Of a stretch of 41,199 bases of DNA, positions 1-41,199 are shown in pieces. Source of the stretch: a virus; the IMG/VR virus record IMGVR_UViG_3300009181_005352, positions 1-41,199 of that record; one strand, written 5' to 3'. Made by a program: the position numbers and the translations under genes. The notes under the pieces are model-generated. The model worked only from the letters and a program-made list of their open reading frames with translations, did no database searches and was not told the DNA's origin. The stretch's first letter is position 1; each line of letters starts with the position of its first letter.

Positions 1-372
1 ATGGATTGCATTCAACCATTATTAGATAGAACAGAAGATGTTGAAGATTCTGGAAATTTTGAAGTAGGAGCTTTTGTTATTGAAATAGGATTAGCAGGAG
101 CAAATAGTATTAAATATAATACTGATGAAGAAATAGTTGAAGATTTATTAGATGTTCAAGGTAAGTTAAAAATGTTAAATGCTGACTTTACTATGAGAGT
201 AACAAAATCTAAAAGGACCGGAACCGGCTCAAGAGAAACAGAAACTATATCACTAACAAAAACCACAAAAGATGTTGAAGATTTATTAGATTTATTAGAT
301 GGTGAAAGGGTATCCAAGGTTATAATCTATGTTTATAATAAGGAAACGGTTCAAGGAGTTGATTTAGACTAA
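1..372 (+). CDS. Hypothetical protein, probably cut by the window edge
   Basis: I do not recognise this protein. It is 123 residues as seen here, acidic, with the phrase VEDLLD appearing twice (about residues 46-51 and 92-97), which suggests two related halves or an internal repeat. The first codon of the window happens to be ATG, so the real start may lie upstream. The C-terminal part (KVIIYVYNK) looks like a regular beta strand, so a folded domain is likely. The stop codon overlaps the stop of the convergent protease gene by a few bases. It is the only plus-strand gene next to the tail module, so its role cannot be inferred from an operon. Confidence 0.6.
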   Translation: MDCIQPLLDRTEDVEDSGNFEVGAFVIEIGLAGANSIKYNTDEEIVEDLLDVQGKLKMLNADFTMRVTKSKRTGTGSRETETISLTKTTKDVEDLLDLLDGERVSKVIIYVYNKETVQGVDLD

Positions 373-1061
373 TCTACTTTCTTTAGAATCTTCTTAACGA
401 TTTCCATTTTCTTTTTACCGCCTTCGCCTTTGAATTTATTCCAAATACCAAAGGCACCAAAAGCAAAACTATCAGCAAAATCCTCTCTTGGATTTCTTGA
501 TGTATATTTTCTACAAAAATCAGAATCTTCTTTATAAATCCAGTTAGATAGTTTATGACCAGCTATTTCTCTGCCTTTTCTTTTCTCTTCATATCTATCA
601 TAACCATCAGGAACATTTGCTCTTCTATCTAATTTTTTCCAACCAGATATTGCTTTCCACTCTCTTGAAAACGATACTTTTTCTAAATGATCTATACAAT
701 GTCCTATTTCATGAACAACTACAAATAAATCATATGGTATATCATTTGTACCATTTTCAAACTCTCTTTTGAATTTAAATATAGAAGGATTTAGAGTCAT
801 CTGTTTTTTCTTAGATGAATCATGCCATCTACCATGAACACCACCTAAATCCTTACAGATTATTTTATCTATTTTATTTTTGATAAATGATTTATCAAAC
901 ATCTTAAAAGCTTTCTTAATTAATTTTAAATGATTAATGTCAAAGTTATCATCTACTTCAACTCCATATTCCTTATTAAAGAAATCAACCATTTCAATGA
1001 CTTTTTCCGAAGGAACTTCTTCTTTAGATTCAAATATCGAAAAATGTTTAAGATGTTTCAT
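369..1061 (-). CDS. Zinc metallopeptidase with capsid-targeting-like N-terminus
   Basis: A predicted zinc-dependent protease of 230 residues. The HEIGH motif at residues 117-121 gives the two His zinc ligands and the catalytic Glu, and the downstream EDFAD (193-197) is placed like the third ligand of gluzincin-type enzymes. This pattern is known from many secreted or toxin-like metallopeptidases; the substrate cannot be told. There is no signal peptide. Instead the protein starts with MKHLKHFSIFE, which resembles the T4 capsid-targeting peptide and is shared with other genes here, so packaging in the virion is possible (inference). A TTAATATATAA element ends three bases before the ATG. It lies downstream of the gp5-like hub gene, with a 22-base gap. 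Confidence 0.75.
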   Translation of the reverse strand: MKHLKHFSIFESKEEVPSEKVIEMVDFFNKEYGVEVDDNFDINHLKLIKKAFKMFDKSFIKNKIDKIICKDLGGVHGRWHDSSKKKQMTLNPSIFKFKREFENGTNDIPYDLFVVVHEIGHCIDHLEKVSFSREWKAISGWKKLDRRANVPDGYDRYEEKRKGREIAGHKLSNWIYKEDSDFCRKYTSRNPREDFADSFAFGAFGIWNKFKGEGGKKKMEIVKKILKKVD

Positions 1062-1064
1062 ATC

Positions 1065-1075
1065 TTATATATTAA
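1065..1075 (-). promoter_or_regulatory. TTAATATATAA element before the metallopeptidase gene
   Basis: On the minus strand the sequence is exactly TTAATATATAA and stops three bases before the ATG. The same element recurs before many genes in this window. It is probably a phage promoter -10 region or an AT-rich initiation element; the very short spacing would imply a leaderless or nearly leaderless transcript. Confidence 0.45.
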
Positions 1076-1083
1076 ATACAAGA

Positions 1084-3564
1084 TTATTTTTTCTCAACAA
1101 CAACCAATTTAATACCAACGTTATACTTAGTTATGATACTTTCCTCAAGAGTCCTTAACATAGATTCTAATAGTGAAGTTTCATCAGATGTTGCTGATTC
1201 CTGGCCTTCTATTGGTCCTATCTGACCACCATCCGGGAAACCAGAGATAAATCCAGTTGCTGATTTCATAGGACCTCTTTTTGTAAAGGTTATTTTACCA
1301 TTGACTTTTTTACTATTCGCTGTTGTTGGATTTAATATAGCAATTATATACTCATTTACCGAATCCACACTAGATGAACTAGATGTAGATGGTGAACCTT
1401 TTTCAAGTGAAAACTCTATTTCTTTTTTAACAGACTTTTGTTCATTATTAGATTTCTTGTTCATTGTTATTGAAATTGATATCTTATAAGAACCAATAGA
1501 ATCATCATTACCAGTTTCTATATATTGTTCAGATATAATATTATAAGTAGCCTCTGTTGAATTTAGACTTGTTACTTGTTGACCAGTTCCAGCTCCATTA
1601 GGAGAATTATATGAAACATCACTAGTGATAAATTGCCACTCACCTGGAATCGATTGTGATTTTATAGAAAATTTAATATCATCATTACTAAGAGATTTAA
1701 TATCATCTGTTGTCATTTTACCAGATATTATAGTCTTTGGAACATAAACATCAATCATTAAACTACCATCTCCTAAAACATCAATAACTTCTGATTTATT
1801 TTTCTCAACCATTTCTTGAGTCTGACTTTGAGTAGCTGTTGATTGTGTTGTTCCTGGTGCATCAGCAACATCAACGGCACTCTGAGTATTACCTAAAGGA
1901 TCACTAGCTTTATCAGCTCCGACATTTTTTGTAGCTTGGTCCCAATCATTTTTTGTAGCTAATGTGTAAGTAAATTTGTTTCCATATTTTTCTTTGTGTT
2001 TTTCACAATGTTGAAAGAATTCATTTAAACTATCAGAAGTTGGAAATACCTGAGAACCTTCAGACCAACTACCAACATTAACACCACCTGGATATCCCAA
2101 ATGTATTTTTATACCATTATCAACCAAATCATTAGGTGTTATAGACTCAGGTGCAGTTAGATTACTTGGATTGAATGTATCGGGATTTGAGAAATCCAAG
2201 TCTCTCCAAACCAATTGTGATGCTCCTGGTGTTACTTTCATAGCCTTAGCTCCTTTATATTCAGATACATAATAAGTATCGATATATTGAGATGGTGTTA
2301 AAACAGGAAGACCACTTTTTAAAACAGGATCACCATTTTCACTACCAGCTATTTTAACATAATCCTTCATAAATATTTTCTTACCAACTGAATCTATCCA
2401 AGGTTTAACATTTTTAAGATTCTTCTCAGTTAACCAAGAGTCAGTTATAGTAAACTCTAAACCAGGAACCGTTGAAAATAAATAATGTTTAACATCCCAA
2501 GAACCATCTTCTTTTTTATACATTATATACAACTTATCACCAAATTGATCTGTGTATTTATCACCTGGTGATAAACACTGATTTCTTATAGCAACTATAT
2601 TTAACTTATTAACTTCCGTAGATAAAACATAACTTTTAATCTTCATCAATTCCTCAATGATTTTAGCATCTGGATTTTCAGCTGGTTTAGGCTTTGGAGC
2701 TTCGACAGGAATAGATTGTGTTGATGCTATAGGAGTATCCATTGGTGGTTGGTCAAAAGTAGTATCAGAAGAACCACTTGTTGGTGTATACGGAACAGGT
2801 TCTTTTGATGTCATAGTATTATCCTTCACAGTAGATTGCCAAGTATCACCTTTTTGACCTTCAGCTATTCTATCTAACTTAGCTACATTTTCATTATCAA
2901 CAATGTAAACATTTTTAGAAAGAAATTTAGGATCTTTTAATTGTTGATATAATTGTAAACTACCAAGTAAAGCAGGAGTCGCTATAACAGGAGCTCCTAA
3001 GTTACCCAAAAATGGACCACCTTTTGAACCCATTAATATTTGAACAAAGTCATCAAACCAATTTAAAAAATTATCACCAAGTATAGCTCTTTGTGTTGAA
3101 TTTGCAGTACCTAAATTTATTTTAGCAAAATTATCTTTTAGATTTACATTTATAGATGATTCTTTAATATTAATCATATTAAATTTGTGATCTAATTTAA
3201 GACCCTCACCTTCATTTACATATACTTGAGTCCTGTGGTCAAATATTAGTGATTTCATTGTTAAGTAATCACCAGTACCTAACCCATTTAACTTTTTCTC
3301 AAGATTTATATTATAGTGGTCAGAAGATATAAATTCAGGACTATTTTGGTCTCCGTTTTCAAAAACAACAGTAACAACCTTACCCTTTTCAGGAACAGCA
3401 AATCCATTACCAGCTAAATCTTTCCAAGGATTAGCCCAAGGTAAATCTTCAACAGGAACATCGTCAAAAACATCAAAAACTCTGATTTTAACTCTTCCTA
3501 TTTTTTTAGGATCTTCACAATCTTCGACAACACCAACGTATGTTTTACCACTTTTTACTTGCAT
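1084..3564 (-). CDS. Baseplate central hub protein, gp5-like OB fold
   Basis: An 826-residue baseplate hub/spike protein. Residues 1-90 match the N-terminal OB-fold of T4 gp5 and related spike proteins: GxVxDxxDPxxxGRVKxRxF followed by VEDLPWANPW and a late PEFIS strand. In T4 this domain sits on the gp27 trimer under the tail tube. Residues 85-170 hold short alternating strands (VYVNEGEGLKLDHK, SINVNLKD) like the start of a trimeric beta-helix needle. The middle and C-terminal parts are long, Ser/Thr/Pro-rich linkers with further beta-rich domains I cannot assign. I see no lysozyme domain of the kind found in T4 gp5; the wall-cleaving activities appear to be moved to neighbouring tail proteins. 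It is preceded by a TTAATATATAA element. Confidence 0.8.
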   Translation of the reverse strand: MQVKSGKTYVGVVEDCEDPKKIGRVKIRVFDVFDDVPVEDLPWANPWKDLAGNGFAVPEKGKVVTVVFENGDQNSPEFISSDHYNINLEKKLNGLGTGDYLTMKSLIFDHRTQVYVNEGEGLKLDHKFNMINIKESSINVNLKDNFAKINLGTANSTQRAILGDNFLNWFDDFVQILMGSKGGPFLGNLGAPVIATPALLGSLQLYQQLKDPKFLSKNVYIVDNENVAKLDRIAEGQKGDTWQSTVKDNTMTSKEPVPYTPTSGSSDTTFDQPPMDTPIASTQSIPVEAPKPKPAENPDAKIIEELMKIKSYVLSTEVNKLNIVAIRNQCLSPGDKYTDQFGDKLYIMYKKEDGSWDVKHYLFSTVPGLEFTITDSWLTEKNLKNVKPWIDSVGKKIFMKDYVKIAGSENGDPVLKSGLPVLTPSQYIDTYYVSEYKGAKAMKVTPGASQLVWRDLDFSNPDTFNPSNLTAPESITPNDLVDNGIKIHLGYPGGVNVGSWSEGSQVFPTSDSLNEFFQHCEKHKEKYGNKFTYTLATKNDWDQATKNVGADKASDPLGNTQSAVDVADAPGTTQSTATQSQTQEMVEKNKSEVIDVLGDGSLMIDVYVPKTIISGKMTTDDIKSLSNDDIKFSIKSQSIPGEWQFITSDVSYNSPNGAGTGQQVTSLNSTEATYNIISEQYIETGNDDSIGSYKISISITMNKKSNNEQKSVKKEIEFSLEKGSPSTSSSSSVDSVNEYIIAILNPTTANSKKVNGKITFTKRGPMKSATGFISGFPDGGQIGPIEGQESATSDETSLLESMLRTLEESIITKYNVGIKLVVVEKK

Positions 3565-3569
3565 ATAAA

Positions 3570-3580
3570 TTATATATTAA
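3570..3580 (-). promoter_or_regulatory. TTAATATATAA element before the gp5-like hub gene
   Basis: Exact TTAATATATAA on the minus strand, five bases before the ATG of the gp5-like gene. It is in the short gap between two tail genes, so it could give this gene its own transcript. Confidence 0.45.
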
Positions 3581-3602
3581 AAAGACCATTTGTTACTGAA
3601 AA

Positions 3603-5522
3603 TTAACCACCTTTTATAATACCACCAATTTGGTTACCAAGAACTGATCCCAATGAATCACCTGCAAAATCTCTTACTGCATTTTGAACATCGAAGAAAG
3701 AAGTAGGCGAAACTCCTCCTACACTAGCAGCTCCTCCGACAAGGGGTATATTGGAAATATAATTTGGAACGGTACTGAATCCATTAGCTCTTTCACCATC
3801 CATACCAGCATGATTTGGATGTGATGTGTATACATTGGTAGGAGCTCTCATTCTTCCAAGACCGGCTGAATTTCTAACTTTTTCCAATGTATTATTTAAT
3901 AATCTCATTCTAGTATCAACCTGACCTTTTATTTCTCTTTCTACCGTACTCTGTAGACTCTTAGCTAAATTTTCTCCAGCTTTTTTAGAAGCTTCTTTAA
4001 AGGCTTCTAGTCCTTCTTTTACTTTGGCTTTTCTTTGAGCTTTTTTATCAACACTATTATTACTTGTATCTCCACCTTCTGGATCTGGTGTTTCATTTTT
4101 TCCTTTATCATCACCAGATTGTTGGTCAGCTATTTTTCCCTTTGTTTGTGCCTCATTTACAACAGATACATTCCAACCATCAAAAACAATAGGACTTGAA
4201 ACACCATTTGATTTTAGAGTGTTAGTTCCAATTGTAAAAAATTTAGGAACAGAAACATCTTTAACTCCACCGCTATTCGTATTATCGGTTGCTACTCTAC
4301 CTCCCGGATTACCAACTTTCCAAATAGCTCCATTGTTATACCCAACATACTGACCAAATCTTTGCTCATCTGGCGTCCATCTTTCAAATTTAGTAGAAAC
4401 ATATTTATAATCCATTGTAACGGTTGATCCACCAAAGTCTTTAATACCTCCTTCATAGTCAATTTCTGAATCATGTGGTGGTGTATCAAAGAAAAGTTGA
4501 CACTCTTTAAGTGAATAAATATGTCTACTTAGGTTATCCTTTATTGTTTCTAAATCTCCAGTATCTAAAGCTTTTCTAACTCTTTGATAGTTTCTACATT
4601 CAGATATTACTATATCACAATTAAATCTTAATAAGTTTTCCATTATTAAATTTTTACCATTTGGCTTAGACCAATATAAAAGTTTATATAGATGTTGTAA
4701 TGTACCAAATGTCAATGAAACATCTTCGGAAAATGTTAACTTTACAACATCATTTCTATAGTCTGTTAAGTATTTTTTCTTATTAGAAGTGTTTCCTATC
4801 ATTAGAAGTTCTAACCCAGCTATCTTCTTAATATAATAAGATAAATAAGCTTTTTTACCTGGTTGATAATAACTAGCTTGTGACGGCGTATTTGCTTCAT
4901 TTGGTATATTAATAGACTGTGTTTTTTGAGTATTTGGAACTTGTTTAGGAGTACCCTTTACTTTGAATAACTTCTCAAATTGTAATTTGAAATCTATCAT
5001 TACATTCTTTTTAGAAGCTATCTCACTAACGTTACTAAATTGTTCAATAAAATCCTCAACTGATCCATTAAGTAATGGAGAACTAACACCATCTATAATC
5101 AACTCAAACCCAAAAAATACAGGGTCATTATTTTCATAAGGTGTATAATTAAAATTTGATAATCTAAGTCCTGGTGCGGTTTCCGAACCATCCCAAGCAT
5201 CATTAGCACTTGAGTCATTTCTAAGAGGCGTTTTACCATCAATTACATGCAATCCATTTTTAAAATAGTCAGTTGATGTATCACCAAACATCGCCAAGTA
5301 ATCTCTTGTTGTGTAAGGTCCAGTGAATGATTTACTTCCTAAATTTTTGGATAAGTCAAATCTTTCAGATGTTGATTTTTTTGACGGTGTGTTGTCATTT
5401 TTACCAAAAATACTTTTAGAAAATTGAGGATGAGTGTCTAATAAATTACCATACCAATCCTTTCCATACGCAGAGTTTGGTTTAAATCCAGGTTGATCTC
5501 TATCTAAATTAAGAAGCGCCAT
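3603..5522 (-). CDS. Baseplate/tail structural protein, tube-fold-like
   Basis: A 639-residue structural protein of the tail module. Residues 125-330 have the layout seen in tail-tube-related baseplate proteins of T4-like phages: a strand with DPVFFGFELII, then SSPLLNG and a helix, then YYIKKIAGLELL, and finally LTFSEDVSLTFGTLQHLYKLL with LLRFNCDIVISECR. By analogy it may be a tube initiator or cap (T4 gp48/gp54 type), but this is an inference from pattern, not a firm family match. The C-terminal 200 residues are a Gly/Asp-rich linker, a Lys/Ala/Glu-rich helix (about 480-560) and a Gly-rich end. Its start is well supported by a TTAATATATAA element 20 bases upstream and by the position behind the end of the GH19 gene. 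Confidence 0.65.
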   Translation of the reverse strand: MALLNLDRDQPGFKPNSAYGKDWYGNLLDTHPQFSKSIFGKNDNTPSKKSTSERFDLSKNLGSKSFTGPYTTRDYLAMFGDTSTDYFKNGLHVIDGKTPLRNDSSANDAWDGSETAPGLRLSNFNYTPYENNDPVFFGFELIIDGVSSPLLNGSVEDFIEQFSNVSEIASKKNVMIDFKLQFEKLFKVKGTPKQVPNTQKTQSINIPNEANTPSQASYYQPGKKAYLSYYIKKIAGLELLMIGNTSNKKKYLTDYRNDVVKLTFSEDVSLTFGTLQHLYKLLYWSKPNGKNLIMENLLRFNCDIVISECRNYQRVRKALDTGDLETIKDNLSRHIYSLKECQLFFDTPPHDSEIDYEGGIKDFGGSTVTMDYKYVSTKFERWTPDEQRFGQYVGYNNGAIWKVGNPGGRVATDNTNSGGVKDVSVPKFFTIGTNTLKSNGVSSPIVFDGWNVSVVNEAQTKGKIADQQSGDDKGKNETPDPEGGDTSNNSVDKKAQRKAKVKEGLEAFKEASKKAGENLAKSLQSTVEREIKGQVDTRMRLLNNTLEKVRNSAGLGRMRAPTNVYTSHPNHAGMDGERANGFSTVPNYISNIPLVGGAASVGGVSPTSFFDVQNAVRDFAGDSLGSVLGNQIGGIIKGG

Positions 5523-5542
5523 TTTGATAAATCTATTTTTTA

Positions 5543-5553
5543 TTATATATTAA
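5543..5553 (-). promoter_or_regulatory. TTAATATATAA element before the tube-like baseplate gene
   Basis: Exact TTAATATATAA on the minus strand, 20 bases before the ATG at 5522. This spacing would leave a leader of roughly ten bases if the element is a -10 box. Confidence 0.45.
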
Positions 5554-5566
5554 AAATCAATGATTA

Positions 5567-7114
5567 CTATGCGTTTGGTGCTGAGTTTTTCAAAACATCA
5601 ACCCAGCTATTATAAGCGCCATTCACCTCTTCTAACCCTTTAGTTCCACCATTAACACTTTTTCTAGCCTGTGTAAGATTATTTGCTAATACATGTTTAA
5701 AAGTTCTTCCTCTCATATAAACTGACGCAACTTTATAAGAATTTTGAGGAACCATGGCTAAATCACCATTAGATACTAAATCAACCCCTATTAATTTTCC
5801 ATATTTCTCATAGTTCGCCTTACCAGTTAATTGTATAAGACCTCTACCAAAATAACATTGATTTTTACTATCAGTGCCCATTGTATAATAATTTTTCTTA
5901 CCCTTAGTCGATCTGTAATAGTTTGTAGCACTAGAACAAGGTCCACTGGATGGATAAGGAACACCAGCTCCAGTACAAGCATAATCAGCTTCCCATCTTT
6001 GTAAAGAATATCCAGACTCAGCATAAGCTGTTGCTAACATATAAGCACCTTCTCTTAAATCTTTTATATCTGGATCATTCTTAATAAAGAAAAGAACTTT
6101 TTTCAAAGACTCAACAAATTTAGCATTAGGTTTATGTGGTTTTTTATTAATTAAACTAACAGCCGTATCAATATTGAAAGACTTCCACTGAGGGCCACTA
6201 AATGAAGGATCATTATAATTTATCTTTGTTTCATCCACATTTAGAGTAGATCCGGTAGTATCAGCTGGTAGATCACCTTGTAACTCACCAGATATCTCAA
6301 TAGCTTGTGATAGCTCTAATAATTGTTCTGCTTCAATATTTGTTTGAGCCTCAACATATTCACCATCTAACTCATCATCTGGATTTCCACTATTATCAAA
6401 TACCCAATCAGCTGGCTCAGTTATTATTTTTAAATCTCCTGCTACGCTGTACGATCCACTAGTCAGCCCAACTATTACAAATGTGTCTTTCTTTTCAACA
6501 TTAAACTTAAAATCTCCTTTTATTTTAGAATCAACAATAACAACTGGATCTGGTATTACTTCTGGTTGTGGTTTTGGTTTCTTAATTTCCTCTACCCACT
6601 TATTCCAAACATCAAAATATCCTTCTGGGTGACTTGGAACAATAGCAGGATCAAATGTTTCTTGAACTATCTCATAAAAAGGTGGTAATCCTGATTGTGT
6701 CAATCCAGAATAATATTTAGCAAATAAACCAGTTGTGTAATCTTTGGTTGGATTCAACCAGTCACCAAGTGATTTTATATTAATATTAATATCACTAATA
6801 AATTTAGTTACAAAATCATCAGTTGTTTTAAATATATCATTTGAAGGTTTTGGCTCAAAATTATAAGATAATCCGGCTATATCATAAGCTCTATTTTTCC
6901 CAGTTGAGTTAGGAGGATCTCCGGGACCAGGTGGTATATCATATATAACTGGTTCAAATTTAATAAAATAATCTTTCCTACCACTTTTATATAGTGTTAG
7001 TTTAATATCACCTATACCTAAGTTATCAGGTTTTGGTTCATTCCAATATTTACCATCGGTAGATATTTTACCTCTTAGTCTTACTTGTTTTATAATTTCT
7101 TCTTCTTTAGCCAT
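5567..7114 (-). CDS. Tail-associated GH19-type cell-wall hydrolase
   Basis: A 515-residue tail protein that ends in a glycoside hydrolase family 19 domain (about 330-510). The signature YFGRGLIQLTGKANYEKYG lies at 421-439 and the likely catalytic Glu is E366 in ATAYAESGYS. In phages and bacteria GH19 enzymes of this kind cleave the peptidoglycan glycan strand; chitin is the other known substrate. The first 180 residues are closely related to the N-terminus of the gp27-like gene just upstream (shared KxVRLRGKIS, KPDNLGIGD, YDIPPGP and SHPEGYFD), so this is probably a docking domain that fixes the enzyme to the baseplate hub. A Pro-rich linker and a small beta domain lie between. Likely role: local wall digestion during tail penetration, rather than holin-linked lysis. 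Confidence 0.85.
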   Translation of the reverse strand: MAKEEEIIKQVRLRGKISTDGKYWNEPKPDNLGIGDIKLTLYKSGRKDYFIKFEPVIYDIPPGPGDPPNSTGKNRAYDIAGLSYNFEPKPSNDIFKTTDDFVTKFISDININIKSLGDWLNPTKDYTTGLFAKYYSGLTQSGLPPFYEIVQETFDPAIVPSHPEGYFDVWNKWVEEIKKPKPQPEVIPDPVVIVDSKIKGDFKFNVEKKDTFVIVGLTSGSYSVAGDLKIITEPADWVFDNSGNPDDELDGEYVEAQTNIEAEQLLELSQAIEISGELQGDLPADTTGSTLNVDETKINYNDPSFSGPQWKSFNIDTAVSLINKKPHKPNAKFVESLKKVLFFIKNDPDIKDLREGAYMLATAYAESGYSLQRWEADYACTGAGVPYPSSGPCSSATNYYRSTKGKKNYYTMGTDSKNQCYFGRGLIQLTGKANYEKYGKLIGVDLVSNGDLAMVPQNSYKVASVYMRGRTFKHVLANNLTQARKSVNGGTKGLEEVNGAYNSWVDVLKNSAPNA

Positions 7115-7124
7115 TTTACTTTTA

Positions 7125-9530
7125 TTATATTTGTTCTAAATTACCTATTACCTCAGTTCCGTTTTCAAGTAATTGTTTAACTGTTAATTTATATTTAACA
7201 CCTGCACTATCTTGTACAGTGAGAACTTCACCAACTACATAAACGCTATTTGGTAAAATTGGAGGAGTAGATGCTGTAGTTCCTGGAACAACTGGATTAT
7301 CATTAATTTGTTTTTCTTCTGGTTTTTTAGCAACTGGAGTTGGATCTTCCATTTCCTGTTTAGTTTTACCAAGTTCACTTCTAACAAGACTTAATTCCTG
7401 TTTAAGACTTCCTCTTCTAAAAGAATATGAAATATTAGATATTATATATTTACCAGAGTATCTATAATTCATTGAATCTTCAGTTGGCGTCGCACTAGGA
7501 TTAATAATATCAATAGTAACTCTCATGTATTTATATAAACAAAAATTAGGATTTGATAGTGTTACATCAACCCCTATCTTAGTTAAGTTGTCAAGATTTA
7601 TTCTATTTTGAGTATAAGCATAGTTATAGTTTTTATGCATATTATCGGTATCTAACTTACCTAAAAATTTTGTTATAATATTCTCTTTGAAGAATTTATC
7701 ATCAGCTTGTTTACCCTTTAGAATCAATGATGACTTACCATCAGATGTCGATGAATCTACATCAAAGACTAAAAATGATTTTGTAACTCTATCATAATAT
7801 TTAGCTACAGTCAAATAACCAACCTCAAGTGACTTTTTAGTTGAATTATTTTTAGTTGTATATTTTTCAAAAAATAATGAAGATGAATTGAAAGTTTGAT
7901 CATTTGTTAACCTAAGTGGAATAATTCTATCCTGATCTTCTGGAGTAGCTGCTTTTGAACTACCTGCAGTATCAATAACAACATCACCTGTTACATTTCT
8001 AGTTTGTTCTTTCTCAACATCAACATAATTAAAACAATAGTAATAATCTATATAACCTAACATGAATGATTTATCTGATATGTATGAGTGTTGTATAACA
8101 TCATTGATAAAATCATAAGGTTTTTTATTAGTACTTCTCCAAGTCATTGAATCATCCGCACTAGTTATATTTGAATTAAAACCAAGTCCTAATTCTTTAC
8201 TAACTTCTCTTAATACTTCAAATGAAGTTCCTTTATATGATTTATTTTTTGTTATATAAAGTTTTGGTATATCTATTGTACCTCTTATTGTATAAGTTTG
8301 ACCTGATTTTTCAGGACTTTTATCAAATCCATCTATTTTAAAAACTAAATGTATAGACTTTATATTTTCAGAGGTTGAGTTTAAGAAAAGTTCTACGGAA
8401 GTTTGGTCTTGTGGAGTTCCGTCTCCCTTCAATATATTTTGAGTATCTTTAAAATTAAATTCAAGTTTTGGTATTATACCATCATGGTATAAATTCACAC
8501 TAACTAAATCTTCTGTTTTTATTTGATATCCAGAATACCAAATAAATGGAGTATATCCTAAACCATCAGTAACCGGTTTTTGACCAGCTGCGGAAGGTTT
8601 AACTACGGTATCTTGTGAGAATTTTATAGGAGGAACAATGATAGTAGGCGGATCTATTTGACTAATTATTGGTCTTGTTCCATCCACATTTTTCTCTTTA
8701 GGAGTTTCTTTATTTTTCTCATCTTGTGCAATTAGATCCGATTTAGGTAAAACTTTAATCGATATCTCTTTATACTCTATTTTTTCGTTATCAGATGAAA
8801 CAGTTATGACATAATCACCTGGTTCTGTAAATTGTATTTCTTTGAAATCAATTTTAGCAGAGTCAACATCTGGTATTTTCTCCATTGCAATCTCAGTAAT
8901 ACCCGTTATCTCACCTGGTCCTGATTTTTTCTTTAATAATATTTTACCACTAAGAGCCGGAACACTTGTTGGTGGTACATCAGAGTTTGGAGCAGGATCT
9001 TGTTTTGGTTTTGGAGTATTATTTTCCTCTACCCATTTATTCCAGATATCAAAGTATCCTTCTGGATGACTTGGAACAACAGCAGGATCAAATGTTGGTT
9101 GAACAACTTCGTAGAAAGGTGTTGATTGGGTTAATCCAGAATAATACTTAGTAAAACTTTTAACCCATGCAGGATTACCAAATCCAGAAGATTTAATATT
9201 AACATTAAGACCTTCGATGAAATTAGTTATAAAATCATCTGTTGTTTTAAATTTATCATTAGATGGTTTTGGTTCAAATCCATAAAATACTCCAAATTTA
9301 TCATTAATTCTATTTACACCTGTTGAGTTAGGAGGATCTTTAGGACCAGGTGGTATATCATATATAACAGGTTCAAATGAAACAAGATAGTCTTTCCTAC
9401 CTTTCTTACTTAAAGTTAATACAGCATCTCCAATACCTAGGTTATCGGGTTTAGGCTCTTTCCAGAATTTACCATCACTAGATATTTTACCTCTTAATCG
9501 AACACTTTTAACTTTTACATAATCAGACAT
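7125..9530 (-). CDS. Baseplate hub protein, gp27/gpD-like, with shared docking domain
   Basis: An 801-residue hub protein. Residues 1-185 are the same docking domain as in the GH19 protein. Residues 190-300 contain a beta-sandwich-like segment ending in Lys/Glu-rich linker. Residues 330-710 resemble the gp27 / late-control protein D hub fold: a long beta-rich domain with SFEVLREVSKELGLGFNSNI, then WRSTNKKPYDFINDVIQHSYISD, then YIDYYYCFNYVDVE, and a closing strand with YSGKYIISNISYSF. In T4, gp27 forms the trimeric ring that joins the tail tube to the gp5 spike; the gp5-like gene lies two genes downstream. The C-terminus is a Pro/Thr-rich linker and a small beta domain. The gap to the GH19 gene is ten bases, so they are surely co-transcribed. 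The hub assignment is from pattern, with moderate confidence. Confidence 0.7.
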   Translation of the reverse strand: MSDYVKVKSVRLRGKISSDGKFWKEPKPDNLGIGDAVLTLSKKGRKDYLVSFEPVIYDIPPGPKDPPNSTGVNRINDKFGVFYGFEPKPSNDKFKTTDDFITNFIEGLNVNIKSSGFGNPAWVKSFTKYYSGLTQSTPFYEVVQPTFDPAVVPSHPEGYFDIWNKWVEENNTPKPKQDPAPNSDVPPTSVPALSGKILLKKKSGPGEITGITEIAMEKIPDVDSAKIDFKEIQFTEPGDYVITVSSDNEKIEYKEISIKVLPKSDLIAQDEKNKETPKEKNVDGTRPIISQIDPPTIIVPPIKFSQDTVVKPSAAGQKPVTDGLGYTPFIWYSGYQIKTEDLVSVNLYHDGIIPKLEFNFKDTQNILKGDGTPQDQTSVELFLNSTSENIKSIHLVFKIDGFDKSPEKSGQTYTIRGTIDIPKLYITKNKSYKGTSFEVLREVSKELGLGFNSNITSADDSMTWRSTNKKPYDFINDVIQHSYISDKSFMLGYIDYYYCFNYVDVEKEQTRNVTGDVVIDTAGSSKAATPEDQDRIIPLRLTNDQTFNSSSLFFEKYTTKNNSTKKSLEVGYLTVAKYYDRVTKSFLVFDVDSSTSDGKSSLILKGKQADDKFFKENIITKFLGKLDTDNMHKNYNYAYTQNRINLDNLTKIGVDVTLSNPNFCLYKYMRVTIDIINPSATPTEDSMNYRYSGKYIISNISYSFRRGSLKQELSLVRSELGKTKQEMEDPTPVAKKPEEKQINDNPVVPGTTASTPPILPNSVYVVGEVLTVQDSAGVKYKLTVKQLLENGTEVIGNLEQI

Positions 9531-9533
9531 GAT

Positions 9534-9544
9534 TTATATATTTT
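9534..9544 (-). promoter_or_regulatory. AAAATATATAA element before the gp27-like gene
   Basis: A weaker form of the recurring element, AAAATATATAA on the minus strand, three bases before the ATG at 9530. Confidence 0.3.
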
Positions 9545-9566
9545 ATATCATGTTCTTCAGTGAGAA

Positions 9567-11177
9567 TTAAAGGTTAATTTTGGTAATTTTATAAGGATAT
9601 CCTCTTTTTATATAGAACTTTTCTCTTTCCTTAAAATGTCTAAAAAGAATATTTGACATTTCTTTACTTGAAAAAACATCAACCAAGTCAAAAATATTTG
9701 CCTTCTTTTTATCATCGTGTAAACGAAGAGCTCGACCAATCGATTGTATGATAATCTGTTCAGATTTAAATGAATCAGCAAATATAACATTAAAGATTGC
9801 GTTAATAGAAACTCCCGTTGATAAAGTACCGTAAGAAGCTATCAAAACCTTTACCTTACCATCGGTGTTTTCCATCTCTTTTTTAATAACCTCTCTCTTT
9901 TTACCACTGACTTCACCATCAATATAATAAAAATCTCTATTAGGTAACTCTTCTTTTAGCTTATTAAATATCTTCTGACCATATTCAATTGTGTGGAATA
10001 ATAGTAAGGTATTTGAATCACACTTATCTACAATCTTTTTTATAAAATCTAATCTCTTATCTGATATATGTATGTACTCTTTTTCTAAGTCAAAGGCATT
10101 TTTACCATTACCTCCTCTTCTAATCTCAGTCATTCTACCATCAAACTCTAAGTCCTCATGATTCATGATTACGACTTTAACATCCATTGGCGTGATAATA
10201 CCTTTCTCTTTTAATTCATTTGCAGACACCTCAGTTATCTTTGGTCCTAGTACAGATTGAATTGTTAGTATCTCGCAAGTATCTTCTTCAGGAAATGTAC
10301 CAGATACTCCAAATCGTGAGTAAGCACTTCCAAAAGTATGATTTAATATTGTAGTTATTGTTTTAGCTTTAGCTCCGTGTGCTTCATCGGTTACAACCGT
10401 GTGAAACTGCTTGAAGAATTCTTTAGGCCATTTTTCTAAAGATTGATATGTTCCAATATAAACATTGGCATCTAAAGTACCAGACCATTTACGAGGTCTT
10501 TCGGACATTACTTCTTCAATCCTAATATCACAAGGTAAATGAGAATTATTTAAGATATGATCTGACTTTTTTTCTCTCATTTCTAATATATTATTAACAC
10601 CCATATTGTATTCTAAGATGTTATCATAAAATTGAGTAACTAATGTAATAGATGGAACTATTATAAGAAATTTTGATTTAGGATCTATATTTCTTAAAGT
10701 ATAAAAAATAACAATTGATATGATTAAAGACTTACCACCCGATGTAGCAACTTCAGCCATACAATATCTATTCTTTAGAATTTTATAAGCGGCTTCAATT
10801 TGATGGTCATATGGAGTAAATGGAACCCATTCACCAGATTTAGTTCTAACTTTATGAGTTTTAAAGTAGTCAGTGCAGAAATCTCTAACACCTTGTAAAG
10901 TAACATCTCTATTAAGAGGAAACTCGTCCTTATTTTCTAAAATAAAACTCGTTTCAATTTCTTTACATCCTCTCATCGCTTCTTTCCAAAGTCCTAAGTT
11001 GATTCTTCCATTTTTGAAATATGATTGTTGTCCATTCCAAACACCTATCTTAAAAGCAGGCATATATCTATAACCCTTTACATGACGGGTTAACCATAGA
11101 CTAACTTGATGATATTCTATTCTTGTAGCCTCTGATACAACCAATTCTTCAGTTTCTTTATCATATCTAAATTTCAT
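9567..11177 (-). CDS. uvsW: UvsW-like superfamily 2 DNA helicase
   Basis: A 536-residue helicase of the UvsW type. In T4, UvsW unwinds branched DNA and R-loops and helps shift replication from origin-dependent to recombination-dependent starts. Motifs are clear: Walker A ATSGGKS (144-150), DEAH box (264-267), motif III SGT (near 294) and motif VI QSIGRALRLH near the end. The first 120 residues form the extra N-terminal domain expected of UvsW (WLTRHVKGYRYMPAFKIGVWNGQ). Length is close to the T4 protein (about 500 residues). It is placed inside the tail gene block and transcribed with the same strand. An AT-rich TTATATATAA stretch lies just upstream of its ATG. Confidence 0.9.
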   Translation of the reverse strand: MKFRYDKETEELVVSEATRIEYHQVSLWLTRHVKGYRYMPAFKIGVWNGQQSYFKNGRINLGLWKEAMRGCKEIETSFILENKDEFPLNRDVTLQGVRDFCTDYFKTHKVRTKSGEWVPFTPYDHQIEAAYKILKNRYCMAEVATSGGKSLIISIVIFYTLRNIDPKSKFLIIVPSITLVTQFYDNILEYNMGVNNILEMREKKSDHILNNSHLPCDIRIEEVMSERPRKWSGTLDANVYIGTYQSLEKWPKEFFKQFHTVVTDEAHGAKAKTITTILNHTFGSAYSRFGVSGTFPEEDTCEILTIQSVLGPKITEVSANELKEKGIITPMDVKVVIMNHEDLEFDGRMTEIRRGGNGKNAFDLEKEYIHISDKRLDFIKKIVDKCDSNTLLLFHTIEYGQKIFNKLKEELPNRDFYYIDGEVSGKKREVIKKEMENTDGKVKVLIASYGTLSTGVSINAIFNVIFADSFKSEQIIIQSIGRALRLHDDKKKANIFDLVDVFSSKEMSNILFRHFKEREKFYIKRGYPYKITKINL

Positions 11178-11226
11178 CTTATTATTATATATAAAATAAA
11201 GACATATGTTTAAATATTGAAAAATT

Positions 11227-11248
11227 TGAGGTTTTTTTGAGGTTTTTT
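11227..11248. repeat. Short tandem repeat in a divergent intergenic region
   Basis: Two adjacent copies of TGAGGTTTTTT lie between uvsW (minus) and the Lys-rich gene (plus). The 120-base region is the divergent promoter area for both genes. No protein-coding potential was seen in it. Confidence 0.5.
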
Positions 11249-11268
11249 ATGGAGGGAGATTAAAGAAG

Positions 11269-11279
11269 TGTATATATAA
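11269..11279 (+). promoter_or_regulatory. TGTATATATAA element before the Lys-rich protein gene
   Basis: A variant of the recurring TTAATATATAA element, 18 bases before the ATG at 11298. It probably drives the single plus-strand gene in this block. Confidence 0.4.
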
Positions 11280-11297
11280 TAAAAAATAAGTTAAATC

Positions 11298-11663
11298 ATG
11301 AGTATAAGATCATTTTTTAGAGGATTGTTTGGTTCATCAGAAAAAGCAGTTGAAGTTTCAACACCAGTGGTTGTAGTAGAAGAAAAAGTAGCACCTAAAG
11401 AGATAGATGCTGAAAAAGCTAAAGCTGCAATTGAACAAAGACTGAAAGAAATTTCTGAAGAAAATAAATCCCAAGAAAAGAAAGCTGAAGAAAAGAAAGT
11501 AACAGCTAAAGAAATCAAAGCTAAAGTTAAAAAGGCACCTGAGACTAAGGTAGAACAACCAGCTAAAACAGCTAAAGTTCAACCAAAAGTTCAACCAGCT
11601 AAACAAACTGAGAAGAAAACGGAAAATAAACCAAAGGCTTCTCGTAAAAAAACTGATAAATAA
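11298..11663 (+). CDS. Lys/Ala/Glu-rich low-complexity protein
   Basis: A 121-residue protein without a family I can name. The first 16 residues (MSIRSFFRGLFGSSEK) could form an amphipathic helix. The rest is low complexity: a Val-rich stretch, a Glu/Lys/Ala helix (about 36-85) and a basic Lys/Pro/Ala/Gln tail like histone H1-type or other nucleic-acid-binding tails. DNA binding or condensation is a reasonable guess but is only an inference from composition. It stands alone on the plus strand, with its own upstream AT-rich element and a strong terminator 17 bases after its stop, so it is likely an independent, possibly highly expressed transcript. The overlapping minus-strand frames are shadows of its repetitive composition. 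Confidence 0.7.
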   Translation: MSIRSFFRGLFGSSEKAVEVSTPVVVVEEKVAPKEIDAEKAKAAIEQRLKEISEENKSQEKKAEEKKVTAKEIKAKVKKAPETKVEQPAKTAKVQPKVQPAKQTEKKTENKPKASRKKTDK

Positions 11664-11680
11664 TCAGAATAAAAGCTTAT

Positions 11681-11714
11681 AAAAAAACTCACTTAAAATT
11701 AAGTGAGTTTTTTT
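11681..11714. terminator. Bidirectional intrinsic terminator
   Basis: A perfect inverted repeat: a run of A, then ACTCACTTAA, a two-base centre, TTAAGTGAGT and a run of T. Each strand ends in a T tract. It separates the convergent Lys-rich gene (plus) and M15 peptidase gene (minus) and can stop transcription from both sides. Confidence 0.85.
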
Positions 11715-11721
11715 ATGCTAT

Positions 11722-13467
11722 TTATGCAAGGTTGTTTTTGAAAGCATCTTTTCCAATATACTCTCTATGCCAAGGTTCATGACCAGCACCACTACCTTTT
11801 GCCCATCCTGGATTAACCCATCCATATTTTGAACCTATCTGTTCTAAGAAGTCAAATTTTGCACTTCCTTTGTCACCCATTCCACTAGTATCTATAGCTA
11901 ATCCCCATCCGTGTTGACTTGTACCAGGCTTAGCAGCGGCAGTTCCTCCGTTAGTTCCTATTTTTCTAGCTTTACCGGTTTTATCAAAGTGATCCCAATC
12001 AAATATTGAATTTTGAACATCAAAAGATCTATTACCACCACTCATTGCTATATCTACACCAAATTTAGCTTTGAATTCTTTATTCATAGCATTTAATTGT
12101 ATAACAGCATGTTTTTCGAGTTTGATACCAGAAAAATCAAGTTTTGAAACTAAGTTAGCAGGTAACTCTCCATTATAAACGGTTACTCCATTAACAACCA
12201 TTTTTTTCTGAAATCTTCTAATTCCACCTCCGCCACCTGGAGATGTTTGTAAAGCTGGACCATTCAAATCTACAGTAGATCCTGATGAAGATGGGGTGTC
12301 GGTACCAGTCTCACCGTCTTCAGCAGTAAGTTGTAATAAGAATTTTATTTCTGCTTCATCTTCTATAGAAATTGGAGACTCTTGATACTCTGGATCAAGT
12401 TCAACATCTTCATCTATTTCACCATTATTAATATTCTCTTCTGGCGGTGTGTATATTTTATTAACATGTACAGAAAAGTCTGGTAGATTTTCACCAGCTT
12501 TTAACTGAATAGTATCAGGTAATCCTACTAGGAATAATTTAGTTTTATCTGAAGATTGACTAGCACCGGTTGGTGTTAAATCCTTTGCCGCACTATCATC
12601 CGTAGTTACAGGTTTAGGTTCTCCATTAAAATCAACATATCGGATTAATTTACAATATTCAGTATCTGGATCACATAGTGCTAATTTACTTTCAGAAGTT
12701 CCATCAAAACTAGTAATTTGTGATTGTAAATTTGTTATAACACTTTTTATAAGATCACTATCTCGTGATGTTCCACTATGTCTTAACCTATCAGAATAGT
12801 CAATATTCAATCCAATTCTACCATCCTTTCCTTGATATCTAGATCTTGCAAAATTTTCAGTTGCCGCATCTGATTGGTCTCTTAAATCATCTGGTAATCC
12901 TTCAGTTCCATGACTTTTAGTATATGGAAAATAATTAACTAGCTTCTCGATATAACCACTAGCGTTGTCATATTTAGATCCCTTTGAAAAAGCGTTTTCC
13001 AACCATTCTATATGAATTTGAGAACCATCATTTAAATAATAATAAGTGAATCCATAGTATCTTGATGTAGGTGGTGAATCCTTCCAAGGATTTTGTAAAA
13101 TCATTTTATTTTCAACAAGATTATCACTAATACTGAAAACCGAAAAATATCGATATCCAATCTCAGATGCTCGATTTCTTAGTAAAAAAAGAGCACCTTT
13201 TATAACCTCATCGTCTGACATCGATCGATCTACTTTTTCAAATTTGTAATCATCTCCAATATCCGGAAAATATGTATTGGGTGACTTTAAAACAGCATAC
13301 TTTCGTTTACCTTTCTGATAAACATCTAATCTCGCACTAGTTTCACTATTTCTAATTCGACCTGTAGTATCAGATGGATATCTAGTACCTTCTTCTAATT
13401 CTCTTTGTGAGGCACTTGGATCTGGCTGAACTATTCTAACTGATTTTAATAACTGCTCATCTGCCAT
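11722..13467 (-). CDS. Tail-associated M15-type D,D-peptidase
   Basis: A 581-residue tail protein ending in an M15 (VanY/D-Ala-D-Ala carboxypeptidase-like, LAS family) domain over roughly the last 130 residues. The zinc-site motifs are present: SQHGWGLAID (S..H......D, near 517-526) and GHEPWH (near 562-567) with the expected second His. The known activity is cleavage of peptide bonds in peptidoglycan stems. The N-terminal part (KSVRIVQPDP, then YQKGKRKYAVLK) looks like a diverged version of the docking domain in the GH19 and gp27-like proteins. Acidic and Gly-rich linkers connect the two ends. Together with the GH19 protein it would let the tail cut both sugar and peptide bonds of the wall. 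The gap to the upstream LysM-like gene is ten bases. Confidence 0.8.
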   Translation of the reverse strand: MADEQLLKSVRIVQPDPSASQRELEEGTRYPSDTTGRIRNSETSARLDVYQKGKRKYAVLKSPNTYFPDIGDDYKFEKVDRSMSDDEVIKGALFLLRNRASEIGYRYFSVFSISDNLVENKMILQNPWKDSPPTSRYYGFTYYYLNDGSQIHIEWLENAFSKGSKYDNASGYIEKLVNYFPYTKSHGTEGLPDDLRDQSDAATENFARSRYQGKDGRIGLNIDYSDRLRHSGTSRDSDLIKSVITNLQSQITSFDGTSESKLALCDPDTEYCKLIRYVDFNGEPKPVTTDDSAAKDLTPTGASQSSDKTKLFLVGLPDTIQLKAGENLPDFSVHVNKIYTPPEENINNGEIDEDVELDPEYQESPISIEDEAEIKFLLQLTAEDGETGTDTPSSSGSTVDLNGPALQTSPGGGGGIRRFQKKMVVNGVTVYNGELPANLVSKLDFSGIKLEKHAVIQLNAMNKEFKAKFGVDIAMSGGNRSFDVQNSIFDWDHFDKTGKARKIGTNGGTAAAKPGTSQHGWGLAIDTSGMGDKGSAKFDFLEQIGSKYGWVNPGWAKGSGAGHEPWHREYIGKDAFKNNLA

Positions 13468-13477
13468 ATAATATTAT

Positions 13478-13966
13478 TTAATTTTTAGAAACACCACCAA
13501 CTACTATACTTTGACCCTCTAATCTAACAGGAGCTTGTGGTGTATTTAAAACAACTGGTGGTAAAGAATATCCGTTCTCTACATACTTACTTCTATTATT
13601 ATCTTTTCTGGTTGTTTTATTAGGAACAGCCAATTTATTTTTAACCTGAGAAGTTGAATTTTTTTGATTAACCAAAATTCTGTATGAGTCCAATTGAGAA
13701 GATGGTGGGTAATATAACTTTTGACCAGTATAAATATTTAAAGGATTATCTAAATCATTTATAAAGCATATTATGTCAATATTTTCAAGAACCGTTCTAT
13801 CCTCATCATAAATTGATAACATAACCAAGTCAATTCTCATCTCTTCTCCTTTTTGAACAATATATTCGTTCAAATCTGAAGAAGGAGTTCTTAGTATTTG
13901 TGGGTTGAAAAGATCATAGAATCCATTTCTTGGTTTTCTAAGTAAAGTCAGAGATTTAATATCCAT
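13478..13966 (-). CDS. LysM-like baseplate wedge protein, gp53-like
   Basis: A 162-residue protein. Residues 30-90 look like a LysM-type fold as found in phage baseplate proteins of the T4 gp53 / tail protein X kind: a strand with EYIVQKGEEMRIDLV, a helix with SIYD, then CFINDLDNPLNIYTGQKLYYPP, where the N-DNP-L-G-LYYP pattern is the usual end of the domain. In T4, gp53 is a wedge component joining wedges around the hub. The C-terminal 60 residues are a basic, flexible tail ending in a short Pro/Val-rich piece. It lies between the M15 gene and another baseplate gene with gaps of 10 and 14 bases, so it is part of the same minus-strand transcript. Confidence 0.65.
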   Translation of the reverse strand: MDIKSLTLLRKPRNGFYDLFNPQILRTPSSDLNEYIVQKGEEMRIDLVMLSIYDEDRTVLENIDIICFINDLDNPLNIYTGQKLYYPPSSQLDSYRILVNQKNSTSQVKNKLAVPNKTTRKDNNRSKYVENGYSLPPVVLNTPQAPVRLEGQSIVVGGVSKN

Positions 13967-13980
13967 AATATTTTTATTTT

Positions 13981-15915
13981 TTAAGTTGTTGTTGTTGGAC
14001 CCGTAGCTGGTAGAGGACTATTAGCATCACTAACTGTTGGATTAGTATTTGAAGGATTTCCACCACCCGTATTAAAACTGGTTGCTTCTGATGCAGAACC
14101 TGAAATTGGCGTAACTCCACCACCTGCTGTACTTTGTGTGTTACCAGATGGTAAAGGATTTTGTAGGTTATTATTAGTGTTGGTTGGACCACCAGTTCCA
14201 CCAATATTTGATGCACTACCACCACTTGCAGTACCTGAAGCAGTTCCAATATCAGGTGGAACAGATGCCTCACCGGGTAATACACCAATAGGTTCTATGT
14301 AGGATTTACCATCTTTTGTTGTAATTTGACTAGTTTCATAATATGTCTTTTGAACATCTATAGATCTTAAATATCCACTATTGAACTTACCCATTATCTC
14401 TTGCATACCTAAAGCTCTAGCATTTTCTAAAGTAAATTCAACAGTTATTGAAGATGGTAAATCATTAAAGGCCAATTGTGGACCAAGTTTAAGACTCACA
14501 CTTTTTGTTAACATATCACCTGAACAAAATATTGGTCTCATTGGATTACCAATTGTAAGGTGCCAAGGAGCTGAAGGTAGTCCAGCTAAGGCATTTACGA
14601 TACCAATTATTTTAACTCTATATTTTTGTATCAAACCTTCAGATACATCTCCTAATACTTTACTGATTGAACCTAATATTTTCTCACTTGCTGTTTTTTC
14701 TTCTTTTGCTGCAGCGTATGGATCAACCGGTGGTGGTGGATCTGCTTTTTGTTCCTCTTCAGCTGCTGTAGCTTTATCAGCTAATGCTTTAGCATCGTCA
14801 AATATTTCATTAATCTTTTTAGTAACCTCCTCAACGATACCAGTTATAGCTTTCTTTATACTTGAGAAAACTTCTTTTAAAAGCGATTGTGGATTATTTG
14901 CCCATCTGATTAATTTTGCAGAAACAGACTTACTTAGTCCATAAGTCTCACTTTCTGATGTTCCAAATCTTAAAATAGTTCCAATTAAATCCATCCACAC
15001 AATGGTTGGATCAATTCCTGAAATATACTTCAATTCATACTCACATAACATTTTAACCTGAACTGTACAAGTCAAACCAGAACCAGCCTCGCTATATCCA
15101 ACTGTTTTCCTCATTTTAGCTTGTTTAATTAAGTTTGGATTACCAGCTGGTATCATATTAGCGGAATTTGATTCAAGTAATCCTAATGATGATAAGAATT
15201 GTCTTTGAAATATTTCAGTAAAACCAGGTAATGGGACAACATTTCCCGCTGCTCCTCCGATTCCACCTAAATTACCAATTCCTAAGTCCTCACCTAAACC
15301 ACTAAGAACTCCTTTAAAGTCAGCCTCAGCTTCCATCCACTCCTCACCAAAAGATATGTTTAGAAAATCCTCAGCTTCTGGAACCCACGTAATTAAAGTG
15401 GCTAGTGAGCCAATTTCAGTTGGTTTTTTCTTAATCATTATATTATCACCGGTTGGTGATGCAAATCTTCGAGCTACCATTAGTCTGTTATTTGGATAAA
15501 CACCAACATTCTTTAAGTAAGCAAAATCGGCTGGTTTTAATTGTCCTTTTGTGTTTGCTAATTTTTCAATTATATTTAAAACCGAAGTGTCATAGACAGA
15601 ATCAGAGTGAAGTGTTTGTTGAGTATAGACTTCCGAACCTCTTACTGCATTTGCTCCGGTCACATCTGGATATTCTTCACCACTTGGCTTACCGTCTACA
15701 GTATCTTGTACAGGTGCTAGAGCTTTTATATCGGCCCACGCTCTTATTCTTCTTTTACCTGTAAATAATGTTCCAGCTGATGACTTATTATAGTCTTGTA
15801 CCCTAACATTTCTGGATTTATCAATGTTAAATGATGTGTATCCATCAGGTGTGGGAGCACTTCTTACTCCTATTATACCTAATGGGGAACCTCCTAGTAT
15901 AGATCTATAAGCCAT
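13981..15915 (-). CDS. Large baseplate protein, tube-cap-like, with low-complexity tail
   Basis: A 644-residue structural protein. Two beta-rich stretches frame a helical Ala/Lys/Glu insertion (about 350-430). The part from 445 to 520 (SAPWHLTIGNPMRPIF, SGDMLTKSVSLKLGP, FNDLPSSITVEFTLENARALG) has the look of tail-tube-related baseplate proteins seen at the tube/hub junction, such as T4 gp48 or gp54; I infer this from pattern only. The last 95 residues are Gly/Ser/Thr/Asn/Pro-rich and probably disordered. It is the first gene of the long minus-strand tail transcript, with a TTAATATATAA element 18 bases before its ATG. A 187-codon open frame on the other strand is an antisense shadow. Confidence 0.65.
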   Translation of the reverse strand: MAYRSILGGSPLGIIGVRSAPTPDGYTSFNIDKSRNVRVQDYNKSSAGTLFTGKRRIRAWADIKALAPVQDTVDGKPSGEEYPDVTGANAVRGSEVYTQQTLHSDSVYDTSVLNIIEKLANTKGQLKPADFAYLKNVGVYPNNRLMVARRFASPTGDNIMIKKKPTEIGSLATLITWVPEAEDFLNISFGEEWMEAEADFKGVLSGLGEDLGIGNLGGIGGAAGNVVPLPGFTEIFQRQFLSSLGLLESNSANMIPAGNPNLIKQAKMRKTVGYSEAGSGLTCTVQVKMLCEYELKYISGIDPTIVWMDLIGTILRFGTSESETYGLSKSVSAKLIRWANNPQSLLKEVFSSIKKAITGIVEEVTKKINEIFDDAKALADKATAAEEEQKADPPPPVDPYAAAKEEKTASEKILGSISKVLGDVSEGLIQKYRVKIIGIVNALAGLPSAPWHLTIGNPMRPIFCSGDMLTKSVSLKLGPQLAFNDLPSSITVEFTLENARALGMQEIMGKFNSGYLRSIDVQKTYYETSQITTKDGKSYIEPIGVLPGEASVPPDIGTASGTASGGSASNIGGTGGPTNTNNNLQNPLPSGNTQSTAGGGVTPISGSASEATSFNTGGGNPSNTNPTVSDANSPLPATGPTTTT

Positions 15916-15933
15916 GTAATAATTTAATTTTTA

Positions 15934-15944
15934 TTATATATTAA
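15934..15944 (-). promoter_or_regulatory. TTAATATATAA element heading the tail operon
   Basis: Exact TTAATATATAA on the minus strand, 18 bases before the ATG of the large baseplate protein. It may be the main start of the 15.9-11.7 kb minus-strand transcript. Confidence 0.5.
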
Positions 15945-16651
15945 ACTACTATCAATCTCTGTTGATTATAGTCAAGTCTATAAAACTTAATATGTCGATT
16001 TGTATATGAACACAGTGGTTGTAAATTACTAAAGTGATTCAATTTTAAAATTTCTTCTTCGGATTTTGCTGATGAAGATGGTATAGTATGATCAATATCC
16101 CACCCATAGTTTAACTTACCATTGTATTTTCCATAGTTGTCCCAAGACATCCATGATTCAAACTTTGATTCTAAATGAAGTTTAAATTCTTCAAATGAAC
16201 ATCCAAGTATTTCAGGAGTATGTGATTTTTTGTAATATCCATTGTTTCTTATACTGTTTTTGATAGAACTTCGTATACGAAGAGTCAAAATATAAAGAGG
16301 ATCTGATTTTTTCTTATTGTACTTTCTTTTACTATAAACTCTATTTTTAATAGTTAGTTCTTCTCTATTACTTTCCCTGTAATTTTGTTGAATTTCTCTA
16401 ATCATTTCTCTATTCTCTACATAATACTCCTTTTGATCTTCTCTTATTCTTTTTTTATTATCGGAATAGTATTTTTTATCAGACTCAGATATAAATTCTA
16501 TATTATCTAATCTATATTGTTTTTTATATTTACGGATTCTTTCTTTATTTTCAAGAGCATATTGTTTAGTACAAACCTTGCACCTTGTTTGATTTTTATA
16601 AAAATCATTAATATCCTTTACAGAATTACATATATTACATTTTTTATCCAT
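15941..16651 (-). CDS. HNH endonuclease with N-terminal zinc finger
   Basis: A 236-residue HNH nuclease. The C-terminal core has DIDHTIPSSSA followed by HFSNLQPLCSYTNRHIK, the normal D-H ... N ... H/N order of the HNH active site. The N-terminus has a four-Cys zinc finger (C5, C8, C24, C27) and then three to four charged helical repeats of about 18 residues built around N-K/R-E-x-I-R-x-x-x-x-x-Y (31-105). These repeats are common in phage HNH proteins and may act as a DNA-reading ruler. Free-standing genes like this often behave as homing endonucleases inserted between phage genes; here it lies between the tail block and the next unknown gene. Its stop lies just upstream of the tail operon start. 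Confidence 0.85.
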   Translation of the reverse strand: MDKKCNICNSVKDINDFYKNQTRCKVCTKQYALENKERIRKYKKQYRLDNIEFISESDKKYYSDNKKRIREDQKEYYVENREMIREIQQNYRESNREELTIKNRVYSKRKYNKKKSDPLYILTLRIRSSIKNSIRNNGYYKKSHTPEILGCSFEEFKLHLESKFESWMSWDNYGKYNGKLNYGWDIDHTIPSSSAKSEEEILKLNHFSNLQPLCSYTNRHIKFYRLDYNQQRLIVV

Positions 16652-16654
16652 AAT

Positions 16655-16665
16655 GTATATATAAA
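16655..16665 (-). promoter_or_regulatory. TTTATATATAC element before the HNH gene
   Basis: A variant of the recurring element on the minus strand, three bases before the ATG of the HNH endonuclease gene. Confidence 0.35.
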
Positions 16666-16683
16666 AATATTAGTAGTCACTGA

Positions 16684-17073
16684 TTAGTAGTCGCGGACAA
16701 TTTGACTAGCGTTGAACTTGCTTAAATTACCAAAAACATCATCGATTATTTCTGGATTTTTTCGGAATTCATTATAGAATATTAAGACATTGAAATTATT
16801 TTCACCAAGTATCTTTTTGAGGTTAAGTAGTTTTTCGATTGAGAACTCATTATCAAAGTCGGGTATGTAATAAATATCCTTCTTTTTATCAATGGCTTGT
16901 TGTATCTTATTAAAGATTATTACTTTGAGATACATTTTATCATCATCAAAATTAACCTCTTCTTCTTCCATTATCTTTTTAATATCGATAATATACTTAT
17001 TTTTTATACGGTTAACCTTGATGAACTTGTCAACCTTCTTTCTCGTTTTACAATACACACAGAAAAATTCCAC
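16684..17073 (-). CDS. Hypothetical protein with N-terminal CxxC
   Basis: I cannot assign this 129-residue protein. It begins MEFFCVYCKTRKKV, a single CxxC knuckle followed by basic residues, which is half of a zinc ribbon; the other half is missing, so it may bind metal as a dimer or not at all. The rest alternates strands and helices (KMYLKVIIFNKIQQAI, DIYYIPDF, FNVLIFYNEF), which suggests an alpha/beta domain, perhaps Rossmann-like. It lies upstream of the HNH gene on the same strand. Its upstream region is shared with the divergent amidoligase gene. Confidence 0.65.
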   Translation of the reverse strand: MEFFCVYCKTRKKVDKFIKVNRIKNKYIIDIKKIMEEEEVNFDDDKMYLKVIIFNKIQQAIDKKKDIYYIPDFDNEFSIEKLLNLKKILGENNFNVLIFYNEFRKNPEIIDDVFGNLSKFNASQIVRDY

Positions 17074-17170
17074 TTATCGATATAATTTTTTTTAACTTTC
17101 AAAATATATATAAAACAACATATTTTCCCTATAGATTTTTATTATACTATTTAATTTTGAGAAGAGAAGT

Positions 17171-17181
17171 TTAATATATAA
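17171..17181 (+). promoter_or_regulatory. TTAATATATAA element before the amidoligase operon
   Basis: Exact TTAATATATAA on the plus strand, four bases before the ATG at 17186. It heads the three-gene amidoligase, unknown, DHH operon. Confidence 0.5.
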
Positions 17182-17185
17182 TAAC

Positions 17186-18580
17186 ATGAAGAAGTATTCA
17201 GATAAATTTCTTAATCAGTCAAATAAACTTAAATTTGCTAAAATTGGGTTTGAATTTGAGTTTTATATGAAAGACCTGTCTTATTATAAGACATTAGAAC
17301 TATTAAACATTGAACTAGCTCCTGTAAAAGTTTGGGGGTTTAGACAATATCACTCAGACTTCAAACCAGATGAGAAAAATTTCAAAATAGAACCCGATTT
17401 ATCAGGAGGTTCCAACATGGTTGAGTTAGTGACTGGACCACTTGATTATTATGATGCTAAATACTATTTAGTTAAAATAATAAAATTTATACAAACTTAC
17501 GGATATACAAATGAGAAATCATCTGTACATTTTAACTTATCATTTAATAATGAAGATAAAAACTTAAATGATTTAAATATATTAAAGTTAATATTAAATA
17601 CAGATGAGGATGAGATTTATAGAATTTTCCCATCTAGAAAAAGTAATGTATATGCTAAATCTATAAAGAAAATTATTCCATATAAAGAATATGACTTCTT
17701 TAATATACCTATTAGTGTTGTTAAAAACAATCTAAGATTACCAAGTGATAAATACTATGGTATTAATTTCTTAAATATCAATAATGATAAAGAAAGTCAA
17801 AGACTTGAATTTAGATATGTCGGTGGAAAGGATTACGAAAGTAATATAGGCAATCTAATTTATTTTATGGATAGATTTATAATAACGGTATTTGATTCTA
17901 TTGATACTGACTTTAATTCGGAAGATGTTAACAAGTTAGAAGAATACTTAGAAAAAAATATCTCACTATTTAAGAACTTTTCCAAATATGATAACTTTAT
18001 AGTTGATTTTCCTACTATTCAATTACAAATTGACCAAGTTGGTAACTATGATTTAATATCAGCATACTATCCGAATATTTATACTAAATTATATAACTTA
18101 ATAGACGCAACAAGTGGTCTTAAAGAATGTATTGTAAATTATGTAACATCTACACAAACAATGGAAGTTGTTGATGCTGAAATTAAAAACACATCAACTA
18201 TTAAAGGATATGACTTAATCAATTGTAGATGTGAGGGTATCTATGAGAATTGCTTCTTCATAGGATGTGAAGTAGATAATGCTCAAATGACTAAATCCAA
18301 ATTACAACAATCTTCAGTTGTAAACTCAAAGGTTTTAAATTGTAAAGTCGAATCTACAAACTTAACAAATTGTTACTTTATGGATGGTTATTTAAATGGA
18401 GATATGATGGGTGGTGTATTTAGATCTGGTAGATTAGGACCTTATGCAACATTAGATTCAGAGGTTAAAGTTGTTACTGATAATGAAAATTTCTTTGATA
18501 CTAAATTTGATACCGAGACAAAAGGAGATTCAAAAGGAAATATAAAAGGATATGGTAAACAACCATTCGGTAAGAAATAA
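17186..18580 (+). CDS. Putative amidoligase with C-terminal repeat domain
   Basis: A 464-residue protein. Residues 15-260 fit the putative amidoligase family (glutamine-synthetase-like fold): the metal/ATP-binding strand IGFEFEFYM (20-28), then EPDLSGGSNMVELVTGPL, and SSVHFNLSF further on. Members are thought to join an amino group to a carboxylate using ATP, for example on peptides or cell-wall-like substrates; the target here is unknown. Residues about 345-425 form short repeats (YDLINCRCEGIYENCFFIGC, then VVNSKVLNCKVESTNLTNC) like a pentapeptide-type right-handed beta helix. The start MKKYSDKFLNQ is a variant of the capsid-targeting-like peptide found on other genes here. The next gene begins in its stop codon (TAATG), so the three genes form one operon. 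Confidence 0.7.
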   Translation: MKKYSDKFLNQSNKLKFAKIGFEFEFYMKDLSYYKTLELLNIELAPVKVWGFRQYHSDFKPDEKNFKIEPDLSGGSNMVELVTGPLDYYDAKYYLVKIIKFIQTYGYTNEKSSVHFNLSFNNEDKNLNDLNILKLILNTDEDEIYRIFPSRKSNVYAKSIKKIIPYKEYDFFNIPISVVKNNLRLPSDKYYGINFLNINNDKESQRLEFRYVGGKDYESNIGNLIYFMDRFIITVFDSIDTDFNSEDVNKLEEYLEKNISLFKNFSKYDNFIVDFPTIQLQIDQVGNYDLISAYYPNIYTKLYNLIDATSGLKECIVNYVTSTQTMEVVDAEIKNTSTIKGYDLINCRCEGIYENCFFIGCEVDNAQMTKSKLQQSSVVNSKVLNCKVESTNLTNCYFMDGYLNGDMMGGVFRSGRLGPYATLDSEVKVVTDNENFFDTKFDTETKGDSKGNIKGYGKQPFGKK

Positions 18581-19026
18581 TGAAGTATCTAAAGAAGTTT
18601 GAAAGTAATGAAGAAGAATTAGAATTTGGAGTAACACCAGATGATATTAGATATTTATTTACCGACATATCAGATAATGGTTGGAGAGTGGATGTTAGAT
18701 TTCTAAGGAAGTTATTTGATTTCAAACAAACAGATATGACAGGAGTAAAATATGCGGGTATTCCTATTTTGAAATTTGGTTTAATTCCTTACATACAAGT
18801 TTCAATTAGTAAACCAACTCCACATACTGATAGATTCTCAAGAAGTCCTTGGAATGAGTCTCAGGAGTTACAATCATTTATAGAATCAAATGAATTTAAA
18901 GAGATAATCGAAGTCGCTTCTTTGAGATTAGACGAATCTAAACTTTATATACAAAAACAATCGTATGTAAATAATGCGTTTAATATATTAATATATAGAA
19001 AAACAGATCAAAATTACATTAAATAA
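18580..19026 (+). CDS. Hypothetical protein with capsid-targeting-like N-terminus
   Basis: An unknown protein of 148 residues. Its start, MKYLKKFESNE, has the basic/aromatic pattern shared with several unrelated proteins in this window. After that come an acidic linker and an alpha/beta domain (TPDDIRYLFTDISDNGWRVDVRF; YIQVSISK; LYIQKQ; FNILIYRK). Small proteins with a similar layout are frequent in large phages, but I cannot name a family. It overlaps the amidoligase stop by one base and ends one base before the DHH gene, so the three are translated together. Confidence 0.75.
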   Translation: MKYLKKFESNEEELEFGVTPDDIRYLFTDISDNGWRVDVRFLRKLFDFKQTDMTGVKYAGIPILKFGLIPYIQVSISKPTPHTDRFSRSPWNESQELQSFIESNEFKEIIEVASLRLDESKLYIQKQSYVNNAFNILIYRKTDQNYIK

Positions 19027-19027
19027 T

Positions 19028-20878
19028 ATGATAAAAAAATATCAAAACTTCCTGAACGAAGAAGTAGGGCTTAAAAACATATCTAAGATAGCGAAACTTT
19101 ATAAAACTGCTGAAATTTATTTCCACAAAGACTTAGATGGTGTTACATCAGCTGTCGCTATGAAAGAGTTCTTAAAGAATTATTATCAAATAGAAACTGT
19201 TGATTGTCATATCATTCAATATGGTGGATTAGAATACGCTATTAAACACCACAAAGAAGGAAATCTTTGTGTATTAGTTGATTTTGCTCATGGTAAACCA
19301 ATGTTCCATATTGCAACTGACCACCACGATAAACAATCGGGTGCGGAAAACACACAATCTACTTATTTCAAAAGTACTCGTTCAAATGTTGAAACTATTT
19401 CAGGTGAGATTTCATATGCTGACATTTTTACACATGAAGATATTGAATTAATTAAAACAGTTGACTCTGCTGACTTTTTAGCAAATGATATCAAACCAGA
19501 AGATGTTCAAAATGCTATATTCTCTCCTGATAAAAGTGTTTCGGCTTCTAAGAATAGATTTATGATGGGTTTTGTAGTTAATAGATTATTATTAGCTTAT
19601 AAAAATAAAAGAATTACAACTAAATCATTAGATGGTAAAAGAAATCATATCAATAGAAATATACTTGAGTGTTTAACTTTAGACTCAACAGGTAGTTTAT
19701 ATTCAATGTTTAATAACCTCAAAAATTATATTAATAATGCTAAGACTACTGATAAATTAGGAAGACTAGCAACTCCAGAAGAAATCACAAGTAACTTAAA
19801 TGATTATATTGGTAGAATGAAGAATTATAGTTTTATCGAAGATCCTAATACTGGAGATGTTTCTGAATACGATCCAACTAACTGGAGACATAAAAAAATG
19901 TTAGATACTGGAGCTCAGATTGGTAAAGGTGTTCATTTTGATGAAGATTATAAAATTGTAACTCAATATGGTGGTGGTTCAATGATTAAACCAGGTTCCT
20001 ATGATAGGTATGTTGTTTTCAAAAACAATCCTGAAGCAGACTTTAATTGCATTGCTTGGCCAATGGGTCTACTACAAGTTTCTTGTAATCCATTCAAAGA
20101 AAAGGCTTTGAAAGAAATTCACTTAGGTGAAATTGCTAAAGAAGTTTTAGCTAAACACGAATCAACTCTTAAAAGATTCTTCGTTTCTTTAGAGTCGATT
20201 AAAAAAGAATTTGAAACATCTCAAGATTGGAAAGCAATGTCTAAAGCAGAAGGTGATGATTATGAAGGAGTAGGATTTAAATTTAGTGATTTAGAAGCTT
20301 TCTATAAAGATTGTTTATTTGAGAAGAAAGATAATAATGTTGTTAATGTTGATATTAATGATCCAAAGCTAAAAAGTAGTATGAATACTTTATTTGAAGA
20401 CCTTACGTCAGATCAAAAAGTCTATCTGAGTAATATTAAAATTCCAGCTTGGGAACTTATCATTAGAAACTCAGGTGGACATCCGTCAATTACTAACATT
20501 ACAGGTTTGAATTTCTTAAAATATAATAAAGCGGCTCTTAAAATAGCATATAAAACAGAAAAGTATGTTGATGTTCTTAAAACATTGGCTAAAGATTTTG
20601 TAAATGTTCTTAAAACTAAAATTGATATTGCTAAAGAAGGTGGTCAAGTTGAGTATGATACTAAAGGAGTTGAGTTACTTGGTCAAGATACAAATGAAAA
20701 TTTTGATTATCAAATTGTTGATAAAGTAAGTGGTCAACCTGTTTCAGTTACAAAGGATCAATTCTTAAAAGCTGGAGCATCTAAAGGAATGAAAACTGAT
20801 AGAAAAAGTTTGATGAGTATTGATATGGTGAATAAGAAAGTGGTTGCTAAGTTTGAAAATTTTAATATTAAAAAATAA
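19028..20878 (+). CDS. DHH-family phosphoesterase
   Basis: A 616-residue protein of the DHH superfamily (RecJ, NrnA, cyclic-dinucleotide phosphodiesterases). The manganese-site motifs are HKDLDG (33-38), D85 in LVDFAHG, and DHH (98-100); a GGH motif at 483-485 marks the DHHA1-type substrate-binding domain. Such enzymes hydrolyse single-stranded DNA, short RNA or cyclic dinucleotides; the sequence alone does not decide which. A degrader of cyclic-dinucleotide signals would be useful to a phage, but that is speculation. The N-terminus MIKKYQNFLNE matches the capsid-targeting-like peptide. A long helical middle part (170-330) and a C-terminal extension (560-616) are extra compared with compact NrnA proteins (about 320 residues). 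Last gene of its operon. Confidence 0.85.
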   Translation: MIKKYQNFLNEEVGLKNISKIAKLYKTAEIYFHKDLDGVTSAVAMKEFLKNYYQIETVDCHIIQYGGLEYAIKHHKEGNLCVLVDFAHGKPMFHIATDHHDKQSGAENTQSTYFKSTRSNVETISGEISYADIFTHEDIELIKTVDSADFLANDIKPEDVQNAIFSPDKSVSASKNRFMMGFVVNRLLLAYKNKRITTKSLDGKRNHINRNILECLTLDSTGSLYSMFNNLKNYINNAKTTDKLGRLATPEEITSNLNDYIGRMKNYSFIEDPNTGDVSEYDPTNWRHKKMLDTGAQIGKGVHFDEDYKIVTQYGGGSMIKPGSYDRYVVFKNNPEADFNCIAWPMGLLQVSCNPFKEKALKEIHLGEIAKEVLAKHESTLKRFFVSLESIKKEFETSQDWKAMSKAEGDDYEGVGFKFSDLEAFYKDCLFEKKDNNVVNVDINDPKLKSSMNTLFEDLTSDQKVYLSNIKIPAWELIIRNSGGHPSITNITGLNFLKYNKAALKIAYKTEKYVDVLKTLAKDFVNVLKTKIDIAKEGGQVEYDTKGVELLGQDTNENFDYQIVDKVSGQPVSVTKDQFLKAGASKGMKTDRKSLMSIDMVNKKVVAKFENFNIKK

Positions 20879-21239
20879 TATCAATATTTAAATCGTTTAT
20901 CAACTCACCAGTGCCTAAAATAGCATTTATTTTATTTTCTCTCATACGTTGTAAGTCTTTTGATAGTATTATTCTATTATCTGTTAGATATAAGTCTACA
21001 TAACAATCATATCCACAAAATATACCAACTTTAAATATACCTGTTGGGTTGTCAATTTCACATGATGAAAATCTCGTATCACATTCGAGTATATTGAAAA
21101 CAGACATAGGCATTATTATAAAATTATAATTTTCATTAAGTCTATTCAAACTATTATAAATTACCGAGGACTTCAATCTATTCATATCATATTCACTTTC
21201 TATTTGTCCGTATGTTATTTTATTTAAATCAATCTCCAT
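20868..21239 (-). CDS. Hypothetical protein
   Basis: An unknown 123-residue protein. It has a helical start (residues 1-33) and a beta-rich middle (NFIIMPMSVFNILE; GIFKVGIFCGYDCYVDLYLTDNRIILSKD), and ends in RMRENKINAILGTG. The end resembles the end of the upstream 222-residue protein (YDC...KISIKDVSKLRNDKINKIL), so the two may share a domain. It overlaps that gene by 11 bases on the same strand and its stop overlaps the convergent DHH gene. No family or function can be given. Confidence 0.65.
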   Translation of the reverse strand: MEIDLNKITYGQIESEYDMNRLKSSVIYNSLNRLNENYNFIIMPMSVFNILECDTRFSSCEIDNPTGIFKVGIFCGYDCYVDLYLTDNRIILSKDLQRMRENKINAILGTGELINDLNIDIIF

Positions 21240-21897
21240 TTAATATTTTATTAATTTTATCATTTCTTAACTTAGAGACATCCTTTATAGATATTTTATA
21301 TGAGTTAAATCTACAATCATATAAACTATAATTAATTGTGTGTTTCCACTCAAGATTATTATTGTCAATTGGTTCTATTACATAATCCATATTTTGAAGA
21401 GAGTAAACTAAACTTTGTATAGAGTTATCAACAACATATAAAGTAAGTTCATCATCATCATTTATCAATGGTGAGTAAAAAACATCTACATTCATACCTA
21501 CATATTTATCTATTGAGTAGAAATAAGAAGGAAAAGCACTAGTGTTATTCTTACTTTTAACTAAACCAAAAATCTTTCTACTTTTGTCTGAACAAAATAT
21601 ATAAAGAGGTTTTATACCTAATTCTGATATCTTATCAAAAATATTTATATCTTTTGTTTTACTAATAGATTCTAATGCTATGATATACTCTTTTGATTTA
21701 CCAATCATTATATTCACACTTTTCTGGTATATGTCAACTATACTATTGATTATAAAACTCGGTGATGTGAGAGGTGAGTTTTTAATCTCTGTGTATTGAG
21801 AATCTATAGATGAAATAACATCACCATTATATAGATGACTTACTTTCATTAGATTTTGTTCTAATACTTTTTTATATTCTGAAAAAGATTCTCTCAC
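21229..21897 (-). CDS. Hypothetical protein
   Basis: An unknown 222-residue protein. The first 85 residues look helical (SEYKKVLEQNLMKVSHL; IINSIVDIYQKSVNIMIG) and the rest is alpha/beta with a beta-rich C-terminus (LTLYVVDNSIQSLVYSL; RFNSYKISIKDVSKLRNDKINKIL). The last 30 residues are similar to the end of the next gene, which overlaps it by 11 bases; the pair is likely co-translated and may interact. No signal peptide, membrane segment or catalytic motif is evident. Confidence 0.65.
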   Translation of the reverse strand: MRESFSEYKKVLEQNLMKVSHLYNGDVISSIDSQYTEIKNSPLTSPSFIINSIVDIYQKSVNIMIGKSKEYIIALESISKTKDINIFDKISELGIKPLYIFCSDKSRKIFGLVKSKNNTSAFPSYFYSIDKYVGMNVDVFYSPLINDDDELTLYVVDNSIQSLVYSLQNMDYVIEPIDNNNLEWKHTINYSLYDCRFNSYKISIKDVSKLRNDKINKILNGD

Positions 21898-21925
21898 TAT
21901 ATTTTTAGATATTTATTTGAAAAAG

Positions 21926-21936
21926 TTTATATATAG
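21926..21936 (+). promoter_or_regulatory. TTTATATATAG element before the Nudix gene
   Basis: A variant of the recurring element, three bases before the ATG at 21940. Confidence 0.35.
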
Positions 21937-21939
21937 ATT

Positions 21940-22527
21940 ATGAATCATATAAAACTATTTGAAAATTTTACCAATCATCCTTTAATCAATCTTGAGAATC
22001 AATTAATGAAATACTCAATTCCTATTCAATATTGGGGAACTGGACAAGCAAAAACAATCGAACATCTATTAGATGAGATAGATAATGAAGAATGTATAAT
22101 TAAAGATGAAGGTGGGTATTTAGTTCGATATATCGAGTTTGTTGGAATTAGAATATTATATAAAGACAAAGATAATAACACTTGGTTGCTAAAAGAAGAT
22201 AGACAAGAGTTCAAAGATGGTAGAGTTAGAAGAAGAGATATGCAATCATCGGTTTCAGAGAAAATGAAATCTGGAGAAAATCCATTAGTTTCAGCAGTAA
22301 GAGGAATTGAGGAAGAACTAAGTGTTAAAATTGAATCATCTCAATTAATAAAGTTAAGACCAGTATATTATAATGGTGGTTCACAATCATATCCAGGATT
22401 AAAAACAAAATATATCGGTCATCAATTCACTTGTTATCTAACACCTGAGCAATTTGTGGAAAATGGTTATGTTGAAATACAAAAGGATAAGAGTACGTTC
22501 TTTAAATGGGTAAAAAGAGATAATTAA
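21940..22527 (+). CDS. Nudix-like hydrolase with capsid-targeting-like N-terminus
   Basis: A 195-residue protein with a Nudix-type fold. The region around SGENPLVSAVRGIEEELSV (111-129) fits the Nudix box: R121 and the E125-E126 pair that bind metal are kept, while the usual Glu after Arg and the final Gly are replaced (RGIEEELS instead of REUxEExG). Nudix enzymes hydrolyse nucleoside diphosphates linked to another group, such as NAD, ADP-ribose, capped RNA or oxidised dNTPs; the substrate here is unknown. The N-terminus MNHIKLFENF is a member of the capsid-targeting-like set. The altered box means activity is not assured. A weak A/T hairpin follows the gene. Confidence 0.7.
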   Translation: MNHIKLFENFTNHPLINLENQLMKYSIPIQYWGTGQAKTIEHLLDEIDNEECIIKDEGGYLVRYIEFVGIRILYKDKDNNTWLLKEDRQEFKDGRVRRRDMQSSVSEKMKSGENPLVSAVRGIEEELSVKIESSQLIKLRPVYYNGGSQSYPGLKTKYIGHQFTCYLTPEQFVENGYVEIQKDKSTFFKWVKRDN

Positions 22528-22579
22528 TTTAACAATTATTTAATACTATAAAATCAAGTATTTTATTGTGTTATCTCAC

Positions 22580-22601
22580 AAAAGATAAAACTATCTTTTT
22601 T
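22580..22601 (+). terminator. Weak A/T-rich hairpin, possible terminator
   Basis: AAAAGATA, loop AAAC, TATCTTTTTT: an eight-base-pair stem with a T tract, 53 bases after the Nudix gene. The stem is A/T-rich, so termination may be weak. Confidence 0.4.
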
Positions 22602-22620
22602 AAGCCACTATATATACTAC

Positions 22621-23604
22621 ATGAAAATTCTATATGGAATACAACTTAATGGAAATGGACATATAACAAGATCTATTGAAATAATATCAACTCTAAAAGA
22701 AAAAGGATTTGAGGTAGATATAATAACGTCTGGTGAGAACTCTAATTTAGATTTACCATTTGAAGTTAAAAGACATTTCAAAGGATTTTCACTACATTAT
22801 AATAAATCTGGATCAATAAATTGGCCAAAATCAATTTTATCATCAAATATTTTTAGACTATTCAAAGATATCAAGTTTGATGTATCTGAATATGATTTAG
22901 TTATTTCAGACTTTGAACCAATAAGTGCTTGGGCAGCTAAAAAATGTGGTATTAAGTCTATAAGTATATCAAATCAATGTTCACTAACATCAAAGAATAC
23001 TCCAATAAAATTAGGATTATCTAAAAGAATATTCAGATTATTTATAAAGTATTTTGCGAAGTGTGATTATAATATTGGAATAGGATATGAAAGATATGAT
23101 GATTTTATTTATCATCCAATAATTTCAAATTTCTTTCTGAAAAATAAAGTTTCGGACGAAGGTTTCTTTTTAGTTTATCTACCATCAATATCTCTTAATT
23201 TTTTAACTAATGAGATGAGATGTTATAGGAATCTAAAATTTAAAATATACTCAGATGAAACAAAAACTGAAGTAACATATAGTAACACAATAGTATGTCC
23301 AATCAATAAAGAATCTTTCCAAAGAGATTTATTAAGATGTAGTGGCATAATAACAGCATCTGGATTTTCAACTACATCAGAAGCTCTTATCTTAAATAAA
23401 AAACTATGGTCTATTCCACTTAAAGGACAATATGAACAATTGTTAAATGCTGAAAGCTTAAGTAGAATGGGTGTTTACACTTCTGACTTCAACTCAAATT
23501 CATTGGGTATGTGGGTATTGGGTTATAATAGTATAGATTATAATTGGGTAAATCCAAAAGATGATATAATAAATAAGATAATTAGTATTTATGGAAAAGA
23601 TTAG
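22621..23604 (+). CDS. GT-B fold glycosyltransferase
   Basis: A 327-residue glycosyltransferase of the GT-B type, like MurG/MGT-related and MJ1255-like proteins. The N-terminal MKILYGIQLNGNGHITRS contains the Gly-rich loop GNGH, and the C-terminal ITASGFSTTSEALILNKKLWSIPLKGQYEQ is the typical nucleotide-sugar-binding part with the conserved Glu and the Q-x-E/Q end. It transfers a sugar from a nucleotide-sugar to a lipid or other acceptor, probably at the membrane. The gene overlaps the following LpxH-like gene by 14 bases. This same neighbour pair occurs on Bacteroidota chromosomes (from memory), so the phage may have taken it from a host. A role in changing host surface glycans or lipids is an inference. 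Confidence 0.8.
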   Translation: MKILYGIQLNGNGHITRSIEIISTLKEKGFEVDIITSGENSNLDLPFEVKRHFKGFSLHYNKSGSINWPKSILSSNIFRLFKDIKFDVSEYDLVISDFEPISAWAAKKCGIKSISISNQCSLTSKNTPIKLGLSKRIFRLFIKYFAKCDYNIGIGYERYDDFIYHPIISNFFLKNKVSDEGFFLVYLPSISLNFLTNEMRCYRNLKFKIYSDETKTEVTYSNTIVCPINKESFQRDLLRCSGIITASGFSTTSEALILNKKLWSIPLKGQYEQLLNAESLSRMGVYTSDFNSNSLGMWVLGYNSIDYNWVNPKDDIINKIISIYGKD

Positions 23605-24328
23605 AACTTTATTTATATCCGATGTTCATTTAGGAACTACTAAGTGCCAAGCGGATAAATTACTTCAAGTATTAAAAGATTATGAGTATGATGAATTGAT
23701 AATCGTAGGTGACTTTATAGACCTAACATCACTGAAAAGAAAATTTTACTGGAACCCAGACCACTCTACGGTTATACAAAAGGTTTTAAGATCATCTAGA
23801 AAAGGAACAAAGGTCACTTATATTTTAGGAAATCATGATTATTATTTAAGGGGGTTAATTCAAGATGAGAATATAAGTATAGGCGATATACTTATTTGTG
23901 ATGAACACTATTACCAAACAATAAAGGGAGAGAATATCTACATTTGTCACGGAGATCAATTTGATGGGTTCATTAGATTACATCCATTTTTATATGTTTT
24001 AGGTGACTGGGCTTATGAGATGAGTTTTAAGATTAATAAAATGTATAATAAGATAAGACGATTCTTTGGACTAGAATACTGGTCACTTTCACAATATCTT
24101 AAATCAAAGGTTAAAAATGCTATTTCATTTATAAATGATTTCAAAATACTCTCTATGAAGAAATTAGAAGAGGTTAAATGTGATTCAATTATGATAGGAC
24201 ACATTCACACTCCAGCTATTGATAAAATAGGAGACAAGACCTATTATAATACAGGAGATTTCTGTGAGTCTTGTTCATTTCTAATAGAAACAATTGATGG
24301 TGATATTGAAATGATTATTATTGGTTAA
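23591..24328 (+). CDS. LpxH-like metallophosphoesterase
   Basis: A 245-residue calcineurin-like phosphoesterase of the UDP-2,3-diacylglucosamine diphosphatase (LpxH) group. All metal-site blocks are present: SDVHLG (D11, H13), GDFIDL (D41), GNHD (N81, H82), CHGDQFD (H120) and GHIHTP (H204, H206). A helical insertion between 128 and 195 with aromatic and basic residues is also seen in membrane-lipid-acting members. LpxH cleaves UDP-2,3-diacylglucosamine in lipid A synthesis, but many Bacteroidota homologues have unproven substrates. The 14-base overlap with the glycosyltransferase gene says the two act together, probably on an envelope lipid or glycan. Confidence 0.8.
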   Translation: MEKIRTLFISDVHLGTTKCQADKLLQVLKDYEYDELIIVGDFIDLTSLKRKFYWNPDHSTVIQKVLRSSRKGTKVTYILGNHDYYLRGLIQDENISIGDILICDEHYYQTIKGENIYICHGDQFDGFIRLHPFLYVLGDWAYEMSFKINKMYNKIRRFFGLEYWSLSQYLKSKVKNAISFINDFKILSMKKLEEVKCDSIMIGHIHTPAIDKIGDKTYYNTGDFCESCSFLIETIDGDIEMIIIG

Positions 24329-24348
24329 ACTTTTTATTTTTATTGATA

Positions 24349-24356
24349 TATAAATA
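24349..24356 (+). promoter_or_regulatory. T4-late-type TATAAATA box before the FKBP gene
   Basis: An exact TATAAATA, the T4 late promoter octamer, 16 bases before the ATG at 24373. In AT-rich DNA this can occur by chance, but its position fits the other elements in the window. Confidence 0.4.
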
Positions 24357-24372
24357 AAAAATATAAAACTAA

Positions 24373-24786
24373 ATGATACAAATTGGAAGTACGGTAAATG
24401 TACACTACACTGGAAAATTAAAAAGCGGAGAAGTTTTTGACTCTTCTGAAGGGAGAGATCCTTTATCATTCACTATTGGAACTAATCAGATTATTCCAGG
24501 ATTTGAGAATGCTATTATCGGTAAAAATGTTGGAGATAAAGTAACTATCGAAATCGAGCCAAAAGATGCTTATGGTGAGTATAGAGAAGACTTATTAGTT
24601 AAAGTTGAAAATGAGCAACTACCTGGTCCGGTAGAAGTTGGTCAAGTGTTACAAGCAGACAATGGTGGACAACCAGTGAATGTAACAGTTAAAGAAGTAA
24701 ATGAAGATCACGTAATAATTGATGGTAACCATCCTTTATGTGGAAAAGAGTTAATCTTTGACATCGAAGTTGTTAGTTTTCAATAA
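24373..24786 (+). CDS. SlyD-like FKBP peptidyl-prolyl isomerase
   Basis: A 137-residue FKBP-type cis-trans prolyl isomerase of the SlyD group. The FKBP core is clear (VHYTGKLKSGEVFDSSEGRD, LSFTIGTNQIIPGFE, GNHPLCGKELIFDIEV), and the insert-in-flap chaperone domain sits in the middle (about 70-120: PKDAYGEYRED ... VTVKEVNEDHVIIDGNHP). The His/Cys-rich C-terminal tail of E. coli SlyD is absent, as in short versions of the family. It should help folding of proline-rich chains in the cytoplasm. It is unusual in a phage and could act on the large tail proteins or on host proteins; neither is shown. A T4-late-type box precedes it and a bidirectional terminator follows it. Confidence 0.9.
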   Translation: MIQIGSTVNVHYTGKLKSGEVFDSSEGRDPLSFTIGTNQIIPGFENAIIGKNVGDKVTIEIEPKDAYGEYREDLLVKVENEQLPGPVEVGQVLQADNGGQPVNVTVKEVNEDHVIIDGNHPLCGKELIFDIEVVSFQ

Positions 24787-24803
24787 TTAACATTAAAAGA
24801 AAC

Positions 24804-24830
24804 AAAAAAAGACTCTTATGAGTCTTTTTT
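24804..24830. terminator. Bidirectional intrinsic terminator
   Basis: A run of A, GACTC, loop TTAT, GAGTC, and a run of T. It lies between the FKBP gene (plus) and the convergent minus-strand gene ending at 24843, so it can serve both. Confidence 0.8.
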
Positions 24831-24842
24831 TATTTTAAATAA

Positions 24843-25112
24843 TTAGAAGTCTAGTTTCAAAAATCGAACACCATCACATTGGAAATACTCAACCATTTGT
24901 GTAATTAATTCCTCATCCTTTGAGATGATATCATATTCCTGCTTAGCCATTTTAATATTATAATCTTCATTACATCGACACCCATTATAGTAATCATACA
25001 TAAAGTCAATGAATGGTAGAAACTTATTATTCTCAGATAAAGTTGAATTTTCACAAATTAGTCTATATAATTGGTCAACAGATTTTATATAAAGATATTT
25101 TGATACATTCAT
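24843..25112 (-). CDS. Small hypothetical protein
   Basis: An unknown 89-residue protein, mostly helical. Near the middle is FIDFMYDYYNGCRCNEDYN, where the CRC pair next to acidic residues looks like a conserved loop. No membrane segment or signal peptide. It follows the small membrane protein gene with no gap (start at 25112, previous stop at 25113), so the two are co-translated. A terminator shared with the FKBP gene lies at its 3' end. Confidence 0.65.
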   Translation of the reverse strand: MNVSKYLYIKSVDQLYRLICENSTLSENNKFLPFIDFMYDYYNGCRCNEDYNIKMAKQEYDIISKDEELITQMVEYFQCDGVRFLKLDF

Positions 25113-25445
25113 TTAATATACGTTCTTTTTTAATAACATATATATCACATAGCTCACTATGTAAATAATAGGAAAGAATATAATATTATTGTAGATAATA
25201 CAAAATAACAAAACTATCCAAAAATTTATACAAGGTGGACAAGTAATCAACCTTGTATAAAAGTTAGAATATTTTTGTCTTATAAAAGACAGATATGTTA
25301 TTTTTGGATTCTGTATTTTATATTCATCAAATTTATCAATCTTAAATAACTTACTTAATTTTAATAACCTGAAATACTCAATAAAGGCATCAGTATCGAA
25401 CCATATAAATAATAAAAAATTTATCCAAAAAATTTGAAATATCAT
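25113..25445 (-). CDS. Small membrane protein with CxxC-FW motif
   Basis: A 110-residue integral membrane protein. Hydrophobic segments are at about 3-20 and 72-105. Between them is a polar part and the motif LITCPPCINFWIVLL, which matches the TCPxCxxFW signature seen in DUF1360-like phage and bacterial membrane proteins. The two Cys could bind metal or form a disulfide. The function of the family is not known to me. It is translated together with the 89-residue protein downstream. The upstream region is AT-rich and holds a 48-residue gene on the same strand. Confidence 0.7.
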   Translation of the reverse strand: MIFQIFWINFLLFIWFDTDAFIEYFRLLKLSKLFKIDKFDEYKIQNPKITYLSFIRQKYSNFYTRLITCPPCINFWIVLLFCIIYNNIIFFPIIYIVSYVIYMLLKKNVY

Positions 25446-25474
25446 ATTTATTATATTTAATAATAAATCAATGT

Positions 25475-25621
25475 TTATCTTCCTTGTCCTTTATAAGACT
25501 TTTTGTAGTTTTTAGCGTTTTTAGAAACTGAACATTTTGTCTTTGCATGAATACCTGATCTTTTCTTTTTTGGCTTTGATACAAGTGATGTTGAGGATGT
25601 TGAAGATTTAGCTTTTGCCAT
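25475..25621 (-). CDS. Small basic protein, 48 residues
   Basis: A short gene read directly from the minus strand: it begins MAKAKSSTSSTSLVSK, is followed by PKKKRSGIHAKTKC, and ends NYKKSYKGQGR before TAA. It is strongly basic. The pattern RxGxHAKTKxS ... KNYKKxYxGQGR is one I recall from small conserved proteins of Bacteroidota and their phages, function unknown; nucleic-acid or ribosome binding is plausible from charge alone. A TTAATATATAT element lies 20 bases upstream on the same strand, which supports the start. Confidence 0.75.
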   Translation of the reverse strand: MAKAKSSTSSTSLVSKPKKKRSGIHAKTKCSVSKNAKNYKKSYKGQGR

Positions 25622-25641
25622 AGTGGTTATTTTTATTTTTT

Positions 25642-25652
25642 ATATATATTAA
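25642..25652 (-). promoter_or_regulatory. TTAATATATAT element before the 48-residue protein gene
   Basis: The recurring element on the minus strand, 20 bases before the ATG at 25621. The sequence is nearly symmetric here and could also serve the divergent plus-strand gene at 25683. Confidence 0.4.
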
Positions 25653-25682
25653 AAATTAAAAAAATAATAATATCTTTACAAG

Positions 25683-26399
25683 ATGATCAAACAGCTAACT
25701 ATTTTATTTTTATTAATATCGTCTAGTCTTTTTTCACAGACTGAACTAAACTTAGATAATAACCTAGCAGGTATCTACTCAGATTCTAAAAGTGGACAAC
25801 AAATAGGCTTGAATTTCTCAGGAAGTAATACAATATCAAAAAATAAGGTCTCAATTGACTTTGGAACAAACTATCTTATTAGATATAATAAATTATTGAC
25901 GGATAATGAGTTAATACAAAGAGTTAATATAGGATATAATAAAGAGAAATGTGATATGTTTATAACTTATCAGTATAACTATTCACTATCTAGGTCTATA
26001 TCATCTGATAATTGGATAGGAGTAGGAGGAGGATTAAAAAAGAAATTTGATAGTGGTAAGATATCTATGTCATATGCAATCATTTTACAAAATACTGATT
26101 ATTTTATCAAACCAAATGAGGAAATGTTTAGGAATTCTTTTAGGATAAAATTTAAAATTGAAAAGAAATTTATAGGATTTTCAACTGAGTATTATTATCA
26201 ACCATCTTTTATAGATTTTAATGATTATATAATATATGGAACCACTAAAGTAATATTCTTTGCAAATAAATCATTTAATTTAACAATACAGGATTTATTA
26301 AATTATAGAAGTAATAGTGATGTTAAGATGATACACAATCTAACATTAGGACTTGGATATAAATTCAATAAAAAGATTGAAAAAAAATCTGAAAAATAA
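25683..26399 (+). CDS. Outer-membrane beta-barrel protein, DUF481-like
   Basis: A 238-residue exported protein. The first 19 residues are a signal peptide of flavobacterial type (positively charged start, LTILFLLISSSLFSQ). The rest alternates polar and hydrophobic residues in antiparallel strands ending in LTLGLGYKFNKK, typical of an outer-membrane beta-barrel, and resembles DUF481 proteins. It would be made by the infected cell and placed in its outer membrane. Phage-made outer-membrane proteins can block receptors and prevent superinfection; that role is an inference here. Its stop codon is followed by 27 open codons in the same frame leading into the next gene. Confidence 0.75.
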   Translation: MIKQLTILFLLISSSLFSQTELNLDNNLAGIYSDSKSGQQIGLNFSGSNTISKNKVSIDFGTNYLIRYNKLLTDNELIQRVNIGYNKEKCDMFITYQYNYSLSRSISSDNWIGVGGGLKKKFDSGKISMSYAIILQNTDYFIKPNEEMFRNSFRIKFKIEKKFIGFSTEYYYQPSFIDFNDYIIYGTTKVIFFANKSFNLTIQDLLNYRSNSDVKMIHNLTLGLGYKFNKKIEKKSEK

Positions 26400-26480
26400 G
26401 AAAAGGAAGAGAAGGTTTCCGATATATACAAAGAAGATTTTTGGTATGGATTAGTTTCTGTATCAAAAAAAAAATTCTAT

Positions 26481-27323
26481 ATGAAAAAAACCTTAACGTA
26501 CAATTCTCTCGTTCAAAAAATGAGGGACTTTTTTTTGCAAAAAAACTTCGTAGAAGTCCCTACACAATCTAGATTATCTATTTTGGCGGCATGTGAAAAT
26601 CCACACTCAGTAACAACATTTAATTATCAAGGTGAAGTATGGCCTCTACCGCAAACTGGACAGATGCAACTAGAATATGAACTTTTGAAAAATCCAGAAT
26701 GGGAAGGATGTTTTTGCATTTCTACATCATACAGACAGGAAAAAGATCCAATTCCTGGTAGACACGAAATGATATTTCCAATGTTCGAATTTGAATCAAA
26801 AGGAGGTATGGAAGAATTGAAAAAATTAGAAGCTGAATTATTAGAATATTTAGGATTTGATGCGCCGGTAGAAAGAAACTATGATGATTTATGTCAAGAA
26901 TATGGTGGAGTAGAAATACTTGAAGACGAACACGAAAGTAGAATGTGGAAAGAATTAGGACATTGTGTTTCTTTACAGAACTTTCCAGTTAGAACATCTC
27001 CTTTTTGGAATATGAGACATGTTGGAGATGGAATCTTTAATAAGATAGATGTTATCTTATTTGGACAAGAAACAATCGGTTCAGCTGAAAGAAGTTGTGA
27101 TAAAGAATATATGAGAAATCTATTCGAGACAATTACAGATGGTGGATATGCTGCTAAATTATTTGAATTATTCGGAGAAGAAAGAGTTAGAAAAGAATTA
27201 GATGAATTCTTAGAATTTGAATTCTTTCCAAGATTCGGTGGTGGTATCGGACTAACAAGATTGGCAAGAGCTTATGAAATGTTACAAGAACTAAAAGAAA
27301 AAGAAGTTGAAGAACTAGCATAA
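26481..27323 (+). CDS. Class II aminoacyl-tRNA synthetase-like catalytic core
   Basis: A 280-residue protein made only of a class II aminoacyl-tRNA synthetase core of the Asp/Asn/Lys type. Motif 2 is SYRQEKDPIPGRHEMIFPMFEFE (R85, R94, H95, E96), and motif 3 is GGGIGLTRL (253-261) with R260 kept; the acidic residue usual before this Arg is Thr. There is no N-terminal OB-fold anticodon-binding domain. Relatives without that domain include asparagine synthetase A and amino acid-tRNA ligase-related proteins, which may activate an amino acid and attach it to something other than tRNA. The substrate here is unknown. A strong terminator follows. The ATG is preceded by a poly-A run and by an open frame continuing from the upstream stop codon. 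Confidence 0.8.
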   Translation: MKKTLTYNSLVQKMRDFFLQKNFVEVPTQSRLSILAACENPHSVTTFNYQGEVWPLPQTGQMQLEYELLKNPEWEGCFCISTSYRQEKDPIPGRHEMIFPMFEFESKGGMEELKKLEAELLEYLGFDAPVERNYDDLCQEYGGVEILEDEHESRMWKELGHCVSLQNFPVRTSPFWNMRHVGDGIFNKIDVILFGQETIGSAERSCDKEYMRNLFETITDGGYAAKLFELFGEERVRKELDEFLEFEFFPRFGGGIGLTRLARAYEMLQELKEKEVEELA

Positions 27324-27325
27324 TT

Positions 27326-27353
27326 AAAAGGGAGTCAATTGACTCCCTTTTTT
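27326..27353 (+). terminator. Intrinsic terminator after the synthetase-like gene
   Basis: A perfect palindrome AAAAGGGAGTCAA / TTGACTCCCTTTT followed by T residues. The G/C-containing stem is strong for this AT-rich genome. It isolates the synthetase-like gene from the adhesin gene. Confidence 0.85.
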
Positions 27354-27364
27354 ATTTTAAATTA

Positions 27365-27375
27365 TTAATATATAA
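27365..27375 (+). promoter_or_regulatory. TTAATATATAA element before the Hint adhesin gene
   Basis: Exact TTAATATATAA, 23 bases before the ATG at 27399 and directly behind a terminator, which supports a new transcript starting here. Confidence 0.5.
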
Positions 27376-27398
27376 AGTAATAAAAACAAATACTATAA

Positions 27399-29378
27399 AT
27401 GGCTACAGCTAGACCTTTTGCTTATAATCCAACATTAACACCAATATCAGGAACTGAACAAGTTGGTGATTTAGCTATTGGTTTTCCAACTTCAGGATTT
27501 GAAGCTAGTGGATTACAATGGTGGAATGGAGCTGATGAAGAATTAGGATATGTAATTTGTGTACCAGTTCCTGGAAATAATCAACCAACTCCTATAGTAG
27601 GTGTTACAGCCGCTGTTGGATTTTACAGAACTGGATTTGATGATAATGAATTTATTAATTTTACAAATTCACTTTTAGGATCAAGTTATACTAGCGCTAC
27701 TGAATCATCAGAGGCACTAACAAACAATGGATATTGGAATTCATATACAACATTTTCTCCAGTATTATCTTTAGATGCTGCTGATTATACAAGCGGTGAT
27801 TGGATAGATTCTGTTGGTGGAAAATCATTTTTATTATATAATTCACCTACTTGGTCTTCAAGTAATGGAGGTCATTTTAACTTTGATACTTCGTTATCAC
27901 AATTTGTAGAATGTAATACAAGTTTACCAAGTTTGGGTATCTGGTCAGTTGCTGTTTGGCATTATTATGATGGAACAAATACTGGAGCATGTCCTTGTAT
28001 TTTAACTGAAGTTTATCCTGGTTCTGCGGGCCAAATAAATTATTCTTTAGGTGATAACAATGGAGGTTTTAGTATAGGATTCTATAATGATGTATGGCAA
28101 GTTACTGATGGTTATTCTTTAACTCCTGGTAATTGGTATTATATTGTCGGTACCTATGATGGTACAACTGTTAAATTATATGTTAATAACACATTAGTAG
28201 ATAGCACATCCTACACAGGAACACCAATCTCTTCACAAGGAGGTATTCGATTAATGAGAAGATGGGATAATGCTGATTGTTGGGGTGGTAAATTAGCCAC
28301 CGTTGATATCTATGACAAAGCTTTAAGTAACTTAGAAATTGAATCTATTTGGAATTTAACTAAACCAAGATTTGGTTTTGGCACAGCAGTACCTACGGTT
28401 ACTTCTGATAGTTATGGAAGTCTTAGTGGTAGTAGTGCGACCGTCACTGGAACAATCACAAGCGATGGTGGCTCAGTAATACTTGAAAGAGGTATTGTAT
28501 GGAGTACAAGTCCAAATCCTACGATATCAAACAATAAAGTGGCTGGTACAGGAACTGCAGTAGAGACATTTACACAAACTTATGTGATACCAAATCCATA
28601 CGCATACATATATGTAAGAACATATGCAACCAATGTAATAGGTACAGGATATGGAACTGATCTTTACTTTATTTTGCCTTGTTTTGTTAAGGGAACTAAG
28701 ATAACAATGTTTGATAGAACTAAGAAAAACATAGAAGATATATCTTATGAAGATAACCTTTTAGTATGGAACTTCGATGATGGTCAATTTGATTCCGCTA
28801 AACCATTATGGATAATGGAAATGGTGAAGACGCCATCTGTCAATATACTATTCAGTGATGGATCTAAATTAGGTATATCAGGATATCTTCAACACGATGG
28901 TGGACATAGAATATTTAACTTAGATAAAGGAGAGTTTACTTATGCAATACCTAATGAACATACTCCTATAGGAACAAGAACGTTCAACGACAAAGGTGAG
29001 ATAGTTACGATAGTAGGTAAAGAAGAAGGTGAGTTTGCTGAGATATACAATGTTGTAACTAATAGACACTTAAACATATTCGCAGAAGGTATGCTTACTT
29101 CTAGAAGACTAAACAACATATACCCTATATCAGATATGAAGTTTGTCAAAGAAGAGAGAACTATAACTCCTATTGAAGAGTTTAAAGGTATAACAGAAGA
29201 ATACTACAATGGTCTTAGATTAGGTGAACAACCACTTGTTAAAGTATCTGAAGGATTCCTTACTAAATCTCCAGGTGAATTGGCTTATACACTTCCTACT
29301 ATTGAAGAACTGGTAGAATGGACTATAGGATTCATTCAGAAGAAATACGAGCCTTTATATGAAGATACTATTTCTTGA
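27399..29378 (+). CDS. LamG-Fn3-Hint adhesin / tail fibre protein
   Basis: A 659-residue multi-domain protein. Residues 1-118 are Gly/Ser/Thr-rich beta structure. Residues 120-320 are a LamG/concanavalin-like lectin domain (SLDAADY, WYYIVGTYDGTTVKLYVN, LATVDIYDKALSNLEI). Residues 330-425 are a Bacteroidota-type Fn3-like repeat (GTITSDGGSVILERGIVWS, YVRTYATNVIGTGYGT). Residues 428-575 are a Hint (hedgehog/intein) domain: C428 starts CFVKGTKI, the likely block-B His is H499 or H503, and HLNIFAEGML corresponds to the closing block. The usual terminal His-Asn is not seen, so full protein splicing is unlikely; N-terminal self-cleavage or ester transfer is possible. About 85 more residues follow. 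It probably binds host glycans. It overlaps the HAD gene by 20 bases. Confidence 0.75.
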   Translation: MATARPFAYNPTLTPISGTEQVGDLAIGFPTSGFEASGLQWWNGADEELGYVICVPVPGNNQPTPIVGVTAAVGFYRTGFDDNEFINFTNSLLGSSYTSATESSEALTNNGYWNSYTTFSPVLSLDAADYTSGDWIDSVGGKSFLLYNSPTWSSSNGGHFNFDTSLSQFVECNTSLPSLGIWSVAVWHYYDGTNTGACPCILTEVYPGSAGQINYSLGDNNGGFSIGFYNDVWQVTDGYSLTPGNWYYIVGTYDGTTVKLYVNNTLVDSTSYTGTPISSQGGIRLMRRWDNADCWGGKLATVDIYDKALSNLEIESIWNLTKPRFGFGTAVPTVTSDSYGSLSGSSATVTGTITSDGGSVILERGIVWSTSPNPTISNNKVAGTGTAVETFTQTYVIPNPYAYIYVRTYATNVIGTGYGTDLYFILPCFVKGTKITMFDRTKKNIEDISYEDNLLVWNFDDGQFDSAKPLWIMEMVKTPSVNILFSDGSKLGISGYLQHDGGHRIFNLDKGEFTYAIPNEHTPIGTRTFNDKGEIVTIVGKEEGEFAEIYNVVTNRHLNIFAEGMLTSRRLNNIYPISDMKFVKEERTITPIEEFKGITEEYYNGLRLGEQPLVKVSEGFLTKSPGELAYTLPTIEELVEWTIGFIQKKYEPLYEDTIS

Positions 29379-29808
29379 TCATGGAGGAGTAATGAGATTA
29401 GATCCGGTATGTTGGTCAAGTGGAAAGCCAGAGCTTCAAGACTTTGATAAAATCGCAGTTAAGAACATAAACGATATAATAAAGGAAACCGATTGTGAGA
29501 TTGTTGTTTCCTCTGATTGGAAGTTATGGGTACCACTAGAAGAAATGAAAGACTTCTATATAAGACAAGGTATAATAAAATCTCCTATCGGATATACTCC
29601 AGACAAATCCAGTGAGATAAAGTCTTTAGATGACTTAGCAAGACTGAGAGTAGAAGAAATAAAACAATGGATTAAAGATAACAACGTATCAACTTGGGTG
29701 GCTATTGACGACTTAGATTTAAGAAAACTCGAAAGGTTCGTATTCATAGAAGATTCCAAAATAGGAATGACCAAAGATTCCTTACGTGAGTTAAAAGAAT
29801 ACTTATAA
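29359..29808 (+). CDS. HAD-like protein, SAK-type, with altered active site
   Basis: A 149-residue protein of the HAD superfamily, closest in pattern to the HAD domain of Swiss-army-knife RNA-repair proteins: FLDHGGVM at 5-12, IVVSSDWK (S/T motif and basic residue), IKQWI and AIDDLDL near the end. The nucleophile D7 is present, but the second Asp of the DxDG motif is Gly (DHGG), so normal phosphatase chemistry is doubtful; binding or a different reaction is possible. Its start lies within the last 20 bases of the Hint adhesin gene in another frame, so translation of the two is coupled. A 94-base region without a gene follows; I see no clear terminator in it. Confidence 0.75.
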   Translation: MKILFLDHGGVMRLDPVCWSSGKPELQDFDKIAVKNINDIIKETDCEIVVSSDWKLWVPLEEMKDFYIRQGIIKSPIGYTPDKSSEIKSLDDLARLRVEEIKQWIKDNNVSTWVAIDDLDLRKLERFVFIEDSKIGMTKDSLRELKEYL

Positions 29809-29902
29809 AGTATAAAGGACTCAATAGGTCATCGGATTATAATATTTTTTATTTTAAACAAAGTTATTTTTTTATAATAAAAATAAAAAATAGTTTTTAA
29901 TA

Positions 29903-30502
29903 ATGATTTTATATATCGAGGGTGTTGTAGGTTGTGGTAAATCAACCTTATCTGAAAAAATTGGAAAAGCATTGGATATACCAGTATTCTACGAGCTTCA
30001 AAACCAAACTACAATGAATCTTCTTGAAGAGTTCTATAAAGATAAAAAGAGATGGTCTTTTGCTTTACAAATTCATTTTCTAAATGAAAGATTTAGAATG
30101 GTTAAAGAGATTCATAAAAATGGAATTGGTATATTAGATCGTTCTATTTTCGGAGATAATATTTTTGCAGAAATGTTAAACGAAGATGGTTATATGACTG
30201 ATGATGAATATGATACTTATAAATCACTATTAAATAATATGTCTCAACATATTAATGGACCAAATGTTTTACTTTATATTGATTGTGATTTAGAAACCGC
30301 TTTGAAAAGAATTCAAATAAGAGGTAGAGAAATGGAACAATCAGTTGATGAGAGTTATTGGAAAAGATTAAATGAAAAATATACAAAATGGTATTCAGAA
30401 TATAACTTATCTGATAAATTTTCAATTGATGCTAACTCATACCATCCAGACAACGATTCTGATATATCTAAGATAATTTCACTGATGAGTTCGTTTGTTT
30501 GA
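29903..30502 (+). CDS. Deoxynucleoside kinase
   Basis: A 199-residue kinase of the deoxynucleoside kinase family (dGK/dAK type). The P-loop is EGVVGCGKST (6-15), the DRS motif is D79-R80-S81 in ILDRSIFGDNIFAE, and the lid contains RIQIRGREMEQ, with the two or three Arg needed to bind phosphate. It phosphorylates deoxynucleosides to monophosphates and so helps feed the phage dNTP pool. Length is usual for the family (about 200-210). It fits with the deoxyribonucleotidase, purN and purA genes further along. The small convergent membrane protein gene overlaps its end by 24 bases. Confidence 0.85.
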   Translation: MILYIEGVVGCGKSTLSEKIGKALDIPVFYELQNQTTMNLLEEFYKDKKRWSFALQIHFLNERFRMVKEIHKNGIGILDRSIFGDNIFAEMLNEDGYMTDDEYDTYKSLLNNMSQHINGPNVLLYIDCDLETALKRIQIRGREMEQSVDESYWKRLNEKYTKWYSEYNLSDKFSIDANSYHPDNDSDISKIISLMSSFV

Positions 30503-30736
30503 TTTAATTCTATTAAAAGAAGATAAAATTATTTCTTTAATTTCTTTAATTGGATTATTACCCGAAAATAAGAAATATAACCCAAAGCAGAATCCCGCAA
30601 GGCAATACAAAACTGAATTGGCTCCTAAGTAAGAACCTGTTAAATTCATTAACATTATTTGTATCGCGTCGAACCCGAACGGATTGAAGAACATCCCCAT
30701 CATTAGAAACAATGTTGCTAGTTTTTGTTTTTTCAT
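30479..30736 (-). CDS. Small membrane protein
   Basis: An 85-residue protein with two hydrophobic segments (about 5-30 and 35-60). The sequence has a conserved-looking core: GMFFNPFGFDAIQ, then LTGSYLGAN, then YCLAGFCFGLYFLFSGNNP, followed by a basic cytoplasmic tail. I have the impression of similar small proteins in other phages but no named family. It is convergent with, and overlaps, the deoxynucleoside kinase gene by 24 bases. A competing minus-strand frame in the same place lacks such features and is a shadow. Confidence 0.6.
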   Translation of the reverse strand: MKKQKLATLFLMMGMFFNPFGFDAIQIMLMNLTGSYLGANSVLYCLAGFCFGLYFLFSGNNPIKEIKEIILSSFNRIKSNKRTHQ

Positions 30737-30849
30737 TTTCTATTATACTGGGGCCTGCGTCCATACTTTTTCTCTTTTTTGACTTACATCTCTCACTCTA
30801 AAACACTAAACAACACAATGAGATGCAGTTATAATTTATATATTAATTT

Positions 30850-30860
30850 TTAATATATAA
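30850..30860 (+). promoter_or_regulatory. TTAATATATAA element before the 216-residue gene
   Basis: Exact TTAATATATAA, four bases before the ATG at 30865. Confidence 0.5.
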
Positions 30861-30864
30861 ATTA

Positions 30865-31515
30865 ATGAAACATCTTAAACAATTCAATGAATCTTCCTCT
30901 GAAGATATTAAACAAGACATCTTAGATAATTTTGCTTATATATCGGACAAGTTTGGAGAACCTGCTATAGGTTCACATAGTTATGGAAAAGGAACAAAAT
31001 GGAATTTATCTTGGGATATTAGATTAGACCTTTCTGTTTTACAAGAAGCTACTAAACTTATTCAAAAGTTAAAAGATATTGTAGAAGAAATTGATGATGT
31101 CCTTGCAGCTTCTGATAGATTAGAAAACTATAATATTAATATGAGTTTAACTAATAGTCTTAGAATTGAATTGGTTCCTAAAGATACTGGTGATAACACC
31201 TTTAAATTTATTAAAGGATATGAAAGTAGACAACTTTATGTTAGAATAAGTGAAGTTGAAAGATTTTTTAATTCTAGAGGTGTTAGAGTAGTTAAGTGGG
31301 ATAATGAATCTAGTTATGATGAAGGTAACCAAACTAATGATTTAGAAATAGTTTTAAATAAAAGAGATAATCAAATTATGGCTGAATTTCATGATTTGGT
31401 TATGGCTGAATTGAATCTAATTGATGATAGAGAATATGTAGTAAGAACACAAGGTGATAGTGTTGTTATATATCCAACTGAAGAAAAATCTTATGTAGAG
31501 ATTACTACTACCTAA
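30865..31515 (+). CDS. Hypothetical protein with capsid-targeting-like N-terminus
   Basis: A 216-residue unknown protein. It starts MKHLKQFNESSSED, the same type of N-terminal peptide as the zinc protease (MKHLKHF) at the other end of the window, with a Glu-Ser pair where T4-type prohead protease could cut. After the peptide comes a helical domain (about 60-90: LQEATKLIQKLKDIVEEIDDVLAASDR) and then beta structure. No catalytic motif is visible. It is a single-gene transcript by position: an element lies just before it and a convergent small gene overlaps its end by eight bases. Confidence 0.75.
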   Translation: MKHLKQFNESSSEDIKQDILDNFAYISDKFGEPAIGSHSYGKGTKWNLSWDIRLDLSVLQEATKLIQKLKDIVEEIDDVLAASDRLENYNINMSLTNSLRIELVPKDTGDNTFKFIKGYESRQLYVRISEVERFFNSRGVRVVKWDNESSYDEGNQTNDLEIVLNKRDNQIMAEFHDLVMAELNLIDDREYVVRTQGDSVVIYPTEEKSYVEITTT

Positions 31516-31702
31516 CGTAAGATTTATAAATTTCAATAGTATCATTTTGATAACCCTCAAATAGATTTTTCCTATCTAAAGTTGGTCGACTGACACCTAA
31601 TTGAGTTCCAGAATAAAAAGTAAATAGCTTGCCTAGATTGACGAATATTTCAATCCTACCTGTAAGTTTCCAACGTACACAAATTGCTGTTTGACTTCTC
31701 AT
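31508..31702 (-). CDS. Small hypothetical protein
   Basis: A 64-residue protein starting at MRSQTAICVRWKL; a longer frame opens 19 codons upstream but would overlap the previous gene and a hairpin, so I prefer the shorter start. The sequence continues with beta-like parts and the phrase SRPTLDRKNLFEGY, a defined pattern that supports a real product. It may be a small regulatory or binding protein; no family is recognised. It lies just downstream of the metallophosphoesterase gene on the same strand and its stop overlaps the end of the convergent gene. Confidence 0.5.
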   Translation of the reverse strand: MRSQTAICVRWKLTGRIEIFVNLGKLFTFYSGTQLGVSRPTLDRKNLFEGYQNDTIEIYKSYVR

Positions 31703-31721
31703 TTCTATTAAGTTATAAAGA

Positions 31722-31744
31722 AAGAGAGAGTTAGTCTCTCTCTT
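31722..31744 (-). terminator. Hairpin at the end of the metallophosphoesterase gene
   Basis: AAGAGAGAG, loop TTAGT, CTCTCTCTT: a nine-base-pair stem that includes the last codons of the phosphoesterase gene. On the minus strand it is followed by TTCTTTATAAC, a weak T tract. It may be a terminator or an mRNA-end stabiliser. Confidence 0.4.
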
Positions 31745-32483
31745 CCCAAAGTTCACCAACTCCTAAAAGTCGATGTTTAGTTCCATACATATTCATTACA
31801 TCACTTTTATGAAAGTGTCCATAGTAAGCAAACTCAATATCATTATTCATTTTAACAATATTAAAAGCTTGTGTAACTTGATTTCGTTCAAAAAGTAAAT
31901 CAGTTCGTAATTCGGTATCACCAGTATCTCGTATAATACCTTCTACAAATGCTCCTAAGCTAAAAGTATTGTCAGGTGTACAATAATCTGGACAAGTATG
32001 AGTTACCATAATATTGATATCTCGTAAGTCTTTAATCTTATCTACGTCTAAAACAAACGGCTCATCAGGCCACCAACTTTCAATACCTAAAGTAGTATTT
32101 TCAAATATGCCTAATTTTTGTTTTTTTGTGTAACGCCATTCACGGTCAACACTAACAGATCCACCGATACAAAGAATATTTTTATCACCTAAGTTAAGTA
32201 CGGTATAATCTGGAACTAAATGAATGTTAGTAAAACCAAATGGGTCATTATCAAAGTGAGGTTTGTAGTCATGATTACCACGGATAGCCCACACATGAAC
32301 ATTGTTATTAACAAGTTGTGAGTGATACATTTCAAGCATACGTTTTTCTTTTTCAACCGTATTAAATCCAACTCCAAAGTCTCCAACTTGAATTATATGC
32401 GCGTCATTAATATCATACTTCTTTACATATTGATGTATAACACTAAAATTACCATGAATGTCACCGAGATAGAATATTCTCAT
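31731..32483 (-). CDS. Calcineurin-like metallophosphoesterase
   Basis: A 250-residue metallophosphoesterase. Metal-site blocks are GDIHGN (D8, H10), VGDFGVG (D35), RGNHD (N70, H71), VTHTCP and GHFHKSD. The early GDIHGNF and the overall size fit the protein-phosphatase-like or ApaH-like group rather than the LpxH group seen at 23.6 kb. Possible substrates include phosphoproteins, diadenosine polyphosphates or nucleic-acid ends; the sequence does not decide. It is preceded by a promoter of the Bacteroidota housekeeping type, so it may be expressed early by host RNA polymerase, unlike most neighbours. Confidence 0.85.
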   Translation of the reverse strand: MRIFYLGDIHGNFSVIHQYVKKYDINDAHIIQVGDFGVGFNTVEKEKRMLEMYHSQLVNNNVHVWAIRGNHDYKPHFDNDPFGFTNIHLVPDYTVLNLGDKNILCIGGSVSVDREWRYTKKQKLGIFENTTLGIESWWPDEPFVLDVDKIKDLRDINIMVTHTCPDYCTPDNTFSLGAFVEGIIRDTGDTELRTDLLFERNQVTQAFNIVKMNNDIEFAYYGHFHKSDVMNMYGTKHRLLGVGELWEERD

Positions 32484-32503
32484 AATAAAAATTTAATTAA
32501 TTA

Positions 32504-32534
32504 CAAATATACAAATAAAATTCAGATAACCAAA
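32504..32534 (-). promoter_or_regulatory. Host-type (Bacteroidota) promoter
   Basis: On the minus strand: TTTG, 19 bases, TATATTTG. This matches the Bacteroidota housekeeping promoter pattern (TTG or TTTG, 17-23 bases, TAnnTTTG). It ends 20 bases before the ATG of the metallophosphoesterase gene and probably makes it an early gene read by host polymerase. Confidence 0.65.
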
Positions 32535-32602
32535 GTTTATAGTTAATATAATCATGGTGTTACATGATATTTAAACTTTCGTATAATATATTATTATATT
32601 AT

Positions 32603-32613
32603 TTTATATATAA
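32603..32613 (+). promoter_or_regulatory. TTTATATATAA element before the LETM1-like gene
   Basis: A one-base variant of the recurring element, six bases before the ATG at 32620. Confidence 0.4.
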
Positions 32614-32619
32614 GTTGTT

Positions 32620-33012
32620 ATGAAAAAACTAAAAAACTTTGAGGCTTTTAACGAGGGACTGGGAAAAGTCGGTAATTACCTTAATGATTTAATTAAGAAG
32701 GGTGGAAAAATGGCATCTGATACTTGGGAAGCAACCAAAAGAGAAAGTCAAGAAACTAAATTAGCTGTTGGTATTTTATCAAAAATGCTAAAAGGAGAAG
32801 AAGTTTCTGAAAAAGAAAAAATTTTTTTGAAAGAACAATCAAAAGATATTGCGAGAATTTTACCCTTGGTTGCTATATCTGGAATACCTATTCCAATCCC
32901 TATAACCCCTTTATTAATAATGCTTGGAAAGAAATATGGATTTGACTTTCTACCTAAAGATCATCGTGGATTGTTAAAAGATGATGAAAAAACTCCTCCA
33001 GTAGAAGAATAA
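32620..33012 (+). CDS. LETM1-like protein with capsid-targeting-like N-terminus
   Basis: A 130-residue protein. The N-terminus MKKLKNFEAFNE followed by Gly is the best match in the window to the T4 capsid-targeting peptide MKTYQEFIAE. Residues about 62-117 match the core of LETM1-like proteins: EKEKIFLKEQSKDIARILPLVA, a hydrophobic segment rich in Pro and Ile, then LLIMLGKKYGFDFLPKDHR. LETM1-type domains act in inner membranes of mitochondria in cation exchange and ribosome contact; in bacteria and phages the role is unknown. The middle (30-60) is a charged helix. If packaged, it could insert in the host inner membrane at infection; that is speculation. Confidence 0.7.
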   Translation: MKKLKNFEAFNEGLGKVGNYLNDLIKKGGKMASDTWEATKRESQETKLAVGILSKMLKGEEVSEKEKIFLKEQSKDIARILPLVAISGIPIPIPITPLLIMLGKKYGFDFLPKDHRGLLKDDEKTPPVEE

Positions 33013-33025
33013 TTCATTTTTACCT

Positions 33026-33036
33026 TTAATATATAC
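33026..33036 (+). promoter_or_regulatory. TTAATATATAC element before the two-component operon
   Basis: A one-base variant of the recurring element, 18 bases before the ATG of the histidine kinase. It suggests that the operon is read under phage control. Confidence 0.45.
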
Positions 33037-33054
33037 AGAAAACCACTACAAAAT

Positions 33055-35208
33055 ATGTCATTAAAGTCTAGAATTTCATTAGTTATATCTGTTATAATAA
33101 TGAGTATTTTCTTTTTAACAAAAACCTTAGTTTTTACAGAATTAACACCATCAACTCCTACAACTAGAGGAATTGAATATTTTTGCTTTTTACTTTTTGT
33201 ACCTTTCTTTTATGTTGTTATAAGAGAACAGATTAATAAAAATAGATTAGAGGCAAAACTATCTAAGTATATTAAGAAATTAAATAATGTACTTGTTAAT
33301 CAATCTCATAATGTTTTATTTTACGAAGGTAAAGTAGAAGAAGGAGCAAAAGAACTAACAAAAGAAGTTATTAATACAATGGGAGTTGACAGATGTTCAA
33401 TCTGGTTATATAACTCTGATAAATCATCTATAATATGTCAACAACTTTATATTAAATCAGAAGATAATTGGTATCAAAATATTGAGTTATTTAGAAAAGA
33501 TTTTACTCCATACTTTGATCACTTATTAGAAGATCCTATAATAATAGCAGTTAATGCTGAAGAACACCCAGCTACAAAATGCTTTGCGGATTCCTACTTG
33601 AAACCACTTGGGATAAAATCAATGTTAGATGTTCCAATAATACATAGAGGTCAAGTTATTGGTGTTATTTGTATCGAATCATTTAACACACATGATTGGA
33701 ATAAATCTGAAGTTGACTTTGCTCAGATGTTATCTTCATTATACACATTCGCTTACTCTGTAAAAGAAAGTAATATATTAGGAGATGAGTTGGTAGAATT
33801 TGAGAAGTTTGTTGAAACATCTGTTATTATTTCAACTGCTGATTCTAAAGGAAAAATAACCTATGTTAATCAAAAATTCACTGATGTTTCAGGATATTCT
33901 TTAGAAGAAGTTATCGGCCAAGATCATAATATTGTAAACTCCGGACACCACCCTAAAGAATTTTGGACAAATATGTATAAAACCGTTATTGTGGATAAAG
34001 GTATTTGGAATGCTGTTTGTACTAATCGTGCAAAAGATGGGAGTTTATATTATGTTGACACTTTTATTAAAGCAAAGTTTGATAGTAATAACAAACTTGT
34101 TGGATTTTCATCTATCAGACAAGATGTAACAGACTTAAAAAGAAAGGAAATGGAAATATCTAATAGAATGAATGCTATTAATAGATCAAATGCTGTTATT
34201 GAATTTGATTTAGATGGTAATATAAAATTTGCAAATGATTCTTTTTTGAATACTTTGGGATATACACAAGATGAAATTGTTGGACAACATCATAGTTTAT
34301 TTGTAGAAGATGGTGTAAAAAATACGGAGGAATATAAAGAGTTTTGGAAATCTTTAAGAGAAGGTAAATTCTTTAGAGGTGAGATTATAAGAAGGAAAAA
34401 AGATGGAACACTAATTTATCTTCAAGCAACATATAATCCTATTTTGGGAAATGATGGTAACACTTATCGAATAATGAAAATTGCTACTGATGTTACTGAA
34501 AGTTATAATCAACAGATGGAGATTGAAAAGAAAAATACTTATCTTGAACACGCTGCCAAAATACTTAGACATGACATGCATAGTGGTATCAACACATATA
34601 TACCTCGTGGATTAAGTTCTCTTGAAAGAAGACTATCAGAGGAACAAATAAAAGAACTTAAATTAGAAGCTCCTCTTAAAATGATTAAAGAAGGTCTTCG
34701 TCACACTCAAAAAGTTTATAAAGGAGTTTATGAATTTACAAATCTTGTAAAGAAAGATGTGGTACTTAACAGAACAGAATGCAATCTAAAAGATATTCTT
34801 GAAGATTATTTATCAGCAACAGCATATAAACCACAAGTACTAATTGAAGATTTAGGAACACTTGATGTTAATGAAGCTCTTTTTTGTACATCAATAGATA
34901 ATTTAATAAGAAATGGATTAAAATATAATGATAGTGCAAATAAATACGTCAAGATATATTTAGAATCAGAGAGAAAAGAGTTTGGTCTAAGAAAGACTTT
35001 TATATGTATAGAAGATAATGGTAGGGGAATGACACAGGAAGATTTTGAATACCTATCAAAACCATACACTAGAAAAGAAGGCCAACAAGAGACAGGCACT
35101 GGACTAGGATTAAATATATGCACAGCTATCCTAAAAGAACATGGGTTCTCGATAACTTCTGAAAAAATGATAGAAGGTGGTACAAAAATAAAAATAAAAA
35201 TAAAATAA
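33055..35208 (+). CDS. Hybrid-sensor histidine kinase, GAF-PAS-PAS-HATPase
   Basis: A 717-residue membrane histidine kinase. Two membrane segments (about 7-28 and 39-57) enclose a very short outer loop, so sensing is likely inside the cell. Next come a GAF domain (about 90-240), two PAS domains (about 250-360 and 372-485), a dimerisation helix with the probable phosphorylated His H506 in ILRHDMHSG, and an ATPase domain with N box DNLIRN (615-620), G1 EDNGRGM (653-659) and G2 GTGLGLNI (681-688). There is no attached receiver domain; the receiver is the next gene, two bases downstream. All kinase blocks are intact. PAS1 has the IGQDHNIVNSGHHPKEFW pattern common in bacterial sensors, so the gene was surely taken from a host. 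Phage-borne complete sensor kinases are rare. Confidence 0.9.
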   Translation: MSLKSRISLVISVIIMSIFFLTKTLVFTELTPSTPTTRGIEYFCFLLFVPFFYVVIREQINKNRLEAKLSKYIKKLNNVLVNQSHNVLFYEGKVEEGAKELTKEVINTMGVDRCSIWLYNSDKSSIICQQLYIKSEDNWYQNIELFRKDFTPYFDHLLEDPIIIAVNAEEHPATKCFADSYLKPLGIKSMLDVPIIHRGQVIGVICIESFNTHDWNKSEVDFAQMLSSLYTFAYSVKESNILGDELVEFEKFVETSVIISTADSKGKITYVNQKFTDVSGYSLEEVIGQDHNIVNSGHHPKEFWTNMYKTVIVDKGIWNAVCTNRAKDGSLYYVDTFIKAKFDSNNKLVGFSSIRQDVTDLKRKEMEISNRMNAINRSNAVIEFDLDGNIKFANDSFLNTLGYTQDEIVGQHHSLFVEDGVKNTEEYKEFWKSLREGKFFRGEIIRRKKDGTLIYLQATYNPILGNDGNTYRIMKIATDVTESYNQQMEIEKKNTYLEHAAKILRHDMHSGINTYIPRGLSSLERRLSEEQIKELKLEAPLKMIKEGLRHTQKVYKGVYEFTNLVKKDVVLNRTECNLKDILEDYLSATAYKPQVLIEDLGTLDVNEALFCTSIDNLIRNGLKYNDSANKYVKIYLESERKEFGLRKTFICIEDNGRGMTQEDFEYLSKPYTRKEGQQETGTGLGLNICTAILKEHGFSITSEKMIEGGTKIKIKIK

Positions 35209-35210
35209 TT

Positions 35211-35642
35211 ATGATTGATTCAATTTTACTAGTAGACGATGAGAATTTATTTCATTTAGTATTCGAAGACGCATGTAGTCTTTTGGATATTTCACTTAGC
35301 CTTGAAAGCATAGACAGTTCCGATGAAGCTGCTAAACTTTTTGAAGGTTGGCAAAAAGATTCTAACGGAAAACCAGAATGTGTTTTCGTGGATTTAAATA
35401 TAATTGGTTCTTCATATGATGGAATAGAGCTGATTCGTAAAATCAATTTCGAATATGGAAATAATGTTATAATCGGTATAATTTCATCTTCAAATGAAGC
35501 TGAAGAACAAGCTAAAGCTGTTAAAGCTGGAGCTCAGTTTTGGATTATCAAATCAGATGAAATCGAACCTAGATTGGAAGAGTTTAAAAAAGATTTCGCG
35601 GGGTATAAAAACAGAACAAATCCTTTTAAAGTTTATAAATAA
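35211..35642 (+). CDS. Single-domain response regulator
   Basis: A 143-residue receiver-only response regulator. The acidic pair is D9-D10, the phosphorylated Asp is D61 in VFVDLNI, the switch Ser is S92 or S93 in GIISSSN, and the conserved Lys is K114 in WIIKSD. A loop insertion around 48-56 is typical of this subgroup. There is no DNA-binding output domain, so it must act through protein contacts, by phosphotransfer, or on the coiled-coil membrane protein encoded next. It starts two bases after the kinase stop and overlaps the following start by one base (TAATG), so the three proteins are produced together. Confidence 0.9.
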   Translation: MIDSILLVDDENLFHLVFEDACSLLDISLSLESIDSSDEAAKLFEGWQKDSNGKPECVFVDLNIIGSSYDGIELIRKINFEYGNNVIIGIISSSNEAEEQAKAVKAGAQFWIIKSDEIEPRLEEFKKDFAGYKNRTNPFKVYK

Positions 35643-36322
35643 TGATTAAGTTAGATAAAAATACCAGAAATCAATTGATTGAACTTTATAAGACTAAAAA
35701 AATTGGTCTTGAAGGAAATATTTTAAAATTAATTGATCCTGATGGTGATGAAGAATTCACATCCTATATCAAAGAGTCAATTGATAGAGATAAAGATAGT
35801 CGTAGAAAAAGATTAGATATCACAAAACAAGTTCAAAGTCAAAATAATGACTTAGTTAAATGGAAAAATGAAAATGAAAGAGTTAATAAAGAGTTAACTA
35901 TTGCACTAGAAGAAGCTAAAGAGTCAAATGAAGGAATGTTAGTAGCCAAACAAGAAGCTGAAGATTCTTTAGAAGAAGCTCAAAATGCTAGAGTTGAAGC
36001 TGAGAAGGCAAGAATTGAAGCTGAAAATGCAAGAGTTGAAGCTGAAAACGCGAAAATGTCAGCTGAAAATGACTTAGACTTAATACAAAAGAAAAGTCAG
36101 TTTGAATTAATTGGAACAATTGTCAAAGTAGCTCTTTGGGTTATATTAGGAGTTGGTTTTGTAACAACAGGAATGTATCTAATCGCTTTATCAACGGGAT
36201 TAGATACAACTGTTATTGGATCAACTTGGAGTAATATTATAGGTATATTATTAACAAACGCATTTAGTATCGTTGGTACAATTATGGGTGTTAAATATGC
36301 TTCAGAGAAATCAGATAAGTAA
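35642..36322 (+). CDS. Coiled-coil membrane protein linked to the two-component system
   Basis: A 226-residue protein without a known family. Residues 1-60 are a charged domain (LDKNTRNQLIELYKTKKIG, LIDPDGDEEF). Residues about 65-150 form a long coiled coil; part of it consists of four near-identical seven-residue units (NARVEAE, KARIEAE, NARVEAE, NAKMSAE). Two membrane segments follow (about 158-182 and 199-219), with a short basic end. Its position in the same operon as the kinase and receiver suggests that it is the partner or output of the receiver. It could tether a complex to the inner membrane. It is convergent with purN, overlapping its stop by 12 bases. Confidence 0.75.
   Translation: MIKLDKNTRNQLIELYKTKKIGLEGNILKLIDPDGDEEFTSYIKESIDRDKDSRRKRLDITKQVQSQNNDLVKWKNENERVNKELTIALEEAKESNEGMLVAKQEAEDSLEEAQNARVEAEKARIEAENARVEAENAKMSAENDLDLIQKKSQFELIGTIVKVALWVILGVGFVTTGMYLIALSTGLDTTVIGSTWSNIIGILLTNAFSIVGTIMGVKYASEKSDK
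35988..36071 (+). repeat. Heptad repeats coding for coiled coil
   Basis: About four 21-base units coding for xARxEAE-type heptads within the coiled-coil membrane protein. The units differ at a few bases only, which points to expansion by duplication. Confidence 0.5.
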
Positions 36323-36853
36323 TTTTTCGATACACTTAGGAAAATAATCTCTCTCTAGTAGAGATATTTTTTTTGCCAAAATTTCAGGTGTATCACAAAG
36401 AAGAACTTCACATTTATGTTGTTCAATTATTTGACCTTCATCATAATTCTCAGAAACATAATGTATGGTTATACCAGATTCAATTTCTTTGTTATCTATT
36501 ACTTTTTTATGAACATTCATTCCAAACATTCCTTTACCTCCATATTTTGGTAGTAATGAAGGGTGTATGTTTATTATTTTATTAGTATAATAATTTATAA
36601 CCTCAATTGGTATTAATTTAAGATATCCGGCTAATACTATAAAATCTATTTGATTTTCTTTAAGTATATTGATAAGTGAGTCATTCTTACCTAGAATTAG
36701 GTAATTAATATTTAAGTTTAATGACTTTTTAATAACACCAGCATCAGAATTATTAGTAATTATTAAAAATTGATAATCACTGTTATGATGAAAGTAATTT
36801 ATTATATTTTCAGCATTTGTACCTTCACCAGATGCTAGTATTGCAATTTTCAT
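36311..36853 (-). CDS. purN: Phosphoribosylglycinamide formyltransferase
   Basis: A 180-residue PurN, the enzyme that transfers a formyl group from 10-formyl-tetrahydrofolate to GAR in purine synthesis. The start MKIAILASGEGTNAENI holds the phosphate-binding loop; NIHPSLLPKYGGKGMFGMNVH holds the catalytic Asn and His, and ENYDEGQII holds the catalytic Asp. The phrase YGGKGMFGMNVH is typical for Bacteroidota PurN. Length is right (about 185-200). It is the last gene of the minus-strand operon, and overlaps the deoxyribonucleotidase stop by four bases. Along with purA it should raise purine supply during infection, as purN does in some cyanophages. Confidence 0.9.
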   Translation of the reverse strand: MKIAILASGEGTNAENIINYFHHNSDYQFLIITNNSDAGVIKKSLNLNINYLILGKNDSLINILKENQIDFIVLAGYLKLIPIEVINYYTNKIINIHPSLLPKYGGKGMFGMNVHKKVIDNKEIESGITIHYVSENYDEGQIIEQHKCEVLLCDTPEILAKKISLLERDYFPKCIEKLLI

Positions 36854-37302
36854 TTACTCATTAAATAATCTACAACAGTTTCCCAATTGGGGAACTTTTC
36901 TGTTTTAAAGTGAATCCATTCTCCTTCAAATTCTTCTTGACCAGCATTTCCCATATCATCAATAAGATAGTCGCCTTTTAAGAAAGATTTATTAGGAGCC
37001 ATAATTGTTTTCTCAACAATATCAAAACCTAAGTGGTCCCAAATCCATTGAGCTTTCTCGGTATAACAATTTACATTTCTAAATGAAGGACGGGTTAGAA
37101 TCCACAAGTCATATTTTTCTTCAAGTTTTCTGAATCCTTCGATAGCTCCAGGAATTTCTTCTAGTTTCAAAAAGAATCCCCATTGAGATTGTGGATATTT
37201 TTGATTTGGATTTTCGGTAAGAGCTTGTTTAGCGGCTTTGTAGAAGTTACAAAGAACACCATCCATATCCACGAACACTCTTTTTTTATCTGACGTTTTC
37301 AT
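36850..37302 (-). CDS. 5'(3')-deoxyribonucleotidase
   Basis: A 150-residue HAD-fold nucleotidase of the mitochondrial/cytosolic deoxyribonucleotidase (NT5C) family. The nucleophile motif is VFVDMDGVLCNF, followed by WILTRPSF (Thr motif) and YLIDDMGNAG (the acid motif). It removes phosphate from deoxynucleoside monophosphates, and phages use such enzymes to balance dNTP pools, here together with the kinase at 30 kb. I place the start at the Met just before KTSDKKRVFVD; an upstream in-frame Met 14 codons earlier would overlap the preceding gene and adds nothing family-like. The preceding stop is one base away. A TATATTTG box at 37307-37314 lies just before this start. Confidence 0.85.
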   Translation of the reverse strand: MKTSDKKRVFVDMDGVLCNFYKAAKQALTENPNQKYPQSQWGFFLKLEEIPGAIEGFRKLEEKYDLWILTRPSFRNVNCYTEKAQWIWDHLGFDIVEKTIMAPNKSFLKGDYLIDDMGNAGQEEFEGEWIHFKTEKFPNWETVVDYLMSK

Positions 37303-37303
37303 A

Positions 37304-37501
37304 CTACAAATATACGGAGTTTTTCCAGTCTTTCCAATTATCAAAGTCGTTTAACTTTTCAAGTTCATATTCAAGTTCTGAGATTAATTGGTCTCTTTTA
37401 GATTGATATTGTTTCAACATAAAATCACTATCTTTATTTGTTAAATGTAAATCTACCATTTGATTTACTTTTTTGATTTCTTCTATTATATCTCGTATCA
37501 T
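37304..37501 (-). CDS. Small helical hypothetical protein
   Basis: A 65-residue protein that looks fully helical and charged (IIEEIKKVNQMVDLHL; QSKRDQLISELEYELEKL), probably a short coiled coil. It overlaps the upstream gene by four bases (ATGA) and ends one base before the nucleotidase start, so it is a true operon member. The function is unknown. It might form a dimer or bind a partner enzyme. Confidence 0.65.
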   Translation of the reverse strand: MIRDIIEEIKKVNQMVDLHLTNKDSDFMLKQYQSKRDQLISELEYELEKLNDFDNWKDWKNSVYL

Positions 37502-37715
37502 ATTATTTGATTTATTTTTTCATCTCTTTTTTTATTTATCCAATTATAAAATCTATCAACACTTACAAGTTCTCCCATAATATGAGGAGTGGGTACATTA
37601 TCATCAAATTGTAGTTGAATCCAATCTCTAATAATTTCATAAGATACAACCTTTATATCAGATTTATATCTTAAATCTTCATGTGTGAATTCAGTCAACA
37701 ATTCCAAGGTTATCA

Positions 37716-37716
<1 letters not shown>
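37498..37716 (-). CDS. Small hypothetical protein
   Basis: A 72-residue unknown protein with mixed helices and strands (MITLELLTEFTHEDLRYKSDIKVVSYEIIRDWIQLQF). The start codon shares one base with the purA stop, and its stop overlaps the next start by four bases, so it is translated in series with its neighbours. No motif is evident. Confidence 0.65.
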
Positions 37717-39047
<1,331 letters not shown>

Positions 39048-39449
39048 TTATTTGATTATTTTTTCTAATTTGTGATTTCTTTCCCATTGAGTCATTAGAC
39101 TCAAAAGACCTTCACTTGTGAATTGATTTTTGTTTAATGACATATCCTTATTTAAGTCAAATTCTTCAACCTCTATTTCTCTAAACTCTAGTATATGACT
39201 ATATTCAGCATATCGACTTGAATACTCTTGTGATTCCAGCCAATCACCTTCACTAAACTCTAAATCATCTTCTGTTGGTTTCCAATCTTTTGGTTCATTG
39301 AAAATACTATATTTCTTTTCTTCGTAGAAATCTTCCCATTTTTTAGCAGTTTCATCTGCTATATTTTTATCGGTATACAATCCAATAATTTGCCATCTTG
39401 AAGATTCATAATCCTCAAAGTAGGATCTAACCATATAAATTTTATCCAT
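39048..39449 (-). CDS. Hypothetical protein
   Basis: A 133-residue acidic protein. The first 45 residues (KIYMVRSYFEDYESSRWQIIGLYTDKNIADETAKKWEDF) have the strand-helix layout of small phage proteins of the DUF7336-like kind, where a short beta hairpin is followed by a helix; I mention this only as a resemblance. The rest is acidic, with many Glu and Asp. It lies immediately upstream of purA and overlaps the previous gene by eight bases. No active-site motif is seen. Confidence 0.65.
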   Translation of the reverse strand: MDKIYMVRSYFEDYESSRWQIIGLYTDKNIADETAKKWEDFYEEKKYSIFNEPKDWKPTEDDLEFSEGDWLESQEYSSRYAEYSHILEFREIEVEEFDLNKDMSLNKNQFTSEGLLSLMTQWERNHKLEKIIK

Positions 39450-39963
39450 TGAATATATCGTCTAAGTTACTATCTCTTAAAATTCCAGACTCTTTCATTA
39501 GTTTAGTCCAAACTTCATTAAAGTTATCAGCGTTTATTTCTTTAAGTTTTTGTACAAGAATTGGTTTTAATTCATCAAATAATTTTTCATCTTTATAATT
39601 ACTTCTTAATCTATATCCATAATTGACACTAAAACCGAAATTCTGAGTTAAAGACATTTCAACAAAGTCTTCTTCGTTATATAAAGTATTTTGTGATTTT
39701 TTTGTAGATACTTTAACTAATGTTATATCATTAGTACTTATAGAAATTCTATCAGTATTTATATTGATATTGATATTGTTTTTATAATTAGATAAATTTA
39801 AAACCATCTTTTTAAATTTCGCACTAACTTCTGGATCATATTCGGACCAATCACCACCTGAGATTTCCTCAGATATTTTCATTGGTCTATCACAATTTCT
39901 AACCTCTTCGTGAATTAATTTGGCTAGCTTTTTCATTTTTTTAGACTTCATATAAAGATTCAA
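39442..39963 (-). CDS. Hypothetical protein
   Basis: A 173-residue unknown protein. It starts with a short basic part (KSKKMKKLAKLIHEEV) and then becomes mixed (SAKFKKMVLNLSN; NINININTDRISISTNDITLVKVS), ending in an amphipathic helix (DELKPILVQKLKEINADNFNEVWTKLMKE). The exact start is open: Met1, Met5 and Met10 are possible, and Met10 (at 39936) would avoid overlap with the preceding gene. The Asn/Ile repeat NINININT at its middle is a low-complexity strand. Same operon as purA. Confidence 0.6.
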   Translation of the reverse strand: MNLYMKSKKMKKLAKLIHEEVRNCDRPMKISEEISGGDWSEYDPEVSAKFKKMVLNLSNYKNNINININTDRISISTNDITLVKVSTKKSQNTLYNEEDFVEMSLTQNFGFSVNYGYRLRSNYKDEKLFDELKPILVQKLKEINADNFNEVWTKLMKESGILRDSNLDDIFNG

Positions 39964-40303
39964 TTTTATAATTTCTTAGTTCTATTTTAGACCATTCTTG
40001 GAATTTCTGATTTGAACCAAATATTTTATTCAATTCTGAATATAAAGTTTCAAAATTTAAATCTTTTAGTTTATGACAACCAAATAAATTAACACCACCT
40101 AACATAAAGTCTACATACTTTGTTCCATCACTATGTTTATTATAGTGAATAAAAATCTCTACCTTACCTAACATTGTTATAAATGATTTATAATAAGATG
40201 GAACTCTATTGATTTTACCATCATGAGTTTCCACCATATAAACATTTTCATGTTTGAATAAACCAGTACACATTAAATATTTTTCAAGTTGAACACCGGT
40301 CAT
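39941..40303 (-). CDS. Hypothetical protein
   Basis: A 120-residue unknown protein with a helix-rich start and beta strands in the middle (VYMVETHDGKINRV; MLGKVEIFIHYNKHS; YVDFMLGGVNLFGC). It overlaps the preceding membrane-anchored gene by four bases and runs 23 bases into the next start. It contains three Cys/His that are not arranged as a metal site. No family is recognised. Confidence 0.65.
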   Translation of the reverse strand: MTGVQLEKYLMCTGLFKHENVYMVETHDGKINRVPSYYKSFITMLGKVEIFIHYNKHSDGTKYVDFMLGGVNLFGCHKLKDLNFETLYSELNKIFGSNQKFQEWSKIELRNYKIESLYEV

Positions 40304-40845
40304 AGTTCTAAAATGTTTTTTAATGTCTCACTACGTCTTAATGTTTTCAACTTAGAAGATATATCATCAATGATTGATTGATAGTAATTTCTAGTTTCCT
40401 CATTTTCACTTTGATGATATTCAATAATATAATCCCAAAGAAAAAGTATAACATCATTGGAAATTTTAGATTCATTATCAATTGATATAGTTCCTCCAAT
40501 TCCAGTATTTAATATACTAAAATTTGATAAATATATTTGAGAATTTTCTCTTATTCTTGATCGAATACGAATTCCGGTAGGTGATTCAAAATTTACTTGC
40601 CAGGTTTTTGCGTGATATGATATATCAGCTGCTACTACTACTTTCCAATTTTCTAATTTAACACTTTCCATGACATCATAAACCAATTTATGTTTTGGAT
40701 CCAAACTTTCATAAGTTGGTTTATCTGGAATAAGCTTGAGCATTATACCTTCTGGTTTAGGTTTAAAAATCGGTTTAATCTTATTAAAAATAAGATAGAA
40801 ACTTACTATCTGAGAGATAGTTAATAGAATTATAAAAAATGCCAT
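40300..40845 (-). CDS. Membrane-anchored hypothetical protein
   Basis: A 181-residue protein with one membrane segment at the start (about 2-22: AFFIILLTISQIVSFYLIF), then a Pro/Lys-rich linker and a soluble alpha/beta part (NWKVVVAADISYHAKTWQVNFESPTGIRIRSRI, GIGGTISIDNESK, helical end). The topology is likely inside-facing after the single anchor. No signal-peptidase site is evident. It is the first gene of the nine-gene minus-strand operon. Its ATG is next to the element shared with the divergent plus-strand gene at 40868. Confidence 0.7.
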   Translation of the reverse strand: MAFFIILLTISQIVSFYLIFNKIKPIFKPKPEGIMLKLIPDKPTYESLDPKHKLVYDVMESVKLENWKVVVAADISYHAKTWQVNFESPTGIRIRSRIRENSQIYLSNFSILNTGIGGTISIDNESKISNDVILFLWDYIIEYHQSENEETRNYYQSIIDDISSKLKTLRRSETLKNILEL

Positions 40846-40851
40846 ATGAAT

Positions 40852-40862
40852 TTAATATATAC
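40852..40862 (+). promoter_or_regulatory. TTAATATATAC element in a 22-base divergent gap
   Basis: Element in the short gap between the divergent genes starting at 40845 (minus) and 40868 (plus). It is five bases before the plus-strand ATG. Reverse-read as GTATATATTAA, it could serve the minus-strand operon as well, giving one shared short promoter. Confidence 0.45.
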
Positions 40863-40867
40863 TTTTA

Positions 40868-41199
40868 ATGAATAAGATTAGCAAATATAATGATTTTCTT
40901 TTAGAAAAAGAATTTAATTCTATAATAGATGATATTTTTAGAATTGTAGAAGATGTAGAAGGAAAGTGGATTAACCCAAATACAATAGAATGGGACTACT
41001 CTAATGAACCTAAAGAGACAGAAGAAAATGATAAAGATGAATTAACAGATGCTATAATTGATTTTGGTGAAAGAGCTTTAAACAAACTTCGAGACTTCTT
41101 AAAAAAGTTACCTAAAGAAAAGATTAAAGAGTATTATGTTAAAATGATTAATAAATTTAAATCATTACCAGAAACTCTAAGAAGAAAACTTATAGGTGG
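40868..41199 (+). CDS. Hypothetical protein with capsid-targeting-like N-terminus, partial
   Basis: A gene that runs out of the window; 110 residues can be read. It begins MNKISKYNDFLLEKEF, with the basic/aromatic/Glu pattern of the capsid-targeting-like peptides. It is followed by an acidic segment and Lys/Glu-rich helices (ALNKLRDFLKKLPKEKIKEYYVKMINKF). No function can be assigned from this part. It is divergent from the purA operon with only a 22-base gap. Confidence 0.75.
   Translation, partial: MNKISKYNDFLLEKEFNSIIDDIFRIVEDVEGKWINPNTIEWDYSNEPKETEENDKDELTDAIIDFGERALNKLRDFLKKLPKEKIKEYYVKMINKFKSLPETLRRKLIG

Follow-up and report, generated by a model that had tools for sequence, protein, structure and literature searches.

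The timing of phage lysis is usually viewed as a clock set by holin accumulation, to which the lysis inhibition of T4-type phages is the classic sensed exception. Phage sensing has been tied to lysis timing for holin T and antiholin RI of T4 and for TeaA and ArrA of ICP1; there, the sensor is a periplasmic antiholin that binds the holin, and operates without a kinase or phosphorelay (PMC11413866, PMC7182436). The curli (T8SS) clusters of pelagiphages have been described to contain histidine kinases, at times as a pair of successive genes, together with conserved neighbours (PMC9599517). A receiver-like domain, cREC, is known from jumbo phages; according to its description it never accompanies a histidine kinase and is tied to NAD/ADP-ribose enzymes (PMC7824862). 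In a search of open-access full texts, no paper turned up that brings together phage, histidine kinase, holin and lysis timing, nor did any contain expressions like "phage-encoded histidine kinase", although absence from the open-access literature is not proof of novelty.

The locus described here lies on a 41-kb fragment, the IMG/VR virus record IMGVR_UViG_3300009181_005352, whose 41,199 bases are hereafter called the window. Three genes follow one another on the + strand: a hybrid-free sensor histidine kinase of 717 amino acids (33055..35208; reading frame, Pfam, conserved residues and hydropathy), a receiver-only response regulator of 143 amino acids (35211..35642; PF00072, invariant residues and fold) and a candidate effector of 226 amino acids made of an N-cap, a long coiled coil and a C-terminal hairpin of two transmembrane (TM) segments (35642..36322; reading frame, homologues, hydropathy and AlphaFold). 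A 2-base gap separates kinase and regulator and a 1-base overlap joins regulator and effector, exactly as in the original prediction, and the trio is a translationally coupled operon. That prediction had also proposed a complete phage two-component system with an intact kinase, a regulator and a third, membrane partner, and its reading frames, domains and key residues were all confirmed.

The trio has the same H, N, G1 and G2 boxes and receiver pocket as bacterial two-component systems, composed of a HisKA kinase and a CheY/Spo0F-like receiver. It differs from them in being phage-borne, in a DHp domain that falls under the Pfam HisKA threshold, in that one regulator can have two kinases and in the phage-specific coiled-coil/two-TM protein that always follows. 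With T4 and ICP1 it would share environmental sensing linked to lysis, but a PHROG scan gave no sequence match between their lysis-inhibition proteins and the trio proteins. Whereas the kinases of the pelagiphage clusters have curli partners and no named response regulator (PMC9599517), those of the trio are accompanied by a regulator of their own, a two-TM protein and genes for lysis. The trio regulator shares with cREC (PMC7824862) a receiver fold and an occurrence in large phages, but is always found with or near a kinase.

The kinase starts with two TM segments predicted by hydropathy (residues 9-27 and 38-56), followed by a GAF domain (residues 95-229, 33337..33741; PF01590, E=1.2e-19), a first PAS domain (residues about 249-367, 33799..34155; TIGR00229 and PF13426) and a second one (residues about 380-482, 34192..34500; PF13426, E=6.6e-24). 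The DHp H-box, YLEHAAKILRHDMHSGINTYIPRG (34540..34611), recognised by its conservation, carries the phospho-acceptor candidate H506 (34570-34572), and a HATPase_c domain with the N, G1 and G2 boxes occupies residues 614-716 (34894..35202; PF02518, E=1.9e-14). Across 142 phage kinases, H506, N616/N620, D654-N655-G656-x-G658 and G683-L-G685 each reach a conservation of at least 97%. Pfam returned no HisKA match up to E=1, so that the DHp domain is divergent (RHDMHSGINTY), and every match of the window kinase to NCBIfam kinase models was far under the cut-off; the probable identity of the H506 region as a DHp domain rests on the position and conservation of this residue. Of the features that define a two-component kinase, the phospho-acceptor histidine and the N, G1 and G2 boxes are present and a recognisable HisKA/DHp family model is not. 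PDB relatives of the catalytic part belong to the Thermotoga HK853 class.

The regulator matches PF00072 with 37 bits, and its AlphaFold model (pLDDT 88) has a normal receiver fold with an extra C-terminal strand; comparison of this model with the PDB retrieved CheY/Rcp1-like receivers at probability 1.00. The DD, D, S/T and K residues of a receiver are in place: none of the 93 unique homologues departs from D9, D10, D61, S92 or K114, D61 (35391-35393) being the phospho-acceptor candidate.

For the effector, AlphaFold predicts a small N-cap (residues 1-36), a single helix (37-185) that continues as TM1, and a second helix for TM2 (190-223); the low pTM of 0.35 is in keeping with this rod-like shape. 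The N-cap (35642..35749), which includes the motif LEGNILK, forms an alpha/beta mini-domain in the model and is a candidate docking site for the regulator. The hairpin (residues 145-226, 36074..36319) contains TM segments at about 156-174 and 199-217 according to hydropathy; across 18 diverse sequences 24 of its 82 columns do not vary, small and polar residues abound in TM2, and Lys-rich stretches precede TM1 and follow TM2. Such a pair of TM segments, with charged ends that are probably cytoplasmic, is what is expected of a class II holin, and by the positive-inside rule the hairpin would have the topology of this class (two TM, N-in/C-in). The effector is bigger than typical holins, and neither it nor its counterpart at locus L136 matched a holin family in Pfam or PHROG; no homology to RI, RIII or holin T was detected with the same two collections. 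The PHROG families that do match, at weak to moderate strength, phrog_857 for the kinase (E=5e-16), phrog_731 for the regulator (E=5e-7) and phrog_1544 for the effector (E=0.0036 in the window, 1.3e-5 for L136), are all labelled "unknown function". A PDB sequence search with the effector returned generic coiled coils only, and a viral structure search a single true homologue, an uncharacterised protein of an uncultured phage with 51% identity. A known anti-phage defence system was rejected, since PADLOC models matched none of the three window proteins, the L136 effector or the fusion protein of L010 described below.

Sequence searches yielded at least 298 viral relatives for the regulator and 453 for the effector, the best 80 of each being kept, and we assembled 113 non-redundant complete trios from viral stretches. 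The regulator gene lies at most 150 bp upstream of the hairpin gene in 234 of 250 loci, on contigs that are partly redundant; it is 0.3-1.6 kb upstream in 5 others, contig ends cut 3, 6 are fusions, and one contig with two loci (L132/L229) has no regulator across its 74.5 kb. Two kinases precede a single regulator in 23 of the 113 trios. In several loci a GIY-YIG-like endonuclease gene (our own reading of L030) is inserted between kinase and regulator. Median pairwise identity across the 113 trios is 80% for the regulator, 70% for the hairpin, 65% for the kinase core, 56% for the whole effector and 32% for the sensor, and the median dN/dS of close pairs is 0.054 for the regulator, 0.049 for the hairpin, 0.080 for the kinase core and 0.17 for the sensor. 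The low values of 0.05-0.08, together with the maintained gene order, indicate that the module is not a product of chance. Sensors comprise TM+GAF+PAS+PAS, TM+PAS, a signal peptide with a periplasmic region, TPR, soluble PAS and TM-only types, as well as a HAMP-like type (own reading, with no Pfam match); as they vary while the core is held, the input is exchanged and the output remains constant. The third gene is thus conserved beside the pair, which leaves the original prediction standing on this point, but its view that such systems are rarely found whole in phages has to give way: the trio is a widespread module of uncultured phages rather than the rarity of a single one.

Several observations bear on the origin of this DNA. 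The window also encodes a T4-like baseplate hub protein and a UvsW-like helicase, and a T4-type gp23 capsid gene scored above the cut-off on 13 of 22 long trio-bearing contigs. A scan for the hairpin matched at least 502 stretches of viral sequence and, in a library of 84,980 prokaryote species/genomes, one contig, which is that of a phage and encodes PhoH-like and terminase-like proteins by our own reading of the translations. A search of one phylum (245 genomes) for cellular relatives of the regulator gave only this phage contig and one 32% match, and no effector match was found in plasmids. Among 50,697 sequenced phage records, tblastn returned no match to the window regulator or effector, and the kinase gave partial PAS or kinase-domain matches only. 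The putative host is a member of the Bacteroidota, probably of the Flavobacteriia, judging from the style of the signal peptides and from a similarity to Flavobacterium phage immuto.

This similarity concerns a gene found next to the trio. The commonest neighbour family, at 70 of 141 non-redundant loci, is a PG-binding/GH19 endolysin (phrog_181 endolysin, E=1e-66); next come a small two-TM protein (41), an M15 endolysin (peptidase; 15) and a Phage_holin_4_1 protein (9). The small two-TM protein has a homologue in the isolate immuto, encoded directly upstream of an annotated endolysin and holin. The 67-aa immuto two-TM protein also aligned across the whole hairpin of the effector, at a probability of only 14%, and homology to the hairpin is not claimed. 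A GH19 or M15 gene is present in 37 of 50 long contigs, the other 13 having no endolysin detectable with the two models used, and in 31 of the 37 the distance from the effector to the nearest one is no more than 6 kb, against 4.75 expected. When contigs with duplicate effector genes are dropped, the effector gene has an endolysin gene beside it, as a class II holin gene would, in 27 of 32 long contigs (within 6 kb, 4.22 expected); this corresponds to P of about 8e-21 against uniform placement, a value that treats the contigs as independent although the phages are related. Metallophosphatase genes, taken as control, are within 6 kb in 10 of 53 cases (5.5 expected) and in 0 of 33 when farther than 10 kb from the trio; PF03590 as control family gave no matches. 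Despite the relatedness of the phages, the side, distance and type of lysin vary among trio contigs. In the window itself there is no adjacent endolysin: on the flanks of the trio lie genes for a metallophosphatase, for a 130-aa protein and for PurN/PurA, and the closest GH19 domain (5567-7114) belongs to a tail-like protein 26 kb away. The proximity of trio and endolysin, beyond what chance would give, suggests that these phages use the bacterial-style signalling system to choose the time of host lysis. A counter-point to this reading is that accessory genes may accumulate in the lysis region as well. Other holin-like genes coexist with the trio in some cassettes, and the PF05105 holin model found a match, 2 kb away from the trio, in just one of 50 contigs; this coexistence and the lack of a holin-family match imply that the effector may not be the holin itself.

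A motif, TATTTAT, precedes many of these genes. Where a gene has an upstream gap, it was found before 38 of 73 kinases (52%), 19 of 35 GH19 genes (54%) and 17 of 28 small two-TM genes (61%), against 155 of 676 other genes (23%), and it is nearly absent from the tightly spaced regulators (0/104) and effectors (1/121), which fits one promoter per operon. It can be regarded as a promoter-like motif common to the kinase, endolysin and small two-TM genes; the window kinase has no such motif upstream. We do not claim it as a late motif, as it occurs at only 1 of 10 gp23 genes, at -48. In the window, the T4 late promoter TATAAATA is not enriched and the Bacteroidota promoter TAnnTTTG is at chance level.

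Further support comes from six contigs (L010-L015) that encode a single 371-aa protein in which two PAS domains are joined to the hairpin. Its PAS region shares 37% identity with the window kinase (residues 240-510) and its hairpin 63% with the effector (residues 138-226). These proteins have no N-cap, and no regulator match was found on the contigs, which reach up to 110 kb in length; conversely, with the exception of one fragment, the N-cap is found only where the regulator gene occurs. In L011 the fusion gene overlaps a GH19 gene, followed by a two-TM gene, and in L013 the order is holin-4-like protein, M15 lysin, GH19 lysin, spanin-like protein and PAS-PAS-hairpin, the holin-like and spanin-like labels being our own readings. 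Taken together, the sequences suggest that N-cap and regulator go as a pair and that PAS domains alone can drive the hairpin, which points to the hairpin as output module and to the N-cap as candidate site for the regulator. The fusion would be a one-component form of the switch.

We propose that a phage-encoded phosphorelay, from kinase to regulator to hairpin effector, controls lysis, a reading that we consider evenly poised between right and wrong. Upon a signal, the membrane kinase with its exchangeable sensor would autophosphorylate on H506 and the phosphate would pass to D61 of the regulator, which may then dock on the N-cap or on the coiled coil of the effector. Docking would alter the assembly of the two-TM hairpin, so that lysis is triggered or held back, and the hairpin would act as a holin-like or antiholin-like element setting the time of endolysin release. 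It may form pores or block them, and the effect could be of either sign; an antiholin or a lysis regulator is as likely as a holin. Judging from the PAS/GAF and periplasmic domains of the sensors, the signal may be the state of the host. Lysis timing had been one guess of the original prediction, now backed by comparative data on gene order, neighbours, endolysin proximity and fusion cassettes; for its other suggestion, a take-over of host signalling, we found nothing in support.

Receiver-only regulators often act on diverse partners, and the trio could instead mediate a general response to stress or host state, in which the regulator acts on, for instance, RNA polymerase or metabolic enzymes, the coiled-coil protein is a tether and the lysis neighbourhood merely reflects a shared late cluster. 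The versatility of such regulators, the position of the window trio among nucleotide-metabolism genes and the higher conservation of the regulator (80%) than of the effector (56%), which may thus not be its only partner, speak for this explanation. However, N-cap and regulator co-occur almost always, the fusions keep the hairpin and not the coil, and simple anchoring would not call for 24 invariant columns in the hairpin, so that we hold it to be unlikely, with perhaps one chance in four. Less probable still, although not negligible, is a role in superinfection exclusion or immunity, the trio altering the membrane through the hairpin to block a second phage, or reporting superinfection, in the manner of Imm and Sp of T4. 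The hairpin is indeed a phage-specific membrane protein of T4-type phages (gp23 on 13/22 contigs), one kinase class has envelope-facing sensors, and both processes act late at the envelope, which would place the genes near each other, but the tight endolysin link and the fusion in lysis cassettes are left unexplained. Finally, recently captured host genes with no phage role, or mis-assigned host DNA, the latter a reading under which the original prediction would have fallen, are highly improbable here and, for the entire module, stand refuted: kinases and regulators occur chiefly in bacteria and both proteins have bacterial folds, but the window is a virus record with phage genes, the hairpin is nearly confined to viral stretches (more than 500, against one phage-like contig in the 84,980-species library), purifying selection is strong and T4-type capsid genes lie on the same contigs.

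Returning to phosphorelay-controlled lysis, we tentatively suggest, somewhat short of even confidence, that lysis in large uncultured T4-type phages is governed by a plug-in cascade of interchangeable kinases, sometimes two, one regulator and a gated two-TM effector, a lysis clock under phosphorelay control that is new with respect to the literature searched. Hundreds of large uncultured phage contigs carry this three-gene sensing circuit. The trio offers a concrete three-protein system open to test, and the hairpin protein family gains its first functional hypothesis. If the proposal is true, some phages would read signals from the host or the environment through a dedicated phosphorelay before lysing.

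The related viral locus L030 is an exception in the spacing of the trio because a gene encoding a GIY-YIG-like endonuclease (L030:5273-5995) sits between the kinase and the regulator. Similar gaps were seen at other loci where two kinases precede one regulator. At another related locus, L159, a 203-amino-acid ORF near the trio (L159:6692-7303, minus strand), of a type present in seven loci, encodes an N-terminal hydrophobic segment and a region with a weak GAF match, and is possibly a further sensor. In the related loci, the upstream regions of the kinase, GH19 and small two-TM genes share the motif aTATTTATaA, located 10-30 bases before the start codon; these phages may use it as one class of promoter.

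In the window, an 85-amino-acid ORF with two hydrophobic segments (30479-30736, minus strand), 2.3 kb upstream of the kinase, is a possible holin. Genes for phosphoribosylglycinamide formyltransferase (36311-36853) and adenylosuccinate synthetase (37716-39047) are neighbours on the minus strand. The latter matches phrog_1211, whose name refers to the 2-aminoadenine type; the enzyme retains the GDEGKGK motif of ordinary PurA, and a role in Z-DNA is therefore not evident.

Two adjacent tail-like proteins (5567-7114 and 7125-9530, both minus strand) have about 170 N-terminal residues in common, and one of them ends in a GH19 lysozyme domain. A 659-amino-acid protein (27399-29378, plus strand), for which no PHROG match was found, combines a lectin-like N-terminal part with a C-terminal Hint/intein-like domain (CFVKGTKITMFD...).

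Finally, a similar N-terminal leader is carried by at least seven unrelated proteins of the window (369-1061 on the minus strand, 18580-19026, 19028-20878, 21940-22527, 30865-31515, 32620-33012 and 40868-41197), its variants including MKHLKQFNE, MKKLKNFEAFNE, MNHIKLFENF, MKYLKKFESNEE and MIKKYQNFLNEE, among others. We take these leaders to be reminiscent of the capsid-targeting leader of T4 internal proteins and the proteins bearing them may be packaged in the virion.
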